Source of the DNA: Nitrococcus mobilis Nb-231
GTDB lineage: Bacteria; Pseudomonadota; Gammaproteobacteria; Nitrococcales; Nitrococcaceae
Direction: 5' to 3'
Assembly (NCBI RefSeq): GCF_000153205.1
Contig: NZ_CH672427.1
Span: 1,838,541-1,902,540 of the forward strand
Length of the DNA stretch: 64,000 nt
This document shows positions 1 to 64,000 of this stretch, piece by piece. Below the pieces are notes generated by a model. That model was not told where the DNA came from. It did no database searches and saw nothing but the letters and a program-made list of their open reading frames with translations. How positions within the stretch are numbered: position 1 is the stretch's first letter; each line of letters starts with the position of its first letter. The position numbers and the translations under genes were made by a program.

Positions 1-55
1 CGGCGGATATCCCCCGCCGGCCCCTCCCCTTTAACCGATTCAGCCGGAGGACGCC

Positions 56-439
56 ATGAAGAACAAGCTCGCTATGCAATGGGGCAGGGCAGTGATGGCG
101 GTGTGCGGATTGGCCGTTGCCAACAGCCAAAGCCTCGCCACCGAGCCCGCCACCGCCGCTCCAGGCAGCGATCCGTTCGCCGCCTTTGAGGTCGTGCCCT
201 CGCAGGATCTCGCCACACAGCGCGGGCGCGCGGGCGATCTCACCATCGTCAGCAGTAATCAGGAGTTCAAATCCACCGTCGTCGGCAGCACGATCAATGC
301 CGGGGCGATCAACTCGGGCAACGCCACGATAGGCGAAAATGCCTTCGCTGGGTTCGGCGGAATGGCCGTCAACGTCCTCAATACCGGCAACGGCAATGCC
401 ATCAACACCGGCGTGAATTACATCGTCAACCTGAACTGA
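56..439 (+). CDS. Small secreted Asn/Gly-rich protein, Fap-like amyloid candidate
   Basis: 127 aa, not assigned to a named family. It has an N-terminal Sec signal (hydrophobic stretch at residues 10-25). A short motif follows, PFAAF at 40-44, then QDLATQRG at 50-57 with a Gly-rich end (RGRAG). The same motif occurs in the protein encoded two genes downstream. The C-terminal half is rich in Asn, Gly, Thr and Ala, with repeated N-A-G / N-T-G steps, as in secreted beta-rich or amyloid-type proteins. SD-like GGAGG lies just before the ATG. It is the first gene of a tight three-gene set with a C39 peptidase. I infer that it is an exported substrate of this locus. The promoter lies outside the window or within the first 55 bases. 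Confidence 0.6.
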   Translation: MKNKLAMQWGRAVMAVCGLAVANSQSLATEPATAAPGSDPFAAFEVVPSQDLATQRGRAGDLTIVSSNQEFKSTVVGSTINAGAINSGNATIGENAFAGFGGMAVNVLNTGNGNAINTGVNYIVNLN

Positions 440-452
440 GATACAACCCAGC

Positions 453-1205
453 ATGGATAGGAAGCGGCGGATCTCTCAGGTAAAGCAACGACCCAGACGG
501 GTAAGTGGGCGAGCGGCCCGACTTGTGGTCGGCCTGATAGTCGCCCTGCTGGCACCGGCTACCGCACAAGCCGCCAATATCCAAATCCCCGGCTTTGGCC
601 ATGGTTTCTTTATGAGCGCCAAAAGCCTCAAAGAGTCCAAGTGGGACACAACCATTCATCAGCAATACGACTACAGCTGCGGTTCGGCCGCGGTCGCCAC
701 GCTCCTAACCTACCACTACGCCATGCCCACGACGGAAGCCGTGGTTTTCCAAACCATGTTCCGGGCCGGCAACCAGCAAAAAATTCGTGCCCAAGGCTTT
801 TCCATGCTGGATATGAAGCGCTTTCTCGACAGCAGAGGCCTGCACTCCGACGGCTTCCGCTTGACGCTGGACGGGCTCAAGAAAATCGGCGTGCCCGCCA
901 TTGCCCTGGTCAACACCAGGGGCTACCGGCATTTCATCGTCATCAAGGGCGTCAAGGCGACCGAAGTCGTGGTGGGTGATCCGGCCGCGGGCACGACGGT
1001 CGTGCCGCGCGCGTTGTTCGAACAGATATGGAACGGCGAGGTACTGGCCGCGCGCGGGCGAATCGTCACGGCGCGTGAACATTTCAACACCATCGAAGAC
1101 TGGAGCGTGCGCCCGGTGGCGCCGCTCGCCCAGGGTATCCATCGCAATACCGGACTGGGCTGGTTCAACCTCAACCTGCCTGGGCGCAACGAGTTCGGGA
1201 GATAA
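453..1205 (+). CDS. Periplasmic C39-family cysteine peptidase, FapD-like
   Basis: 250 aa with a Sec signal (hydrophobic segment about 23-40, AQA cleavage-like site). The C39 fold is clear: catalytic Cys76 in YDYSCGSAA, His160 in GYRHFIVIKG and Asp176 in VVGDPAAG, with the family's GFSMLDMKRFL segment between them. C39 peptidases normally cut after double-glycine leaders as part of ABC exporters. Free-standing periplasmic versions are known as FapD in the Pseudomonas functional-amyloid (Fap) system. There is no ABC transporter beside this gene. Both neighbours encode Sec-exported proteins with a G-rich leader-like motif, which supports a FapD-like maturation role. Its stop overlaps the next start (TAATG). 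Confidence 0.85.
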   Translation: MDRKRRISQVKQRPRRVSGRAARLVVGLIVALLAPATAQAANIQIPGFGHGFFMSAKSLKESKWDTTIHQQYDYSCGSAAVATLLTYHYAMPTTEAVVFQTMFRAGNQQKIRAQGFSMLDMKRFLDSRGLHSDGFRLTLDGLKKIGVPAIALVNTRGYRHFIVIKGVKATEVVVGDPAAGTTVVPRALFEQIWNGEVLAARGRIVTAREHFNTIEDWSVRPVAPLAQGIHRNTGLGWFNLNLPGRNEFGR

Positions 1206-2161
1206 TGAAGGTGATGAGCGCAATCGTTCTTTCCAGGGTGGGGCGGAGCCGAGTACGCCGCCCCATGCAGGGGATGATGCTAGGCGCACTGCTGACGCTG
1301 CCGATCGCCACCCCCGCATTGGCCGGCGGGTGGAATGCAGCGGCGGAATCAGCTAATAGCCTCAACAACCCATTTGCAGCGTTCCCGGTCATTGACCACG
1401 ATCAGATGGCGCAACTGCGGGGCGGATTCACATTCGCCGGCATGGAGTTCGAGGTCGGAGCCAACGTGCGCACCCTGATCGATAACGTCGTACGCTTGGA
1501 GACGATCTTTCAGCTCACCCAAGCCGGCTGGGTCAGCTCGAATAGGGATTTGGCGCAGGCAGCTAGCAACATGCAAAGCGCCCGCGGAGCACAGCTCTCC
1601 CAGGTGGCGCAGGATGCCGCCGGTCTGGTGAAGGACATCGCCACGGGCGCGGTCAATGGCAGCCAGACGGGCTCGGCTAACTCAACCGCCGTCGCGACGG
1701 CGGGCAATACTCAAGCCGCCGCAGCCAGTCGCGGCCAAGGAGGGGTCGTATCCATCGATCTCGCGGGGCAACTCGCCGGGCTTCGCAACTTGGCGACCCG
1801 GATCGGGGCGGAAGCGACCTCTATAGATAACCCGGCTGCGGCCAACGGTGCGCCCACTCAGCCCGGTGTTGCAACAGACCCTAGCGTTAGCCGCTTGGAG
1901 GCCGGCGCGCAAGTCGATCTCAGTGGTCTGGGGGACAAAATCCAAGCGGCGGTGCTCAACGACACCAAGGGGCTCACGACGGCCATTCAAGAGTTCACCC
2001 GCAATCGAATTAGCAATACCGTGATCAACCAGGCCAATGACCGTCGTATCGATATTCAGATGAATGTAGAAATCAACGTTAAGAATTTCAGCCAGTATAG
2101 CGCGGCGCTACGCAACACCCTCCTGAATAACCGTTTGTTGTCGAATCAAAATAACTTCTAA
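1205..2161 (+). CDS. Secreted protein with PFAAF...LRGG motif, likely peptidase/export substrate
   Basis: 318 aa, family not recognised. It has a Sec signal with an ATPALA cleavage-like site near residue 40. The motif PFAAF lies at 56-60, then DQMAQLRGG ending at 74, which resembles the double-glycine leaders cut by C39 peptidases. The first gene of the locus has the same spacing from Phe to Gly (13 residues). The middle (about 120-240) is low-complexity, rich in Ala, Gln, Ser and Gly. The C-terminus is Asn-rich with alternating polar and hydrophobic residues (NVEINVKNFSQYSAAL), suggesting beta structure. The start overlaps the stop of the C39 gene by one base, so the two are translationally coupled. 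A terminator follows. An amyloid or surface-fibre subunit is plausible but inferred. Confidence 0.6.
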   Translation: MKVMSAIVLSRVGRSRVRRPMQGMMLGALLTLPIATPALAGGWNAAAESANSLNNPFAAFPVIDHDQMAQLRGGFTFAGMEFEVGANVRTLIDNVVRLETIFQLTQAGWVSSNRDLAQAASNMQSARGAQLSQVAQDAAGLVKDIATGAVNGSQTGSANSTAVATAGNTQAAAASRGQGGVVSIDLAGQLAGLRNLATRIGAEATSIDNPAAANGAPTQPGVATDPSVSRLEAGAQVDLSGLGDKIQAAVLNDTKGLTTAIQEFTRNRISNTVINQANDRRIDIQMNVEINVKNFSQYSAALRNTLLNNRLLSNQNNF

Positions 2162-2187
2162 GAAATTAACGGCAGCACAATCTCAGA

Positions 2188-2215
2188 AGAGCGGCAAGGA
2201 TATCGCTCTTTTTTT
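2188..2215 (+). terminator. Rho-independent terminator after the C39 operon
   Basis: Stem AGAGCG (2188-2193) pairs with CGCTCT (2204-2209) across a 10-nt loop and runs into a T tract of seven. It lies 27 bp after the stop of the upstream plus-strand gene and 19 bp before the end of the convergent outer-membrane gene. Confidence 0.75.
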
Positions 2216-2233
2216 ATATTTGCAGCCCCCCAC

Positions 2234-3412
2234 TCAAAAGAGACCGAGCGCAAACGGTGCCCGGAAGCTGAGCACGACATCGGGGGCGTCCGCCGTAGCT
2301 CCCACCTCTAGATTAAAAGCGAGCTGAGAGCGCGGGGAGAGCGCGTAGCTGAAGCCGAGCAGAAATGAACCCACGATGAGCCGATCCGATTTAAAGGTCT
2401 GTCCGTTGATTTCGGTCCGGGTAGGGAAAATGTAGTCGTTTTTGTAGCCGAGTGTAAACGAGGTGTATTGATTCATGGCATAGGCCATGCCGAAACTCAT
2501 GCGAAACGCATCCCCCGGATCCACCTCACCGATCCGGCGAGACAGATCATCCGCGCCGATGGTCTTGCCCACATTGGACTGCAGATTGAACAAGTAGCCG
2601 AAGTTGGCGAAGTAAACAGCAGGATCGGAAGGCAATAGGATTGTCAAGCTGGGCTCTACGCCGTGGAAGCCGGAGCCCGTGGCCAGCTCGGTCGGAAGCC
2701 CCTGCGCATTGCGGCTCACATCGAACGGCCCCGTGCCGGTGGTCGACTTGTAACGCAAATTCGCCACGAAAAAAGGCCAGCCGTTCAGACCTCCATTAAT
2801 CTGATAGTGCAGATAGGCCTCCACGTCACCAAGGCCCGCGTTCTCTCGCGTTTGCTCCTCTTCCGCATTCGGATCATTGTTATCGAGCGAGACGAGGGTG
2901 AGTGTGCTCCTCTCCCGACGATAGATATAAGGCACTTTGACCCCGACTTCGAACCGATTGGTCACCCCCAAACGAAAAGTCAAAGCGCCTTCTGCCAGGT
3001 CGCGATCGGTATCTTCGGCATTGATGAGACCGATCAACAGGGTGTCGAGGACCGAGACGCCGTTGAAATTGAAACGGTTGACCTGAGCCGTTGAGAGTTG
3101 GAGCGAAGGTGTGACGATCAGTGTACCCTGGGGGGCCAGCACCCCCCCCAACTGGGGAATCGTTTGCACCCGCGGCACCACCGGCTTTTCCTTGCGTGGC
3201 GCCTGCCCGACCGGCTTTTTCTTGCGCGGCGCCTGCCCGACCGGACGTTGCGCCCCCTGGGGCTGTTTTTGCCCGGTATTCGCCTGCGCCAACTGCCAAT
3301 TAAACCATTGCGGTTCGTGGCTGCTGTAACCGCTATCCTGCGCGGCACACACCCCCGAGAACACTGCGAACATAAGGCCTAGACAAGGCCAACCGATATT
3401 CTTTTTGGACAT
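2234..3412 (-). CDS. FapF-like outer-membrane beta-barrel protein
   Basis: 392 aa with a signal peptide (about 1-24). A Pro/Lys/Gln-rich linker at about 45-80 contains a repeated PVGQAPRKKK / PVGQAPRKEK unit. The rest looks like a beta-barrel with alternating hydrophobic strands, ending in FALGLF (C-terminal Phe). The segment GGVLAPQGTLIVTPSLQ, then TNRFEVGVKVPY, resembles the start of outer-membrane 'transporter' barrels of the FapF type, which export amyloid subunits in Pseudomonas. It is convergent with the C39 operon and downstream on the same strand as the small secreted protein at 3720-4118. It may be expressed from the sigma-54 promoter there. Function as an export pore is inferred from family resemblance and context. 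Confidence 0.65.
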   Translation of the reverse strand: MSKKNIGWPCLGLMFAVFSGVCAAQDSGYSSHEPQWFNWQLAQANTGQKQPQGAQRPVGQAPRKKKPVGQAPRKEKPVVPRVQTIPQLGGVLAPQGTLIVTPSLQLSTAQVNRFNFNGVSVLDTLLIGLINAEDTDRDLAEGALTFRLGVTNRFEVGVKVPYIYRRERSTLTLVSLDNNDPNAEEEQTRENAGLGDVEAYLHYQINGGLNGWPFFVANLRYKSTTGTGPFDVSRNAQGLPTELATGSGFHGVEPSLTILLPSDPAVYFANFGYLFNLQSNVGKTIGADDLSRRIGEVDPGDAFRMSFGMAYAMNQYTSFTLGYKNDYIFPTRTEINGQTFKSDRLIVGSFLLGFSYALSPRSQLAFNLEVGATADAPDVVLSFRAPFALGLF

Positions 3413-3719
3413 GAAATCAAGCCTCTACTGTCCGAAGTAGCGAATCATGTCGCTCCTACAGAGGTCCCGCTTGACCAGATCCCTCATTTATGAGCATACC
3501 CGCTACGTCTCCCTGGCACTCGGTGGCCGCCTCTCCGGTGAACCGCACTCCTGCGCTAGAACTTGTGCCGCTCTGGGAACTCCCTTTTGTATACGAAACA
3601 CTTCAACTCGATCGAAGCTTTATTTTGCTGCCAAATGCACGCCTTCCCCCACCGCGGCGCACGCGTTACGCCAGCACCACTTTTACCCCCTGCTCGAAGG
3701 CAGACGCGTCATACGCTCG
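3413..3719. other. Intergenic region between two minus-strand genes of the Fap-like locus
   Basis: 307 bases without a convincing gene. The plus-strand open frames here do not resemble any protein and lie antisense to the flanking genes. I see no strong terminator. Two poor GG-N10-GC matches on the minus strand are too weak to call as promoters. It could be a 5' leader for the barrel gene at 2234-3412. Confidence 0.4.
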
Positions 3720-4118
3720 CTATTTGCCGTTGCCGATGGATACACTATGGGAACCGTTGAGAACCACTCCCCGTGCCAAATCACCGAAGTTATTTTCTGC
3801 CAGCGCTTGGGGCTTGGAACCACCATGGCCCGGTTCATCCCACAAGATGATACTTAGGTTGATCAGCGGTTGTGGCACACCCGCACCGCCTTTACCATGG
3901 ATAGCGCGCAGCGCCTCCTCATCCAGCCGTTCGGATTGGAAGTGCGCCAGTGGAGTGCGTGCCGAAGCCTCACCGGTCTGCACCGAACGCTCCTCAGCAT
4001 AACTCGGCGACACCAACCCGCCCGCAATAATAAGCGCAACCATGGCACTGTAACGGAGAATCCCCCACCGGCACCGATGGCGCGGCCGGATACGCATTCT
4101 CTGGGCTTGCGTGCTCAC
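3720..4118 (-). CDS. Small secreted protein with leader-like LDEEALRAIHGKGG motif
   Basis: 132 aa, no named family. A long N-region rich in Arg precedes a hydrophobic signal core (about 22-40, SYA cleavage-like site). PLAHF follows at 56-60, then LDEEALRAIHGKGG ending at 78, which resembles the consensus of double-glycine leaders (L..EEL..I.GG). The two secreted proteins at 56-439 and 1205-2161 share the PFAAF...G element. The C-terminus again contains Asn/Gly/Ser-rich beta-prone sequence. It lies directly behind a sigma-54-type promoter and next to the gene for a sigma-54 activator. I infer that it is a third exported substrate of the locus. Confidence 0.6.
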   Translation of the reverse strand: MSTQAQRMRIRPRHRCRWGILRYSAMVALIIAGGLVSPSYAEERSVQTGEASARTPLAHFQSERLDEEALRAIHGKGGAGVPQPLINLSIILWDEPGHGGSKPQALAENNFGDLARGVVLNGSHSVSIGNGK

Positions 4119-4172
4119 TGTGTTGTCCTCACCTCGACCGCCCGGCCGTTAAAGATAATATATAGAGAATAG

Positions 4173-4188
4173 TGCAACCTGCATGCCT
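4173..4188 (-). promoter_or_regulatory. Sigma-54 (-24/-12) promoter for the 3720-4118 gene
   Basis: The minus strand reads AGGCATGCAGGTTGCA. It has the invariant GG and GC with ten bases between them and a perfect TTGCA at -12 (consensus TGGCAC-N5-TTGCA). The predicted start of transcription is near 4162, about 44 bases before the ATG at 4118. A sigma-54 activator gene with a GAFTGA loop begins its coding region less than 1.5 kb away on the same strand. Confidence 0.7.
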
Positions 4189-4263
4189 AATTCTCATATA
4201 TATGATCATACTGCTTTTATCGAAGGCGCAAGGAACACCGCCACATTCTGACTGTAACACCGA

Positions 4264-5619
4264 CTAAACACCGTCTGGTGGGTTCTCAAAGCGAATTCGA
4301 TACTTCTCTACCAGTCGGTATAGTGTAACGCGAGAGACATTGAGTTGACGCGCGGCTTGCGAAACATTGCCGTCCGCTTGACGCAGAGCACCCATTATGG
4401 CGGCGCGCTCGGCCGCATCCCGCGCTTGAGCCAACGTCATGATCCGGCGCACCGTTTGGCGCCGCTCCAACCCGAGATCGACGGGGGTAATCAAAGGTTT
4501 GTCGCACAAAACCACGGCGCGGCGTACCCGATTGATCAACTCACGCACATTGCCCGGCCAGCTATGTTGATTCATCGCTTCCAAGGCCCGGCGACCGAAG
4601 CCCTTCACCCCTGGGCTACGCTCGGCGGCGAAACGATTGAAGAAGAACCAGGCCAATAGCTCGATATCGTCTTGGCGCTCACGCAATGCTGGCATGTGCA
4701 AGCGCAATACATTCAGCCGAAAATAAAGATCTTCCCGGAAGCCCCTCTTCTCCGCCACCGCCTTTTCTAAATCTTTGTTCGTTGCCGCGATCACCCGCAC
4801 ATCCACATCGATCGGCTCTCTTCCACCGACCCGATCAATGGTCTGCTCCTGGAGAAAACGCAAGAGATTCACCTGCATATCGAACGGTAAATCACCGATT
4901 TCGTCCAAAAATAAGGTACCGCCATGCGCCGCCTCGATGCGCCCAATTTTGCGCCGCTGGGCGCCCGTAAACGCGCCGCGCTCATAGCCAAAGAGCTCCG
5001 ACTGAATAAGACCACCGGGCAATGCACCACAGTTGACCACCACAAACGGCCCCTTGGCCCGACGGGAGCGTTCATGAATCGCCGCAGCGGCGAGTTCCTT
5101 TCCCGTGCCACTCTCACCCTGGATGAGCACCGGCGCGTCCACCGACGCCATCTTGCGAATGCTCTTGAAAAGCTCGCGCATGAGTGGGCTGACCCCGACC
5201 ATCTCGTATTCGCCTTGCTGGCCTTCGCTGGGCAGGGTGGACGTCCTCAACGCAGCCATCCCGTAGGCATGTCCTAACGAAAGCGTCAGCCGGTCGAGAT
5301 CCGCCGGTAGGGTGTGGTAATCGAAGAAAATCTGGTGAATTAGCCGCCGCAGGGATGAACGCTGCAAAGAGGGCCGCTCGAGCAGGGCCACCCAAGCCAT
5401 CTGCTTGCCGCAGAGGAAGACGTCCTCACACGCAGACAATTTACTTTCTTTCTCTTCCAGCCACGCCAGGCCCACGTTGAAATCGGAGTGCTCGATCAAT
5501 TGCCGAGCCTGATCTAGGTTCGTTGCCGCATGGATATCCCACTGCTCTTTCAGCATCCCCAGACCAGGAAGCGCATCGGTCCCATGCGCATTGAGGTAAA
5601 GCAGCTTACGTTTTTCCAT
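4264..5619 (-). CDS. VpsR-type sigma-54-dependent transcriptional activator
   Basis: 451 aa. The N-terminal 125 residues form a receiver-like domain without an obvious phospho-acceptor motif, of the kind found in VpsR. The AAA+ domain has Walker A GESGTGKE (168-175), the sigma-54 contact loop GAFTGA (215-220) and Walker B LFLDEIGDLP. The C-terminal Fis-type helix-turn-helix is GNVSQAARQLNVSRVTLYR. VpsR controls biofilm matrix genes in Vibrio cholerae and senses cyclic-di-GMP; whether this protein binds c-di-GMP is not visible here. A sigma-54 promoter precedes the adjacent small secreted gene, so it likely drives the Fap-like locus. Confidence 0.85.
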   Translation of the reverse strand: MEKRKLLYLNAHGTDALPGLGMLKEQWDIHAATNLDQARQLIEHSDFNVGLAWLEEKESKLSACEDVFLCGKQMAWVALLERPSLQRSSLRRLIHQIFFDYHTLPADLDRLTLSLGHAYGMAALRTSTLPSEGQQGEYEMVGVSPLMRELFKSIRKMASVDAPVLIQGESGTGKELAAAAIHERSRRAKGPFVVVNCGALPGGLIQSELFGYERGAFTGAQRRKIGRIEAAHGGTLFLDEIGDLPFDMQVNLLRFLQEQTIDRVGGREPIDVDVRVIAATNKDLEKAVAEKRGFREDLYFRLNVLRLHMPALRERQDDIELLAWFFFNRFAAERSPGVKGFGRRALEAMNQHSWPGNVRELINRVRRAVVLCDKPLITPVDLGLERRQTVRRIMTLAQARDAAERAAIMGALRQADGNVSQAARQLNVSRVTLYRLVEKYRIRFENPPDGV

Positions 5620-5896
5620 CGTTCAAAGTCCCCCTCACAAGCGCGCCGTCCCTGCACGCTTTGTGATCATCGCGCTCTATACCCCTCTTCATGATTCTAG
5701 CATCAATACGGCCCTCCAAAAGCCGCCGCTGCATTACGCGACCCGCTGGCGGATTGGCTAATGCCACAAACGGCATGGGTTGCTATCCTTACTAAATTGA
5801 GAAATTGTCGATTGCCACATGGCAACGACAAGCGCTCCGGCATGCAATAAATAGCCGGTGGTACGCAAGCGCCGGCTTGTGTTGCCCACATCAGTT

Positions 5897-5920
5897 CATG
5901 TATAGAAACATGTATAGAAA
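5897..5920. repeat. Tandem 12-bp direct repeat
   Basis: CATGTATAGAAA occurs twice head to tail with no mismatch, in the divergent regulatory region. It could be an operator pair or simple repeat expansion. No function can be assigned. Confidence 0.7.
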
Positions 5921-6092
5921 GTCGGACTAAAGACAGCCGGAAGATCCGGACAGGGCACCTAAGCGGATAGCCATGTTGCTATTGGCAGTGCTGACCGGCC
6001 CGAGACGGGCATAACGTCTACCTTGGCGTTCGATCGGCAACCGGCGGTTGTCGCTTGCCAGCGTAATACCGGGTGGCAGTTCGGCGGGTAGC

Positions 6093-6139
6093 GCAAAGCA
6101 CGGCGTGAGTAGGGTGCGCTACAAGCACGGGTGCTTTGC
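6093..6139 (+). promoter_or_regulatory. Inverted repeat upstream of the flavoreductase leader
   Basis: GCAAAGCAC (6093-6101) pairs with GTGCTTTGC (6131-6139) over a 29-base loop. An overlapping small hairpin (GCAC..GTGC) lies inside the right arm. No T tract follows, so it is not a simple terminator. It sits 24 bases before a short leader frame and may be an operator or RNA structure. Confidence 0.4.
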
Positions 6140-6162
6140 TCGTTATTGGAGGATCGGCCACA

Positions 6163-6189
6163 ATGAAAATTGTTTCTACTCTTCGCTGA
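6163..6189 (+). CDS. Candidate 8-residue leader peptide
   Basis: ATG to TGA encodes MKIVSTLR. A strong GGAGG ribosome-binding sequence lies 11 bases upstream. The stop is 13 bases before the ATG of the 345-aa reductase, whose own ribosome-binding site is poor. The arrangement suggests a leader for translational coupling. It is supported only by position and ribosome-binding site. Confidence 0.3.
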   Translation: MKIVSTLR

Positions 6190-6202
6190 CGCGTGAAACG
6201 AG

Positions 6203-7240
6203 ATGAGCTACTGCGTCCGCATCGACAACACCGAGCTCGAGTTTACGGTCAATGCCGAGGAGTCGATACTCGATGCCGCCCTGCGGGAAGGGCTGGCATT
6301 CCCGTTCAACTGCCGCAGCGGCACCTGTGGGACGTGTGCAGCCAAGGTGATCGAGGGCGAGGTAGCTTACCCGGAAGGGCGGACCTCGGCGCTACCGGCC
6401 GCAGAAGCCCTCGGCAAGGCCCTGTTATGCCAGGCACAGCCGCTCACCGATCTGGTCATTGAGTTCCCGCGGCGACCGCCTGAACCCTTCATAGAGCCGC
6501 GTCAGTTGCCTTGCCGAGTTGCGCGCATCGAGGATCTGTGCCACGACGTGCGCCGACTCTACCTGCGCACGCCCGGCGTGGAGCGCCTGGAGCTGTTCGC
6601 AGGGCAATACATCGACATTCTGCTCCAAGGCGGCCGCCGGCGTAGCTTCTCATTGGCCAACCCGCCGCATGACAACGAACTGCTCGAGCTGCACATACGC
6701 CGTATACCCGAAGGGGAATTCACGAGCTACGTCTTCGACGAGATCGAACCGGAGACTCTACTACGCTTCGAAGGGCCGTTGGGTAATTTCTACCTGCGTG
6801 AGAATTCTCCGAATCCGATTCTGATGATGGGCGGCAGCACCGGTTTCGCTCCGCTCAAGGGTATGCTCGAACACGCTTTCCACGCCGGTATCGAGCGACC
6901 GATTCATTTGTATTGGGGTGCGCGCACTCGGGGCGACCTTTATCTCGACGAGTTACCCCAACGCTGGGCGCAGGAACACGAGAACTTCCAATATACACCG
7001 GTACTCTCTGAGCCCGAGGCGGATGTCGACTGGCCCGGCAAGACCGGCTGGGTCCATAGCGCACTGCTGGATGACTATCCGGATTTGGACGATTTCGACG
7101 TCTACATGAGCGGCCCGCCGGCGATGATCGAAGCGGCGTTGGACGAGTTTATCGCACACGGGCTGGACCCGGAGCATCTCTATTACGACTCGTTCGAATA
7201 CGCTGCCGACTCACAGCCCGATGATAACACCGAGGCCTGA
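6203..7240 (+). CDS. [2Fe-2S] ferredoxin-FAD/NAD(P)H reductase (CDP-6-deoxy-glucoseen reductase-like)
   Basis: 345 aa. The N-terminal plant-type ferredoxin domain (1-90) has the cluster ligands in NCRSGTCGTCAAKV and a fourth Cys in LLCQAQP. It is followed by an FAD-binding barrel (RRSFSLANPP is the RxxS-type flavin motif, about 150) and an NAD(P)-binding domain (MMGGSTGFAP). Proteins of this build transfer electrons from NAD(P)H to an oxygenase or to a dehydratase partner. In proteobacterial genomes many are annotated as CDP-6-deoxy-delta-3,4-glucoseen reductase without a sugar cluster nearby, as here. No partner oxygenase is adjacent, so the real substrate is unknown. Confidence 0.8.
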   Translation: MSYCVRIDNTELEFTVNAEESILDAALREGLAFPFNCRSGTCGTCAAKVIEGEVAYPEGRTSALPAAEALGKALLCQAQPLTDLVIEFPRRPPEPFIEPRQLPCRVARIEDLCHDVRRLYLRTPGVERLELFAGQYIDILLQGGRRRSFSLANPPHDNELLELHIRRIPEGEFTSYVFDEIEPETLLRFEGPLGNFYLRENSPNPILMMGGSTGFAPLKGMLEHAFHAGIERPIHLYWGARTRGDLYLDELPQRWAQEHENFQYTPVLSEPEADVDWPGKTGWVHSALLDDYPDLDDFDVYMSGPPAMIEAALDEFIAHGLDPEHLYYDSFEYAADSQPDDNTEA

Positions 7241-7424
7241 GGCGAACCGGCCCCGGTGCGGGACAGTGCCTGGCAAAAATCAGCTATCCATGCTATCGAT
7301 TCGACCGTAAACCGCGGCGGCCAGCGACCTGCAGCACCGCCCCCTTAAACCGTATTATCCGAACTCGCTTGTGCCCGCTCTGGCGGCGTCGCCTGCCAAG
7401 GAACACTAAAAATCAGGAGAAGCA

Positions 7425-8246
7425 ATGAGCGAACCGACCACCACCCGGACCAAGCTCTGGCTGGGGTTAACGCTCCTCGCCATACTGCTCGCGGGCTGCG
7501 CCAGCAATCCGGCACAACAGGACGTGTACGATCCACTCGAGTCGATGAACCGGAAAACCTTTCAGTTCAACGAGCAGGTCGACCGTTACGTGCTCCAGCC
7601 CCTCGCTCAAGGTTGGATGTTCATAACACCCAGCTCCGTGCGCGAGGCCATCGGCAATTTCTTCGTCAATATGACCTACCCTGGGGTCGTACTCAACGAT
7701 ATTTTACAGGGTAAGACCGTCGATGCCGGTCGGAACCTGCTGCGCTTTACGCTCAACTCCACGCTGGGCATCGCTGGTCTGTTCGACCCTGCCTCCGGTC
7801 TGGGGCTGCACCACCACCCCGAGGACTTCGGACAGACACTGGCCGTCTGGGGTAGCGGTCCGGGCCCCTACCTTATCCTCCCCGTGCTGGGCCCGTCGAA
7901 CTTCCGTGATACGGCTGGGTTGCCGGCGGATCTGTATTCCAACGGCCTGACCTTCGCCCTGTCTTCGGTTGCTATACGCGCCGGGCTGTCGACCCTGCAA
8001 GCCGTCAATACCCGCGCGCAGCTGGACAAGGCCGTGCGCATCAGCCGCGAAGCCGCAGTGGATCACTACGCTTTCATCCGTTCGGCCTATCAGCAGCAGC
8101 GTCTCAATCAAATCTACGATGGCACCCCGCCGTTCGAGGAGCTCTACGACGAGGATCTATTCGAGGAGGATCTGCCTCCAGACGAGCCGTCTGCGCAGGA
8201 AGACACCGAGGGATCTAGCGAACCGCTGCCAGCAAACGGTCGATAA
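7425..8246 (+). CDS. mlaA: MlaA (VacJ) outer-membrane lipoprotein of phospholipid transport
   Basis: 273 aa lipoprotein with lipobox LLAGC, the lipidated residue being Cys25. The family hallmarks follow: YDPLESMNRKTFQFNEQVD, then VNMTYPGVVLNDILQGK and the GPGPYLILPVLGPSNFRDT stretch. MlaA removes mislocalised phospholipid from the outer leaflet of the outer membrane and passes it to MlaC and the MlaFEDB complex. The rest of the mla genes are not in this window. The acidic C-terminal tail (EEDLPPDEPSAQED) is an extension. The last 32 bases overlap the convergent kinase-like gene. Confidence 0.92.
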   Translation: MSEPTTTRTKLWLGLTLLAILLAGCASNPAQQDVYDPLESMNRKTFQFNEQVDRYVLQPLAQGWMFITPSSVREAIGNFFVNMTYPGVVLNDILQGKTVDAGRNLLRFTLNSTLGIAGLFDPASGLGLHHHPEDFGQTLAVWGSGPGPYLILPVLGPSNFRDTAGLPADLYSNGLTFALSSVAIRAGLSTLQAVNTRAQLDKAVRISREAAVDHYAFIRSAYQQQRLNQIYDGTPPFEELYDEDLFEEDLPPDEPSAQEDTEGSSEPLPANGR

Positions 8247-9102
8247 GCCGTCGCGCATGATCTGCGTAACCGGCGCCAAATATATTGAGATGGTTGAGGA
8301 CATGATAGAGCTGATAGAGGTCACGGCGCAGCTCATAGCCGACAGTGAGCGGCCAAGCCGCCTGATAAGCCCGGTAGAAGCTCGCATCGAAGCCGCCGAA
8401 CAGCTCGGTCATGGCAAGGTCGGTTTCGCGATCACCGAAATACACCGCAGGATCATAGAGTACCGGCACGCCGTTGCGATCAAACGCGGCGTTACCTCCC
8501 CACAAGTCACCGTGCAGCAATGAGGCGACCGGGTGATGACCGGCGCAGACCAGTGGTAGCTTCTCCAGCAAACGGAAACCCGCCTTGGTCAGCGGACCAC
8601 CATAGCCGTTGCGCTCGGCGAGTTCGAGCTGAAAACCCAGTCGATGATCGCGATAAAAAGCGACCCAGTCATCGGTGGGCCGATTGATTTGCGGGGTCGA
8701 GCCGATGGTATTGTCCCGGTCCCAGCCGAAACGAGGCCGGGTCATCCGATGGATACCCGCCAGGCCCGCACCCAGACACTCAGCCCCCGGCGCTCCGCCG
8801 CGGCCGAGTTCGATATGCTCTAAAACCAAATAGGCGGTGACCCCGCTCGTACCACAACAAATCGGTTGCGGCACCCGCAGCACCCCGGGTTGCGCCAGCA
8901 GCCGCAGACCGGCTGCCTCCGCCTCGAACATCTCAAGACTTGCAGGGGCATCGTTGAGTTTGACGAAGTAGCGCGCCCCGCCTGCGCCGATACTCGCCGT
9001 GCGGTTGATACTGCCGCTTGCGATCGACCATGGCACGCGGGCACGCACGACCGAGCCGGTGGCCCGCTCGATCGCGGCGCTGATATCATCTTGCAGACTC
9101 AT
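8215..9102 (-). CDS. Fructosamine kinase family protein
   Basis: 295 aa with an aminoglycoside-phosphotransferase-like kinase fold. The catalytic loop is LLHGDLWGGN and the metal-binding segment is LYDPAVYFGDRETDLAM, both characteristic of fructosamine/ketosamine-3-kinases. These enzymes phosphorylate sugar adducts on protein amines so that they break down; bacterial members act on ketosamines or ribulosamines. The start overlaps the stop of the upstream HNH gene by four bases (ATGA), so they form a two-gene operon. The 3' end overlaps the convergent mlaA end. Confidence 0.85.
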   Translation of the reverse strand: MSLQDDISAAIERATGSVVRARVPWSIASGSINRTASIGAGGARYFVKLNDAPASLEMFEAEAAGLRLLAQPGVLRVPQPICCGTSGVTAYLVLEHIELGRGGAPGAECLGAGLAGIHRMTRPRFGWDRDNTIGSTPQINRPTDDWVAFYRDHRLGFQLELAERNGYGGPLTKAGFRLLEKLPLVCAGHHPVASLLHGDLWGGNAAFDRNGVPVLYDPAVYFGDRETDLAMTELFGGFDASFYRAYQAAWPLTVGYELRRDLYQLYHVLNHLNIFGAGYADHARRLIDRLLAAVR

Positions 9103-9725
9103 GAGAGGAAACGGGCCGGGCTCGGTTGGGCGGTGCGCTCGAGTCGCTCGCGCAGGGGACTGCGGCGCGGAAAATGCGCACGCAGAAACTCCATCTGATC
9201 CGCCAGGATACGCCGCCCCTGTAAGTAGACGTACTCGGCATGCGTGGGTGTAAAGGGAACGGCCAGCAACTGCATCCCGGCCCCCTCCGGACCGCGATTG
9301 CCTTTATGGCTATTACAATGCTTGCAGGCCGTAACGACATTGTTCCAAGCGTCTTCGCCGCCCCGACTGATCGGTCGCACATGATCCCTGGAAAGCTCGG
9401 ATTGGCGCCGGCGCTCGCCGCAATACATGCACAGAAAGCCATCGCGTCGGAACAGCGTGGCATTGTTCAATGGGGGCGTGTATCCTGGTCGGCCTTTCAT
9501 CGAAGCCTGAACCGAGCCGTCCGTGGCGATAATCGAGTTCACTTCGATGACGCTACGCTGACCGGTCGCCGCATTGTAGCCCCCATGAATACGGTACAGC
9601 AGGCGCCCGCAGCTGTAGGCCACCTGCTCGAGGTAGTAGAGGCGCACGGCACCCTGGTAGCTGATCCACTCCAGCGGCATACCCGAGATGTCGGTACGCA
9701 GGATGTCATGTTGAAGGCTAAGCAC
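9099..9725 (-). CDS. HNH endonuclease family protein
   Basis: 208 aa. The C-terminal half carries a Zn-bound HNH nuclease domain: CMYCGERR (first CxxC), the catalytic LSRDHVRPISRGGEDAWNN and CKHCNSHKGNR (second CxxC). The N-terminal 90 residues are of a type commonly fused to this HNH subfamily in gammaproteobacteria. Such stand-alone HNH proteins are widespread chromosomal genes of uncertain role, and there is no methylase or other defence gene nearby. It is the first gene of an operon with the fructosamine-kinase-like gene. Confidence 0.85.
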   Translation of the reverse strand: MLSLQHDILRTDISGMPLEWISYQGAVRLYYLEQVAYSCGRLLYRIHGGYNAATGQRSVIEVNSIIATDGSVQASMKGRPGYTPPLNNATLFRRDGFLCMYCGERRRQSELSRDHVRPISRGGEDAWNNVVTACKHCNSHKGNRGPEGAGMQLLAVPFTPTHAEYVYLQGRRILADQMEFLRAHFPRRSPLRERLERTAQPSPARFLS

Positions 9726-10397
9726 GGTGATGACCCTTTATCCGCACCCGGTCGGCTATTTACCCAAGCGCGGCCTACTCCACAATTTATTTCACAGATG
9801 CCCGGTACAGCGCAACTCCTACCACGCACGCCCGATGCACGACAGACGACGGCACCAGCGTTTACGACTATGTATAGGCCGTTTTCATCTTAAGCGGAAT
9901 AACGCATCGAGTTGGGCGCCCAACGCTGATCCGCATATACTTGCCGACTCCACCGAGCAAGCGAGCGCACAGGGCGGTCGGCACTGTAAGTCGCTAACGG
10001 GTCGGACGTTCACTAAATATGTACGGACGGGCACCGGCAATCGTCGGTCCACTGCTGTACCGAGTGCACCCAAACAAACCGTAGCTGAATCGTTAAATGA
10101 TAAAAAAACCAAACTGAATCATTGCATGCGGCGGCCGACTTGGCCGGCAACGCCGGCGTTCACCGCCCGGTCTCTCCGAGATTTGTCCCGGCCTCCCTAC
10201 AATCCAGGCGCAGTCGATGGTACGCGTTTTCCTGGGCCGCTGACAAAGCGCGTGTGCGGCTCGCCATAGCGTCCATGGCCACACGCACGGGGACGGCGCC
10301 CGCGAGCGCCGACAAAATCGGGCCGCACTGACGCAAACAACCAGGTCGTCCGGTAACGATATACCCCTTGACGAATGAGAACAGGCGGGAGAGCACA
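9726..10397. other. 672-bp noncoding region before pntAA
   Basis: I see no gene with family resemblance or a good start here. Open frames in this stretch are short, Arg-rich or Pro-rich shadows. It separates the HNH operon from pntAA and should hold both divergent promoters. I could not pick out a convincing -35/-10 pair. Confidence 0.4.
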
Positions 10398-11528
10398 ATG
10401 ACGTTAACTTTAGCCGTGCCCAAAGAGTCGGCTCCCGGCGAACGCCGCGTCGCACTTGTCCCGAGCGTGATCGAGCCGCTCGCCAAACTGGGCGTCAAGC
10501 TCCTGATGGAAAAAGGCGCCGGGGAGAATAGCGGTTTCGATGACACCGACTATCAAGGCGTCGAGCTCACCAACGCCGGCACGCTCTATAAGCAGGCGGA
10601 TATTCTGCTCAAGGTCCAGCCGCCGAGCCTCGACGAAGCCGGCAAGCTCAAGAAGGGCAGCATTCTACTCGGCTTTCTTGCGCCACACACAGGGGATAGC
10701 CGGATCAGGAAACTGCTTGAGCGCAAAGTGAGTGCCTTTGCCATAGAATTAGTGCCGCGGATCACCCGCGCCCAGTCCATTGACGCGCTTTCCTCCCAGG
10801 CCAGCATCGCCGGTTATAAAGCCGCCTTGTTAGCGGCGAGCCTGTGTCCACGACTGTTCCCCATGCTCACTACGGCCGCCGGGACCATCCGACCAGCCAA
10901 AGCCCTGATCATCGGTGCCGGCGTGGCCGGGCTGCAGGCCATCGCCACCACCAAGCGCTTGGGCGCCATCACCGAGGCCTATGACGTGCGCGCGGCGACC
11001 AAAGAACAAGTGGAATCACTCGGCGGCAAATTCATCAACACCGGAGTGAAAGCGGAGGGGGAAGGCGGCTATGCGCGGGAGCTCACGGCGGCCGAACGAC
11101 AACAACAGCAAGAAGTGCTGGCCGAGCGCATCGCCCAAGCCGATGCCGTAATCTCGACCGCAGCCATACCGGGCCGGCCGGCACCGAAGATCATCGATAA
11201 GGCGACTGTGCAGCGAATGAAGCGCGGCTCGGTAATCATCGATCTGGCCGCGGAAAGCGGGGGCAACTGCGAGTTGACCCAGGCCGGCAAGCACATCGAT
11301 CACCACGGCGTCGTGATCTATGGACCGGAGAACATCACCAGCACCGCGGCCACCCACGCCAGCGAGATGTATGCGCGCAACCTCTACAACCTACTCGTGC
11401 TGATGATAAAGGACGGCGCGCAGCGGCTCGACTGGGACGATCAGGTCATCGCGGACAGTTGCCTAACCCATGCCGGCGAGATCCGCCACACACCGACTCG
11501 GGAACGTGTGGAAGGAGGCAAAAAATGA
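10398..11528 (+). CDS. pntAA: NAD(P) transhydrogenase alpha subunit, soluble NAD-binding part
   Basis: 376 aa. Domain I of proton-translocating transhydrogenase binds NAD(H). It opens with the alanine-dehydrogenase/PntA N-domain signature (VPKESAPGERRVALVPSV) and includes the Rossmann segment ALIIGAGVAGLQAIATTKRLG with an adjacent AYDVRAATKEQVESLGG. ATG at 10398 is chosen over the in-frame one 30 bases earlier because GGGAG lies at the right distance. It is the first gene of a three-gene operon with four-base ATGA overlaps, the split-subunit arrangement common in Rhodospirillum-type enzymes. The enzyme couples NADPH formation to proton re-entry. Confidence 0.95.
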   Translation: MTLTLAVPKESAPGERRVALVPSVIEPLAKLGVKLLMEKGAGENSGFDDTDYQGVELTNAGTLYKQADILLKVQPPSLDEAGKLKKGSILLGFLAPHTGDSRIRKLLERKVSAFAIELVPRITRAQSIDALSSQASIAGYKAALLAASLCPRLFPMLTTAAGTIRPAKALIIGAGVAGLQAIATTKRLGAITEAYDVRAATKEQVESLGGKFINTGVKAEGEGGYARELTAAERQQQQEVLAERIAQADAVISTAAIPGRPAPKIIDKATVQRMKRGSVIIDLAAESGGNCELTQAGKHIDHHGVVIYGPENITSTAATHASEMYARNLYNLLVLMIKDGAQRLDWDDQVIADSCLTHAGEIRHTPTRERVEGGKK

Positions 11529-11833
11529 TTGAAGGATTGATCGCGCTGTGGATATTCATGCTCGCTGCTTTTACCGGTTATGAAGTGATCAGCCGCGTGC
11601 CCGTCATCCTGCACACCCCATTGATGTCGGGCTCGAATTTCGTCCATGGAATCGTACTTGTGGGCGCCATGGTCGCGCTCGGCGAAGCCAGTGGCGCGAC
11701 CGAGCAGCTGATCGGCTTCATCGCCGTAATTCTGGCGGCGGGCAACGCCGTCGGCGGTTATGTAGTGACCGAGCGCATGCTCGAAATGTTCAAGACCAAG
11801 GACGAACAAAACAAGAAAGGGGGACAAGAATGA
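11525..11833 (+). CDS. pntAB: NAD(P) transhydrogenase alpha subunit, membrane part
   Basis: 102 aa, mostly transmembrane, corresponding to the C-terminal membrane segment of a full-length PntA. Conserved core: FTGYEVISRVPVILHTPLMSG, then ASGATEQLIGFIAVILAAGN. The ATG overlaps the pntAA stop (ATGA at 11525-11528) and its own stop overlaps the pntB start. With PntB it forms the proton channel. Confidence 0.95.
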   Translation: MIEGLIALWIFMLAAFTGYEVISRVPVILHTPLMSGSNFVHGIVLVGAMVALGEASGATEQLIGFIAVILAAGNAVGGYVVTERMLEMFKTKDEQNKKGGQE

Positions 11834-13302
11834 ACACCGTCGTCCAACTCTGCTACTTTGTAGCCGCCGTTTTGTTCATCCTCGGGTTGAAGGGCATGAG
11901 CTCGCCCCGAACCGCCCGCAAAGGCATCGTCTGGGCCGGTATCGGCATGGTGCTTGCGACAGTCGCGACCTTCTTCCACCCGGATTTGCATCACGCCGTC
12001 AACTATCTGCTCATCATTCTCGCCATCGCTGTCAGCGGTGGGCTCGCCTGGTGGTCCGGCAAGCGCGTGCCGATGACCGACATGCCCCAGATGGTGGCAC
12101 TGTATAACGGTATGGGCGGCGGTGCCGCTGCCGCGATCGGAGCCGTAGAGCTGTTCAAGGCCGTGAGTCAGATCGGGGCTACGTCGGCGCAGCAACTCGC
12201 GGCCCAAAAGGATCTGGGCCTGGAGCAAGTCGAACAATTCGCCGCGGGTCACAGCCACGTAGGCAGCCTGCTCGGGGCCGACCACGCTGTGCTCGGTATC
12301 AGCGGCGCGCTCATCGGCGCGGTTGCATTCTCCGGCTCGCTAGTCGCCTGGGCCAAACTCGACGGACGGCTGCACCGCAACCAACTCCTGCCGGCGCAAC
12401 AACTGGTAAACCTCGGTGTATTCGTCGCGACCGTGCTGTTCGCTATTCTCAGCTACTATACCGATGGTTCGGCGGTAATCATTGTCTTCTTCGTCCTTGC
12501 GCTGGTCTTCGGCGTATTCATGGCGATCCCGATCGGCGGGGCGGATATGCCCGTAGTCATCTCATTGTTCAATGCCCTGACGGGGCTGGCCGTCGGCTTC
12601 GAGGGCTATTTGCTCGGCAATCCGGCTATGATCATTGCCGGCACGGTCGTGGGCGCCGCCGGTAGCCTGCTCACCCAGCTGATGGCGAAAGCCATGAACC
12701 GGCCCTTGACCAATGTACTGTTCAGCGGTTTCGGCACCGCCACGGCCGACGCGGGCAGCGATCCGGAGGGCGAGATGAAGGCGATCCAGGCCGAGGACGC
12801 CGCCATCATGATGGGTTACGCCAATCAGGTCGTTATTGCACCCGGCTACGGTATGGCCGTCGCGCAGGCCCAACACAAGGTCTGGGAATTGGTGGAGCTG
12901 CTCCAGGAGCGAGATGTCAGTGTCAAGTTCGCCATTCATCCGGTAGCGGGGCGCATGCCCGGGCATATGAACGTCCTGCTCGCCGAGGCCGGCGTGCCCT
13001 ATGATCTGATCTACGATATGGAAGAGATCAACGCCGAGTTCGACCGCACCGATGTGGTCGTGGTAATTGGCGCCAATGACGTGGTCAACCCGGCCGCCAA
13101 AAACGACCCTTCGAGCCCCATCTACGGCATGCCGATCTTGGACGTGGCTGCCGCGCACAACGTGATCGTCATCAAACGCGGCAAAGGCAAAGGTTTCTCC
13201 GGGGTGGAAAACCATCTGTTCTTTGCGGACAACTGCCGCATGCTCTTCAATGACGGTCAGAAGGCGGCCGGCGAGCTCATTCAGGTGCTAAAGAAGCTTT
13301 AG
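11830..13302 (+). CDS. pntB: NAD(P) transhydrogenase beta subunit
   Basis: 490 aa. About nine membrane spans in the N-terminal 270 residues form domain II with PntAB. The C-terminal domain III binds NADP(H), with the signature VIAPGYGMAVAQAQHKVWEL and the RPAGRMPGHMNVLLAE-type loop (here AGRMPGHMNVLLAEAGVPY). Length fits the family. Its start overlaps the pntAB stop by four bases. The plus-strand neighbour starts 15 bases downstream and may be cotranscribed. Confidence 0.95.
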   Translation: MNTVVQLCYFVAAVLFILGLKGMSSPRTARKGIVWAGIGMVLATVATFFHPDLHHAVNYLLIILAIAVSGGLAWWSGKRVPMTDMPQMVALYNGMGGGAAAAIGAVELFKAVSQIGATSAQQLAAQKDLGLEQVEQFAAGHSHVGSLLGADHAVLGISGALIGAVAFSGSLVAWAKLDGRLHRNQLLPAQQLVNLGVFVATVLFAILSYYTDGSAVIIVFFVLALVFGVFMAIPIGGADMPVVISLFNALTGLAVGFEGYLLGNPAMIIAGTVVGAAGSLLTQLMAKAMNRPLTNVLFSGFGTATADAGSDPEGEMKAIQAEDAAIMMGYANQVVIAPGYGMAVAQAQHKVWELVELLQERDVSVKFAIHPVAGRMPGHMNVLLAEAGVPYDLIYDMEEINAEFDRTDVVVVIGANDVVNPAAKNDPSSPIYGMPILDVAAAHNVIVIKRGKGKGFSGVENHLFFADNCRMLFNDGQKAAGELIQVLKKL

Positions 13303-13316
13303 GTGCGCTGTCCGCC

Positions 13317-13907
13317 ATGTCGGTCGATACCGAGCACAACGATATCGATGGCGAAGCCCGACGCCTCTGGGAGTTCGCGCTCGCGCTCTACGAGGTCGAG
13401 GCGGTGAAGCAGGCCTGTCTCAGTATCCAGGCCCGCTACGGGCTAAGCATCAGTCTTCTGCTGGGCGCCATATGGGCCGGCGCCAACGGTTATGGCCGGC
13501 TCGGTGCCACAGAGCTCGAGACCGCGATTCGGCGCGGCGTGGAATGGCACCGGGAGATCATCGAGCCGCTGCGCGCGCTGCGCCGTCGCCTGCGGCAACT
13601 CCCACCACAGGGTCTTGAGCGCCGCACAGAGCGGCTACGCCACCGGCTACTGGAGCAGGAATTGGAGGCGGAACGGATCGAGCAGCGGTTATTCCTGGAA
13701 GATTTCCCGCCCGGCCGCCCAGCCGCTCCGCTAGCGGAGCGCTGGCGTGACGCCGCCGCCAATGCCGCCCTGCTTACCCGCAAGAGTTGCCCGCAACCGG
13801 AGCCGCAGGCCCTGGAGGCACTGAGCCACATCCTGCAAACGACGTTTCCGGAAGTAGCGGCCGCCGGGCTCGCGCGCGAAGCCGAGGCAGTCTGGCGGAT
13901 CGGCTAG
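13317..13907 (+). CDS. TIGR02444 / DUF2390 family protein
   Basis: 196 aa. The opening WEFALALYEVEAVKQACLSIQ, then GLSISLLLGAIWAG, is the conserved start of the gammaproteobacterial TIGR02444 family. The function of this family is unknown. It is helix-rich, with many Arg and Glu residues and no signal peptide. It follows pntB by 15 bases, so it is likely in the same transcript, and its 3' end overlaps the convergent gene by four bases. Confidence 0.75.
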   Translation: MSVDTEHNDIDGEARRLWEFALALYEVEAVKQACLSIQARYGLSISLLLGAIWAGANGYGRLGATELETAIRRGVEWHREIIEPLRALRRRLRQLPPQGLERRTERLRHRLLEQELEAERIEQRLFLEDFPPGRPAAPLAERWRDAAANAALLTRKSCPQPEPQALEALSHILQTTFPEVAAAGLAREAEAVWRIG

Positions 13908-14884
13908 CGCAATGAACCCTGCCGCAACAGTCGCCACAAGACACTCCAGCCGAATAGCAGCGGATAGCGGCGCTGGTACTCCGTAAGCTTCAGCGCCACT
14001 CCCGTATGCCGCTCGAGCTTCCAGGCGAGATAATCGACCCCATTCTCGAAAGTGAGCGCCGATTTCATCAACCGCAGCACGGTCAACACGCGCCCCTGTC
14101 CCCGCCGGATACGCCAACCCCAGTTCGGCGAGAAATACCCTCGCGCCGACATTCGATTGATATACCAATCGCCTTCATCGACCGCTACCACGCCTGGCAT
14201 CCCGACTACCGCCGCCACTATGCGCCGGCGGTAGTCGGGCAGATCGTGGTATACCAATTCGGCGGCACGCTGCGGAGATTCCGGTCGCAGCTCGGCTGTG
14301 TAACTCAACGCTAAGGCACGCTGCCAACACTCGGCGCTATCAAACCGTTCGGGCAGGCAGGGTAAAGCGCGCTCGAGCAGCGTCACCACGGCGCTCGCCA
14401 AAGCACGCTCGATGCGCCCTCGGGTCGGCTCATCGCGGACATAAACCAAACGCACAGGCTGGGCGAAGCGCCCCCAAAGGTAGGAATGAAACCACTGCGC
14501 CGTGCCAAGCTCCAGATCTTGCAAAGAGAGTACGGCACATTTGGCGCGCAGCGTCGTACCATCGGTGTCGGCCGCTTCATGATAGAAGACATTCGGTGGC
14601 AGCAGGGCATTGAGCCAGCACAATAGGCGGCTCTCATACACCGCCGCGTAGCGGTCGACCACGACGTATAAATCCACCACGCCCGTCCTTGGTTGGCCAC
14701 TGCGCAGGCACGAGCCATAGAAAATCACACCCGCCACGGCCGCACCGAAGCGAGCAATCATGCGCTCGCAGAGCCGGTGTAGAGCAGGCTCTACCGGCCG
14801 GGCGCTCTGCGCCGCCACCGCTGCGATCAAAGCGGCGGGGGGCTCGGAATTGATACGGCCGGGCCGCACGAGCGCGTATCGCAT
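13904..14884 (-). CDS. Nucleotidyltransferase-fold-like protein at the end of the sphingolipid operon
   Basis: 326 aa, no firm family. An N-terminal nucleotidyltransferase-like motif is visible: GVIFYGSCLRSGQ, then VVDLYVVVD. A polymerase-beta-type nucleotidyltransferase would show GS followed by DxD; here the second Asp is Tyr (DLY), so classical two-metal catalysis is doubtful. It is the last gene of a six-gene minus-strand operon with a lipid kinase 23 bases upstream. It may act on the head group of the lipid made by this cluster, or serve a structural role; this is inference. No membrane spans are evident. Confidence 0.5.
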   Translation of the reverse strand: MRYALVRPGRINSEPPAALIAAVAAQSARPVEPALHRLCERMIARFGAAVAGVIFYGSCLRSGQPRTGVVDLYVVVDRYAAVYESRLLCWLNALLPPNVFYHEAADTDGTTLRAKCAVLSLQDLELGTAQWFHSYLWGRFAQPVRLVYVRDEPTRGRIERALASAVVTLLERALPCLPERFDSAECWQRALALSYTAELRPESPQRAAELVYHDLPDYRRRIVAAVVGMPGVVAVDEGDWYINRMSARGYFSPNWGWRIRRGQGRVLTVLRLMKSALTFENGVDYLAWKLERHTGVALKLTEYQRRYPLLFGWSVLWRLLRQGSLR

Positions 14885-14907
14885 CGGCGATCACTCCACC
14901 GGCTGGG

Positions 14908-15912
14908 TCATTGGAATGACAAAAACGTCACTGGCCCACGCTGCGATAGATGCAGCGGGCCCTGTGATCGCTCGGCCCGGTAACGCTCCCCATCCAACAC
15001 GAACCCACCGTCGAACTCGAGCGCCAAGGTGTGGATGTTGTGGCTGAAATAGCCATCCTGCTCGCGTGGTGGTGCTCCAGCGCCGCCTCTGAGCACGGCT
15101 GGAAGGGAACGCCACAAGCGCCCAGGCCGGTGTCGAATCGCGGTGTAGTGCAACGGCGCCGGCTCCACCCCCCAATAGGGTTTCGAGCCCAGCAGGAGAC
15201 GCTCCAAGCCGCTGACGAGGATCAATAAGTAGTCTCCTAGCTGGCTGGCGCTGCCATCCAACCGTAGTCTCAGCCGTACAGGCTGGACCCGGCTCTGGGC
15301 GGGTCGCACCAATGCGAGCAACAACCGGGCCCAGGCAAGCCCGGGGCCAATCGTGCCGCCGGTACGCAAGGCCGCAATTCGGCGATGGAAATACTCCACC
15401 CCGGTGTGGATCGCGCCGGCACCGAAGAACATACCATAAAGTGGCGGCCGCTCGGGTGCCGACACCACCCGCAACACGGGACGTTCGGTGCGCAACGGCC
15501 CGTCGCGGGTACCAGCAAGCCACGCGCCGAGCGCTCGCAATGCTTGCTGGGGCGTCCCTCGGGCACCGACGTCGGCCGCCGTCATGTTAGTCGTACCGCC
15601 TGCAATCACTACGAGCGGCGGCGGTTTCCCCTGCCGCTCACCCGGTCCCAATAGATAGGTCAGTACTGCTTGCAACGTTCCATCGCCGCCGTTTATGGCC
15701 AGCAATTCCGCCCCACTGGCAAGCAGTTCTTGAATACCGAGCGCCGTTTCCGCCGGGCAGACCGCTTCTCGATATGCAGCGCCCGGAAGCCGCCTCGCCT
15801 CTTCCCGAACTTGCCGCAAGCAGCGCCGGTTGCGCCCGCTGTTCGGATTGCAAAGCACACCGACCCGCCGCGGCACCAAGGCATCGGATTCACTCGGTTG
15901 ATTGCGCCTCAT
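14908..15912 (-). CDS. Diacylglycerol/sphingoid-type lipid kinase
   Basis: 334 aa with the DAGK catalytic fold. It starts with RRVGVLCNPNSGRNRR and has the nucleotide-binding AINGGDGTLQAVL. The C-terminal beta-sandwich is typical of YegS/sphingosine-kinase relatives. In Caulobacter crescentus a kinase of this fold (CpgB) phosphorylates ceramide in the ceramide phosphoglycerate pathway. Its position within a complete ceramide gene set makes ceramide or sphingoid base the likely substrate rather than diacylglycerol. That assignment is by context; the sequence alone shows only a lipid kinase. Confidence 0.8.
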   Translation of the reverse strand: MRRNQPSESDALVPRRVGVLCNPNSGRNRRCLRQVREEARRLPGAAYREAVCPAETALGIQELLASGAELLAINGGDGTLQAVLTYLLGPGERQGKPPPLVVIAGGTTNMTAADVGARGTPQQALRALGAWLAGTRDGPLRTERPVLRVVSAPERPPLYGMFFGAGAIHTGVEYFHRRIAALRTGGTIGPGLAWARLLLALVRPAQSRVQPVRLRLRLDGSASQLGDYLLILVSGLERLLLGSKPYWGVEPAPLHYTAIRHRPGRLWRSLPAVLRGGAGAPPREQDGYFSHNIHTLALEFDGGFVLDGERYRAERSQGPLHLSQRGPVTFLSFQ

Positions 15913-15974
15913 TGGATTATGCTAGCGCCCCTTAAGTAATGGATCGGTCCCGGTCACCACCACCACGATATCGA

Positions 15975-17057
15975 TCAACGCCGCGCGGCGCTTTTGCCAA
16001 GCGCCGCCAGCGCCACCGCAAGCAACACGGCCCCCGGCCCCAGCGCGATCAGCGGCGGGCTGAGATCGAGCAACAAGCCCATATTAACGATGATCTGATC
16101 GGCGAGGTACACGCCCAGGCCCGCGATGGCACCCAACGCGATTCGGCTGCCAATACTGGCGCCGCGCGGCGCGCCAATGCTGAAGGGCACCGCAAGTAGA
16201 ATCATCGCCGCGGCGGTCAGGGGCAATCCCAGCTTCTGCCAAAGCATCACAGCGTAGACGGCCGATGATTGGCCGGTACTGCGCAAATACTGCACGTAGC
16301 CATAGAGCTGCACCGGTGAGAGGCTCTCCGCCGGCTTCTCCAGCAACCCGATCTGGGCAGGGGTCAGAAAAGTCTGCCAAACCATGCTGGCGTGCCGAGT
16401 CGTTACCGGCGTGCCGGCCATGAAAGCTTTGACCAGCACTGTATTGAGCCGCCATGGCGCGCGATGATGAATCTCGGCATAATCGGCGTGAATATACCTT
16501 ACGAGATGCCCCTCGGCATTGAAATGAAAAATCTCGATATCTGCTGGAATGCGCCCCAGGCGCAGGGCGCCGACCCGGAGTAGGCGATCACCACGCCGCG
16601 CCCACAACGCGGCGCCGCTTCCCGACTCGGCGTTGCTATCGCCGCTCAGCGCGGTGGCACGCATACCGAAAGCGTGCTGCTGGAGCGGCGAGGCAACCAA
16701 TTGATCGATCGCCGCCAAGAGCAGAATCAACAAAACACCGGCTTTGAGCGCTGCCAATGCGATGCCTCCGGGTGAAACACCGACCGATCGCAGCGCGGTC
16801 AGCTCCCGATGACTCGCCAAGCCTCCCAGCGCAACGGTAGTGCCCAACAGTGCGATAAAGGGGCCAAGCTCGATCAGCCGCCGCGGCAGTATAAGACCGA
16901 CGTAGGCAAACGCCTGGGCACTATGGTAGTTGCCCTGCCCGGTGTCATCCAGCTGTTCTATCAAGTCGATGAAACTGAACAGCGGTAACAGCACAGCCGC
17001 GGCCACCACGAAACCACCCGCCACGGCCCGCATGAGATAACGCTCTGCCGTCTTCAT
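15975..17057 (-). CDS. LptG-like permease in the sphingolipid operon
   Basis: 360 aa YjgP/YjgQ-family permease: two N-terminal membrane spans (RAVAGGFVVAAAVLLPLFSF), a third and fourth around 60-120, a periplasmic beta-jellyroll region (about 130-250) and two C-terminal spans. In LPS export LptF and LptG sit with LptB2 and extract LPS from the inner membrane. ATG at 17057 overlaps the LptF stop (ATGA); an upstream start 21 bases earlier is less likely. Usual lptFG genes lie beside pepA or rdgB-type neighbours, but these lie among ceramide genes, so they may handle a sphingolipid. They could also be the cell's only LptFG pair. Confidence 0.8.
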   Translation of the reverse strand: MKTAERYLMRAVAGGFVVAAAVLLPLFSFIDLIEQLDDTGQGNYHSAQAFAYVGLILPRRLIELGPFIALLGTTVALGGLASHRELTALRSVGVSPGGIALAALKAGVLLILLLAAIDQLVASPLQQHAFGMRATALSGDSNAESGSGAALWARRGDRLLRVGALRLGRIPADIEIFHFNAEGHLVRYIHADYAEIHHRAPWRLNTVLVKAFMAGTPVTTRHASMVWQTFLTPAQIGLLEKPAESLSPVQLYGYVQYLRSTGQSSAVYAVMLWQKLGLPLTAAAMILLAVPFSIGAPRGASIGSRIALGAIAGLGVYLADQIIVNMGLLLDLSPPLIALGPGAVLLAVALAALGKSAARR

Positions 17058-18187
17058 GGCCGCGGCCATCGCCACCATTGCAAATCATGGCTGATCAAGG
17101 CGACAAGCACGACGAACATCACCGCATTGATCCACCAAATACCGGGTACAGCCCCGACCACGCCATGCTCCACCCAGGTTTTTGCCAAGCCGCTGGCGCT
17201 GTAGATCAAAGCATAGACGAGCGCGGCCAACAGAATCTTGGAGAACCGGCCCCGGCGCGGCGCGGTGCGGCTAAGCGGCACCCCGAACAACGCGAGCAGC
17301 ACCGTCGTCAAAGGGCGGGAGAGGCGCCACTGCAGTTCGGCAAGTTCCGCGGGATTACCCGAGCGCGCGAGCGCGGCCGTAGGCGCGGCCTTGCGCTTGT
17401 AGCCCACTACCGGTTGCGGTTGCTGCAGACGTAGCGAGAGTTCGCCGAAACGTAGAATCCGATCATGACTTCCAGCCTGATCAAGCAAGTAGGTAACCCC
17501 ATCGTGCAGTATCAGTCGCGCCTCGTCGGCTTGCTCCGTCGGGAGCTGCCGCGCTTGTCGAGCCTTGGTCAGGTACGTCGCCTCCCCGGCACGCTGATAG
17601 ATCAACACACCGTGCAACAGGCCGCGTTGGTCGTCCACTTCTTGCGCGAGGATCATGCGCCCGGTCTGCGATTCTACATAGAAATGGCCGGCGCGCAGCC
17701 GATCCAGCGGGATCTCCACATGCGCGTGCGCTTCAGCCTGATAGGCTTGCTGGTAGGCCCATGGTCGGCCGAACAACGACAACGCACCGACGGCGAGTGC
17801 AACCGGTAGCGCGAGCAGCAGGATCGCCCAATAAACCCGCGCCGAGCTGATGCCGACCGCGCCGAGGACAGTCATTTCCTGATCGTTGTAGAGACGACCC
17901 AGGCCGATCACTACCGAGGCATAAAGCGCCACCGGAATGAGCACCTCCAGTGCAATCAGGGTCCTGAGCGCAACCATCAACGCAACCGCCTGCATCCCGA
18001 GGGTCTCGCTGAGCGCATCCGCAAGGTAGCGTGCAACCGAGTAGCTCGCAAAAATGAGGCTCAGGACACCAACCACGGCCACCAGCGGGCGGCGCACTTC
18101 CGCGATCAAGTAACGTTCGATCAGCAACACGGGTTTTAAGTACCTTCGACCAACGGTGACGGCACAATCCGGCAGGAACGTACCCAC
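17054..18187 (-). CDS. LptF-like permease in the sphingolipid operon
   Basis: 377 aa from the first ATG. A GTG at 18130 gives a product starting VLLIERYLIAEVRRP, closer to typical LptF N-termini, and a GAAGG lies upstream of it, so the true start may be there. YjgP/YjgQ family: paired N-terminal spans (LVAVVGVLSLIFASYSVARYLA), the conserved YNDQEMTVLGAVGIS cytoplasmic coupling-helix segment, a periplasmic domain at about 140-270 and C-terminal spans. It is translationally coupled to the LptG-like gene. No lptA, lptB or lptC is in the window, so an ATPase partner must come from elsewhere. Confidence 0.8.
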   Translation of the reverse strand: MGTFLPDCAVTVGRRYLKPVLLIERYLIAEVRRPLVAVVGVLSLIFASYSVARYLADALSETLGMQAVALMVALRTLIALEVLIPVALYASVVIGLGRLYNDQEMTVLGAVGISSARVYWAILLLALPVALAVGALSLFGRPWAYQQAYQAEAHAHVEIPLDRLRAGHFYVESQTGRMILAQEVDDQRGLLHGVLIYQRAGEATYLTKARQARQLPTEQADEARLILHDGVTYLLDQAGSHDRILRFGELSLRLQQPQPVVGYKRKAAPTAALARSGNPAELAELQWRLSRPLTTVLLALFGVPLSRTAPRRGRFSKILLAALVYALIYSASGLAKTWVEHGVVGAVPGIWWINAVMFVVLVALISHDLQWWRWPRP

Positions 18188-18253
18188 TGGTACGAACCCC
18201 TTGCCCGCAACGGCCCCGAGTCGATACTCAAGCGAGCGAACCGGCCGCTATCG

Positions 18254-19117
18254 TTACGGGCGATTATCCCCTGCCGCCTCAGTACGCTCGCGCAGCACCG
18301 CCTCGGCAAGCTGCCGGTCAGCCGGTGTATCGACATCCACCGCGGCCTCCGGATAAGGGAGGATAATGGCGCCTATCCGTATTCCCAGTCGACGCGAGAG
18401 CTGCCGCAGAGCTTGCTCCAGAGTGAGCAGCCCCAAAGCGTAGCCCAGCACGGCCCGCCAACCGAGCAATCGTGCGACGACTCGCCAGGGCCGCTTGCGC
18501 TCCTGCTCCACCCTCCGCCAATAATCCGCTAACCGCCGACCACGGGGAGTTAGGAACGCATACAGGTTGCAGCCGCAATACGGCCCGCCTCGCAAGCGAA
18601 TGGCGGTGCGCCGAGCGGCCGGGAACCGAGCCGCTACGATCCGCTGCTCGGCTACCGCAACCGCCAAATCCCAGTTGCCGGCCTGCGCCCGCTGCAGGAA
18701 ATAGCGAATCATCGGGGCACTGAGCAGCGCGTGATCCGCCGTGGTGAGCAATGTGATCCGCTCTGGCGGTAAAGCCGCGAACGCCCCGAGTGCACTCGCA
18801 CTGGGCGAGTCGGCGCAGGCGACCCAGTCGATGCGCGAGGCGGACAGCAGTTCTTGAAGCACCGGCGTGCTTGCAACGATCTCTTGTGCCGGCCCACAGA
18901 GAATAATTCGATCAACCAAAGTGCTATCCCACAGCGCCTGCAGCACCCGCCGCAGCATCGGCGTGCCAGCCACCGGCGCAAGCGCCTTGCAGCACGTGCC
19001 GGCCTCCTTAGCTACAGCATCCGGGGTCTTGCGATCGCCCGCCAATACAATGGCCGCTACGCGGTTCGCCGCCGAATCGACCACGGCGCCAGGCTGACTC
19101 GGGGTGGAGGTATTCAT
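18254..19117 (-). CDS. NTP transferase (MobA/IspD-like) in the sphingolipid operon
   Basis: 287 aa from ATG 19117 (MNTSTPSQ). The Rossmann-like nucleotide-binding start VAAIVLAGDRKT, then CKALAPVAGTPMLRRVLQAL, is the LAGG...K signature of sugar-1-phosphate or alcohol-phosphate nucleotidyltransferases. A further pattern TTADHALLSAPMIRYFL corresponds to the metal-binding Asp region. The family activates a small phosphorylated molecule as an NDP or CDP derivative. Here it could activate a head-group precursor for a phospho-ceramide, which is inference from the neighbours. It lies 26 bases downstream of the ceramide-synthase-like gene. Confidence 0.7.
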   Translation of the reverse strand: MNTSTPSQPGAVVDSAANRVAAIVLAGDRKTPDAVAKEAGTCCKALAPVAGTPMLRRVLQALWDSTLVDRIILCGPAQEIVASTPVLQELLSASRIDWVACADSPSASALGAFAALPPERITLLTTADHALLSAPMIRYFLQRAQAGNWDLAVAVAEQRIVAARFPAARRTAIRLRGGPYCGCNLYAFLTPRGRRLADYWRRVEQERKRPWRVVARLLGWRAVLGYALGLLTLEQALRQLSRRLGIRIGAIILPYPEAAVDVDTPADRQLAEAVLRERTEAAGDNRP

Positions 19118-19143
19118 AATCAGGGAGCGCCGAGCCCGCCGCC

Positions 19144-20322
19144 CTAAAGCGCCTTCTGGTAGAGCCGGTAACGCTTGTAAGGCTCGGCACCGATATTCTC
19201 CAGTATGTTGCGCATGCTCGCGTTGTCCTCGAGAATCCACGACATCTCGACCGCTCGAATGCCCTTTGTCATCACCGGCTCCTGGATAGCGGCAATCAGC
19301 GTGAGCGCCAGCGCCGGCCCGAGCCGGCTGAACTGATACCGTTTAGCCACCCCCATGAGCGGAATCCGGCCGGTCAGCGGATAGCGCACTTTCAAACGCC
19401 AGAGCAGTTTCATCCAGCCGAAAGGCATTAGACGGCCACCTAAATCGCGAATTGCCTCGTTGATATTGGGCAATGCTACGATGAACGCCACCGGCACGTC
19501 GTCGACTTCAGCGATCTGGATGAGATCGTAGGCGACGAATAACCGTAAGTTGCGCCCCAGTTCACGGAACTCTGCCGTGGTAAAAGGTACAAATCCCCAG
19601 TTCTCGGACCAGGCATCGTTGAAAATGTCCCGCAAGGCCGCCATATCCGCAGCGAAGCGCTCCCGGCTGCTGGGGCGCACGCGAATTCGAGCTTGATAAC
19701 GCGCCATCAGCCGGCGCATCGACGGGGTGAAGGACAGCTCGGCAGACGGCATCCAGTAGGCGAGAAGCTCCTTGACCGCGCTATAGCCTTGTTCTTCCAA
19801 GCGATGAGCATAATAGGGCCGGGCATGTCCCATCATGAACACCGGTGGACAATCGAATCCCTCCACCAGGAGGCCGCACTCGTCGTTTATGGACAGATTG
19901 AACGGCCCGCTCACCCGGCGGGCGCCGCGCTGGCGCAGCCAATCCTCTGCAGTCGCCGTCAAGGCCTCGAATGCAGCGGCGTCATCTATGGCCTCGAGCA
20001 TCCCGAAATACCCCGTATGATCCCCATGGCGTTGCTGATGCAGATGATCCAATTGGGCCGTGATCCGCCCTATCGGTCGCAGCCCGCGCCAGGCAACCCA
20101 CCCTTGCCAATCAAGATGCTCGAACAGTGGGTTGTGTCTTGATAGATGCTGGCGACGCTCCAGCTGCAACGGCTCAATCCAATGTGGATCGCTGTGGTAA
20201 AATTGTCGCGGCAAACCCAAAAATGTGGCAAAATCACCACGTCGCTGCAACGATCGAACGACAATCGGCGAATCCCGACGGCCGTGATGCTCGTGATAAT
20301 TCGTTGCGGCGCGTTTTTCCAT
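19144..20322 (-). CDS. Bacterial ceramide synthase (bCerS)-like GNAT acyltransferase
   Basis: 392 aa with GNAT-like folds. Characteristic stretches are SGPFNLSINDECGLLVEGFD, then PYYAHRLEEQGYSAVKELLAYW in the middle and EMSWILEDNASMRNILENIG near the C-terminus. This resembles the YghO-like family that includes the Caulobacter N-acyltransferase needed for ceramide formation (CC_1154/bCerS), which joins acyl-CoA to the sphingoid intermediate. It is the first gene of the minus-strand operon, divergent from the operon encoding acyl-AMP ligase, ceramide reductase, ACP and serine palmitoyltransferase. Confidence in the family is good; the ceramide role is supported by context. Confidence 0.75.
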   Translation of the reverse strand: MEKRAATNYHEHHGRRDSPIVVRSLQRRGDFATFLGLPRQFYHSDPHWIEPLQLERRQHLSRHNPLFEHLDWQGWVAWRGLRPIGRITAQLDHLHQQRHGDHTGYFGMLEAIDDAAAFEALTATAEDWLRQRGARRVSGPFNLSINDECGLLVEGFDCPPVFMMGHARPYYAHRLEEQGYSAVKELLAYWMPSAELSFTPSMRRLMARYQARIRVRPSSRERFAADMAALRDIFNDAWSENWGFVPFTTAEFRELGRNLRLFVAYDLIQIAEVDDVPVAFIVALPNINEAIRDLGGRLMPFGWMKLLWRLKVRYPLTGRIPLMGVAKRYQFSRLGPALALTLIAAIQEPVMTKGIRAVEMSWILEDNASMRNILENIGAEPYKRYRLYQKAL

Positions 20323-20456
20323 ATGCGGTAATCTCTCCGGCGCTCCCGCCCGAATGACGTAAAGACAAACCGGGCTGAGGCAAAGTGCGGTTAAGATTAT
20401 TTCGAACTACCACCGAGCGTGGAGGTCAATATTTTGGCGGGTGCAACGCCTCATCC

Positions 20457-20492
20457 TCTGTTATGTGCATCTTGTCTGTTATGAAAATCTTG
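20457..20492. repeat. Two tandem 18-bp units in the sphingolipid control region
   Basis: TCTGTTATGTGCATCTTG is followed directly by TCTGTTATGAAAATCTTG. The units differ only in three central bases. Head-to-tail units with conserved outer parts look like a repeated binding site. Confidence 0.65.
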
Positions 20493-20525
20493 CTTGTTTT
20501 TATAGGACTGTTGTTTCATATTCAT

Positions 20526-20561
20526 GTAGACTCTGAACTTAACGTAGATTCTGAAGTTCAG
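20526..20561. repeat. Second pair of 18-bp units in the sphingolipid control region
   Basis: GTAGACTCTGAACTTAAC is followed directly by GTAGATTCTGAAGTTCAG (14 of 18 identical). It has the same period as the pair at 20457-20492 but a different sequence. GAACTT and AAGTTC within it also form an inverted repeat. Confidence 0.55.
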
Positions 20562-21059
20562 TAGGCTGATCTCCACTGCACTTTAAAAGAAAAGGCGCCA
20601 TGGAAGATCCTCATTCGACTCTGGGCAAGCAACGGCTAAGCGCGGCGCAGCGTAAGGGCGGGACGCAGCCTGCCTTTGCATGGGAAGTTGGACACTGGCA
20701 GATGGCGCGGTTACTGGAAAAGTCATGGCTTGTCCGCGTATCTCGTCACGATTCGACCCTGCATGCCAATACTAATATAACCAACAGTACGGGTATTGAA
20801 ACGCGTAAACAACGACAGCGGCAGAGGCTTCGCCGGGCACTGGGTGCACTCTCTGCCGCACGCAACGCCCAGCTGGCAAGATTATCCTGCGCAGCGGGCA
20901 TTTACCAGCGGACCCCATAGCGGTCGCATTATAGGCTCACACGGGCTCCCTCTGGCGAGCCCTGCATGGAGGCGGGCGGACGCGCCGGTTTACGGCTAAC
21001 CGCCACTGCGACCGCAATGGTCGGAGAGCTAGGGACAAAGAAAGCGGAAGGTACCTGAA

Positions 21060-22835
21060 TTGATTAGAACGGCCACGCCAACAATCAATAATCGCCCTCT
21101 GCGCTGCGCGGATTTCCCAACGCTCGCGCAAGCGTTGGATTATGCTGCGCAGGGCGTCACTGGGTATAATTTCTACGACGGTCGTGGGCGGTTGCGAGCG
21201 GCGCTTCCATACGCCGAGCTTCGGCAACGCGCGCAGGCCACGGCCAAACGTCTCCACGGGCTCGGTTTGAAACGGGGTGAGCGGGTCGCATTGATTGCCG
21301 AGACCTGTCCGGAGTTCATGGAATTCTTCTATGCCTGCCAATACGGGGGCTTCGTCCCGGTACCCTTGCCTATCACGATCAATCTCGGCAGCCGGGGGAG
21401 CTATATCGAGCGCCTGCGCCGCCTGCTCCATAGTTGCAGCGCCACGGCCGCCATGGCGCCTGCGGAATTCCTGTCGTTTCTGCAGGAAGCCGCCGACGGC
21501 CTCAAGCTGCGCTTCGTAGGCAGCCCAGCGGATTTCTATGCGCTCGAAGAACCGGCGGTGGAACTTGAATCCAGCGGGCCGGACGAGATCGCCTATTTAC
21601 AATACACCTCTGGAAGCACCCGCTTCCCGCGCGGGGTGGTCATTACCCAACAAGCGGTCATGGCCAACTTGGCCGGCATCGTGGGCACCGGGCTTGCAGT
21701 TCGCCCCGGCGATCGCTGTGTCTCATGGCTGCCTTTTTACCACGATATGGGCTTGGTCGGGTTTGTCCTCGGGCCATTGGCCTCGCAGCTCTCCGTCGAT
21801 TATCTGGGTACCCGCGACTTTGCCATGCGCCCACGGCAATGGCTGGCATTGATCAGCAACAACCGAGGCACGATCGCCTTTGCACCCCCGTTTGGCTACG
21901 ACATCTGCGCTCGACGTATCCATCGCGCCGAGCTCGACCGCTATGATCTTAGCTGTTGGCGCGTAGCCGGCGTCGGCGCGGAGACGATTCACGCCGAGAC
22001 ATTAGAGCGCTTTGCCGATTTTCTGGCGCCGGCCGGTTTCAACCGCCACGCCTTCCTACCCTGCTACGGACTGGCGGAGAGTTCGCTGGCCGTCACCTTC
22101 GCGGCGCTCGATCAAGGCATGGTCGTGGATCAGGTCGACCGCCGAGCTTTGGAAGACCGCATGTCCGCTCGCGCGTTCGCGGCAACGGATGGCCGCGGCG
22201 AGCGCGTCAGGGCATTCGTCAACTGCGGCCGACCGTTGCCTGGCCACGAGGTGATTGTTCGCGACGCCGACTACAAGGCGCTGCCCCACCGTCAGGTCGG
22301 TATTGTCAGTGTCAGAGGGCCGAGCCTGATGTCCGGTTATTTCCAGGACGCGGCCAGTACCCATGATGCCCTCGGGCCGGACGGCTGGCTCGACACCGGC
22401 GATCTGGGCTACCTGACCGAAGCCGGGTTGTTCATCACGGGACGCTGCAAGGATCTGATCATCGTCAACGGTCGCAATATCTGGCCCCAGGATATGGAGC
22501 GCCTCGCCGAAGAGCAGCCGGAAGTCCGGCTCGGCGATGTCACCGCTTTCGTCGCATCTCACCCCAAGGGCGGCGAGATCGTGGTCATGCTGGTTCAGTG
22601 CCGACTGACTGAAAACGAGCGTCGTGCTGACCTGGTAAACCGGCTGCAGCGGATGATCTACAGCGAATTCGGTATAAAATGCCGCATCGAGCTGGTTCCG
22701 CCCAAAACCCTACCGAGGACTTCCTCCGGCAAGCTCTCGCGCTCGGAGGCGAGACGGCGTTTCATACAACGAGTCGGCTGGAATCAACGCAGCGAGATTA
22801 TCGTGGAGGCGCCCAAAGCCGCGGTCTCCAGCTGA
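21060..22835 (+). CDS. Fatty-acyl-AMP ligase / acyl-ACP synthetase
   Basis: 591 aa adenylate-forming enzyme. The nucleotide loop YLQYTSGSTRFPRGVV is present, as are YGLAESSLAVTF and GWLDTGDLGY, and the C-terminal part includes GRCKDLIIVNGRNIWPQDME and the catalytic-type Lys near LPRTSSGKLSR. The fatty-acyl-AMP-ligase subfamily (FAAL/FadD32-like) loads the acyl adenylate onto an ACP rather than CoA. A dedicated ACP gene lies two genes downstream and Caulobacter has an acyl-ACP synthetase (CC_1165) in its ceramide cluster. It likely supplies acyl-ACP to serine palmitoyltransferase. First gene of the operon; the ceramide reductase starts 8 bases after its stop. Confidence 0.85.
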   Translation: MIRTATPTINNRPLRCADFPTLAQALDYAAQGVTGYNFYDGRGRLRAALPYAELRQRAQATAKRLHGLGLKRGERVALIAETCPEFMEFFYACQYGGFVPVPLPITINLGSRGSYIERLRRLLHSCSATAAMAPAEFLSFLQEAADGLKLRFVGSPADFYALEEPAVELESSGPDEIAYLQYTSGSTRFPRGVVITQQAVMANLAGIVGTGLAVRPGDRCVSWLPFYHDMGLVGFVLGPLASQLSVDYLGTRDFAMRPRQWLALISNNRGTIAFAPPFGYDICARRIHRAELDRYDLSCWRVAGVGAETIHAETLERFADFLAPAGFNRHAFLPCYGLAESSLAVTFAALDQGMVVDQVDRRALEDRMSARAFAATDGRGERVRAFVNCGRPLPGHEVIVRDADYKALPHRQVGIVSVRGPSLMSGYFQDAASTHDALGPDGWLDTGDLGYLTEAGLFITGRCKDLIIVNGRNIWPQDMERLAEEQPEVRLGDVTAFVASHPKGGEIVVMLVQCRLTENERRADLVNRLQRMIYSEFGIKCRIELVPPKTLPRTSSGKLSRSEARRRFIQRVGWNQRSEIIVEAPKAAVSS

Positions 22836-22843
22836 AGATTTCG

Positions 22844-23764
22844 ATGGCGGGTGTAGTGGCACTAACCGGCGCGACGGGTTTTATCGGCGGCGCCTTGTGC
22901 CAACCACTCGCCCAAGCCGGATGGCGCATTCGTGCTCTAGTGCGACGGGCCCCCGACATTGCGTTGGCGAGTAGAATCGAATGGGTCCGTGGCGATCTCG
23001 ATGATGTCGCTGCATTGCGCCGCCTGGTGGCCAATGCCGATGCTGTCATCCATTGCGCAGGTGCAGTTCGCGGGCGCTCCCTCGAGGACTTCGATCGGGT
23101 CAATGTCCACGGCTCCGAACGCCTACTGCATACGGCCCGCGCCGAATTACGCTGCACGCGCTTCCTTTTCATGTCGTCGTTGGCCGCTCGTGAACCGACT
23201 TTATCCTGGTACGCTGCCTCCAAACACCACGCCGAAGAGGTCTTGCGGCAGCAGAGCGGTGCGCTTGCGCTTACCATCTTCCGCCCCACTGCAGTCTACG
23301 GACCCGGTGATCGAGAACTCAGTCCCCTTTTTCGATTCCTGCGCCGCGGCTTACTGCCCGTTCCAGGCAACCAGCACGCACGGTTGACCCTGCTGCATGT
23401 GCACGACCTGGTCACAGCGATACTACGCTGGCTCGACTCCTCACCCCCTGCAGCGGGAACGTTCGAGCTCCATGATGGGCGAGCCGACGGCTATAGCTGG
23501 CAAACCATCGCTGCGATCGCCGCCCGGGTCCAGGGCCGCCCGGTGCGATTGCTGAATCTGCCGCGCACCGGCCTGACCTTGGCAGCCGCCGTCAATCTCC
23601 GCCTCGCACGCTGGCTCAGATATCAGCCGATGCTTACACCAGGGAAATTAAGGGAACTTCGGCATCCCGATTGGATATGCGACAATAGCGCGCTCGCCGC
23701 GGCGCTCGGCTGGCGACCCAGAATCGATTTCGAGCGCGCCATGCGGGAGGGGTTGAGCGGATAA
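22844..23764 (+). CDS. cerR: NAD-dependent epimerase/dehydratase family, ceramide reductase (CerR)-like
   Basis: 306 aa extended short-chain dehydrogenase. The start MAGVVALTGATGFIGGALC carries the TGxxGxxG cofactor motif. A catalytic Ser/Tyr/Lys set is seen in FLFMSSLAAREP and WYAASKHHAEEVL (YxxxK), followed by FRPTAVYGPGDRE. In the Caulobacter ceramide pathway a protein of this family, CerR, reduces the 3-keto group of the N-acylated intermediate to give dihydroceramide. ATG 22844 is preferred over upstream in-frame starts because it falls 8 bases after the acyl ligase stop. The catalytic class is visible in the sequence; the ceramide substrate is inferred from the cluster. Confidence 0.75.
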   Translation: MAGVVALTGATGFIGGALCQPLAQAGWRIRALVRRAPDIALASRIEWVRGDLDDVAALRRLVANADAVIHCAGAVRGRSLEDFDRVNVHGSERLLHTARAELRCTRFLFMSSLAAREPTLSWYAASKHHAEEVLRQQSGALALTIFRPTAVYGPGDRELSPLFRFLRRGLLPVPGNQHARLTLLHVHDLVTAILRWLDSSPPAAGTFELHDGRADGYSWQTIAAIAARVQGRPVRLLNLPRTGLTLAAAVNLRLARWLRYQPMLTPGKLRELRHPDWICDNSALAAALGWRPRIDFERAMREGLSG

Positions 23765-23817
23765 GCCGCTACACCACCCGAAGCGTAGACACGCAGTCCA
23801 CACGGGGCTGGCAAGCC

Positions 23818-24069
23818 ATGATGGCAGACTATCAACAAATTCTAGATCGACTCTACACTCACCTGCGCCCTATGGCGCCGCAAGGCACGAGGTTGGGCGA
23901 GGACACGGACTTGATCAGTGAGTTCGGCCTGGATTCCGTCAATGTCATGGACCTGTTGCTGGAAGTCGAAGAGGATTTCGATATATCCGTGCCGTTGAAC
24001 CTCCTCGCCGATATTCGCACGCCCAAGGATCTCGCACGCGCAATCGTTCGGTTGCTGGAGGCGGGATAA
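23818..24069 (+). CDS. Dedicated acyl carrier protein
   Basis: 83 aa, acidic. The phosphopantetheine attachment motif FGLDSVNVMDLL has Ser40. Its stop overlaps the spt start (ATAATGG). The gene pair ACP-Spt is a mark of bacterial sphingolipid clusters, where this carrier delivers the acyl chain to serine palmitoyltransferase (AcpR, CC_1163 in Caulobacter). It is not the fatty-acid-synthesis ACP, as no fab genes are nearby. Confidence 0.9.
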   Translation: MMADYQQILDRLYTHLRPMAPQGTRLGEDTDLISEFGLDSVNVMDLLLEVEEDFDISVPLNLLADIRTPKDLARAIVRLLEAG

Positions 24070-25283
24070 TGGCATTGTTTGACAAGTTCAATAAGCTCGC
24101 CAACGACCGCGCGGAACTCTTTCCCACCGGCCTCAGCCCTTTCGAGACCCGGATCGAGGAAGTATATTCGCCTACCGAGGCACGCATCGGCGGGCGGCGG
24201 GTGCTGCTCGCTGGCACCAACAATTATCTCGGCCTGACCTTCGCGCCCGAATGCATCGAGGCGGCCCATAAAGCCGTGGAGCGAGAAGGGACGGGGACCA
24301 CGGGCTCGCGGATGGCCAACGGCAGCTACGGCGGCCACTACGCTTTGGAAGCGGAACTCGGAGACTTTTATCGATGCAATTCGGTGATTGTTTTCTCTAC
24401 CGGCTATCTCGCCAGCTTGGGCCTGATTGGCACTTTGGCCGGAGCGCAAGACATAATACTGCTCGATGCGGATTGCCATGCCAGCATCTACGATGCCTGC
24501 CGACTCAGCGGCGCTCAAATCATACGGTTTCGACACAATGACGTTGCCGATCTCGAACGGCGGCTGCAGCGACTAAGAGAGCGTACCGAGAACACACTCA
24601 TCGTGGTGGAGGGGCTCTATAGTATGCTCGGCGACCGGGCACCGTTAGCCGAGATTGCCGCGGTCAAACGTCGCCACGGTGGTTATTTGGTGGTGGATGA
24701 AGCCCATTCTCTCGGAGTGCTCGGCGAGCACGGCCGCGGGCTATCCGAGGAAGCCGGGGTAGCCGCCGAGGTCGACTTCGTACTTGGCACATTCAGCAAA
24801 AGCCTGGGGGCCGTAGGCGGATTTCTCGCCAGTAATCACCCCGAGTCCGAGTTCTTACGCTACGCCAGCCGTCCGTACATCTTCACGGCATCGCCCTCGC
24901 CCTCCGTTGTTGCATCCACGCGCGCCGCGCTACAGCTGCTGCGTAATCGTCCGCAGTTGCGTGAGCGGCTGTGGGCCAATGCCACTCAGCTCTATCACCA
25001 ACTGCGGGCACTCGGCTACCAGCTCGGCCCCGAGCCGAGCCCAGTCGTGGCCACCCTGCTCGGATCCCGACAGCAGGCGGTGGCATTCTGGCAGGGGCTG
25101 CTCGAGCGTAACATCTACGTCAATCTGGTGTTACCGCCGGCTGCACCCGGTGGTTATACCCTGGTTCGTTGTAGTGTCAGCGCGGCCCATACCCCCGCAC
25201 AGATCGACACCATCTGCGAGGCTTTTGCCGATCTGCGAGCGATGCTTAAGCGCTCGGACACGCCGGACTCCCATCGCGGCTGA
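24069..25283 (+). CDS. spt: Serine palmitoyltransferase
   Basis: 404 aa, alpha-oxoamine synthase family (PLP fold type I). The PLP Lys is K244 in FVLGTFSKSLGAVGG; VVDEAHSLGVLG supplies the cofactor Asp and substrate His, and the entry segment NNYLGLTFAPE is conserved. AONS relatives such as BioF and Kbl look similar. The decisive features are the overlap with a dedicated ACP, the adjacent fatty-acyl-AMP ligase and CerR-like reductase, and the divergent ceramide-synthase-like gene. Reaction: L-serine plus acyl thioester gives 3-ketosphinganine, CO2 and free carrier. Cytoplasmic or membrane-peripheral. Confidence 0.88.
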   Translation: MALFDKFNKLANDRAELFPTGLSPFETRIEEVYSPTEARIGGRRVLLAGTNNYLGLTFAPECIEAAHKAVEREGTGTTGSRMANGSYGGHYALEAELGDFYRCNSVIVFSTGYLASLGLIGTLAGAQDIILLDADCHASIYDACRLSGAQIIRFRHNDVADLERRLQRLRERTENTLIVVEGLYSMLGDRAPLAEIAAVKRRHGGYLVVDEAHSLGVLGEHGRGLSEEAGVAAEVDFVLGTFSKSLGAVGGFLASNHPESEFLRYASRPYIFTASPSPSVVASTRAALQLLRNRPQLRERLWANATQLYHQLRALGYQLGPEPSPVVATLLGSRQQAVAFWQGLLERNIYVNLVLPPAAPGGYTLVRCSVSAAHTPAQIDTICEAFADLRAMLKRSDTPDSHRG

Positions 25284-25309
25284 ACGCTGCCGATCCAGGC
25301 AACTCGAGC

Positions 25310-25341
25310 CGGCGGCTACGTGACCATAAGCATAGCCGCCG
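25310..25341. terminator. Hairpin between convergent spt and DUF2147 genes
   Basis: CGGCGGCTA (25310-25318) pairs with TAGCCGCCG (25333-25341) around a 14-base loop. It lies 27 bp after the spt stop and 3 bp after the end of the convergent gene. There is no clean T tract, so terminator function is probable but not certain. Confidence 0.5.
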
Positions 25342-25343
25342 AC

Positions 25344-25838
25344 TTAACCCGCGGGGCTGCGTGTACGCGAATGACGGGGGCATTCGTGCGCCGGAGGAAC
25401 CGTGCGGTGCCAAATCTGAGTTTTGCCAAACAACGGTAGGAGTACGTAGGCACGGACCCGTAACTGATCCGGTTCGGCAAGTGTCAGGTAACTATGGTAG
25501 GTCTTACCCTTGCGAGGATCATAGATCAAACCGTCGACCCAGCTTCGCGCGGCCGTTTGTTGGAAGCCCTCGAGCACTTGCAGCCCGCACAGGGGTTGCT
25601 CACGCTTGCCAGGATTTGGATTATGCCGATCACGCTTGAGCGCTCCGTTGCCGTGATAAGGCTTGGCGAGCCAAACGATGCGGCCGCAGAGCTCGGAGCC
25701 GCAGTCTGCGATGCGTACCGCCACGGTCGACTTGTCGTTGATCCATACGCCGAGCGCTCCTTGCTGGCCGGCCGGCCCAGCCTGGAGCGGCAGGCTAACG
25801 AGCAGCCAAAGCGACGCCACAACCCTCACAATGCGCAC
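25344..25838 (-). CDS. DUF2147 secreted protein
   Basis: 164 aa if GTG 25838 is used. That start is preceded by GAGGTGA seven bases away and opens directly into a signal peptide (IVRVVASLWLLVSLPLQAGPAG); longer frames upstream lack this. The mature part shows the DUF2147 pattern: GVWINDKSTVAVRI, LCGRIVWL and IYDPRKGKTYHSYLTL. The family is periplasmic, lipocalin-like and of unknown role. A second DUF2147 gene lies at 62798. The C-terminal tail is rich in Arg, Pro and His. Confidence 0.7.
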   Translation of the reverse strand: MRIVRVVASLWLLVSLPLQAGPAGQQGALGVWINDKSTVAVRIADCGSELCGRIVWLAKPYHGNGALKRDRHNPNPGKREQPLCGLQVLEGFQQTAARSWVDGLIYDPRKGKTYHSYLTLAEPDQLRVRAYVLLPLFGKTQIWHRTVPPAHECPRHSRTRSPAG

Positions 25839-26208
25839 CGTGCAGTCACCTCGGAGCAAGGCCACGCAGCGTTTGGGCCAGGTCACGCCGAGCTCGCCCA
25901 TACAAAGCAGCGCAACAGCGCGGCAGTCAATCGGCACAGGCGGCACCTCCACAAGAATGAGTCGCTACCCCCCAGGGATCCGATCCTCGGGCTGGCAATA
26001 TCCGCGTATTATTATTGCTGGCAGGCTGGCAACTCAACCACTCCGCCTCACTCCCACTCCGCCTGTACCCTCACCCCGACCTCAAAACAGCCAGCACCGC
26101 CAGATCGAAAACGCAGTGCGGCGAAATCACCCCGGCGCAGGCGGCGGCTAGCGGCACTATGGCAAAGGCCCTATTGCTCGCTTCATCACCCCAAACGGTG
26201 ACAGCAGC
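25839..26208. other. 370-bp noncoding gap before priA
   Basis: No recognisable gene. It contains CA-rich and CTCC-rich sequence with short imperfect repeats of CACTCCGCCT near 26040. It should carry the promoters of priA and of the divergent DUF2147 gene. Confidence 0.4.
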
Positions 26209-28413
26209 ATGGCCAATTGCGACGCAATCGCCCAGGTTGCCGTACCCGCCCCTTTTCACCACTTGTTCGACTATCTTCTGCCGACTGCTGAGCCGCCCCC
26301 CTGCGTGGGTGGTCGTGTTCTGGTGCCCTTCGGCAAACGCCGTGTAGTTGGCCTGGTCACGGGACTGACCAACGAGACGCCGATCGAACGACGCCGTCTG
26401 CGTGCAATCGAGACAGTACTCGATACCCGACCTGTGCTTCCGGAAGAACTCCTGAAACTGCTGCTATGGGCCAGCCGTTATTACCACTATCCTATCGGCG
26501 AGTGCCTGGCCACGGCATTACCGAGCTTGTTGCGCCGTGGTCGGCCGGCCGAACCAGCGCTCGAACGGGTCTGGCGAATCGCACCGGCGGGCCAAACCAT
26601 CGCGGCAAATGCGCTGCGCCGGCGCGCCCCTCGCCAGGCCAGACTGCTGGAGATCCTGCAGCAATCGGCGCGGCCCATTGGCTGCGCCGAGTTGACGGAT
26701 TCGAACGGGGACTGGCGCGGCGCCCTCGAGCGCTTGGCCGCTCGGGGCTGGATCGCGGCGTCGGACCGACCGGTCTATGCCCTGCGGCGTAGCCACACCC
26801 GAACCGCCGCTCCGACACTTAATCTGGCACAGAGCAAGGCGGTTCGGGCGATCACCGCCGCCTTGAACAATTTTCAAGCGCTGTTGCTGGAAGGCGTGAC
26901 CGGCAGCGGCAAGACGGAGGTGTACTTAGCCGCGATCGAAGCCGTTCTCGCCGCAGGTCGGCAGACGCTCCTACTCGTACCCGAGATCGGGCTCACACCG
27001 CAGCTCGTGGCACGGTTCACCAGCCGGCTCGATGCTCCCCTTGCCGTGTTGCACTCGGGGCTCTCCGATACAGAGCGACTGGAGGCCTGGCATGCTGCCG
27101 GCAACGGCGCCGCCCCGATCGTTATCGGCACCCGTTCGGCGGTGTTTGCGCCGCTTGCGCGTCCAGGGTTGATCGTCGTCGACGAAGAACACGACACCTC
27201 ACTTAAACAGCAAGACGGTTTTCGCTATTCTGCGCGTGATTTGGCGGTGGTTCGCGCCCGACGCTTGAATATTCCAATCGTCCTAGGCTCGGCCACGCCC
27301 TCGCTCGAAACGCTATACAATGTGCGCCGCGGACGTTATCGACAGCTGCGCCTACCACAGCGAGCGGGAGGAGCCGCTACACCTGAGTTTCGAATCTTCG
27401 ACGTACGGGGCAAACCGCTGCGCGAGGGGCTATCCCAACCCTTGCAGCAGCGGCTGCAAACGCATCTAGATGCCGGCCGACAGGCGCTGCTGCTACTCAA
27501 CCGCCGCGGCTTCGCGCCGACGCTATTGTGCCACGAATGCGGCTGGATCGCGCTGTGCCACCGTTGCGATGCGCGGCTGATTTATCACCATCCAGGTAAG
27601 CGGGTTCGCTGTCATCACTGCAACTATGACCGCCCCGTGCCTGCCCATTGCCCGCACTGCGCCGGCCCCGATTTGCGTCCACTCGGCTTGGGCACCCAAC
27701 GCGTCGAGGCCGCACTGCGCCTGGCTTTCCCTAGCGCCGGCCTGTTACGTATCGATCGCGACAGCACCCGGGGCAAAGGCGCCTTCGAGGCTCGGATGGC
27801 GGCGGCTCAACGCGGTGAAGCACAAATTCTGCTTGGAACTCAAATGCTCGCCAAGGGTCATCACCTGCCAGAAGTAACGCTGGTGGCAATCATCGATGCC
27901 GATCAAGGACTGTTCGGATCGGATTTCCGTGCGCCGGAGCGGTTCGCCCAGCTCCTAATTCAGGTAGCCGGCCGAGCTGGACGAGCAGCGCACCTCGGCG
28001 AAGTCGTCATACAAACGCACCACCCCGAACACCCGTTGCTGCAAATACTGATCCACAGAGGCTATAAAGACTTCGCCGAGGTAGCGCTCAAAGAGCGCGA
28101 ACAAGCTCATTTACCGCCATTTTCCGCTATGGCTCTGCTCCGCGCCGAAGCACACGAGGCGGACACACCGCACGTGTTCCTGGCTCAGGCGAAGGCGAGT
28201 GCCCAGCCAGCGCCGGGGATAACCATGCTGGGCCCGGTACCCGCCCCTATGGAACGCCGTGCCGGGCGTTATCGTGCCCAACTGCTGTTGCAGACGGCGC
28301 ATCGTGATGAGTTACAAGCCTTACTGCGCAACTGGGTGCCGCGCTTGGCCGAGCTTGAACAGGCGCGCCGCGTGCGCTGGTCGGTGGACGTCGATCCATT
28401 GGAGACGCTATGA
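26209..28413 (+). CDS. priA: Primosomal protein N' (replication restart helicase PriA)
   Basis: 734 aa. The N-terminal DNA-binding domain starts VAVPAPFHHLFDYLLP. The helicase core follows with Walker A GVTGSGKTEVYL (about 227-238), Walker B VVDEEHDTSLKQ and motif III LGSATPSLETL. The Zn-binding module CHECGWIALCHRCD...CHHCNYDRPVPAHCPHC lies between the two helicase lobes. Motifs V and VI (LGTQMLAKGHHLPEVTLV, QVAGRAGRA) are intact. PriA reloads the replisome at stalled forks. Length and motif order are normal. Confidence 0.97.
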   Translation: MANCDAIAQVAVPAPFHHLFDYLLPTAEPPPCVGGRVLVPFGKRRVVGLVTGLTNETPIERRRLRAIETVLDTRPVLPEELLKLLLWASRYYHYPIGECLATALPSLLRRGRPAEPALERVWRIAPAGQTIAANALRRRAPRQARLLEILQQSARPIGCAELTDSNGDWRGALERLAARGWIAASDRPVYALRRSHTRTAAPTLNLAQSKAVRAITAALNNFQALLLEGVTGSGKTEVYLAAIEAVLAAGRQTLLLVPEIGLTPQLVARFTSRLDAPLAVLHSGLSDTERLEAWHAAGNGAAPIVIGTRSAVFAPLARPGLIVVDEEHDTSLKQQDGFRYSARDLAVVRARRLNIPIVLGSATPSLETLYNVRRGRYRQLRLPQRAGGAATPEFRIFDVRGKPLREGLSQPLQQRLQTHLDAGRQALLLLNRRGFAPTLLCHECGWIALCHRCDARLIYHHPGKRVRCHHCNYDRPVPAHCPHCAGPDLRPLGLGTQRVEAALRLAFPSAGLLRIDRDSTRGKGAFEARMAAAQRGEAQILLGTQMLAKGHHLPEVTLVAIIDADQGLFGSDFRAPERFAQLLIQVAGRAGRAAHLGEVVIQTHHPEHPLLQILIHRGYKDFAEVALKEREQAHLPPFSAMALLRAEAHEADTPHVFLAQAKASAQPAPGITMLGPVPAPMERRAGRYRAQLLLQTAHRDELQALLRNWVPRLAELEQARRVRWSVDVDPLETL

Positions 28414-28786
28414 AAAGAGGCCAACCGACTATGCGCCCTCCTTGCAAGTCTCATCACAGCCGGGATAATACGCGGCTGCGAAGCAGCCGTACGAATCTGG
28501 TAGAGTGCGGCGTGAGCGATGGGCAATGGTTTGTCGAGCGTACTGTGTTGACCAGCGGCTCAGCTAGGCTGTCACCTGGAACCGGTAGCAAGCACCGCTT
28601 TAGCTCACGAGCCACATCAGCTCGATCATCTGCCTACGGGAGTGGCAAACGCGTTGCCTACCTACTACAACGCCATTCGTCTCTAATACGCAGCAACGTC
28701 CGGTTTTTTCTGATATTCGCCAGATGGCAGATTCTAAGTAGTGACCTTACGATATTGGATGCCTCTATCCCGCAAAGCAGGTAACC
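28414..28786. other. 373-bp noncoding gap between priA and the SPOR protein
   Basis: Only short frames without family resemblance. I see no terminator with a T tract and no clear promoter. Confidence 0.35.
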
Positions 28787-29458
28787 ATGGCCCGAGAAAC
28801 TAGCAAACGCGCACGGCAGGCAAGTCGCCCCTCCGCCCTCGGGCGATCGTCGCTACCGAACTGGATTTGGGGACTTGCGGGGCTTAGTATCGGCCTGTTC
28901 GTCGCCTTGCTGGTCCAACTGCATCATTCGGCACCAAATAATACCGAAGCCGTTACCAGCCTGTTTCAGCCGCAGGAAAGCGATATCGACAGCTCTATCG
29001 GGCCGACTACCGGGCGCACATCCATACCGAACGAACCGATCCAACCCCGGTTCGAATTTTATAAATTGCTGCCCGATCAAGAGGTTGAGGTGCCCGCACC
29101 GGAGCCGAATTTAGCAATCCCCATGGCCAAGCCACCGACCGCTGCCGGTCACCGGAGCAACGCCGAACATCCACGGCCGCAAACCGCAACGGCGCTACCC
29201 AGAGAGAGCGGGCCGACGAACGCCAGCTATCTGCTGCAGGTGGGCTCATTTCGCAACCTCGATGACGCCGATCAGCTTAAGGCGCGGCTGGCCTTGTTGG
29301 GAGTCGAAGCCTCAATCCAGAATGCGGAGCTTGCCGGTGGCGGGACCTGGCATCGGGTCCGGATCGGACCGTTCAGCGATCGCGAGCACCTCAACGCCAT
29401 CCGTAAGCGCCTACAGGCGGATAATATCCATGCCATCCTGCTCAAGCGCGGCGGCTGA
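28787..29458 (+). CDS. SPOR-domain cell-division protein (FtsN-like)
   Basis: 223 aa type II membrane protein. A short Arg/Lys-rich cytoplasmic end precedes one membrane span (IWGLAGLSIGLFVALLVQL, about 27-45). Then comes a Pro-rich linker and a C-terminal SPOR domain (about 145-220: YLLQVGSFRNLDDADQLKARL, then WHRVRIGPFSDREHLNAIR). SPOR domains bind denuded glycan strands at the septum. FtsN itself commonly follows priA or argS in gammaproteobacteria, so this is the likely FtsN equivalent. Its stop region overlaps the convergent gene by 17 bases. Confidence 0.85.
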   Translation: MARETSKRARQASRPSALGRSSLPNWIWGLAGLSIGLFVALLVQLHHSAPNNTEAVTSLFQPQESDIDSSIGPTTGRTSIPNEPIQPRFEFYKLLPDQEVEVPAPEPNLAIPMAKPPTAAGHRSNAEHPRPQTATALPRESGPTNASYLLQVGSFRNLDDADQLKARLALLGVEASIQNAELAGGGTWHRVRIGPFSDREHLNAIRKRLQADNIHAILLKRGG

Positions 29459-30506
29459 GGTCGGCCGGTTTGTTAGCAACCCCCAATACCCGCCGGCCGG
29501 TAGTAAATATGAATACCGGAGCACCCGCGAGTAGATACCAATAAAAGGTGCAGAAGCGCCAAACCAGAATCGCCGCGGCCGTAGTACCGCCGTCCAAATA
29601 AGGTCGAAGCAGAGCGCCAAAAACCAGTTCCACTCCCCCGGCCCCACCGGGCAGAAACGACAAGTGACCGACCAAGAACATCAAGCCCTGAGCGAGAAAT
29701 ATGTAGGACCAATGTCCTGAATAGTCCATAAAATACAGCAGCATCGGTAACACCCCATAGCGGAGCATCCAGTGCCCGACACAAAGCACATAGACCAACA
29801 GCAAACGGCTCACGCCGATGCGCAGCAACAAAGCAACGCTGCTACGAAACTGGATCAACCAGCGGGCCAAACGATAGCGTAGCCGGCACAATCCCGGCAC
29901 ACGGCGGATTACCCGCCCCAGCCAAATCGCCACCGGACGGTAGTGACGCGGCAGCCACAGCAGTAGGACCACCCCGAGTGCGAGCACGCCGACCAATATG
30001 GCGGGTGCACTCAGTGACTGAGTAATACCCTGGCCGGTGAGAAACAGCAATAACGCGACCGGCATCGCCGTTGCGAAGAAAATCAAGTCCATGACTTGGT
30101 CGAACGCCACGATGGCAGCGGCCTCGCCCAACCGCAGACCCCGCCGGGAAAGCAAAAAGATGTAGGTGGCTGCTCCGCCGGTCGACGCCGGCGTCGCCAC
30201 GGCGGCGAACTCGGCGCTGATCACGGTGCGCAGTGCTTCACGCGAGCGCAGCCGCACACCGAGCCCGCGCGCCAAGATTCGGATGCGCCCGGCATTGCAC
30301 ATCCAACCGGCCACGACCATTCCCAGCAGCAGGATCACCACGGCCGGGGATAAGGTCGCAAGTTGCCCAAAACTATCCCAACCACCATAGATGAGTGGCA
30401 ACGAGAGACTCACCGCCAGGCTGACAAGGACGAGAACCCCCCACGAATAGCGCTTCACGTAAGTAATGCCCTCTCTCATAGTCGGATGGTCTCGCACGCA
30501 GGGCAA
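29442..30506 (-). CDS. Lysylphosphatidylglycerol synthase transmembrane-like (UPF0104/YbhN) protein
   Basis: 354 aa, about eight membrane spans. Conserved features are EFAAVATPASTGGAATYIFLLSRRGLRLGEAAAIVAFDQVMDL and, near the C-terminus, LSFLPGGAGGVELVFGALL, typical of the flippase-like half of MprF and of YbhN. The soluble aminoacyltransferase domain is absent, so it is not a lysyl-PG synthase. Members are suggested lipid or glycan transporters. The first ATG (30506) and an in-frame ATG (30479) are both possible starts. It is separate from the sphingolipid island and has no obvious operon partner. Confidence 0.75.
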   Translation of the reverse strand: MPCVRDHPTMREGITYVKRYSWGVLVLVSLAVSLSLPLIYGGWDSFGQLATLSPAVVILLLGMVVAGWMCNAGRIRILARGLGVRLRSREALRTVISAEFAAVATPASTGGAATYIFLLSRRGLRLGEAAAIVAFDQVMDLIFFATAMPVALLLFLTGQGITQSLSAPAILVGVLALGVVLLLWLPRHYRPVAIWLGRVIRRVPGLCRLRYRLARWLIQFRSSVALLLRIGVSRLLLVYVLCVGHWMLRYGVLPMLLYFMDYSGHWSYIFLAQGLMFLVGHLSFLPGGAGGVELVFGALLRPYLDGGTTAAAILVWRFCTFYWYLLAGAPVFIFTTGRRVLGVANKPADLSRRA

Positions 30507-30787
30507 GGGTCGAACAGAACCGGAAGCTGCGCGATCGCCCTGCTCGGGTTACCGATTTGGACGGTACCCTTGAAGGTAGGCGGCTCGTGGCAGCAACGAA
30601 CCGAGTGGCGCTGAAAACACCAACGCAGCTTAGCTATCGCCACGGGCACATTCACCGCCGGTGTGTGGCCGACAGTGTACGTCCGATACCGACATAATTA
30701 AGGTGTTAGATCACATACGAGCAAACCACCCACTCCGATGTCAAACACACCGGCGGATCGAGAATGCGTCACCGACACCCACCTCGT

Positions 30788-31672
30788 TCACAAGCTACGT
30801 TTATTACCGCTCACAAACATCGCTTGCTTGAGGCGATAGAGTGCCGATATGTCCTCTTCCCCATAGCCTTGATCCAGTAGGCGCTGGTAGTGCTTGAGCG
30901 TCATTTCCACCACCGGCAGCGCCACACCTAGCCCATCGAGCATACGTCGGCAAATGGACAAATCCTTGTAATGCAAGACGCACTTGAAACCGGGCTCGAA
31001 TGAGCCACGCAACATTGTCGGACCACGGTGTTCAAGGAACCAGTTGCCGGCCGCGCCGCCACGCAGCAACTCAATGACGGTGGCCATATCGAGACCCAAG
31101 GCTTCACCGAAAGCCAATGCTTCGCAAACCGCCTGATTGATGCCGGCGCACATGACTTGGTTAACCGCCTTTGCGGCTTGGCCCTGACCGGACTCACCCA
31201 CACGGACCACCCGCTTGGCGATTGCCTCGAGCACGGGCATGGCCTGATCGATCGCAGCGGCATCGCCGCCCGCCATTATCACCAGAGTGCCCGAATGCGC
31301 GCCTTCCGCGCCGCCCGAGACAGGTGCATCGATGAACCAAGCGCCGCTGTCTGCAACGCGTTTAACCGCCTCCACAACCGTATCTACGCCGATGGTCGAA
31401 GTATCCACGACGATTTTACCGGGGCTGAGCCCGTCCTGCATCGCAGCCAGAACCTCGAGCACATCGGCATCCGCCGAAACCGAAATAATGATGAGATCGC
31501 ACTCATACGCCAACGTGGCCGGGTCGGTGCATGCAACAACACCCAGGTCTTCGGCAAGCACCGCGGCCGTCGAACGGGTTCGATTCCAAACGGCGCTCAG
31601 CAGCCGGGCCTGCGCCAACCGCCGCGCCATGCCGCGGCCTATAGCCCCGAGTCCGATGAGTCCTACTTTCAT
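30788..31672 (-). CDS. Beta-hydroxyacid dehydrogenase (GarR/MmsB-like)
   Basis: 294 aa. N-terminal Rossmann motif GLIGLGAIGRGMARRL, substrate-binding loop APVSGGAEGAHSGTL and catalytic-Lys segment KAVNQVMCAGINQ are the marks of the 3-hydroxyisobutyrate / tartronate semialdehyde reductase family. The actual substrate cannot be read from the sequence. ATG 31672 overlaps the speA stop (TGATG), so expression is translationally coupled to arginine decarboxylase. A GTG one codon upstream is an alternative start. No glyoxylate-carboligase or valine genes are near. Confidence 0.8.
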   Translation of the reverse strand: MKVGLIGLGAIGRGMARRLAQARLLSAVWNRTRSTAAVLAEDLGVVACTDPATLAYECDLIIISVSADADVLEVLAAMQDGLSPGKIVVDTSTIGVDTVVEAVKRVADSGAWFIDAPVSGGAEGAHSGTLVIMAGGDAAAIDQAMPVLEAIAKRVVRVGESGQGQAAKAVNQVMCAGINQAVCEALAFGEALGLDMATVIELLRGGAAGNWFLEHRGPTMLRGSFEPGFKCVLHYKDLSICRRMLDGLGVALPVVEMTLKHYQRLLDQGYGEEDISALYRLKQAMFVSGNKRSL

Positions 31673-33597
31673 CACTTGCCTTCCTCGTCATACTCACCAC
31701 TGACGTAGGGGCTGTTGAGGTAGGTATAGCCCTGCAGCCCCGCCTCCAGTTCGCGCAGACACTCGCGGCGTTCAGTCTCATCAAGCGGTGCAGCCACGAC
31801 GCGTCGCCGGTAACTCTGCAGCAACTCACGCCCGTCGAAATGCACCTGGCGCAGCACGGCTTCAATGCTGTCCCCGTTATGGGCATCTGCCAACCGATAG
31901 CCCTCGGGGGTTAGGATGACGTTGACCGAGTCCGTATCACCAAAAAGATTATGAATGTCGCCCAGAATCTCCTGGTAGGCACCCACCAGAAACACGCCCA
32001 GCAGCAACGGCTCACCGGACCGGCAAACCGGCAGCGGCAGTGTGCGCTCGACACCGGCTCGATCCACGTACAGGCGTACCGTTCCATCGGAGTCACACGT
32101 CAGATCCTGCAATATGCAGCGCCTGACCAACGGCTCATCGAGCCGGTGCAGCGGCAGAATCGGGAAGAGTTGATCTATAGCCCAAATATCGGGCATGGAT
32201 TGGAACAGCGAAAAATTGCCGAACAGCTTGTCGGCGAGCTTCTCGTTGAGCTCATCGAGCACACCGCGATGGGCGCGCACCTGGGGATCCAGGCGGCTGT
32301 GCACACGCCGGCAGGTAGCCTGATAGATACGCTCCGCATCGGCCCGTTGCGCCAGGCTCAGCAATCCATGTGTGTACATGCCCTGGGCCTCATCGAGCCA
32401 ATGGCAGGCATCGTGATAGACCTCTAACGGCGAGCGCTGCTCGCCCTGCGCGAAGCCACGATAGAGGTCACGCAGAATCGGCGGAGCCTCCTCGGCGGGG
32501 GCTAACAAATCGGTTGTTTCCGGAATCCGGTCGACATCGACCACATCGGTAATCAGAACCGCATGATGAGCGGTCATGGCACGACCCGATTCGGTCACGA
32601 TATCCGGATGGTCCAAACCGGCCGCACTGGCAAGCTCACCCAGGGTATGGACGATGTTGTGGGCGTATTCCTCCACTGTGTAATTCATGGAGCAGAAGCT
32701 GCGCGAGCGGGTGCCCTCGTAATCCACCCCTAACCCACCACCGACGTCCACGCAGCCAATCGGTGCCCCTAAGCGGTGGAGTTCCACATAATAGCGAGCC
32801 GCCTCGCGTATCCCGCGCTGGATATCGGCGATGTTGGGAATTTGCGATCCGAGATGAAAATGCAGCATCTGCAGCGAAGCGAGCCTATCCACCGCGCGCA
32901 GGCGTTCGACTACCGCCAATGCCTGTGCGGCGGATAAGCCGAATTTGGACTTCTCGCCCCCCGTATTCTGCCATTTCCCCTCGCCGATGGAGGCCAGCCG
33001 CACCCGTAGACCAAGGCGCGGCTCCACTCCTAAACGGCGTGACTCCGCAATGATCAGCTCGAGCTCAGAGCACTTCTCGACGACAATCCAGCAATCCAAC
33101 CCCAGCTGACGGGAGCGCAACGCGAGGCGAATGTATTCTCGATCCTTATAGCCATTGCAGATAATGCGTCCCCCGGGGGGTGCGACCGCGATGGCTCCCA
33201 TGAGCTCTGGTTTGCTTCCGCATTCGAGGCCGACATGATTATCTGCACCGGCCAGAATCTCCTGCACCACGCGGCGCTGCTGATTGACCTTGATCGGGTA
33301 GACGGCCGTATAGGACCCAGCGTAGCCGTGCGTGATCATCGCTTGGCGAAAGGCTCGGCACAAGCGCTCCACCCGATCATGGAGGATATTGATGAAGCGC
33401 ACCAAAACTGGCCACGCAAGCCCCGCCCGGCGTATCTCGTGGGCGAGCTCATAGAGGTCGACCTCGGAGCCGCCCCGACGACCACCGGGGCGCACAATCA
33501 GCCGCCCGGCCTCCGTGATATCGAAGTAGCCGCTACCCCAATGGCCGATATTATAAAGCTCACGGGCCGAGTGAGCGCTCGTATAATCCATGTACAA
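31672..33597 (-). CDS. speA: Biosynthetic arginine decarboxylase
   Basis: 641 aa, PLP fold type III (alanine-racemase-like barrel). The PLP Lys is K103 in YPIKVNQQRRVV. HFHLGSQIPNIADI and DVGGGLGVDYEGTRS are conserved barrel motifs, and the C-terminal region includes a catalytic-type CDSDG. Reaction: arginine to agmatine and CO2, the first step of polyamine synthesis via putrescine. Length matches the bacterial family (about 630-660). It is divergent from speE across about 210 bp, so agmatine and spermidine formation may share control. Agmatinase or agmatine deiminase is not in the window. Confidence 0.95.
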   Translation of the reverse strand: MYMDYTSAHSARELYNIGHWGSGYFDITEAGRLIVRPGGRRGGSEVDLYELAHEIRRAGLAWPVLVRFINILHDRVERLCRAFRQAMITHGYAGSYTAVYPIKVNQQRRVVQEILAGADNHVGLECGSKPELMGAIAVAPPGGRIICNGYKDREYIRLALRSRQLGLDCWIVVEKCSELELIIAESRRLGVEPRLGLRVRLASIGEGKWQNTGGEKSKFGLSAAQALAVVERLRAVDRLASLQMLHFHLGSQIPNIADIQRGIREAARYYVELHRLGAPIGCVDVGGGLGVDYEGTRSRSFCSMNYTVEEYAHNIVHTLGELASAAGLDHPDIVTESGRAMTAHHAVLITDVVDVDRIPETTDLLAPAEEAPPILRDLYRGFAQGEQRSPLEVYHDACHWLDEAQGMYTHGLLSLAQRADAERIYQATCRRVHSRLDPQVRAHRGVLDELNEKLADKLFGNFSLFQSMPDIWAIDQLFPILPLHRLDEPLVRRCILQDLTCDSDGTVRLYVDRAGVERTLPLPVCRSGEPLLLGVFLVGAYQEILGDIHNLFGDTDSVNVILTPEGYRLADAHNGDSIEAVLRQVHFDGRELLQSYRRRVVAAPLDETERRECLRELEAGLQGYTYLNSPYVSGEYDEEGK

Positions 33598-33808
33598 TGA
33601 CTACCAGCACGATCCAAAACGACGCCCAGTTTACCATCCGCTCCCGCCCGCCGAACCCGGTAACGTCTCTGAGGGGTGACTCGACTAGCCCGCTCGAGCG
33701 GCCACCGGCTGTATCGGTCATGCGGCTGCGCGGCGCAACGCAGCGATCCCGCGCGGCGGGCCGAGAGCGTGCCCAATGAGCAACCAGCCGTCGGGGAACA
33801 CAACCGCC

Positions 33809-34666
33809 ATGGCACTTGACGAGAATTGGTTCACAGAAACAGTACTTGACGAGGGCCTCGCTTTCTCGCTTCGCATTAAGGAAAGGCTGCATGCTGAGCA
33901 ATCCCCTTATCAGCGCATCGAGGTTTTTGAAACCCTCCACTGGGGCCGCTTGATGGCTATTGATGGCTGCGTGATGCTCACCGAGCGCGACAACTTCCTC
34001 TACCATGAGATGATGGTGCACCCCGCCATGTTCACGCACGCCGAGCCACATACCGTGCTGATCATCGGGGGCGGCGATTGCGGCACCTTGCAGGAAGTGC
34101 TGCGCCATCCAAATGTGGCGCGAGTTGTGCAAGTAGAGATCGACGAGCGAGTAACCCGTATTGCCGAGCGCTTCTTCCCTGAGCTCACGGCCATGAACGG
34201 CGACCCACGTTGCGATTTGCGGTTCGAAGACGGCGTGAAATTCGTTCGCAGGACAGCCACGGCCTGCTTTGATGTGGTCATCATCGATAGCACAGATCCG
34301 ATCGGACCGGCGCAAGAGTTGTTCGGCAGCGGCTTTCTGCGTCAGATCCACCGTATACTGCGACCGGGTGGTGTGCTGGCACAACAGAGTGAATCGCCCC
34401 TATTGCATGAGAAAAATATCCTCAAGCCACTGCATCGCAGTTTAGCGGAGGCGGGCTTCGCACGCCGAGTGACCCTTTGCTTCCCGGTACCCAGTTACCC
34501 CAGCGGCTGGTGGAGCTGCACGCTCGCCGGCAAGGCGTGTGAGGTACGTGACTTCCGCCGCACTGCGGCAGCGGCACGGCCGTTTACGACCCGCTATTAT
34601 AATGAGGATGTACATCGTGGCTCACTGGCAGTGCCGGAATTCTGTCGTGGCGCGTTCGATGGCTGA
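33809..34666 (+). CDS. speE: Spermidine synthase
   Basis: 285 aa from ATG 33809, chosen because the product then begins MALDENWFTE, as in many family members, and GGGGAA precedes it; an ATG at 33776 adds 11 residues. The decarboxylated-SAM site is VLIIGGGDCGTLQEVLRHP (more often GGGDGG) and the catalytic Asp region is VVIIDSTDPIGPAQELF. Reaction: putrescine plus decarboxylated SAM gives spermidine and 5'-methylthioadenosine. The by-product is the entry point of the pathway proposed for the RuBisCO-like/cupin pair at 44.5-46.0 kb. SAM decarboxylase is not in the window. Confidence 0.95.
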   Translation: MALDENWFTETVLDEGLAFSLRIKERLHAEQSPYQRIEVFETLHWGRLMAIDGCVMLTERDNFLYHEMMVHPAMFTHAEPHTVLIIGGGDCGTLQEVLRHPNVARVVQVEIDERVTRIAERFFPELTAMNGDPRCDLRFEDGVKFVRRTATACFDVVIIDSTDPIGPAQELFGSGFLRQIHRILRPGGVLAQQSESPLLHEKNILKPLHRSLAEAGFARRVTLCFPVPSYPSGWWSCTLAGKACEVRDFRRTAAAARPFTTRYYNEDVHRGSLAVPEFCRGAFDG

Positions 34667-34806
34667 ACCCGTTGCGGGGTCACCAGGGGTGGCCTTGCAC
34701 CCCAGGTACCCTTGCGCAACTGTAGACCACACCGCTGCCAGCAGACAGAAACTGCTGGATAAGCGCACTTGTTCGCGACCGCTGGACGTCATGAGCAAAC
34801 GGATGA

Positions 34807-35613
34807 TCAACGCGATTGCATCTCAACCAGCCGGTCCACGCGCAGACGTTCCCGCTCATCGAACAACCGCCGGGCCACCAAGCGATTGGCCAGCAGCGTG
34901 CCGAAACCGCTCCCAACGGTGATCAGCAAAAAGATCAGAATTTGATACTTGACGGCTTCCGCCGGCGGGCTGCCGGCTAGGATTTGGCCGGTCATCATGC
35001 CCGGCAAACTAACCACGCCCGCCGCAGCCATGCCATTGATCAGAGGAATCATGCCACTGCGCATGCTCTCGCGGCTAACCGACCCCATCGCCTCCTGCCA
35101 ACCCTGGCCAAGCATCAGGCGTGCCTCGATGACATCGCGCTGCTGCCATGCCCCCTCGATCAGCCGATCCTGGCTGAGAGCCACCCCATTCATTGTATTG
35201 CCAAGGAGCATGCCGAGCAGAGGAATGGCATACCTTGGCTCATACCAAGGCGTCGCCTGCACGAGGGCAATCAGCGCGAACACGGTCACGGAAAACGAGG
35301 AAATGAACATGGCCCCGGTGCTGATACCGAAACTCCACCACCCGGCCAAGCGGCGACGTTGCCGCGCCACCACCTCCCAGCCAGCGAGGATCAACATCAC
35401 CATGGCCATCAACGAGACCCAATAGAGTGCAACGTGAGCGAATAAAGCCTCCAACACGAAGCCGACCAGCGCCAGCTGTATCACCATACGCGCGGCCGAT
35501 ATCAGCAGTGGCCGACTCACCTCCAGCCGCGCCCGGGCGGCGAGCACGGCCAGCAGCACGACCAAGGCCGCGGCGACGCTGAGATCCAACCAGCTCAGTT
35601 GCGCCAATGTCAT
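34807..35613 (-). CDS. fetB: ABC permease FetB (YbbM)
   Basis: 268 aa with about seven membrane spans, UPF0014 family. The segment YAIPLLGMLLGNTMNGVALS, then GMIPLINGMAAAGVVSLPGMMTGQILAG, is diagnostic. With the FetA ATPase it forms a transporter implicated in iron export and resistance to oxidative stress in E. coli. Its start overlaps the FetA stop by four bases. No iron-regulator site was recognised upstream. Confidence 0.85.
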   Translation of the reverse strand: MTLAQLSWLDLSVAAALVVLLAVLAARARLEVSRPLLISAARMVIQLALVGFVLEALFAHVALYWVSLMAMVMLILAGWEVVARQRRRLAGWWSFGISTGAMFISSFSVTVFALIALVQATPWYEPRYAIPLLGMLLGNTMNGVALSQDRLIEGAWQQRDVIEARLMLGQGWQEAMGSVSRESMRSGMIPLINGMAAAGVVSLPGMMTGQILAGSPPAEAVKYQILIFLLITVGSGFGTLLANRLVARRLFDERERLRVDRLVEMQSR

Positions 35614-36212
35614 GGAAATGCCTGTTGCAATGTGCTGGCTGTGATTCGATAGCCGCGCTGCGCAACCCGCACGGCTTGAGCAGCGTTGTGAGTAACCCAG
35701 AGTATGGCCGTACCATCTCGCTGGCGACGCTCGGCGAGCCAGTGCTCGACGCGCTCGATGGCCTCGGCATCCAAATTGGCGGTCGGCTCATCGAGCAGCA
35801 TGACCACCGGCTCCAAGGCCGCCGCCCGCGCCAGCCCCAAGCGTTGGCGCTCGCCGGAGGAGAGCCGGCGCACGGCCCAACCCCGCACTTCCGGGCCGAA
35901 ACCAAGCGCCTCGAGGTCCACATCCGGGCTACCGTTGAGATGCACACCAACCGTATCGGCCCACCAGTGGCTCTCGGCCGGAACCATCGTAACCCGACGG
36001 CGCCACTGAGCTGGGGTAAAGCACTGCCGATCCTTGCCACCCAGACGGACCGTGCCGGAATGCACATCCAAATCCGCAATCGCACGCAGCAACCGCGTCT
36101 TACCACTACCAGAGGCCCCGGCGAGGCTGACGCATTCGCCCACGGCAAGCGTGAAATTCACCTCACGAACGCTTCCGCAATCGAGATTTTCGACGACCAG
36201 GCACGCGCTCAT
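35610..36212 (-). CDS. fetA: ABC ATPase FetA (YbbL)
   Basis: 200 aa ABC domain: Walker A GASGSGKTRLL, signature LSSGERQRLGLARA, Walker B VVMLLDEPTANLD and H-loop ILWVTHN are all intact. The small size and the immediate downstream UPF0014 permease identify FetA. It is the first gene of a two-gene operon with fetB. Confidence 0.85.
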   Translation of the reverse strand: MSACLVVENLDCGSVREVNFTLAVGECVSLAGASGSGKTRLLRAIADLDVHSGTVRLGGKDRQCFTPAQWRRRVTMVPAESHWWADTVGVHLNGSPDVDLEALGFGPEVRGWAVRRLSSGERQRLGLARAAALEPVVMLLDEPTANLDAEAIERVEHWLAERRQRDGTAILWVTHNAAQAVRVAQRGYRITASTLQQAFP

Positions 36213-36410
36213 TATCCCTCATCCGCCATCTCCTACCCGCCGAGCACGATGCCATTGCTGGCAAATCGAGGCGGGGACGAGCCCCGTAGCCGAATAAACG
36301 GTGCCACCAACCGCGGTGGCCGGCGTCGATCCCGCAGCGGCGCGCAAGTGCCTACCACCACCGCCACTCGACGCACCAGCTCGCAGAGACATGGTCAAGC
36401 GAGCGGGCTT

Positions 36411-37718
36411 TCAGAGGTTATAACCGCGCTCATCGTGCAAGGCGATATCCAGCCCTGCCGTCTCCTGCTCATCCGTAACGCGCAGCCCGATAACACCATC
36501 GATGCCCTTTAGGATAAGAAAGGTAAATATTCCATCATAAATGATCGTTACCGCCACCCCCAGGATCTGCTTACCCACCTGCACCACGATCGGAACTTCG
36601 GCCGGAAGGCCAACACCACCCAGTGACTTGGCTGCGAATACGCCCATAGCGAGCGCACCGACGATTCCGCCAACCCCGTGTACCCCAAAACAGTCTAAGG
36701 CATCATCGTAGCCGAATGCGGGCTTGGCGCGGGTAACCGCATAGAAGCAGGCGAGCGCAGCACTGCCCCCAATTACCAGAGCCCCCAAGGCGCCAACATA
36801 CCCGGATGCGGGGGTAATCGCCACCAGACCGGCGACGGCACCCGAGGCAATCCCCAGCGCACTCGGCTTCCCATGGCCGGCCCATTCAGCGACCATCCAG
36901 ACCAAAGCCGCCGCCGCCGTGGCGAGCTGAGTTACGAGCACAGCCCGGCCGGCGATGCCGTCGGCGGCCAGCGCGCTGCCAGCGTTGAAGCCGAACCAGC
37001 CGACCCACAGCATTCCAGCGCCAACCAGAGTGAAGACCATATTGTGCGGCATCATCGGTGTGGCCGGATAACCACGGCGCTTACCCAACACCAGTGCCGT
37101 AACCAGACCCGCCACCCCAGCGTTGACATGCACCACCGTACCGCCGGCGAAATCCAGCACTCCGAAAGCACCGAGCCAACCCCCGCCCCACACCCAATGA
37201 GCGACCGGGACATAGACCAATGTCAGCCAAAGGCCGACGAACCAAAGCATGGCGGAGAACTTCATTCGCTCGGCAAAGGCCCCGACGATAAGTGCCGGCG
37301 TGATGACCGCAAAGCTCAACTGGAACATAACGAATACGGTTTCCGGGATGCGATGACCACCGAGTGCGATCCCGTCGACCCCGGCCAGGAAAGCCTTCTC
37401 GAGCGAACCCACGACGGCCTGCAATCCCCCACCGTTGCCGAACGCAAGGCTGTAACCGTAAGCAGCCCACAGCACGCTGACCAGGCAAGTGATGGCAAAG
37501 CACTGCATCATGACCGACAAGGCATTCTTACTACGCACCATACCCGCGTAGAATAGAGAAAGACCCGGAATCGTCATAAGCAGCACCAACGCCGTGGCTG
37601 TCAACATCCAAGCAGTGTCGCCCGAATCCACCTCGCCGGCCGCAGTCGCTGCAAGCGGAGCACACCACGGCAAACACATGGCCAGCAGGAGGGCCATTCT
37701 AAGTAACCGTCCGTTCAT
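36411..37718 (-). CDS. amtB: Ammonium transporter AmtB
   Basis: 435 aa. A signal-like N-terminus (ending AAA near 27) is followed by eleven membrane spans. Family hallmarks are DTAWMLTATALVLLMTIPGLSLFYAGMVR and, farther on, the HVNAGVAGLVTALVLG pore-histidine segment and the DALDCFGVHGVGGIVG twin-His region. The trimer conducts ammonium and is blocked by the PII protein GlnK, whose gene is immediately upstream (32-base gap). It is cotranscribed from the NtrC/sigma-54 promoter ahead of glnK. Confidence 0.95.
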   Translation of the reverse strand: MNGRLLRMALLLAMCLPWCAPLAATAAGEVDSGDTAWMLTATALVLLMTIPGLSLFYAGMVRSKNALSVMMQCFAITCLVSVLWAAYGYSLAFGNGGGLQAVVGSLEKAFLAGVDGIALGGHRIPETVFVMFQLSFAVITPALIVGAFAERMKFSAMLWFVGLWLTLVYVPVAHWVWGGGWLGAFGVLDFAGGTVVHVNAGVAGLVTALVLGKRRGYPATPMMPHNMVFTLVGAGMLWVGWFGFNAGSALAADGIAGRAVLVTQLATAAAALVWMVAEWAGHGKPSALGIASGAVAGLVAITPASGYVGALGALVIGGSAALACFYAVTRAKPAFGYDDALDCFGVHGVGGIVGALAMGVFAAKSLGGVGLPAEVPIVVQVGKQILGVAVTIIYDGIFTFLILKGIDGVIGLRVTDEQETAGLDIALHDERGYNL

Positions 37719-37750
37719 GGATACATCCTCTGTGATTATTCTATTCTCGA

Positions 37751-38089
37751 CTACAGCGCCGCTTTGCCGGTCTCATCGGTGCGGATACGCACACTCTGCT
37801 CGAGCGGCAAAACGAAAATCTTGCCGTCGCCCACCTTGCCCGTGTGCGCGGCTTGGCAGATTGCCTCGATCGCCTCCTCTACGCGATCATCATCCAGGGC
37901 CGCCTCGACCTTAATCTTAGGTAGGAGATCTGCCCTATACTCCGTGCCCCGATAGAGCTCGGTATGGCCCTTTTGACGCCCGAACCCCTTCACCTCGGAT
38001 ACGGTAAGGCCCCGCAGCCCGACCCCGGAGAGTGCTTCGCGAACGTCATCCAGCTTGAACGGCTTGATTATCGCGACTACGAATTTCAT
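37751..38089 (-). CDS. glnK: Nitrogen regulatory protein PII (GlnK)
   Basis: 112 aa from ATG 38089 (MKFVVAIIKPFKLDDV), with AGGGAT upstream; a longer frame exists but lacks family resemblance. The T-loop GRQKGHTELYRGTEY holds Tyr51, the uridylylation site, and the B-loop TGKVGDGKIFV binds ATP/2-oxoglutarate. It senses 2-oxoglutarate and energy state and plugs AmtB. A sigma-54 promoter (38168-38183) and NtrC palindrome (38262-38276) lie upstream. Confidence 0.96.
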   Translation of the reverse strand: MKFVVAIIKPFKLDDVREALSGVGLRGLTVSEVKGFGRQKGHTELYRGTEYRADLLPKIKVEAALDDDRVEEAIEAICQAAHTGKVGDGKIFVLPLEQSVRIRTDETGKAAL

Positions 38090-38167
38090 ATGGGATATCC
38101 CTGCAATGTTTTGTTTGTGCCGGCGGCAACAGGCACACGCGGCATACAACTCCGCCGCGAAAACTAA

Positions 38168-38183
38168 GGCATCGTCTGCGCCA
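38168..38183 (-). promoter_or_regulatory. Sigma-54 promoter of glnK-amtB
   Basis: The minus strand reads TGGCGCAGACGATGCC: TGGC at -24, the GG-N10-GC spacing and TGC at -12. The expected transcription start is near 38157, giving a leader of about 68 bases to the glnK ATG. An NtrC site lies about 100 bp upstream of the -12 element. Confidence 0.75.
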
Positions 38184-38261
38184 AAGTATTTTTTTATTAA
38201 AATAAACAAATAGATAAATAGTTATCCCGAACAGTTCTAGCATGCCGCTGGACACACCAAA

Positions 38262-38276
38262 GCACCATTTTGGTGC
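38262..38276. promoter_or_regulatory. NtrC-binding palindrome upstream of glnK
   Basis: GCACCATTTTGGTGC is a perfect 6+3+6 inverted repeat that matches the NtrC consensus GCACCA-N3-TGGTGC. It lies about 105-120 bp upstream of the predicted glnK start point, as for enhancer sites of glnA and glnK in enteric bacteria. Confidence 0.82.
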
Positions 38277-38406
38277 GGAGTGGCGCAAAATCTCCCGACA
38301 TTGGATGGATTCGACCGTTAACATACAATCTGCTCAACCGTCTGCTAGTGAATGCTCACCAGCAAACGCCCACAACCGACCCGCCCGCTGATTCTGCTAG
38401 GCCTCC

Positions 38407-39594
38407 TCAATACATCAGCACGGCGTCGATGCCGAAGATCGTCGTACCGGTCGACACACCGAACTGGCTGGCGAAAAATCGCTCATCTGCGCTACTGCCC
38501 CCGAACTGCCAACGGACTTCTGGGCGAATGCTGAGATTCTCTATCGGCCGCAAGTTCACACCAGCGGTAATTTCATAGAGCGAATGATCACCGGAGCGAA
38601 ACCATTCGCCCCGCACGCCTGCCTTGAGGGTGTCGGTGATCGTATAGAAAAGGTAATTATTGAAGGCGGAACGGTGGTTGGTGTCCGGCCCCAGCGGGTT
38701 GGCATTGACTTCGACAAGATCATATTGAAAGACGTAAGCCCAATTCTTGGCGGGGGTCGCATGCACCACGAGACTGTGGCTGTAGCCTTTACCTTGCGGA
38801 AAACCCAGATTACCGGCGGTAAGAACGTAGGTGGCGACCATAGAGGTGCCTAAGGTGACCTTGATGCCACCCAAAAAGCTGCTGCCCTTGGAGTGTCCGG
38901 TTGCGCTGAAACGATCGAATCCAGTGTCCCAACCGGCCGTCCAACCGCCATAAAGAGTGACGCCGTTCGACGCCCTATAGGCGCCCAACACGCCACTGTG
39001 GGTAAACGGCTCATTGAAATTGAACGTGAACGAGTGGCTGTAAAAAAAATTAGTCAGGGCGGGAACGGCTTCATAGCCTATGAGCGTATAGAAGTGGCCG
39101 AGTTTGACGGACCAATCACCGTAAGCGACCTCGACAAATGCCTGCGGCAGAGCCCACCCATAGATGCCCATGTCCCACTCGTTGTCCCAGTGGCGTTGGG
39201 GAGGCGGTTCGCCGAAGGCCTGCGTATTCTGGGCATCCGTGCCATAGAGGAGATCGACCCAGAAACCGAAGCTCAGCCCGCAACGACCGTCGGCAACGCG
39301 ACCAGCGTAGAGCCATTGCTGGTGAAGGTTGATGTCACCGGGGTGCGTGTTGAATACGCCAGTGCTGTGGCCGTGATAGCCAAGCTGCGTCCAACCACCG
39401 ATGGTGAATGGCGCATCATCGCCCATCAGCGAGGCAATGCTGAATGCTTTGGTCCCGGCTGCATCGGCCTCGCCACAGTTTGCACACTGACACTCCTTCG
39501 CCCAGAGAGCCGGAGCGGCGCCCAATAGCAGTCCAAACAATACTGTGCCAGCAAAATGGGCGAAAAGCCCATTCCCCAAAATGCTCATTATCAC
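38407..39594 (-). CDS. OmpL-like beta-barrel porin under NtrC control
   Basis: 395 aa. The signal peptide ends near ALWA (residue 32) and is followed by a short Cys pair (CQCANC). The rest is a beta-barrel of alternating strands with aromatic girdles (GGWTQLGYHGHSTG, then PAKNWAYVFQYDL) and a C-terminal aromatic residue (AVLMY), resembling the putative beta-barrel porin-2 family. Such porins often accompany ammonium-transport genes. It lies directly upstream of glnK-amtB and has its own sigma-54 promoter and NtrC palindrome. An outer-membrane channel for a nitrogen source is the likely role; the solute is unknown. Confidence 0.8.
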   Translation of the reverse strand: MIMSILGNGLFAHFAGTVLFGLLLGAAPALWAKECQCANCGEADAAGTKAFSIASLMGDDAPFTIGGWTQLGYHGHSTGVFNTHPGDINLHQQWLYAGRVADGRCGLSFGFWVDLLYGTDAQNTQAFGEPPPQRHWDNEWDMGIYGWALPQAFVEVAYGDWSVKLGHFYTLIGYEAVPALTNFFYSHSFTFNFNEPFTHSGVLGAYRASNGVTLYGGWTAGWDTGFDRFSATGHSKGSSFLGGIKVTLGTSMVATYVLTAGNLGFPQGKGYSHSLVVHATPAKNWAYVFQYDLVEVNANPLGPDTNHRSAFNNYLFYTITDTLKAGVRGEWFRSGDHSLYEITAGVNLRPIENLSIRPEVRWQFGGSSADERFFASQFGVSTGTTIFGIDAVLMY

Positions 39595-39630
39595 TGCCAG
39601 TTCCCGCTTGCCTCACCGCCACGGAAACTA

Positions 39631-39646
39631 TGCAAAATTTATTCCT
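39631..39646 (-). promoter_or_regulatory. Sigma-54 promoter of the porin gene
   Basis: The minus strand reads AGGAATAAATTTTGCA: GG and GC are ten bases apart and TTTTGCA gives a perfect -12 element, while the -24 box is weaker. The start point would be near 39620, about 26 bases before the ATG. It is paired with the NtrC site at 39730-39744. Confidence 0.65.
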
Positions 39647-39721
39647 AAAATAAATTATTTTTAAAATTAGATAGATATATATGGTCCGGGCATCCAGCGC
39701 AGGCCCGACGGTATCATTCGG

Positions 39722-39744
39722 TGCACCAGGCACCAGCGTGGTGC
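39722..39744. promoter_or_regulatory. NtrC site with an additional half-site upstream of the porin
   Basis: GCACCAGCGTGGTGC (39730-39744) is a perfect GCACCA-N3-TGGTGC palindrome. A further TGCACCA half-site begins at 39722. It lies about 104 bp upstream of the -12 element, nearly the same distance as in front of glnK. Porin and ubiK are divergent here; the sigma-54 element faces only the porin. Confidence 0.8.
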
Positions 39745-39828
39745 ACAGCGGAGTAGGCAAACCGACTCTGGCGGGTGTAGCACGGGCGACTTACAATGAG
39801 TCAAGCTCGCCATTAGGGAGGCAATCCA

Positions 39829-40176
39829 ATGCTCGACCCCAAGCAACTCGATGAGCTTGCACGCCGTTTCACCGAGAGCCTGCCGCCGGGAATGCGCGAA
39901 TTTCAGCAGGAAGTGGAGCGGAATATTCGGGCTACGATGCAGTCCGCATTCGCCCGCATGGATTTGATCACGCGCGATGAATTCGACGCACAGGCAAAGA
40001 CCCTGGCGCGCACCCGGACCCGACTGCAAGAGCTCGAAAAACAGGTCGCGGCACTCGAAACGACCCTGAAAACCACTGCATCCAGCGAGCCGGCGACGGG
40101 CAAAGCCGCCAACAAGCCAGCCACGCGGCGCACGCGCGGCACGACGGGGAAAGATCCGCAAGCCAACAACGATTGA
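39829..40176 (+). CDS. ubiK: Ubiquinone biosynthesis accessory factor UbiK
   Basis: 115 aa, mostly coiled coil, BMFP/YqiC family. The start MLDPKQLDELARRFTESLPPG, then RNIRATMQSAFARMDLITRDEFDAQ, is the family signature. The C-terminal tail is Ala/Thr/Lys-rich. UbiK helps UbiJ and the ubiquinone-making enzymes in the Ubi complex during aerobic growth. It precedes comM, a gene order common in gammaproteobacteria. Confidence 0.92.
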   Translation: MLDPKQLDELARRFTESLPPGMREFQQEVERNIRATMQSAFARMDLITRDEFDAQAKTLARTRTRLQELEKQVAALETTLKTTASSEPATGKAANKPATRRTRGTTGKDPQANND

Positions 40177-40229
40177 CGACCCATTCGCGGTGAAAAAATG
40201 GACCACTCGCGTCGGCCAAGGAGGGTGCC

Positions 40230-41732
40230 GTGTCTGTTGCCATCGCCTACGGGCGCGCGGCCGTCGGGGTGCAGGCACCCTCGGTCGCCGTCGAAGTCCA
40301 TCTGACCAATGGACTGCCCTCATTGTCCGTGGTTGGGCTACCGGAGACGGCCGTAAAGGAGGCGAAAGATCGCGTCCGCAGCGCCATACTCAACAGTGGT
40401 TTTGAGTTTCCCACACGCCGGATTACCGTCAATCTCGCCCCGGCCGACCTCCCCAAAGAGGGCGGTCGCTTTGATCTACCCATCGCCGTGGGTATTTTGG
40501 CCGCCTCCGGTCAGCTGCGCTGCAAGGAGCTGGAATGCTACGAATTTGCCGGCGAGCTCGCCCTTACCGGTAAACTGCGGCCCGTGAGTGCCATTTTGCC
40601 GATGGCACTGCATACCCGAGAGGCCGGGCGATGGCTGATCCTACCATTCGATAACGCGTCCGAGGCGGCGCTGGCCGCCGGAGATCGCGCGCTCGGGGCG
40701 CAGCACTTGCTCGACGTCTGTGCCCATCTCGCCGGAACAGTCCGGCTCAAGGCCGTCGAGGCACCCCAGAGTACACTGCACGCGGACGGCCCGGAACTTG
40801 CCGAGGTACGCGGCCAGCAGCAAGCCAAACGCTGCCTGGAAATCGCCGCTGCCGGCGGACACAGCTTGCTGCTGATCGGGCCGCCCGGAACCGGTAAGAG
40901 TATGCTCGCCCGGCGCCTGCCCGGACTGCTGCCGCCCATGTCCAAGCAAGAAAGCCTGGAGACGGCGGCGGTGTTATCGATAGCCGACGGCGGCTTCCGC
41001 CCCGAGCACTGGGCTCGGCGACCGTTTCGAGCCCCCCACCACAGCGCCTCCAATGTGGCACTGACCGGCGGCGGAACTCGACCTCGTCCAGGCGAGATCT
41101 CACTGGCCCATAACGGCGTGCTCTTCCTTGACGAGCTGCCCGAGTTCAGCCGCTCGGCATTGGAGGCGCTGCGCGCGCCCATCGAGACCGGGCGAGTGGT
41201 CATCTCCCGGGCCGCGGCCAAGGCCGAGTACCCAGCCAGCTTCCAGCTCGTGGCCGCCATGAACCCATGCCCATGCGGTCATCTGGGGGATGCGCTAACG
41301 GTCTGCCGCTGTACGGCGGATCAGATCGCCCGCTATCGGGGTCGGCTCAGCGGTCCACTACTCGATCGCATCGACATGTACGTTGCCGTTCCCCGGCTGA
41401 CCCCGGTCGAAATGCGCGGCAACGTAACGGGTGAGCCCACGGCCATCGTTCGGGAGCGTGTCGCTCGCGCCCGCCGGCGGCAACATGAGCGCGACGGCAA
41501 AGCCGCCGCCCGACTCACCGCGAGCGAGGCGGAGTCCGCTTGCCCGCTCGGCGAACCGGAGGCACAGCTTCTGCAACAGGCCATGGAGCAACTGAAATTC
41601 TCGGCCCGTGCCTATCATCGTTGTCTGAAGCTCGCGCGTAGTATTGCGGACCTGGCCGGCGCTGATACCATCGGTTGCAATCATCTGGCCGAAGCGATCG
41701 CTTACCGGCACTGGACGCAGACATCTTACTAG
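40230..41732 (+). CDS. comM: Mg-chelatase-type AAA+ protein ComM (YifB)
   Basis: 500 aa. GTG start at 40230 with AAGGAGGG ideally spaced. The N-terminal Lon-like domain starts VAIAYGRAAVGVQAPSV. The AAA+ domain has Walker A GPPGTGKSMLARRLPG, Walker B ELPEFSRSALEALRAPIE with the sensor region, and the Mg-chelatase-like GGGTRPRPGEISLAHNGVLFLDEL. ComM is a helicase that extends branch migration of incoming DNA during natural transformation. Length and motif order are normal. Confidence 0.95.
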   Translation: MSVAIAYGRAAVGVQAPSVAVEVHLTNGLPSLSVVGLPETAVKEAKDRVRSAILNSGFEFPTRRITVNLAPADLPKEGGRFDLPIAVGILAASGQLRCKELECYEFAGELALTGKLRPVSAILPMALHTREAGRWLILPFDNASEAALAAGDRALGAQHLLDVCAHLAGTVRLKAVEAPQSTLHADGPELAEVRGQQQAKRCLEIAAAGGHSLLLIGPPGTGKSMLARRLPGLLPPMSKQESLETAAVLSIADGGFRPEHWARRPFRAPHHSASNVALTGGGTRPRPGEISLAHNGVLFLDELPEFSRSALEALRAPIETGRVVISRAAAKAEYPASFQLVAAMNPCPCGHLGDALTVCRCTADQIARYRGRLSGPLLDRIDMYVAVPRLTPVEMRGNVTGEPTAIVRERVARARRRQHERDGKAAARLTASEAESACPLGEPEAQLLQQAMEQLKFSARAYHRCLKLARSIADLAGADTIGCNHLAEAIAYRHWTQTSY

Positions 41733-42120
41733 CAGCATGACATAGCGCGTTGTAGGCAACCCCATATTCGAGACTATCCAGAGATATTGCTGCCCTCTTT
41801 ACGGTCGACGGAGAGCAGCACCATGAGCACGGGGCATGCCATAATATGGTCCAGCTTGTGGCAACACCGACTCAGTGAAACCCTAAGCGCCTGTTTGCGC
41901 ACCGCGCTTTGAGCGCCGCCCGCACCCTGCGCACACGACAGCAATGGCCGGGCGTTGAACGCTGAACAAGGTAGGCGGCATGAATCAAATTTATTGGGAG
42001 TCCGCCCTTGGGTAGCATGGGGTTGGTTGAAAGAGTCATTAAAATCATGCGGCAGCGCTCGAATACGCTCGGCCATTTCTCCGCTGGGCACCCGCTCCAT
42101 GCATACCAAGTAAACGGCCA
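41733..42120. other. 388-bp noncoding gap before dadA
   Basis: No family resemblance in any frame. No strong hairpin terminator or promoter was recognised, although the stretch should hold both the comM end and the dadA promoter. Confidence 0.4.
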
Positions 42121-43392
42121 ATGAAGGTTCTGGTGATCGGCGGCGGAGTCATCGGCACGACTACCGCGTGGTGTTTACGACAGGATGGCCATGAGGTCAC
42201 GGTCCTGGACCGGGCAAGCACCCTGGCCGCCGAGGGAAGCTTCGCCAACGGCGGCATGCTCCATGCGAGCCACACCGAACCCTGGAACACCCCCGCCGCC
42301 ATTCGCCAGCTGCTCCGCTGGGTGGGACGCGAGAATTCGCCGCTGCTCTTACGTTTGTCGCAGCTGCCCCATCTCATAGGCTGGGGCATGGGCTTCCTAC
42401 GCTACAGCCAACCCCATTATCATCGACGCAACACGCGCATCAACACCCGGTTGGCCCGCTACAGCCAGCAGATGACACGACTGATTCGGAAGCAGACCGG
42501 GATCCGCTACGATGAGGCGCAGCGTGGCATCATCAAGATCTTCCGTTCCCGACGTGAGCTCGACAAGGCAGCCCTAACAGCAGCCCTCACGGCCGAACTC
42601 GGCGTCCGCCACAAGATTCTCGACGTACCCGAAACGCTGGCCCTAGAACCGGCACTGCTGGGAATATGCAAAGAGCTCGTCGGCGCAATCTATTATCCGG
42701 ATGACGAGAGTGGCGATGCCTGCCTGTTCACTCGCCGCCTGGGCGAGCTGGCGCAGCGACAAGGGGTCTGTTTCGAGCTGCGCACACAGGTGCAGAGCAT
42801 GGAGCTCAAAGGCGGCTCCATTCATCATCTTTTGACCAGTCGCGGGATACGCCAGGCGGACTGCTACGTGCTCGCCGCGGGTGCGGATGCACCACTGCTC
42901 GCCGAACCGCTCGGCATTCACCTACCCATCCGCCCGGTGAAAGGTTACTCTGCGAGTCTGCCGGTCAGTGGTTGTTCCGGAGTGCCGCGGGTGCCCATCA
43001 TCGACGAGCGGCATAAGGTCGTTATGACCCAGCTTGGCGAGCGCCTGCGGATTGCGGGTACTGCCGAGTTCGCCGGCTACGACTACAGCATCCGTACACA
43101 GCGCGTGCGCATCATCATCGAGCAGGCCCTGAGTAACCTGCCACAGCTCGCCGCGAGCGTAGATCGCGACTCAGCCTCAAGCTGGGCCTGCCTGCGACCG
43201 CTCACCGTGGACGGCCCCCCCATCCTGGGCCGCACGCCGGTGCCCAACTTGTTGTTGAACGTAGGCTCCGGTCACCTCGGTTGGACCTTTGCGGCCGGGT
43301 GCGCCTATGCGCTTGCCGATATTCTAAACGGGCGCCGGCCCGCGCTCGATCTCGACGGGCTCACACTCGCCCGCTATGCACGCTGTAACTGA
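42121..43392 (+). CDS. dadA: FAD-dependent D-amino-acid dehydrogenase, small subunit
   Basis: 423 aa DAO-type flavoprotein. N-terminal dinucleotide motif MKVLVIGGGVIGTTTAWCL, then VLDRAS; the middle contains the RPVKGYSASLPV segment and the C-terminal end has SSWACLRPLTVDGPPILG and VGSGHLGWTFAAG, the flavin-contact pattern of DadA. It oxidises D-amino acids (typically D-alanine) and passes electrons to the respiratory chain. No dadX racemase is adjacent. The last gene before the mobile-element scar. Confidence 0.88.
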   Translation: MKVLVIGGGVIGTTTAWCLRQDGHEVTVLDRASTLAAEGSFANGGMLHASHTEPWNTPAAIRQLLRWVGRENSPLLLRLSQLPHLIGWGMGFLRYSQPHYHRRNTRINTRLARYSQQMTRLIRKQTGIRYDEAQRGIIKIFRSRRELDKAALTAALTAELGVRHKILDVPETLALEPALLGICKELVGAIYYPDDESGDACLFTRRLGELAQRQGVCFELRTQVQSMELKGGSIHHLLTSRGIRQADCYVLAAGADAPLLAEPLGIHLPIRPVKGYSASLPVSGCSGVPRVPIIDERHKVVMTQLGERLRIAGTAEFAGYDYSIRTQRVRIIIEQALSNLPQLAASVDRDSASSWACLRPLTVDGPPILGRTPVPNLLLNVGSGHLGWTFAAGCAYALADILNGRRPALDLDGLTLARYARCN

Positions 43393-43516
43393 GCCACGCC
43401 GCTATTGGGCCACTTCAGTGTTGGCTGTAATAGGGTGGCGTATATTATCGTTATAGTCCCAGCTCAAGCCCCGCGTTCGCCGGGCTTGCCGCCTTAGCCG
43501 CCCGCTCCGTGCCCAC

Positions 43517-43657
43517 TTAGCGTTCGATCATCTTCGGGCGCCGCTCGTGGATCACGGCCAGCACAAAGACGCCGGGATGGTAAGGCTGGATAGCGTAGAG
43601 GACAGGTTGCCCATCACCGGAGCACCAACCTATCTGTTGCCGCCCCCGACTGATGGC
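43517..43657 (-). pseudogene. C-terminal remnant of a RelE/ParE-type toxin (tentative)
   Basis: The minus strand has an open stretch ending in a stop at 43517-43519 whose last residues read PVLYAIQPYHPGVFVLAVI, then HERRPKMIER. The pattern (YxI....VxVLAVIHxRR) resembles the C-terminal strands of RelE/ParE toxins. No start codon, ribosome site or antitoxin gene is present, so it would be a remnant. The match is short and could be chance. Confidence 0.3.
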
Positions 43658-43692
43658 CAACAAGATCGCCCACACAACACCGGACCACGACG

Positions 43693-43845
43693 ATGAGCGA
43701 GTTGAGCAAGATCTCCAGTGACCATCGGCACCGGCGCGCCGTCGTGTACGTGCGCCAGTCGAGCACCACGCAGGTGGAGCACAACCGCGTGAGCGCGGTC
43801 AATGTTATTGATGGCGATTCCGTCTGTGGCGATCAAGTTTGGTAA
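43693..43845 (+). pseudogene. N-terminal remnant of a serine recombinase
   Basis: 50 codons. The product includes HRHRRAVVYVRQSSTTQVEHN, which matches the catalytic-Ser start of large serine recombinases (xVVYVRQSxxxQVxHN). The sequence then runs into unrelated residues and a stop. No catalytic core beyond the first strand remains. Confidence 0.6.
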
Positions 43846-43909
43846 TGGTTTGAGCAGGATTCCCCTCGGGGGAGTCTCCGGTTACCACAGCCAGGAGACC
43901 CCCGAAGTG

Positions 43910-44062
43910 GGCCACGCCGTTCTGCAAGATCCCGCATTTTTTCGTCTCCTTACCCGCATCGATGAGGAACTCGCCTTGGCAACCCGGTTTCGGGGTTGCC
44001 GGTTCTGCGCGGGAGCGCTGCGCTTCAGCGCGCCCTTGAGCACCCGCGCTACGGTCAGCTAA
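43910..44062 (+). pseudogene. Remnant of a transposon-linked zinc-ribbon protein
   Basis: The product shows DPAFFRLLTRIDEELALATR, followed by a CRFC pair. This resembles the start of a short Zn-ribbon protein that commonly travels with IS481/Mu-like transposases and serine recombinases in proteobacteria. The remainder, including the second Cys pair, is missing. Confidence 0.45.
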
Positions 44063-44178
44063 TCCGAGGCTCGCCCGCTACCCGCAGGAGATGTCGATAG
44101 CCTGCCCGTCAGGTGCTTTGTAGTCTGCGCTCCTATCAACGATGCCGCGGCGATAAGATCGCGATGGGGGCGAGAGTG

Positions 44179-44355
44179 ATGAACGAGGAGAATCTGCCGC
44201 AACGCGATCGCTGGGCGCGGCTGCGCTTTACGATCATCGGAGCACTGCTCGCGGCGCCGCCGCCGGCAGGCGAATTATACGCACTGCGCTCACCGCCCTG
44301 GCGGCGAGGACTTGGCGCCATCCGTACAACGGGCCTTGAGATCCACTTTCGGTAA
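44179..44355 (+). pseudogene. Frameshifted N-terminal remnant of a DDE (IS481/Mu-like) transposase
   Basis: The first part reads RWARLRFTIIGALLAAPPP, then GEL, which is the conserved N-terminus of a group of DDE transposases. The original frame then shifts: WRHPYNGP appears in another frame near 44313-44336, followed by a stop. Everything beyond, including the catalytic domain, is gone. Confidence 0.6.
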
Positions 44356-44478
44356 AGCGATGCGCCCCTGCCTGGGCATGGTTTGCTTCCTTCGGTGTTA
44401 TCCTGACTCCAAACCAAGATACGGAATCGGTTTAGCAAATAAATCCGCCCCTTTTTCTGTCCCTTTTTACTTTTTAAT

Positions 44479-45579
44479 ATGACTAAGCGATTCGAAGTCG
44501 TCTACCGCCTTACCCTGTCACAGGGCGAATCAGCAGAATCCAAGGCGCGAGGCATCGCTCTGGAGCAAACTGCAGAGCTGCCGCGAGAGCTCGTGCCCGA
44601 TGACGTGATGGAGCGCATGGTCGGCCGTGTGGAGTCGGTTGCCCCGGCGGGGCGAGACCAGCACCTAGCATGCATCTCCTATTCTGTGGAAAGCATCGGC
44701 TCGGAGCTCACGCAGTGCCTAAACGTGCTTTTCGGCAACATTTCGCTCAAACGCGGCATTCGCATCGTGGACATTCATTGGCCGCATCGATTGCTGGAGG
44801 CCTTCGGTGGACCCGGCCATGGCATCGCTGGAGTGCGCCGGCTCACGGGGATCGAGAATCGTCCGTTATTGGCGAGTGCACTCAAACCGATGGGCCTACG
44901 CCCGACTCAGCTGGCGCGCCTGTGCCGGGATTTCGTCTTGGGCGGTCTTGATATCGTCAAAGATGACCACGGCCTGGCCGATCAGGCAAGCGCCCCTTTC
45001 GAGGAACGGGTCGAATACTGCCAAGCCGCGATCAGCGCCGCCAACCGCGAGGTCGACGGCCAGACATTGTACTTTCCCAACGTAACCGCCGCGCCATGGG
45101 AACTTGCGGAGCGCGCGCACCATGCTCAACAAGCCGGCTGCGTGGGTGTGCTGGTCAACCCCTGGCTGACCGGTCTAGATGCGATGCGCTGGATCCGCGA
45201 CCGGTTCGGATTGGTGATCATGGCCCACCCGGCGCTTACCGGGGCTTATCTACACCCAAGTCACGGGATTGCGGCCGAAGTGCTGCTAGGCGATCTCTTT
45301 AGAATCGCGGGGGCCGATGCGGTGATCTATCCCAATGCAGGCGGCCGATTTGGCTTCAGCCGCGCGTTGTGTGAGAGAATCAATCGGCACCTACGACAAC
45401 CGCTGGGTGAGCTGGCAGCCAGCTTTCCCACGCCGGGCGGGGGTATGAGCATCGACCGGGCCGCCGATTGGGCCAAACGCTATGGGCCGGATACGATCTT
45501 TCTCATCGGTGGCAGCCTCTATGGACAAAGCGATCTGGTCACGGCCTCCCGGAAGCTGAAACAGGCCATTGGCGGCTGA
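44479..45579 (+). CDS. RuBisCO-like protein (form IV), methylthio-sugar-phosphate isomerase candidate
   Basis: 366 aa, shorter than true RuBisCO (about 460-480). The barrel start has SALKPMGLRPTQLA with K136 at the K175 position. The metal loop is GGLDIVKDDHGLADQ: K161 keeps the carbamylated Lys and D163 the Asp, but the usual Glu204 is His164. The loop-6 region is also diverged, so carboxylation is not expected. In Rhodospirillum rubrum a form-IV protein isomerises 5-methylthioribulose-1-phosphate to 1-methylthioxylulose-5-phosphate, and a cupin then releases methanethiol and yields DXP. A cupin follows directly here, supporting that role. The ATG has no clear ribosome-binding site. The gene abuts a mobile-element scar. 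Confidence 0.85.
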   Translation: MTKRFEVVYRLTLSQGESAESKARGIALEQTAELPRELVPDDVMERMVGRVESVAPAGRDQHLACISYSVESIGSELTQCLNVLFGNISLKRGIRIVDIHWPHRLLEAFGGPGHGIAGVRRLTGIENRPLLASALKPMGLRPTQLARLCRDFVLGGLDIVKDDHGLADQASAPFEERVEYCQAAISAANREVDGQTLYFPNVTAAPWELAERAHHAQQAGCVGVLVNPWLTGLDAMRWIRDRFGLVIMAHPALTGAYLHPSHGIAAEVLLGDLFRIAGADAVIYPNAGGRFGFSRALCERINRHLRQPLGELAASFPTPGGGMSIDRAADWAKRYGPDTIFLIGGSLYGQSDLVTASRKLKQAIGG

Positions 45580-45589
45580 GTTGAACTCG

Positions 45590-46045
45590 ATGGACAAATC
45601 CAAGATTGTTCGGGCGCAGGGTTACCGCTGGCAAGGCGTACCGCTGCGGGAGTACAAAACCGAAGGCAGCCATTTCCACGCCATTACCCGCCAGTCCTTG
45701 CTCGGCGAGGGCGAGGACGAGCAAGCGGTCAACTTCCTCACCCGTTATTTCGAGCTCCAGCCGGGGGGGTATTCGACCCTCGAACACCACCAACATCCGC
45801 ACACGGTGGTGGTGCTACGCGGCAGCGGCGAGGTCATCTTAGGCGACCGGGTGGAGACAATCGACCGCCATGATTGCATCTACATCGCCCCTGGCACCTT
45901 CCATCAATTCCACGCCAGCGGCGGCGAGCCACTCGGCTTTCTCTGCATCGTCGATCGCCATCGCGATCGACCGGCACTACCCTCGCAGGAGGAACTCGAG
46001 CAGCTGCGCCGCGATGATCGAATACGCCGGCGCCTGCGTATTTGA
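45590..46045 (+). CDS. Cupin, candidate 1-methylthioxylulose-5-phosphate sulfurylase
   Basis: 151 aa single-domain cupin. Motif 1 is GGYSTLEHHQHPHTVVVLRGSG, with three metal-ligand His residues, and motif 2 is APGTFHQFHASGGEPLGFL. It starts 10 bases after the RuBisCO-like stop (ATG 45590 chosen over a TTG at 45569), so the two form an operon. The R. rubrum cupin of the isoprenoid shunt is encoded next to its RuBisCO-like protein in the same way. This makes DXP plus methanethiol the likely outcome. Other cupins of this size act on unrelated substrates, so the assignment depends on context. Confidence 0.7.
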   Translation: MDKSKIVRAQGYRWQGVPLREYKTEGSHFHAITRQSLLGEGEDEQAVNFLTRYFELQPGGYSTLEHHQHPHTVVVLRGSGEVILGDRVETIDRHDCIYIAPGTFHQFHASGGEPLGFLCIVDRHRDRPALPSQEELEQLRRDDRIRRRLRI

Positions 46046-46067
46046 AGCCAACCGGCGCATGACCGGC

Positions 46068-46673
46068 TCAGCTGTTCAAACGGCCCTCGGGCTTACCCTG
46101 GTAATACTCCGGCTCATTGCCCGGCTTCCACTTGATATTACAGCCGATGCTGGGGTATTGCGGCTCCGGTATCTCGGCTCCGGCGAGCAACGCATCCACC
46201 GCCCGCCGCATATCCTCGCCCGTGACAGGGTCCGGTTTGCGCGGGCTGCTGGAATCGAAGCGTCCCCTATAAACCAAGCGGCGCTCCCGATCGAAAAGGA
46301 AGAAATCCGGCGTGCAAGCCGCACGATAGCTCAAAGCGGCATCCTGAGTGTAATCGTATAGATACGGAAACGGGTAGCCGGCTTGCTCTTTCTCCTCCTT
46401 CATGCGCTCCGGGCTGTCATCCGGATACTCCTCGGCATCGTTCGAGCTGATCGCGACGATAGCCAGCCCCTTCGGCTGGTATTCACGAGCAAAGTCGGCC
46501 AGACCGTGCTGAATGTGCTTGACATAGGGGCAATGGTTACACAGAAACATGACCAGCAGCGCCTCGGCCTCTTCAAAATCCACGAGGGCGACCATGTTCT
46601 CATCGGTATCATTGAGCAGAAAATCGGGCGCTTGCGTGCCTAATGGCAGCATGGTGGATTCGGTTCTCGCCAC
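46068..46673 (-). CDS. Thioredoxin-fold (AhpC/TSA-Redoxin) protein
   Basis: 201 aa. TQAPDFLLNDTDENMVALVDF starts the fold, the redox pair is C45-C48 in FLCNHCPYVKHI, and the cis-Pro loop CTPDFFLFDRERRLVYRGR follows. This CNHCPY family is widespread and cytoplasmic (no signal peptide); its partner is unknown. It is convergent with the cupin gene; a second in-frame ATG at 46652 is an alternative start. Confidence 0.8.
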   Translation of the reverse strand: MARTESTMLPLGTQAPDFLLNDTDENMVALVDFEEAEALLVMFLCNHCPYVKHIQHGLADFAREYQPKGLAIVAISSNDAEEYPDDSPERMKEEKEQAGYPFPYLYDYTQDAALSYRAACTPDFFLFDRERRLVYRGRFDSSSPRKPDPVTGEDMRRAVDALLAGAEIPEPQYPSIGCNIKWKPGNEPEYYQGKPEGRLNS

Positions 46674-46751
46674 GATATCACCTCCAATGGCTGACGGTAT
46701 TCAAGAAACAACGCAGATTATAAGCCCATCACCGTAGCATAGCCGCGCCGA

Positions 46752-47753
46752 TCACGAACCATCGGGCTCGTAGCCGATGCTTGCCATGAAATCCAGGATA
46801 ACAGGCTGCATACGCCGCACTACCTTGTAGCCTTCCTCGATCGCCTCGGCTCCGCGCGCGTACTCTAGTAACCCGATCCGCGCGAGCCGGGGGCTGAGCA
46901 ACAGATCCGGTGGATCACCTGCCATCCGGCTGCGGGTTATACGATCTTGCATGATATTGATCGCCGTAGTCATCACCTCGAACAACCCAGGCCCCGACGC
47001 CGACGAGCCGGCGCGAAACTGGCCCAGGAGGACAGCGGTGCGGTCACGCAGCTGCGCCGATACCCGATTGAACAAGCCGGGCTCACCGGGCTCAATGCTC
47101 TCATCATCCTCGGTTGCTGTTGCCGGATCGACCGGGTCTGGCACGGAGGAGGCTTGCTTGAGGATGGGCTGAAGATGTCGTCCGATCAGATCGCCGTTGA
47201 GATTGACTGCGATAATCGCATCGGCACCCATGGCATGGCAGAGCGAGACCGGGACGGGGTTGACCAAACCGCCATCGACGAGCCACTTACCATTCCGAGA
47301 TGAGGGTGTAAACAGTCCGGGCAGAGCCATCGATGCCCGAACGGCCTCAACCACGGAGCCTTCCCGCAGCCAGTGCTCACGACCCGAATAGAGGTCAGTA
47401 GCCACCACACCCAAGGGCCGTCGTAACTGATCAAAGTGTAAATTACCGAAGCTTTCGACGAAGAGATCGATCAACCGCTTCCCTTCGAAAAACCCGCCCC
47501 CGCCGCCCACAGCCAAATCCAGCAGGCTGATGACCTCGCGACGGGTCAGCCGACGCACCCAGCGTTCGAATATTCTTAGATGGCCACATGCGTAAACGGC
47601 GCCAACAATAGCGCCACAGGAGGTCCCGGCGATCAGATCCGGCTTGAGGCCGAGCTCGCCAAGCCCACGCAGCACACCGATATGGGCCCAGCCCCGAGCC
47701 GAGCCACTGCCCAGGGCGATTCCGATGCGAGGACGGTCCGCTGGAGTGCGCAT
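46752..47753 (-). CDS. Patatin-like phospholipase (RssA/NTE family)
   Basis: 333 aa from ATG 47753; longer frames upstream are Arg-rich and unconserved. Oxyanion-hole GSGSARGWAHIGVL and nucleophile elbow LIAGTSCGAIVG (GxSxG, catalytic Ser) pair with the catalytic dyad Asp in VDGGLVNPVPVSL. Members hydrolyse acyl esters of lipids; the RssA-like subgroup has few known substrates. There is no signal peptide. The Cys after the catalytic Ser, in place of the usual Met (GTSMG), is a small variation. Confidence 0.85.
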   Translation of the reverse strand: MRTPADRPRIGIALGSGSARGWAHIGVLRGLGELGLKPDLIAGTSCGAIVGAVYACGHLRIFERWVRRLTRREVISLLDLAVGGGGGFFEGKRLIDLFVESFGNLHFDQLRRPLGVVATDLYSGREHWLREGSVVEAVRASMALPGLFTPSSRNGKWLVDGGLVNPVPVSLCHAMGADAIIAVNLNGDLIGRHLQPILKQASSVPDPVDPATATEDDESIEPGEPGLFNRVSAQLRDRTAVLLGQFRAGSSASGPGLFEVMTTAINIMQDRITRSRMAGDPPDLLLSPRLARIGLLEYARGAEAIEEGYKVVRRMQPVILDFMASIGYEPDGS

Positions 47754-48117
47754 GAGTATAAGTTTGGCAAACTCACGCCGGCCCGGCCAGAGCCAGGTGG
47801 CGCGGCGAGCACAACGGACTCGAGAAGTACAAACGACTGCGAAATCGAGCATCCCCCCATACCCGCGCCTGGTCTATCATGTTCGCTGCCTCGGCTCATA
47901 AGCGCATGGGCTTAAATCCATGGGTTTCATCCGAACATTCCCATGGCGGCGATGGGCGCCTGCGTATCGCAGCGGCCTCATCGTGGCTGCGTCAAACACT
48001 CGGCTTAAGGTGCAGAAGCGCTTTGCCGAACTTGCTTGCTAGCCGAGGCCACCATGCCAATCCAGGCGACGGTGACAGGACGCGTTTATTTGCAGCGAAC
48101 GGAGGAGATCGCCGGCA
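47754..48117. other. 364-bp divergent gap between patatin and rdgC
   Basis: No supported gene. Frames on both strands are low-quality shadows. It should contain both promoters; no clear -35/-10 pair or operator was seen. Confidence 0.35.
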
Positions 48118-49050
48118 ATGTGGTTCAAGAATCTGTGTATCTATGATCTGACCGAGGGTTTTGCGTTTACGGCCGAGGCGCTGGAGCAAAAGCTTGCACA
48201 GTTCGCCTCGCAGCCCATTGGCCGCGCCGATTTCACCGCTCAGGGATGGGTAGCGCCGCTTGGACGACAAGCCCGGCAGCTGGTGCACGCCGCCAACGGC
48301 ACACTGCTGCTTTGTCTGCAGCAAGAAACGCGCGTTCTGCCGCCGGCCGTCATCCGCGACGTACTGGAAGAGCGTGTGGCCGAGCGCGAGGCACGGGAAC
48401 TGCGACCGCTTGGCCGGCGCGAGAAAAGCCGCATGAAAGAAGAGATCACCTTGGAGCTTTTACCCCGGTCATTTACGTATACCAAGCGCATCTTTTCCTA
48501 CATCGACCCACAAAATGGCTGGCTGGTGGTCGACACGGCCAACTGGCGCCAGGCCGAAGAACTCACGGAGCTGCTGCGCACCAGCCTCGGCTCACTGCCC
48601 ATCCGACCGCTGCAGGCGGCGGTGAACCCACAGAGCGTGATGACGTGGTGGCTCGCGCATGAGCGCACTCCGGCAGATATCGAGCTCGGCGAGGAGACCG
48701 TGCTCGAAGACCCTCACAAAGCCGGCTCCGAAATCCGTGCCAAACGCCAGAACCTGGCTGCCGGGGAGATCAAGGGTCATATCAAGGCCGGCAAGCGCCC
48801 ACGCCAACTGGCCGCCACTTGGGAGCAACGCCTTGCATGCATCCTGGATGCCGACCTTTCGGTAAAACGGCTCAAATTCCTCGACATCGTCCAGGAGGAG
48901 GCCGGTGACCGGGAGCCGGAGACCGCCGCAGAGCGTTTCGATGCCGATTTCGCCATCATGACCCTCGAACTCGGGCGATTCATTCCTCGGCTATTGGCAC
49001 TGTTCGGGGAGGAAGGGCAGCAACCGCAAGCCGCCGGCCAACCGGGTTGA
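48118..49050 (+). CDS. rdgC: Recombination-associated protein RdgC
   Basis: 310 aa. The start MWFKNLCIYDLTEGFAFTAE, then PLGRQARQLVHAANG and MKEEITLELLPRSF, is the RdgC signature. It forms a ring dimer around double-stranded DNA and restrains RecA-dependent recombination. Length matches the family (about 300). SD-like GGAG lies upstream of the ATG. Confidence 0.96.
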   Translation: MWFKNLCIYDLTEGFAFTAEALEQKLAQFASQPIGRADFTAQGWVAPLGRQARQLVHAANGTLLLCLQQETRVLPPAVIRDVLEERVAEREARELRPLGRREKSRMKEEITLELLPRSFTYTKRIFSYIDPQNGWLVVDTANWRQAEELTELLRTSLGSLPIRPLQAAVNPQSVMTWWLAHERTPADIELGEETVLEDPHKAGSEIRAKRQNLAAGEIKGHIKAGKRPRQLAATWEQRLACILDADLSVKRLKFLDIVQEEAGDREPETAAERFDADFAIMTLELGRFIPRLLALFGEEGQQPQAAGQPG

Positions 49051-49102
49051 GCTCGGCGCTTTCTGTCGAGGCGCCGGGCGAGCACTCGAGGGACGCGGCC
49101 GG

Positions 49103-50635
49103 TCAGTTCGGCCGCTTGCGGCTTACTCCCAGACCCGCACGAACGGCCTGTTGCAGTACTCGCCGCCAATGCCGCGCCGGAATGGATTGACGGATTCGCA
49201 ATGCCCGTCCCCGTTGGGCGCGCTCGAAGCGCTGCATTAACAGCGCCCATAAGAGCTCGGTATTATAGAGTGCGGCTGGCGGATCCAGCCGCACGGGCAC
49301 CACGGTATCAAGCGGCACCTGCAAGTCGATGGCGATCGTCTCCAGCGCCGCGCGGATCGCAATAGCCTTGGGGCGGACGGGCTCGTTGACATTGTAGGGC
49401 GGCGCCCACTCCCGCGCCGGCGAAAGCCGATCTACGTGGCTCGCCACCACCAGCAAGGGCGGTGGGATACGCTGCAGGTTGGCCGCGAACCGCGCTCGCA
49501 CCGCCGTCAGCGCAGCCCGATCCAGTGCGCGGTCGGCCCGATGCACCGCCACCACCCACAACAAACAATCACCGTCGCAGGCGCGGTCTACTATTTGCTC
49601 CAGGCCCGCCTCATCCTCCAGCCCCGGCGTATCGATGAGCACCGCCTCCGGCACTCCTTCGCGCTGCAACTCGTAACCGCGGCAGGCGGTGGTCAGCGAT
49701 AGCACATCCACGCCGGCGGCTATCTCACCGAGCAGGGCATTCACCAAACTCGACTTGCCGGCCTGGGTCTGGCCTGCCACCACCAGCCGCAGCGGGCCGG
49801 GCGGCTCGGCCGCCGTCACGCCCGAACCGAATGGCTCACGCCCAGCCGCCCCGCACAACTGCCCGGCGTCCACCTGCAGCCGCCCCGAATACAACTCGAT
49901 AGCGGCCCGCCCGACCTCCTCTACCCAGATCTGGGCGCCCTTGCGGCGCAGATACTCCCCGGCATCACCTAGGGCCGCCGCAAACAGCCGCTCGCGGGCC
50001 TCCGCAAGCAGCGCCCAGCCCGGATTCACCAGCCGCGTCAAGCGGTAGACGAGCGTAACGCCACGGAACACCTGGGCACCCCGCTGAGCAGCGGGCTTGA
50101 ACTCCCATAGTCGCAGCAGTTGACCGGCACGAATCATGTGCGATCCCGGCACATGATCCAGCAGCACCTGGCGCAACCGCGCACTGACCCGTTCGGTGAG
50201 CAGCAGCGCTTCCGGCACGGTAAAGCGCCAGATGGGATGACGCTCCTCCGGGTAATAGTGCCGCGCCACCTGCTCGAGGACACGGCGGGCGGTAGCGAGC
50301 ATCAAACGATGGTCGGCGACGATGTCCTTGTCCACCTGGGCCGCGAGCGCTTGCACCGCCTCCCAGGCGGCCAACTCGCGCGGCGACCAATCGGCATCCG
50401 GTTCCGACGGCGCTTCATCCAGCGCTTGCACCTGCTTCGAGAACTGGGCACGCGCGATCTGCCGCCGCAACCACTGAGCGTAACCGTAGCCGCTCAGTGC
50501 CAGCCCGGCCGCTGCACCCAACCACGCCAGCAGCCAGCCCTGTTCCCACAACCACAAGACACCGAATGGAATCAGCACCAACAACGGCAGCACGAGCGCC
50601 ACCAAGGCCAGCCACACCGCCGATTGTCGGCTCAT
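49103..50635 (-). CDS. Membrane-anchored GTPase, second of a pair
   Basis: 510 aa. Two membrane spans near the start (LVALVLPLLVLIPFGVLWLW and the next) precede a helical region; the GTPase domain lies C-terminally (from about 280): G1 AGQTQAGKSSLVNALLG, G3 DTPGLEDE and G4-like ASHVD. Family of YcjX/dynamin-like or Era-like GTPases; not further resolved. It overlaps the upstream GTPase gene by four bases, so the two likely act together at the inner membrane. The function is unknown; the E. coli YcjF/YcjX pair is a loose analogue. Confidence 0.7.
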   Translation of the reverse strand: MSRQSAVWLALVALVLPLLVLIPFGVLWLWEQGWLLAWLGAAAGLALSGYGYAQWLRRQIARAQFSKQVQALDEAPSEPDADWSPRELAAWEAVQALAAQVDKDIVADHRLMLATARRVLEQVARHYYPEERHPIWRFTVPEALLLTERVSARLRQVLLDHVPGSHMIRAGQLLRLWEFKPAAQRGAQVFRGVTLVYRLTRLVNPGWALLAEARERLFAAALGDAGEYLRRKGAQIWVEEVGRAAIELYSGRLQVDAGQLCGAAGREPFGSGVTAAEPPGPLRLVVAGQTQAGKSSLVNALLGEIAAGVDVLSLTTACRGYELQREGVPEAVLIDTPGLEDEAGLEQIVDRACDGDCLLWVVAVHRADRALDRAALTAVRARFAANLQRIPPPLLVVASHVDRLSPAREWAPPYNVNEPVRPKAIAIRAALETIAIDLQVPLDTVVPVRLDPPAALYNTELLWALLMQRFERAQRGRALRIRQSIPARHWRRVLQQAVRAGLGVSRKRPN

Positions 50636-51870
50636 GACGCCGTACCCGAATCGTTACCCTCCGCCCAAGGCCCGCTGGCAGCGCGGCGATAAAACTTGGC
50701 GTAGGCGTCCTTTAACGCACCCCGGTATGTGCTGGCCACGCCAGCCGGATCCTGTCGGCCCAACCGGGCCTGCTCCAGGTAATAACAAGCCGCCCGGCCC
50801 AACGCGTAGGTGAGCGCCGCACTGGCCGCTCCGGCCGCCGCAGCCCCGACAAGTTGCCCATAGACTGGGATCAGTTTCATAAACTGCCGGGCGGTAAAAC
50901 GAGCGCCGACGCCCAGCACCGTACCCGTGCCCAGCGAAGTCACGAATCCCTTGAGCGTGCGGCGGTCCCACTCGATGCCATAGAGCGCCGCGATGCTGTG
51001 CAGCATTTTGCCCTGCAGGGTGGGCACGGTGACAAAACCCATTAGCGGGACCAGGTCGCTCATACCAGCGGCCGTGGCATAACCGAGCAGGTGCGGATGG
51101 GCGCGCGCCAAGCGGGCATCGCGAACGGCCCGGCCAAGATCGCGGATAAGGGTGGCCCGCCCTTCCAAGCAAGCTTCATCTAGGGCGTCAAGCAACGCCT
51201 CCAAACCGTAATGCGGGTCGCTGAACTGATCCTCCGGCCGGGTCAAATCCACCGCGACCGTACGGAACATCCCCTTACCAGGCAGGCGACGGAACCGGCT
51301 TGCCTGCACCTCAAGCGCGCGGCGCAAATCGTCCAAACCCGGTGCGTCGGCCAACTCGTGGTACGGTGGATGGTCGCGGTCATCCGGATAACCATCGTGC
51401 AGCCGAGTCTGCACCAACACCACTGCCCAATCCGGATGATGGCGGCGCACCGCGTGCAGCACTTCCAAAATAGCCGCTTGCTGCGGATCCAACGCACGTG
51501 CCACCGCCACGACTACATGCGCCGAGCCTTTCACCAGAGCCAAATCTTCGGCGGGATCGTAGGCCACTTCACCCAGCCCGCGGGTATCCAGAAAACGTAC
51601 CACCGGCACGTCTGGCGGAAACTCGTAGAGACGCGAGCGGCGCGTGCAAGGCTTGAAGGCGACCCCCACTTCCGCCTCCGCAGCGCCGGTAATCGCCCGT
51701 ACGATAGAGGTCTTGCCGGACTGCACCTTCCCAAGCAGCCAGACCACCGGCGCCTGATCACGCGCCTTGGCGGCGATCGCCTCATCCAGCGCCGGGTCGG
51801 ACTGCGGATTCAGGACGGCTGCGAAGACCTTGCGCCAAGCGATCTCCGGCATGAGGCGGGGGAAAGGCAT
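50632..51870 (-). CDS. GTPase with DUF697-like membrane tail, first of a pair
   Basis: 412 aa. The N-terminal GTPase domain has G1 LLGKVQSGKTSIVRAITG and G3-like FLDTRGLGEVAYD (DxxG). The C-terminal part (about 260-370: SDLVPLMGFVTVPTLQGKMLHSIAALYG, then LIPVYGQLVGAAAAGAASAAL) matches YcjF-like DUF697 membrane-associated helices. Four-base overlap with the following GTPase gene. The role is unknown but the pair is clearly one operon. Confidence 0.72.
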   Translation of the reverse strand: MPFPRLMPEIAWRKVFAAVLNPQSDPALDEAIAAKARDQAPVVWLLGKVQSGKTSIVRAITGAAEAEVGVAFKPCTRRSRLYEFPPDVPVVRFLDTRGLGEVAYDPAEDLALVKGSAHVVVAVARALDPQQAAILEVLHAVRRHHPDWAVVLVQTRLHDGYPDDRDHPPYHELADAPGLDDLRRALEVQASRFRRLPGKGMFRTVAVDLTRPEDQFSDPHYGLEALLDALDEACLEGRATLIRDLGRAVRDARLARAHPHLLGYATAAGMSDLVPLMGFVTVPTLQGKMLHSIAALYGIEWDRRTLKGFVTSLGTGTVLGVGARFTARQFMKLIPVYGQLVGAAAAGAASAALTYALGRAACYYLEQARLGRQDPAGVASTYRGALKDAYAKFYRRAASGPWAEGNDSGTAS

Positions 51871-52061
51871 GGCCCGGCTCCAATGAGGCGAGTGATAAGA
51901 TCAGCTTACCGATTGCACCAACCCTTGTGCACCTGCCGAGATAACGCGCGAAAGCAGGCATCTTGCAGCGGCAACGTCAACCAAACGCCAGGAAAACCAC
52001 CTCTCGAAAAACAGCGCATGCCGCTAGCGATCCGAGCGCCTACCTGCATAGAGGTTCGCCT

Positions 52062-52562
52062 ATGGATAAAAGCATCCTTACTGTCCTCGTTGCCGGCCTT
52101 GTGCTGGTCGCTTGCGGTTACGGTCTCACCGAGCGGCCGCGGCGCGACGTAGCCGATCTGCCCGTCTGTGAACTCTTGATCGATGGCCATGCCATCACCG
52201 CACGCATCGGCGCCACCCCAAACGATCGGGGTCTTGGCTTTCAATACGCCACTCCGCAGCAGATCCGCCGCGAGCTCATTTATTTTCGCTATCGCTTTGC
52301 CCAAATCCCGCACTTCCACATGACAAACGTCGCCGCGCCCCTGCTCATCGCTTGGATCGGACCCGACCACCGGGTCATCGCCATCGAGCGCATGACGCCT
52401 GGGAGCTGCTGCTATGAGCCCCCGACCGAAATCATCGCGGCACTGGAGTTCGCGCCTGAACATCCGCTGGCGAATCGCATCCGGCCCGGCACCCGCGTGC
52501 ACCCCATACAGCCTCCTACCGGCGATTTACGACACGGCGAGCACCATTCCCAGCGACGGTGA
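52062..52562 (+). CDS. DUF192 lipoprotein
   Basis: 166 aa from ATG 52062, preceded by AGAGG. Lipobox VLVACG gives lipidated Cys18. The mature part matches DUF192: ARIGATPNDRGLGFQ, then FHMTNVAAPLLIAWI and a C-terminal ALEFAPEHPLANRI. The family's function is unknown and it is commonly secreted or lipid-anchored. It stands alone, convergent with msrB. Confidence 0.75.
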   Translation: MDKSILTVLVAGLVLVACGYGLTERPRRDVADLPVCELLIDGHAITARIGATPNDRGLGFQYATPQQIRRELIYFRYRFAQIPHFHMTNVAAPLLIAWIGPDHRVIAIERMTPGSCCYEPPTEIIAALEFAPEHPLANRIRPGTRVHPIQPPTGDLRHGEHHSQRR

Positions 52563-52605
52563 AAATCGGCTTGTTGCGGCCCCCCCTGAAACCGTGTGCA
52601 GCCCG

Positions 52606-53118
52606 TCAGGCGGGTGAGAAGGTAAGTGCCGCGCCGTTGATGCAGTAGCGCAGGCCGGTAGGCCTGGGACCATCTTCGAATACGTGGCCGAGATGTCCGC
52701 CGCAGCGGCTGCAGTGCACTTCAGTGCGGACCGCAAACAGTAATGAACGATCTTCCCGGGTTCCGATTGCGGCTTCGATCGGCGCCCAGAAGCTCGGCCA
52801 CCCCGTGCGGCTATCGTATTTGGTCTCGGAGCGGAATACCGCTTGGTCACAACCCGCACAGTGGTAGGTACCCTGGCGCTTCTCCTTGAGCAAGGGGCTT
52901 GAGCCGCGCGGCTCCGTGGCCTCACGACGCAGGATCTCGAATTGTCGCTCGGTCAGCTGCTCCCGCCACTGCGCTGGCGTCCGCGTCACCGCAAACTCGT
53001 GCTCGTAGTCGTCTTCGGTTGCAGCCGAGGCGCGCGGTGTCGCAACCAAACGCCACAACATCGGCGCCGCTAGCGCGCAGCCACCGGCGATCAGTAATCG
53101 TCGTCTAAGCGGGTTCAT
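52606..53118 (-). CDS. msrB: Exported peptide-methionine (R)-S-oxide reductase
   Basis: 170 aa from ATG 53118 (GGGAG nine bases upstream; an earlier in-frame start adds 8 residues). An N-terminal signal starts with RRRLLIAGGCALAAP, a twin-Arg-like but not canonical Tat motif. Catalytic Cys159 is in LRYCINGAAL and the structural zinc has Cys87, Cys90, Cys136 and Cys139 (YHCAGC, HCSRCGG). It repairs methionine-R-sulfoxide in periplasmic proteins. Four bases overlap with the CNNM gene only if the longer start is used. No msrA in the window. Confidence 0.9.
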   Translation of the reverse strand: MNPLRRRLLIAGGCALAAPMLWRLVATPRASAATEDDYEHEFAVTRTPAQWREQLTERQFEILRREATEPRGSSPLLKEKRQGTYHCAGCDQAVFRSETKYDSRTGWPSFWAPIEAAIGTREDRSLLFAVRTEVHCSRCGGHLGHVFEDGPRPTGLRYCINGAALTFSPA

Positions 53119-53138
53119 GGTGTTCTCCCGATCGAGCC

Positions 53139-54176
53139 TCATGTCACGCTGGCTCGCCTTTTGCCAAGACGGCGCGCCAGCTCCTGCATATCGACGTTCT
53201 TATCGCCTTCATCTATAATCTCCAGCCCCAGCAAGGTTTCCAGCACATCCTCCAGCGTCAAAATCCCCTTCATGCTCCCATATTCGTCCACGACCAGCAT
53301 GATGTGAACTCGCCGCGGGATAAATTCATCGAAGGTGCGCAAGAGCGAGGTGGAATCCAGGACGGCCGGTATCTCGCGCAAGTAGTCTCCCAATATCTTA
53401 TCGATATTGCCGCGAGCCTGCGCCAACAACAGGTCGCTGCGCAATATAAATCCGATGACCTGATCACGGTCGCCGTCGTAGACGGGAATGCGGGAGAACC
53501 GGATACCGTCGTGCTTGTGAAAGAACTCCTCCACTCGAGTGATTTTCGGCAACGAAAACACGACCGTCTGTGGCGTCATGACATCCTTGGCGCGCAGCTC
53601 GCGCAGTAACAGGAGATTCTTGAGAATCTTCGATTCCTTTTCCTCGAGTTCGCCCTCCTGCGCGCTGATCTCGGCCATAGCCGAGAACTCCCCGCGACTG
53701 AATCCGACTAGGACAGAACCTCCGGTCAAACCACCGGCGAGTTTCTCCGACATCTTTACAAACGGATAGAATAGCCAGATGAGGAATCTCAGCCCATAGG
53801 CCGTAGCAGGGGCCAGCTGCCGCCAGTAGTGCGCCCCCAGGGTCTTGGGGATGATTTCGGAGAATACCAGGATTAAAAAGGTCAGCACCGCCGAGAACAG
53901 GCCCACGAAGGCACTACCGAAGACGACCGCCGCCTGCGCACCGGCACCCGCCGCCCCCATGGTATGGGCAATGGTATTAAGGGTCAGAATTGCAGCGAGC
54001 GGTCTATTAATATCTTCCTTGAGATCCCGCAGTAACGCGCCCGATGGCTTCTCTTCCTGCTCCAGAAGATGAATATGAGCGCTCGACACGCTCAACATGA
54101 CCGCTTCGGCAATGGAGCAAAGAAAAGACATCATCAAGGCAACCGAGACGTAGACAATCAAAAGCACAATGTCCAT
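53139..54176 (-). CDS. CNNM/HlyC-CorC-family membrane protein with CBS domains
   Basis: 345 aa. The DUF21 (CNNM) transmembrane domain has three to four spans: LLIVYVSVALMMSFLCSIAEA, then LAAILTLNTIAHTMGAAGAGA and LTFLILVFSEIIPKTLGAHYW. A CBS pair follows (about 200-320: KDVMTPQTVVFSLPK and GSMKGILTLEDVLETLLG). The shortened C-terminus lacks the CorC_HlyC domain. Members affect magnesium or sodium efflux. It lies just upstream of msrB. Confidence 0.82.
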   Translation of the reverse strand: MDIVLLIVYVSVALMMSFLCSIAEAVMLSVSSAHIHLLEQEEKPSGALLRDLKEDINRPLAAILTLNTIAHTMGAAGAGAQAAVVFGSAFVGLFSAVLTFLILVFSEIIPKTLGAHYWRQLAPATAYGLRFLIWLFYPFVKMSEKLAGGLTGGSVLVGFSRGEFSAMAEISAQEGELEEKESKILKNLLLLRELRAKDVMTPQTVVFSLPKITRVEEFFHKHDGIRFSRIPVYDGDRDQVIGFILRSDLLLAQARGNIDKILGDYLREIPAVLDSTSLLRTFDEFIPRRVHIMLVVDEYGSMKGILTLEDVLETLLGLEIIDEGDKNVDMQELARRLGKRRASVT

Positions 54177-54213
54177 CGGTTACCGTCGACGGCCGTGAAC
54201 GGCGTCTTAAACT

Positions 54214-55332
54214 TCATTGTCGCGGCGTAAGACGCCACACCTTGCCGTCGTCCTCATCGGTCAGCACATAGACCGAACCGTCCGGCGCCTGTTCGACGTC
54301 ACGGATGCGCGCACCGAGCAGGATGCGCTCTTCGCCGGTCACGCTCTGGCCATCGATCATCACGCGTACGATCCCGCGCGCCGATAATCCGCCGATCAGC
54401 GCGCTGCCGCGCCATTCAGGGAAGACATCGCCGGTATAGAAGACCATACCCGAGGGAGAGATCACCGGCGTCCAGTACTTGATCGCGTCGGCGAAGCGCG
54501 GCTGAGTCGGCGGGTCCGGTATGTCGACCCCATTGTAATGTCTTCCCCAACTCACCACCGGCCAACCGTAATTGCGGCCCGGCTGCGGCAGGTTGAGCTC
54601 ATCGCCGCCGCGCGGCCCCATTTCGCCAATCCACAGCGCGCCCGTGTGCGGGTTGAGTGCGGCGCTCTCGATGTTGCGATGACCATAGGACCAAATCTCG
54701 CCCTTCGCATCTGCCCGATCGATGAACGGGTTGCCCGGCGGAACCGAGCCGTCGCGATTGATGCGCACAACCGTACCGAGATGGTTGGAGAGGTCCTGCG
54801 CCGGATCGAACCGGTAGCGCTCGCCTAGGGTAAGGAAAAGTTTGCCTTTGGGCGAGAAAACGATTCGCCCACCGAAATGGTTGGCGCCGGAGACCTTCGG
54901 CTCCTGACGAAAGATGACCTTGAAGCCCTCGATCCGGTCGTTTCCCAAACGACCGCGCCCCACCGCCGTGGAGGCACCCCCTTCGCCGGGCTCGGCAAAA
55001 GAGAGATAAACGAGGCGATTCGAGTTGAACTCTGGATCGAGCGCCACATCCAAAAGCCCGCCCTGGCCCTTGGCGAAGACCTCGGGCGTGCCCTCGACTG
55101 GCCCCGAAAGCGCACCGTCGGCTGCAAGAATCCGCAGATCCCCCGCGCGCTCCGTCACAAGCAGACGCCCGTCGGGCAGAAACGCCATACCCCATGGGTG
55201 ATCGAGCCCATCCGCCATCTCCTCGATCACAATCACCCCCGCCTGCGTCTGCACCAATTGGTCTGATTGCGCCACCAGCGGGGCACCCGCCAGCACCATC
55301 GCGCCAGCGGCGAGAATAGCCTTGCGTCTCAT
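54214..55332 (-). CDS. PQQ-dependent aldose sugar dehydrogenase-like protein
   Basis: 372 aa, soluble glucose-dehydrogenase-type beta-propeller (Yli/ASD family). A signal peptide ends near LVAQS (about 22). Repeating blades start with LDHPWGMAFLPDGRLLVTERAG, and the family's catalytic-His and PQQ-contact region reads HFGGRIVFSPKGKLFLTLGER and WGRHYNG. It oxidises sugars in the periplasm when loaded with PQQ. No pqq synthesis genes are present in the window. Confidence 0.85.
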   Translation of the reverse strand: MRRKAILAAGAMVLAGAPLVAQSDQLVQTQAGVIVIEEMADGLDHPWGMAFLPDGRLLVTERAGDLRILAADGALSGPVEGTPEVFAKGQGGLLDVALDPEFNSNRLVYLSFAEPGEGGASTAVGRGRLGNDRIEGFKVIFRQEPKVSGANHFGGRIVFSPKGKLFLTLGERYRFDPAQDLSNHLGTVVRINRDGSVPPGNPFIDRADAKGEIWSYGHRNIESAALNPHTGALWIGEMGPRGGDELNLPQPGRNYGWPVVSWGRHYNGVDIPDPPTQPRFADAIKYWTPVISPSGMVFYTGDVFPEWRGSALIGGLSARGIVRVMIDGQSVTGEERILLGARIRDVEQAPDGSVYVLTDEDDGKVWRLTPRQ

Positions 55333-55437
55333 ATGGCATCCGCTCCCACTGCTTCCAATTCAAACCCTAGTCCACCCGGCCGAGCGGCGCAACGCAAGTC
55401 GCGTGGGGAGACAAATGCCGTCTCGATAGGTTTTCAC

Positions 55438-56281
55438 TAAAAGCCTGTTCATAATCTCTCTTCTCTCTGATAATGAGGGGATGAGGAAGCAATATTCAAG
55501 CGATATCACGCGCGAGCAGTTTGAACAGATCAGGCCACTACTGGAGCGTGCGCGCAAGCGCACCAAACCGAGGACGGTGGATCTCTATGAGGTGTTCTGC
55601 GCGATCCTGTATCTACTCAAAAGCGGTTATCAGTGGCGAATGTTGCCAGGCGAGTTTCCGAAGTGGCGCACGGTTCATTCCTACTTTGCCAAGTGGAGCG
55701 AACCGCGAGGAGAGGATGGCAGCCTGCTGGAGCAGGCGTTAAAAAAATCAGGTTGGCGCGGTCTGTACCAAACAGGGGCGTAGCGCCACAACGAGCTTCT
55801 TGATCGTTAATGCATAGAGTGTGAAGAACACGGACAGCGCCGAACACAAGGGATATGACGCGGGCAAGAAGGTCTCGGGAATCAAGCGCCCTATTGCGGA
55901 GGATACCCAAGGGTTGCCGCATGCCATTGCGATCACCATGGCCGATGTGACCGACCGCAAAGGGGCCTTGGCGGCCATGGATCGCTGCGCATCGAATCTA
56001 CAGTCGGTTCAGAGCGTATTGGTGGATGGGGGTTACACGGGGCGCCCTTTTGCGCAAGCCGTACAGAAGAAGCTCCAGGCGACGGTACAGGTGGTCAAAC
56101 GCAACGAAGCGCACACCTTTGCCGTGCTGCCCCAGCGTTGGGTCGTGGAACGCTCCTTCGGCTGGCTGGAAAAATGCCGCCGCTTATGGAAGAACTGCGA
56201 GCGTACGCTCAATACCAGTCTGCAGTTCGTCCATCTGGCGTTCCTCGTTCTGCTCATTAGAAGATTGTGAACAGGCTCTTA
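55438..56281 (+). mobile_element. IS5-family insertion sequence (inactive)
   Basis: 844 bp bounded by 20-bp inverted repeats, TAAAAGCCTGTTCATAATCT (55438-55457) and the reverse complement of TAAGAGCCTGTTCACAATCT (56262-56281), 18 of 20 matching. It carries one transposase gene broken by a frameshift and a stop. The right end abuts a truncated SYLF gene. I could not settle the target duplication. Confidence 0.85.
55481..56270 (+). pseudogene. IS5-family transposase, frameshifted and stopped
   Basis: The first frame (55481-55783) has the IS5-type N-terminus SDITREQFEQIRPLLERA, then YLLKSGYQWRMLPGEFPKW. The second (from about 55745) continues as KQGRSATTSFLIVNA, a stop, SVKNTDSAEHKGYDAGKKVS, VLVDGGYTG (second catalytic Asp) and RWVVERSFGWLEKCRRL (catalytic Glu). 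Three lesions are seen: an extra A in the seven-A run at 55741-55747, a TAG at the place where relatives have Gln, and Asn in place of the first catalytic Asp (VNA versus the usual IDA). The enzyme cannot be active. Confidence 0.85.
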
Positions 56282-56808
56282 GGGCGAGTCGGTGCACAGC
56301 AGTCGTTCCAAGTCGATTAAGGCTCGGTATCGTGGTGGCCGGTAGTTATGGCGATGGCGTAGCGAGCTGTAGAATCGGCGAACATCAATGGTCAGCGCCA
56401 GTATTCTTCGCTTTATCGACTGTGAGCATAGGCCCTCAAGCGGGTATAGAATCGACGGCACTTATCCTTCTGTTCATGGATCAAAGTATCGATGTTCTTG
56501 CTAAAGGAAAGGTTGAGCTAGGCGCTGATATTGAAGTCACGACCTAAAAATTAACTGCGTATAAAGAAGTTTTCATTAAGCCGAAATCAGTCGTTGCCTA
56601 TCAACAAATCCCAGAAGGGCTATTTCTAGGTGCCGATATTGAAGGCGCCACAATTATTTTAAACGATGAGAAAAATAGACAGATTCATGGATACGATTTT
56701 TATATAAATGAAATTTTTCATGGTCGATATGACAGAAAGGATGTTCCTGAACAGATTAAATCTGTATACCCAATCGCTAAATTATCATTGACATCACAGA
56801 ATAAATAA
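56282..56808 (+). pseudogene. SYLF (YSC84-type) domain protein, 5'-truncated by the IS and internally stopped
   Basis: In a frame reading out of the IS edge: LGIVVAGSYGDGVASCR, then HQWSAPVFFALSTVSIGPQ and IESTALILLFMDQSIDVLAK, KVELGADIEV, then a TAA at 56545-56547. After it the frame goes on with VVAYQQIPEGLFLGADIEG and ends at 56808. This order matches the SYLF lipid-binding domain (GxGxGv..R..WSaP...siG.qiG...tdlvll..). The N-terminal part is missing and the 3' half is markedly AT-rich compared with the flanks, which suggests transfer. No N-terminal half is seen left of the IS. Confidence 0.7.
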
Positions 56809-57159
56809 AATATACCCCTGCGCATACTGACGGAATGCCTGAGTTATTCTTAAACATAGGAAAGCACCAGTCTTCTGAAATATAGAAGGCCCGACAGATT
56901 TCGAAGTTGCGGCAAAAGATTATGAGTTTTTTTCAAGCCAGCTGGACCGCACGAGAATTCCGGAGGCTCATTGATGTAGTTACGCTGCTTCAGTGGACTC
57001 TGCGAGTTGCTGCGCGGTATCGCCTACTACCGCTCTTGTCGGTAGAGACAAGGGGCCTCCCAGGTTCCTGAGTTATCCCGGTGTGCACATGCCTTGCTCT
57101 TTGACTTCGGCGGGATCGCATAGCCTCGCCTTGCCTTGCCTTGCCTTGCTTGCAAGCCC
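56809..57159. other. 351-bp gap with a CCTTG repeat
   Basis: No supported gene. A run of four CCTTG units (57129-57148) directly precedes a second transposase remnant. The left half is AT-rich, continuing the composition of the SYLF pseudogene. Confidence 0.4.
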
Positions 57160-57431
57160 CGGGCACGCAGGCGGTTCGCGGACAAAGGCTATGACTACAA
57201 CGCCGTGGTCGAATACATAGAGGCTCAACACGCCGAAACCATCCTTTCGCCTCGGTACAACCGCAATGCGCCTCACCACTACGATCGCCATCGCTACAAG
57301 GCTCGCAATCTCGTGGAGTGCTGCTTGAACCGTCTCAAGCAGTTCCGTCGGGTGGCGAACGATACGAACAACTCTCTGCCCATTTCGCCGCCATGGTCAC
57401 ATGCGTCTACATTGTGCTCTGGCTCGCGTAA
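57160..57431 (+). pseudogene. C-terminal remnant of a second IS5-type transposase
   Basis: RRRFADKGYDYNAVVEYIEA, then PRYNRNAPHHYDRHRYKARN and LVECCLNRLKQFRRVAN show the catalytic Asp and Glu surroundings of the IS5 IS427/IS1031-type transposase. A frameshift near 57355 moves the tail (SAHFAAMVTCVYIVLWLA) into another frame that ends at 57431. The N-terminal two-thirds and the terminal repeats are missing. It is not part of the element at 55438. Confidence 0.75.
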
Positions 57432-57805
57432 CTGTTGATAGGCTCCAGACTTTACACGGGGGCTTCTAAGGGGTGAAGATCACACAGGGAGCATCCTCCG
57501 GGTGCGCCGCTTTTGGGCCGCAAAACCGATCGGGGCGAAGGTGGCCTGCGTCATCGATTCCACTTGAGTCAGTAGCGATGCCGTAACCTATAGGCGTATA
57601 GGCGGGGTCAGGTATAATTTAGCGTTTTCTTAGCGGCTATACGCCGCCACAGGAAGCTCCCCACGTAAGCGCAAGGCGGTGCCAAGCGACGGGGTTTGCC
57701 GGCACCGCCCCCAATCGCACCGGTAACACGGGAAAAGCTAAGACTACTGCAAGGCTACAACCGCATTTGCGCCCTCGGATAGGGAAGCGAGACGAGCAAC
57801 GCCAC
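57432..57805. promoter_or_regulatory. Upstream region of the export operon
   Basis: 374 bases without a gene. A 9-bp inverted repeat (GGCGTATAG at 57593-57601, CTATACGCC at 57637-57645) surrounds a TATAAT at 57613-57618. It may be the promoter with an operator for the HlyD-like gene. No good -35 hexamer was found 17 bp upstream. A longer reading frame starting with TTG at 57767 is possible. Confidence 0.45.
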
Positions 57806-59239
57806 ATGGGGAAATTGCCGAGTACGACAGACCACAACGCGCCAGTGCTAGTGGATCAGGTCGCGCAAGTTATATGGAGCAGTGATGAAACCGATGAGCC
57901 CCTATTACGGGAGAGCTTGCGGTCCTGGGCTGCGGTGCAGGTTCCCAACCGACTGCGGACGGCCGGGCTCGTCGCCGCATCGTTGTTCGTGCTGCTTACG
58001 ATCGCGGTCGCCTTCATTCCCTGGACACAAACCATCACGGCGCACGGCCAGCTCTCAGCCTATTCCCCTTTCGATCGACCGCAGGACATTCACGCCAAAA
58101 TCACCGGCCGAATCAAGCAATGGCACGTCTTGGAGGGCGAAGAGGTCAGCCGCGGAGCCCTGATCGTCGAACTCGAAGATGTGGACCCCAAGTTCATGGC
58201 GCCCGAACTCTTAGAATTGCTGCGGCAATCCAAAGAGGCCCTCGCCCAAACCAGAGAGGCCGCAATAGATCGGGCGGAGCAATTGTCGCAACGCATCGAA
58301 GAGATGAAGAAACTCTCTCAAGCGGCAGTTCCCTCGGCAAAGGCCCGCGTCCTGGAAGCAGAGAACAAAATCCAAGCTGTCACCCAACAGATCGTCTCCG
58401 CCCGCATTGCCTACCAGACGGCTCAATTGAACGCCAAGCGCCATCTCCAGCTCGCCGAGAACGGCCTCGTGTCTCAGCGGGAACTCGAGGTTGCAGTTCA
58501 GACTCTGATCGCGACTCAGGCGAATCTCAAGGCGGCCCAAGCGGCCCGGGAACAGGCCAAACAGGCCAAACAGGCCCTCACCTTCGGGCGCGATCAAATC
58601 GGCGCCGACATGGCACAGCGTCTGCTGGACACAAAGGCCGCCCGCGCCGCCGCCCGGGCAGAAGCCGCGAGCGCGGCTGAAAAATTAGCTGGCATGAAAC
58701 TGAGGCTATCTAATGCGGCTCAACGCAGACGCGCCGCCCGTGTGACAGCCCCCATCGACGGGACGGTCGTGCGCATGACCCATGTGGGAGCGGGGGAACT
58801 GGTCACCCCCGGGGAGAGGCTGGTCCGGATCAGTCCGCTGAGCCATAGCCGAGCCGTGGAGTTCCGAGCGAAAGGGTTGGACGCCCCCCTGCTCCGGCCG
58901 GGGCGCAAGGTGCGCCTGCTCTTTAAGGGAATGCCCGCCATCCCGATTCCAGGCTGGCCTGAGATCATGTCCGGGACTTTCGGCGGCGAGATTAAAGTCG
59001 TGGATCAGTTGGACGACGGCCGGGGACAATTCCGCTTTTGGGTAGTTCCTGACCCAAATGACCGACCGTGGCCGGATCAGCACCACGCGCGCCAAGGGAT
59101 CCAGGTGATCGGATGGGTCATCCTGGATCGCGTCCCACTGTGGTACGAGCTGTGGCGGCGCTTCAATCTATTCCCCCCCGATTACCAACCCATGCTGCTC
59201 GAAACGGTCCTCCCCAAGGCCGGTCGAGGGGGAAAGTAG
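57806..59239 (+). CDS. HlyD-family periplasmic adaptor
   Basis: 477 aa from ATG 57806. A cytoplasmic N-terminus, one membrane span (about 53-72), a lipoyl/barrel-sandwich segment (IHAKITGRIKQWHVLEGEEV) and a long alpha-helical coiled-coil hairpin (about 120-300, rich in Gln, Ala and Glu) are followed by VTAPIDGTVVRMTHVGAGELV, a classical adaptor motif. It bridges an inner-membrane transporter and a TolC-type channel. It is the first gene of a three-gene operon followed by a TolC-like and an ABC-type gene. A second-half segment ends in NLFPPDYQPMLLET. The substrate is unknown. Confidence 0.85.
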   Translation: MGKLPSTTDHNAPVLVDQVAQVIWSSDETDEPLLRESLRSWAAVQVPNRLRTAGLVAASLFVLLTIAVAFIPWTQTITAHGQLSAYSPFDRPQDIHAKITGRIKQWHVLEGEEVSRGALIVELEDVDPKFMAPELLELLRQSKEALAQTREAAIDRAEQLSQRIEEMKKLSQAAVPSAKARVLEAENKIQAVTQQIVSARIAYQTAQLNAKRHLQLAENGLVSQRELEVAVQTLIATQANLKAAQAAREQAKQAKQALTFGRDQIGADMAQRLLDTKAARAAARAEAASAAEKLAGMKLRLSNAAQRRRAARVTAPIDGTVVRMTHVGAGELVTPGERLVRISPLSHSRAVEFRAKGLDAPLLRPGRKVRLLFKGMPAIPIPGWPEIMSGTFGGEIKVVDQLDDGRGQFRFWVVPDPNDRPWPDQHHARQGIQVIGWVILDRVPLWYELWRRFNLFPPDYQPMLLETVLPKAGRGGK

Positions 59240-59260
59240 CGCCCGGAAGGGAGACACCGC

Positions 59261-60727
59261 ATGATTAGACGCTCACAGGTTGCCTGTGTATTCATTATCT
59301 CCTTAGCGGCTGCGGGCCAGGCTCTCGGGGTTGATCTTATGATAGCGCCCTCGGATATACCCACCGCAGCGAAAACGCTCTCTCTGCGTGAGGTGTTTTC
59401 CCGAATCGATCACTCGCATCCGCTCCTTCAAGGCGCCGGTACCGAAAGGCTCATCGCCAAGGGCAAACTTCTGCGCGCGCTGGGCGCCTTTGAACCAACC
59501 TTGGTCAACGATATCGAAGTAGAGCGCTTCCTGTCAAAGAGCCGCGAAAGTACCCGCACCGCCGGCTTCAACGATACCTTTTTAGACGTGCGTCACCCCT
59601 CCGGCGTCCGGGCGATCGCCGGCATTCGACAATCGATCGGAGAGGCGACGATCCCGGATCTCGGTTTCAATGATGACCGGCAGCAGGTTCTGCTGGGCGC
59701 ATTCATTCCCCTGCTCAGAGGATTCTTGATGAGTCCGGAAAACGCGGAATTGAAGCGCTCCCAGTTGGCGAAACCACGCGCCGAGGTGCAAATCGCCCAG
59801 ACACGACAAGATCTCTTCTTCGGAGCGGCCACCCAATATTGGGATTGGGTGGCCGCCTGGAAGATAGTCCGGGTCCAGCAACGGATGCTGGCGGTGGCAA
59901 AGGATCGGCTGGAGGAGATCCGCCAGCGGGCCAAGGCCGGCGCCTCCGCGCCGCTGGACGTAACGGAGGCGGAACAGGAAGTGCAACGCCGCACAGAGAG
60001 CCTTATTGCCGCGCAACGCAAAGGCGAGCAGGAGAGCTTCAAACTCTCGCTATTCCTTTGGGAGGCAGATCAGCCCGCCGTACCGGCGGCGAAGCGTGTC
60101 CCTGGATTTCCCATGATCAGGCCATCCCCGTCTCAAACCACGGCGACCACCGACAAACAGAACGCCAAAACACACCGACCGGAGGTTCGGGCGGTCATGC
60201 TAGAAGCCAAACTCAACGATATTAATCTGAAGTTGGCAAAGAACAATTTGCTGCCGAAGCTCGACTTGGAAGCGGCGCCAGCCAGGAGCCCGGAAAAGTT
60301 CGTTCTGGGTCTAGGATATCGGTTCGGCGCGACATTGCAGGTCCCCTTTTTGCAACGCCGAGCACGCGGCGAACTCATGCAGGCCAACGCCAAGGCGGAA
60401 CGTTTCGTGCTGATGTTGAAGTATCGCGAGGAGCAGGTAGCCATAGATATGGACAATGCGCTCTCGGCCTTAGCGAGAGCAAAGGAGCGAATCCAAGCCG
60501 CCACTCGATCCCTCCGGCTCGCGAGAGCCCTGCTCAAGGGCGAGCAGAAACGATTCGATTTAGGCGCGACGAACATTTTGTTCGTCAACTTGCGCGAGCG
60601 TAACGCAGTCGAGACCGAAACCCGGTTGATCCAGACGCGGGCGGATTATGAGAAAGCATGGGCATTCTACCGCTGGGCATCCGGCACTTGGGCGGTCGGC
60701 GCGAGCAATGTCGCCCAGAGTCCTTAA
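59261..60727 (+). CDS. TolC-family outer-membrane channel protein
   Basis: 488 aa with a signal peptide (ending near ALG, residue 25). It has the repeated pair of coiled-coil and strand regions typical of OEP domains (LREVFSRIDHSHPLLQGAGT; APLDVTEAEQEVQRRTESL; VPFLQRRARGELMQANAKAE). It would form the trimeric exit duct with the HlyD-like adaptor encoded 21 bases upstream. GGGAG precedes the ATG. Confidence 0.85.
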   Translation: MIRRSQVACVFIISLAAAGQALGVDLMIAPSDIPTAAKTLSLREVFSRIDHSHPLLQGAGTERLIAKGKLLRALGAFEPTLVNDIEVERFLSKSRESTRTAGFNDTFLDVRHPSGVRAIAGIRQSIGEATIPDLGFNDDRQQVLLGAFIPLLRGFLMSPENAELKRSQLAKPRAEVQIAQTRQDLFFGAATQYWDWVAAWKIVRVQQRMLAVAKDRLEEIRQRAKAGASAPLDVTEAEQEVQRRTESLIAAQRKGEQESFKLSLFLWEADQPAVPAAKRVPGFPMIRPSPSQTTATTDKQNAKTHRPEVRAVMLEAKLNDINLKLAKNNLLPKLDLEAAPARSPEKFVLGLGYRFGATLQVPFLQRRARGELMQANAKAERFVLMLKYREEQVAIDMDNALSALARAKERIQAATRSLRLARALLKGEQKRFDLGATNILFVNLRERNAVETETRLIQTRADYEKAWAFYRWASGTWAVGASNVAQSP

Positions 60728-60762
60728 CTAATTCACCTTTCCGTCTGCCGAGATAAAGAACC

Positions 60763-62439
60763 ATGACTGCTCCGGATTTCGAGGGACAGCACGCAGAGCA
60801 ACAGCACGACCTGTTGCGCCCGACTCTCACCCGCTTGCGGGCAATCCTGCTCCAGGAACGGCGCATCCTCATCTTCCTGATACTGTATGCGCTGGCAATC
60901 GGTTTTTTCTGGCTCATCATTCCCCTCACCGTCCAGGAACTGGTCAACACATTCGCATTCGCCATCCAACCGATCATGGTGGTGACCCTAGCCGCCATCA
61001 TGGCGGCGGTGCTCCTGTTTGTCGGAGCGTTCCGGATCCTTCAATTCTATGCCGGCGAAATGCTCGAACGTCGGCTTTTCGTCAGAGTCGCCCTGGCGCT
61101 CGCATCATACCTTCTACGCTTCAGGCCGGACTCTTTCAGGCCGGAGCATGCCACCCGTTTCTTCGAAACGGTCCTCATGCAGCGCGCACTGTCCTCGCTG
61201 CTGGTCGATTTTATCAATGTCCTGGTCGGCGGCACCATTGGAATGGTGCTCCTAGTTTTCTACCATCCGGCTTTCCTCGTCTTCGATTTCTTCTTAATTG
61301 TAGCCGTGTTTGTCATTGCGTTCCTCGGCCGGGGTGGCCTCCGGGCAACTCTCGAGATGTCAGAAGCAAAATACGACGTATTTCACTGGTTTCAGGAGGT
61401 CACGAGCAATTTGCTCCATTTCAAGGCGACCCGCTGCGCGCCGCTCGTCCTTCGGAAGGCCGATATGCTGTCGGCATTCTACATTGACGCCAGGAAAGCT
61501 CGATTCAGAGTGTTGGTCCGGCAGTATGCGGGATCGTTGCTGCTGCAGGTGATGATTCACACCGGGCTGCTGACAATGGCCGGCTGGTTAGTCGCCATCG
61601 GCCAGTTGACGATAGGCCAACTCGTCGGAGCGGAAGTCATCATCGCAACCCTGATAGTCAGTCTCGAGTCCGTCGTCAAACGGACCTACGTTATATTCTA
61701 TTTTTTCACAGCCCTGGTTGAGCTTGACCGACTCTTCTCACTTCCCAAAGATCGACAGCCAGTGGTGCGAATCGCATCCCAGCCCGTATCGTCCAGGCGC
61801 GGTCTCAAAGTGACCTGCCGCCGTGTCTCCCTCTCCCTCGACGGGGCTGCTTTGCTGCAGAACGCACACTTCGAGATCGGCGCCGGCGAAAAATGGGGCA
61901 TCGTCTGCGAGAGCGAGACAGTATGTCATATGCTCTCCCGCGCCCTGGCGGGAATCGAGGTGCCGGCCGCTGGCGTCATTCGATATGATGAAGTCGATCT
62001 CCGCGATCTGGGTCCCGATACGGTGAACGCATCTCGAGGCCTCGTAGTCAACTGGCAGATTTCTCTGTTCGAAGGAACACTGGAAGACAACATCACCATG
62101 GGGCGAGAAGGCATCCTTGCGGAGGACATCTTGTGGGCCTTGCGACTCGTGAACTTGCTTGAAGACGTCGAACAATTGCCACATGGCCTTGGGACCCCGG
62201 TCGGATTGGGAGGCAAAAGCTTCACGCCTAGCCAGAAGCTGAGAATTCTCCTCGCCCGGGCCATCGTAACGCGTCCACCCCTCGTTATCCTGGGTGGCGC
62301 ACTCGAGGAGATCTCCAGCAGGGTCCGCGAGGCGATTCTGCGGCACCTGTGCTCGCCGGATCAGCCGTGGTCAGTCCTGATTGTCACCACCCACCCCGAG
62401 ATCAAGAAAATGTTGCAGTACTGCATCGAGGTGCGCTAG
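60763..62439 (+). CDS. ABC-exporter-like membrane protein with degenerate nucleotide-binding domain
   Basis: 558 aa, fused membrane domain (about 30-330, six spans predicted by eye) and C-terminal ABC-type domain (about 350-558). The domain keeps its framework, including the Q-loop region VVNWQISLFEGTLEDNI and the H-loop VTTHPEI. The catalytic motifs are lost: the Walker A position reads CESETVCHML (about 380, no GKS/T), the signature reads FTPSQK (about 487) and Walker B reads LVILGGALEEI (about 507, Asp and Glu replaced by Gly). The frame is intact over the full length, so this is not a simple pseudogene. It forms one operon with the adaptor and channel. An energy source other than ATP hydrolysis here, or a partner ATPase, would be needed. 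There is no peptidase domain. Confidence 0.8.
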   Translation: MTAPDFEGQHAEQQHDLLRPTLTRLRAILLQERRILIFLILYALAIGFFWLIIPLTVQELVNTFAFAIQPIMVVTLAAIMAAVLLFVGAFRILQFYAGEMLERRLFVRVALALASYLLRFRPDSFRPEHATRFFETVLMQRALSSLLVDFINVLVGGTIGMVLLVFYHPAFLVFDFFLIVAVFVIAFLGRGGLRATLEMSEAKYDVFHWFQEVTSNLLHFKATRCAPLVLRKADMLSAFYIDARKARFRVLVRQYAGSLLLQVMIHTGLLTMAGWLVAIGQLTIGQLVGAEVIIATLIVSLESVVKRTYVIFYFFTALVELDRLFSLPKDRQPVVRIASQPVSSRRGLKVTCRRVSLSLDGAALLQNAHFEIGAGEKWGIVCESETVCHMLSRALAGIEVPAAGVIRYDEVDLRDLGPDTVNASRGLVVNWQISLFEGTLEDNITMGREGILAEDILWALRLVNLLEDVEQLPHGLGTPVGLGGKSFTPSQKLRILLARAIVTRPPLVILGGALEEISSRVREAILRHLCSPDQPWSVLIVTTHPEIKKMLQYCIEVR

Positions 62440-62797
62440 CAGGACCTGCTGTGGTGGGTACCGACCGCCCCCTTTAGCGCGCAGGCGCGGCGGCGAGGGA
62501 TCCCCTCGCCGGCTCCAGCGTGAAATCGTTTTTGCTGCACAGTAGAAGATAGTGGCCGCATCAGGATATCGCCTTCGAGCAGTATCCAGGCGCTCAGAGC
62601 GCTGGGCAGGTAGGGGCCAAGGCAGCCGCGCAGTTGGGGATATCGAGGCCATGCCCATAGGCGAACACGGTCCAGATAAGGTATTCAGCGTGAAGGAGCC
62701 CGCCGCCCCACGAGTAAACCGATCCGAAGCCGAGAAACACCGGCAGGAATTAAAAGCGTATCCCCTCGAATTGCCGCACGAGGAGGAGAAAAGCAAG
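62440..62797. other. 358-bp gap between the export operon and a DUF2147 gene
   Basis: No supported gene. A longer in-frame extension of the DUF2147 frame to 62552 exists but has no family resemblance and no signal peptide. The strong AGGAGGAG at 62781-62788 decides the start at 62798. Confidence 0.5.
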
Positions 62798-63229
62798 ATG
62801 CGATCACGACTTCTAACAGCCGTGCTGATTCTGTTGTTTGTGCCGTCAGCCGTTTTCGCGACCTCGCCGATCGGGCTGTGGAAAACCATCGATGACGAAT
62901 CCGGCGAAGCCAAATCCATCGTGGAAATCTACGAGCAGGACAGCACGCTCTATGGCCGCGTGATCGAGCTGCTGAATCCCCCGCCGGACAATCCCAATCC
63001 CGTTTGCGAGAAGTGCGAAGGCGATCGAAAAGACGAGCCTATCGAAGGCATGGTCATTCTCCACGGAATGAAGCCGGACGGCGACGCCTGGTCAGGCGGC
63101 GCGATCCTGGACCCAGAAAATGGCAAGACCTATCGCTGCAAGCTCTGGGTGGAGAACGGCAAGCTCAAGATCCGCGGCTACGTGACGTTCTTCTACCGTA
63201 CGCAGGAGTGGTTGCCGGTGGAGCGGTAA
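62798..63229 (+). CDS. DUF2147 secreted protein (second copy)
   Basis: 143 aa from ATG 62798 with AGGAGGAG ten bases upstream. Signal peptide ends near FAT (residue 22). The family pattern is GLWKTIDDESGEAKSIVEIY, then YGRVIELLNP and ILDPENGKTYRCKLWVENGKL. The Cys pair CEKC is unlike the copy at 25344-25838. Periplasmic, of unknown role; DUF2147 members are often found in bacteria with envelope stress functions. Confidence 0.85.
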   Translation: MRSRLLTAVLILLFVPSAVFATSPIGLWKTIDDESGEAKSIVEIYEQDSTLYGRVIELLNPPPDNPNPVCEKCEGDRKDEPIEGMVILHGMKPDGDAWSGGAILDPENGKTYRCKLWVENGKLKIRGYVTFFYRTQEWLPVER

Positions 63230-63419
63230 CGATCACCGCGGTGGGGTAAGCCCGTATCCGCACCGCCAAATCCCGTTTGTTCTGATGCTGCCCCGGCAAT
63301 TCCCAGCCATGATAGTGGCCTCGAACCGACTCTGACTGGCTCCAAATCAGGTTCGGTTGGCTAGAGCAGCAAGTGGCCGAACGCACACCAACGCGGCGCA
63401 CGCGGTAGGACGCGCCTGG

Positions 63420-63938
63420 TTACATGACGCGAACCGCCTTCCAGAAGTGGGATTTCCAGTAGCCACTGTCGAGCCGGCTCATCGTTACGCCGGAACTCGT
63501 GGAGGCGTGGATGAAACGCCCGCCCTCGATGTAGATGCCGACGTGGCGTTTGCCCCAGCCTGTGTGAAAGAACACCAGGTCACCGGGGTGCAGCCGGTTC
63601 ACGCTGACCCGCGGGCCGGCGCGGGCCTGCCGCTCCGTGCTGCGGGGCAGATGGATGCCGAACCGCGAAAGGTAGGTCACATAGACAAAGCCGGAGCAGT
63701 CCGCACCCCGTTTGGAAGTACCGCCATACCGGTATTCGACTGCCCGCCATTCGGCAAGCTGGGTGTATAAGGCGCGGGCAATATCGCCGCCACCCGCCGG
63801 CATGCTCCCCGCCACCGCGGGCCGCTTCTCCGGGAGCTCTGCGCATCCCGCCAGGGCAAGTAGCAACGCGGCAGCGAACGCGAGCACGAACTCGAACCGG
63901 CACAATCGGTCTCCCGGGCCCTGTCGAGTCGGGTTCAC
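63420..63938 (-). CDS. NlpC/P60 family lipoprotein endopeptidase
   Basis: 172 aa. Lipobox LLALAGC gives lipidated Cys32. The C40 fold has catalytic Cys81 in ADCSGFVYV, His132 in KRHVGIYI and a third His144 in FIHAST. It hydrolyses peptide cross-links or stems in peptidoglycan. Length and order match Spr/NlpC-type enzymes. The region upstream to the window end (63939-64000) is too short to judge its promoter. Confidence 0.9.
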   Translation of the reverse strand: MNPTRQGPGDRLCRFEFVLAFAAALLLALAGCAELPEKRPAVAGSMPAGGGDIARALYTQLAEWRAVEYRYGGTSKRGADCSGFVYVTYLSRFGIHLPRSTERQARAGPRVSVNRLHPGDLVFFHTGWGKRHVGIYIEGGRFIHASTSSGVTMSRLDSGYWKSHFWKAVRVM

Positions 63939-64000
63939 GCCGTCGGTGTCGGTCCGTGGCTGACCGGACCGGGAATGCTCTGTGAAGCGCGGCGCGGGGT

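Follow-up and report, generated by a model that had tools for sequence, protein, structure and literature searches.

Ceramide and its conversion to ceramide phosphoglycerate (CPG) and CPG2 are known from Caulobacter crescentus and other bacteria. In the sections of PMC11324152 drawn on here, Caulobacter ceramide was assigned to five genes, and CC_1160 and CC_1161 were required for the glycerate-bearing CPG. CC_1153 mutants still accumulated CPG and were missing CPG2, as the published model expects (PMC11324152); this phenotype counts against a place in the first head-group step for the CC_1153-like transferase described below (NTP3). Ceramide rose strongly when CC_1153 or CC_1159/CC_1160 was mutated and moderately in the CC_1161 mutant, but fell short of the wild-type level in the CC_1152 mutant (PMC11324152, section 8). 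The CPG/CPG2 pathway is also treated in PMC12275187 (Discussion). Gammaproteobacterial islands have been described before: in Azotobacter vinelandii and Pseudomonas luteola as a contiguous cluster of the same genes in divergent layout (PMC11324152, section 9 and legend of Fig 7), and in E. coli BL21 as a five-gene ceramide cluster, in the part of PMC9386255 used here. Sphingolipid transport to the outer membrane by LptF2/LptG2-type proteins is a proposal in section 8 of PMC11324152.

The island described here lies in a 64,000-nucleotide stretch of Nitrococcus mobilis Nb-231 DNA (the window; contig NZ_CH672427.1). It adds a new host to a system of a known kind, here in a cut-down form; related islands were found in many proteobacteria and in other phyla. 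As a whole, its gene content makes it likely that the island serves the synthesis and export of a phosphosphingolipid, most probably CPG with a single glycerate, without the CPG2 step.

Gene content and layout

The sequence-only reading had described ten genes in two divergent operons, and this was borne out: ten intact open reading frames were translated between 13904 and 25283 (Table 1). The plus-strand operon runs AasR, CerR, AcpR, Spt; the minus-strand operon holds CerS, the NTP transferase, LptF2, LptG2, the ceramide-kinase-like DAGK and the Tam41/CpgC-like nucleotidyltransferase. Pfam domains were found in nine of the ten genes (Tam41_Mmp37, DAGK_cat, LptF_LptG twice, NTP_transf_3, AMP-binding, Epimerase, PP-binding and Aminotran_1_2), and all short motifs sought in the island proteins were present. 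Judged from translation, the starts of CerR and of the NTP transferase are more likely at 22844 and 19117 than at the ORF starts 22679 and 19240, respectively. A promoter scan of 20323..21059 gave no sigma-70 consensus site, terminator-like matches in this intergenic region were at chance level, and nothing in Rfam matched across 12000-28000.

Table 1. Features of the Nitrococcus island (positions in the window).
Feature	Position	Strand	Evidence
CpgC (CC_1161)-like Tam41-type nucleotidyltransferase	13904..14884	-	PF09139 E 1.4e-8, over cut-off; Tam41 fold
CpgB/CerK-like lipid (ceramide) kinase	14908..15912	-	PF00781 E 4.8e-12; GGDGT motif at residue 75
LptG2, second LptG-type permease	15975..17078	-	TIGR04408 297.4 bits vs cut-off 240
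LptF2, second LptF-type permease	17054..18187	-	TIGR04407 304.6 bits vs cut-off 230
NTP3, MobA-like nucleotidyltransferase, CC_1153-like by elimination	18254..19117	-	PF12804 E 4.8e-13
CerS, GNAT-type bacterial ceramide synthase	19144..20322	-	predicted tandem GNAT fold; alignment of 36 rows
Divergent intergenic region, presumed promoters	20323..21059	.	position between operons
AasR, acyl-AcpR synthetase (fatty acyl-AMP ligase)	21060..22835	+	NF006624 835 bits vs cut-off 600; PF00501
CerR, 3-oxosphinganine reductase-like SDR	22844..23764	+	PF01370 E 5.5e-29; GATGF and YAASK motifs
AcpR, dedicated acyl carrier protein	23818..24069	+	PF00550; DS attachment motif at residues 39-40
Spt, serine palmitoyltransferase	24069..25283	+	NF047599 622.6 bits vs cut-off 500

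Pfam and NCBIfam profiles, motifs and the CerS fold model agreed with the earlier claim that all five ceramide classes (aasR, cerR, acpR, spt, cerS) are present; the five genes are intact, and completeness of the ceramide gene set is well supported at the sequence level. CerS matched nothing in Pfam or NCBIfam; its model (pLDDT 89.6) retrieved tandem GNAT folds, with a best E of 5.1e-15.

All 80 Spt loci were examined for gene order, although many of their stretches end at contig ends or at the 10 kb flank. AasR, CerR, AcpR and Spt stood in line on one strand in 60 of the 80, so that chance is excluded for the arrangement; CerS lay divergently upstream in 43 of these 60, and relatives of all ten genes were found within the fetched stretch in 9 of the 80.

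Comparison with described islands

Orthology to the CC_ genes was assigned by comparison with A. vinelandii, from domains and from the CpgD residues given in the literature. By domain or description, the Caulobacter region CC_1168-CC_1152 shares AasR, CerR, AcpR, Spt, CerS, CerK, a CpgC-like protein, a CC_1153-like nucleotidyltransferase, LptF2 and LptG2 with Nitrococcus, whereas CpgA (CC_1159) and CpgD (CC_1152) were not found in the Nitrococcus genome, and the island has no CC_1158, LptC2 or flippase gene. Identity between the A. vinelandii proteins and those of the island is 44-71%; in A. vinelandii and P. luteola CpgA separates LptG2 from CerK and CpgD separates LptF2 from NTP3, whereas the Nitrococcus island is without both. 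Pseudomonas mandelii, P. bohemica, Pseudomonas sp. LS-2 and Pseudomonas sp. SLFW (L059, L049, L048 and L075) carry the same ten genes in the same order, with no CpgA or CpgD match, at 36-66% identity to Nitrococcus and on a separate branch of the Spt tree. The E. coli BL21-type aas-sdr-acp-spt cluster with yghO (PMC9386255, part used here) has the ceramide core and LptF/LptG in common; in the stretch of the E. coli record that was read, the annotation names no lipid kinase, Tam41-like protein or NTP transferase, and has two genes as dTMP kinases (yghS, yghT).

Four LptF/LptG matches in the Nitrococcus genome form two pairs, and lpxC is present. The island proteins are 34% (LptF2) and 30% (LptG2) identical to their counterparts in the other pair (C1:3165142-3167258). 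Because two island genes are a second LptF/LptG pair, sphingolipid export is probably built into the island. The text of the sequence-only reading was silent on these homologues, two of its ten genes.

Proposed pathway and head group

From these enzyme classes the following route is proposed. AasR would load a fatty acid onto AcpR, and Spt would condense the acyl-AcpR with serine; the ketone would be reduced by CerR and a second acyl chain added by CerS, giving dihydroceramide. The CerK-like kinase would form ceramide 1-phosphate, which the Tam41-like CpgC most likely activates at the expense of CTP, yielding CDP-ceramide or an equivalent. CpgC and the NTP transferase would yield an anionic head group, most probably one glycerate (CPG), and LptF2/LptG2 may carry the product toward the outer membrane alongside the ordinary LPS system.

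At the gene level, both the ceramide kinase and the CpgC of the CPG pathway are present. The CpgC-like model (pLDDT 83.9) had Tam41 structures as its five best PDB folds, and Y56-G57-S58 and D71 were invariant across 27 aligned rows. NTP3 and the A. vinelandii island protein L022:4663-5496 share 56% identity; in a PDB search with NTP3 a single chain reached E 0.1 or better, TTHA0179 (2dpw), whose function is unknown. Identity of NTP3 with CpgD was ruled out by residues, as the GxGxR loop of CpgD is missing. The earlier claim of a phosphorylated (anionic) sphingolipid is well supported by gene content; its likening to ceramide phosphoglycerate finds support only in the first-step genes (CerK-like and CpgC-like), and the CPG2 genes CpgA and CpgD have no close genome match.

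Co-occurrence was scored in 49 genomes (Nitrococcus and 48 others from the 80 loci), picked non-randomly and mostly for long flanks; many are draft metagenome assemblies, in which absences are weak. Thresholds for strong matches were set from score gaps after results were seen (weakest counted and strongest not counted, respectively: CpgC 3.8e-64 and 6.4e-22; NTP3 3.9e-61 and none; CpgA 1.3e-74 and 4.2e-28; CpgD 1.1e-75 and 1.9e-33). CpgC was strong in 43 of the 49 and NTP3 was found in the identical 43; the remaining six lacked NTP3, with CpgC absent or weak. CpgA was found in 31/49 and CpgD in 32/49, and ten of the 43 CpgC and NTP3 genomes carry neither. This suggests that the CC_1153-like NTP transferase serves the first head-group step, whereas in current models it belongs to the second. 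When CpgC and NTP3 were put to an independent-pairs test on the Spt tree, the four independent pairs available on starred branches all agreed (p 0.125), so that the co-occurrence is suggestive and not significant once relatedness is corrected. The changes needed were six for CpgA alone (42 rows) and five for CpgD alone; change counts exclude G023, which has two islands, and the 39-row count also excludes three genomes with one of CpgA and CpgD alone. CerK-like kinases matched at E 1e-10 in 43/49 genomes. G016 and G022 have CpgC, NTP3, CpgA and CpgD with no CerK match at this threshold, so CerK may not always have to act before CpgC.

It is tentatively proposed, with somewhat less than even confidence, that this is a minimal unit for a phosphosphingolipid in a nitrite oxidiser, with its own LptF2/LptG2 export, in which the CC_1153-like NTP3 acts with CpgC in the first head-group step, or defines a different head group, and is not confined to the CpgA/CpgD step of current models. 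Gene content would divide the half-solved CPG/CPG2 pathway into two modules, which bears on the role of CC_1153; the ceramide levels of the Caulobacter mutants fit this split.

A ceramide with a different, non-glycerate phospho head group, set by the specificity of NTP3 or CpgC, is somewhat unlikely: CpgC and NTP3 without CpgA or CpgD recur in Nitrococcus-like, Pseudomonas, Desulfobacterales and Calditrichota genomes, and section 8 of PMC11324152 and the Discussion of PMC12275187 do not define what CC_1153 and CpgC do as enzymes, but the CC_1160 and CC_1161 requirement in Caulobacter concerns a glycerate-bearing product.

Full CPG2 as in Caulobacter would need the CpgA and CpgD functions from unrelated or distant enzymes elsewhere in the genome, and is quite improbable. 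With the A. vinelandii protein as query, CpgA gave nothing at E 1e-6 in the whole genome. The CpgD protein search, which also covered the whole genome (8 of the 15 PF12804 places were read), gave no close match; the best, the nucleotidyltransferase C1:1566267, shares 33% identity with CpgD of A. vinelandii, and C1:1563831 is a small CDP-alcohol transferase. However, both genes sit within some 6 kb that also holds genes for PEP mutase and phosphonopyruvate decarboxylase, a phosphonate gene set, and the aligned C1:1566267 protein is without the published CpgD residues Asn90 and Asn110-Gly111. Since neither CpgA nor CpgD has a close match, production of CPG2 by Nitrococcus was rejected as unlikely.

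The island predicts sphingolipids in a marine, probably nitrite-oxidising bacterium, which would matter for sphingolipids as environmental markers. A literature search, with most subscription journals outside its scope, found nothing on Nitrococcus with ceramide and only a soil study on Nitrococcus with sphingolipid. The part of the Black Sea sphingolipid paper PMC11334938 used here makes no mention of Gammaproteobacteria, phosphoglycerate, nitrite or a gene cluster.

Assignment and origin of Spt

Plasmid records matching Spt numbered 703; the four best are 61-64% identical, and so give no evidence for a recent plasmid source. A quick tree (SH-aLRT 86, with several BioF/Kbl rows on long branches) placed 79 Spt rows apart from 8 that are BioF/Kbl-like, and of these 8 two come from the Nitrococcus genome. 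That the aminotransferase is BioF/Kbl-like and the operon product other than ceramide is scarcely credible: Spt and BioF/Kbl form one superfamily and the NCBIfam bioF profile matched at 335.7 bits, but this is under its cut-off of 426.45 while the Spt profile passes 500, the nearest PDB relatives are Spt (closest 2x8u, a serine palmitoyltransferase, E 1.1e-127), and the tree puts the protein on the Spt side. The phylogeny asked for at the outset, Spt versus BioF/Kbl, thus grouped the protein with Spt, in agreement with the NCBIfam cut-offs.

Island gene content

Ten open genes were read across window positions 13904-25283 (see table), the five core ceramide classes among them, and the complete ceramide island proposed in the sequence-only reading was thus upheld. 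The island is real and complete, and it looks functional. By profile score, the assignments of Spt, AasR, LptF and LptG are firm; GGDGT, DS and GTFSKS we take to be the working motifs of the kinase, the ACP and Spt, respectively. GC content was 0.543 in kilobase 20001-21000, below the neighbouring kilobases.

Locations and assignments of island genes and related features
Feature	Location	Strand	Evidence or content
AasR		plus	fatty acyl-AMP ligase profile, 835 bits (cut-off 600)
CerR		plus	SDR
AcpR		plus	ACP; DS motif intact
Spt		plus	serine palmitoyltransferase profile, 622.6 bits (cut-off 500); GTFSKS intact
CerS		minus	GNAT-like
NTP3		minus	NTP_transf_3
LptF homologue (LptF2)		minus	profile, 304.6 bits (cut-off 230)
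LptG homologue (LptG2)		minus	profile, 297.4 bits (cut-off 240)
Lipid kinase (CerK-like)		minus	DAGK-type; GGDGT intact
Tam41-like nucleotidyltransferase (CpgC-like)		minus	above Pfam cut-off
Divergent gap	window 20323-21059		737 bases
ORF in gap	window 20600-20920	plus	106 codons
CpgA, A. vinelandii island	L022:344-1525		394-residue CDP-alcohol transferase
Second nucleotidyltransferase, A. vinelandii island	L022:3887-4666
Phosphonate gene set, source genome (L007, L010, L011)	G000:C1 ~1563.7-1569.8 kb
CpgA adjoining CpgC	G016:C2 637870-640020
CpgA adjoining CpgC	G022:C1 528416-530543
E. coli locus L239	NZ_MG591698.1, 9576-22546		yghO, fatty acyl-AMP ligase, SDR, ACP, Spt-like genes, lptG, lptF
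Pseudomonas MAG island (G024)	L044:318-1824		with CerK

CerS matched no Pfam or NCBIfam model in profile searches. Its structure model, built from 36 aligned rows (mean pLDDT 89.6), gave tandem GNAT enzymes as top PDB matches (best E 5.1e-15), with TM-scores of 0.57-0.73 across the first eleven, by query or target length. The Tam41-like protein matched Tam41 (6ig2), a CDP-DAG synthase, weakly in sequence (E 1.1e-4); the five top folds for its model (pLDDT 83.9) were all Tam41 (TM-scores 0.47-0.60). Activation of this kind has been proposed for Caulobacter CC_1161 (PMC11324152).

Spt and the spread of related islands

In a quick tree, the 79 Spt rows separated from 8 BioF/Kbl-like rows with support of 86; several of the latter were on long branches, and two came from the source genome. 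This split and the profile scores favour Spt and answer the refuting condition set in the sequence-only reading, namely Spt falling within BioF or Kbl clades.

The source genome comprises 3.62 Mb in 9 contigs. The nearest Spt among the relatives kept (93% identical) came from a Nitrococcus mobilis metagenome assembly. On the right side, the one compared, PriA and two more window proteins also follow the island in two Nitrococcus-like loci (L016, L017), both beginning at CpgC. Such matches point to Nitrococcus as the genus. Of 54 genomes in the order, 6, the source among them, carried Spt at E 1e-100. All 6 belong to the source's own family (4 of the 5 genomes in the genus, plus two others); this patchiness is consistent with acquisition by transfer or with repeated losses.

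Among the best 80 of 252 confirmed Spt relatives were gamma- and betaproteobacteria, deltaproteobacterial groups, Nitrospirota, Methylomirabilota and others. AasR, CerR, AcpR and Spt stood in line in 60 of these 80 loci, with CerS divergent upstream in 43 of the 60; relatives of all ten genes lay inside the fetched stretch in nine. The kind of system is already known: for A. vinelandii and P. luteola, PMC11324152 describes contiguous clusters in which 13 or more good orthologues lie and predicts CPG and CPG2 in both, and PMC9386255 describes five clustered ceramide genes in E. coli BL21.

The E. coli locus L239 also includes yghS and yghT, both with dTMP kinase annotations, and adjoins the glc operon; it is listed as a plasmid, yet its gene content appears chromosomal. 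In the Pseudomonas MAG, whose genome has no CpgC or NTP3 match, two genes matching Thymidylate_kin (one just above cut-off, one below) adjoin CerK; they recall yghS/yghT and are possibly another head-group module.

Head-group genes

The second A. vinelandii nucleotidyltransferase aligned with Gly12, Arg16, Asn90, Ser170 and Trp201 of CpgD at matching offsets (residues as given in PMC13228409), departing by Ser for Thr93, Ala at Thr88 (a backbone contact) and a one-position shift of Asn110-Gly111. NTP3 was 56% identical to the remaining nucleotidyltransferase of the A. vinelandii island and in alignment was without the Arg16 loop; it is therefore probably CC_1153-like, by elimination rather than direct comparison.

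Searched with A. vinelandii CpgA, the Nitrococcus genome yielded no match at E 1e-6. PF01066 occurred at three places there, the sole tblastn match to CpgA among them being 30% over 81 residues. CpgD gave only two matches there: one of 33% within the phosphonate set and another, weaker, to the PEP mutase fusion next to it.

Across 49 genomes, comprising the source and the 48 others to which 49 of the 80 loci led, CpgC was strong in 43 and NTP3 in the identical 43. CpgA (31) and CpgD (32) were strong only inside these: both in 30, CpgA alone in one, CpgD alone in two and neither in ten (3 Nitrococcus-like, 4 Pseudomonas, 2 Desulfobacterales, 1 Calditrichota). Over 39 rows of the Spt tree, the joint CpgA/CpgD state requires at least four changes, so this second module has been acquired or lost more than once. 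CerK matched in a different 43: two genomes (G016, G022) kept CpgC with no CerK match at E 1e-10, and two (G024, G027) had CerK with CpgC absent or weak.

Kinship of the genomes limits inference from CpgC/NTP3 co-occurrence, with only four independent pairs, all concordant (p 0.125). Current models (PMC11324152) assign CC_1153 to the conversion of CPG into CPG2; its mutants accumulate ceramide and CPG and lose CPG2. The CPG build-up and CPG2 loss fit that view, and the gene-presence profile and ceramide build-up fit better with a role near CpgC.

Proposed pathway

We infer every reaction in Nitrococcus from enzyme classes and gene content. The five core enzymes would make ceramide, CerK would phosphorylate it, CpgC with NTP3 would activate or decorate the product, and LptF2/LptG2 would pass the lipid outward, presumably borrowing the remaining Lpt parts. 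A single glycerate is the likeliest head group, the main rival being another phospho group. The split into modules is testable within the unfinished CPG/CPG2 pathway.

Nitrococcus oxidises nitrite, and sphingolipids are predicted in a nitrite oxidiser. As the genome has lpxC and, in addition to the island pair, an ordinary LptF/LptG pair, the sphingolipid would coexist with LPS.

The phosphonate set encodes a PEP mutase-NTP transferase fusion as well as phosphonopyruvate decarboxylase. It also contains a further NTP transferase, a CDP-alcohol transferase and a protein resembling flippases (HpnL/LPG_synthase_TM), plus a weak match to 2OG-oxygenase; its product may be a phosphonolipid. Two Nitrococcus-like genomes (G005, G006) had matches to its nucleotidyltransferase and a 578-residue frame resembling the fusion.
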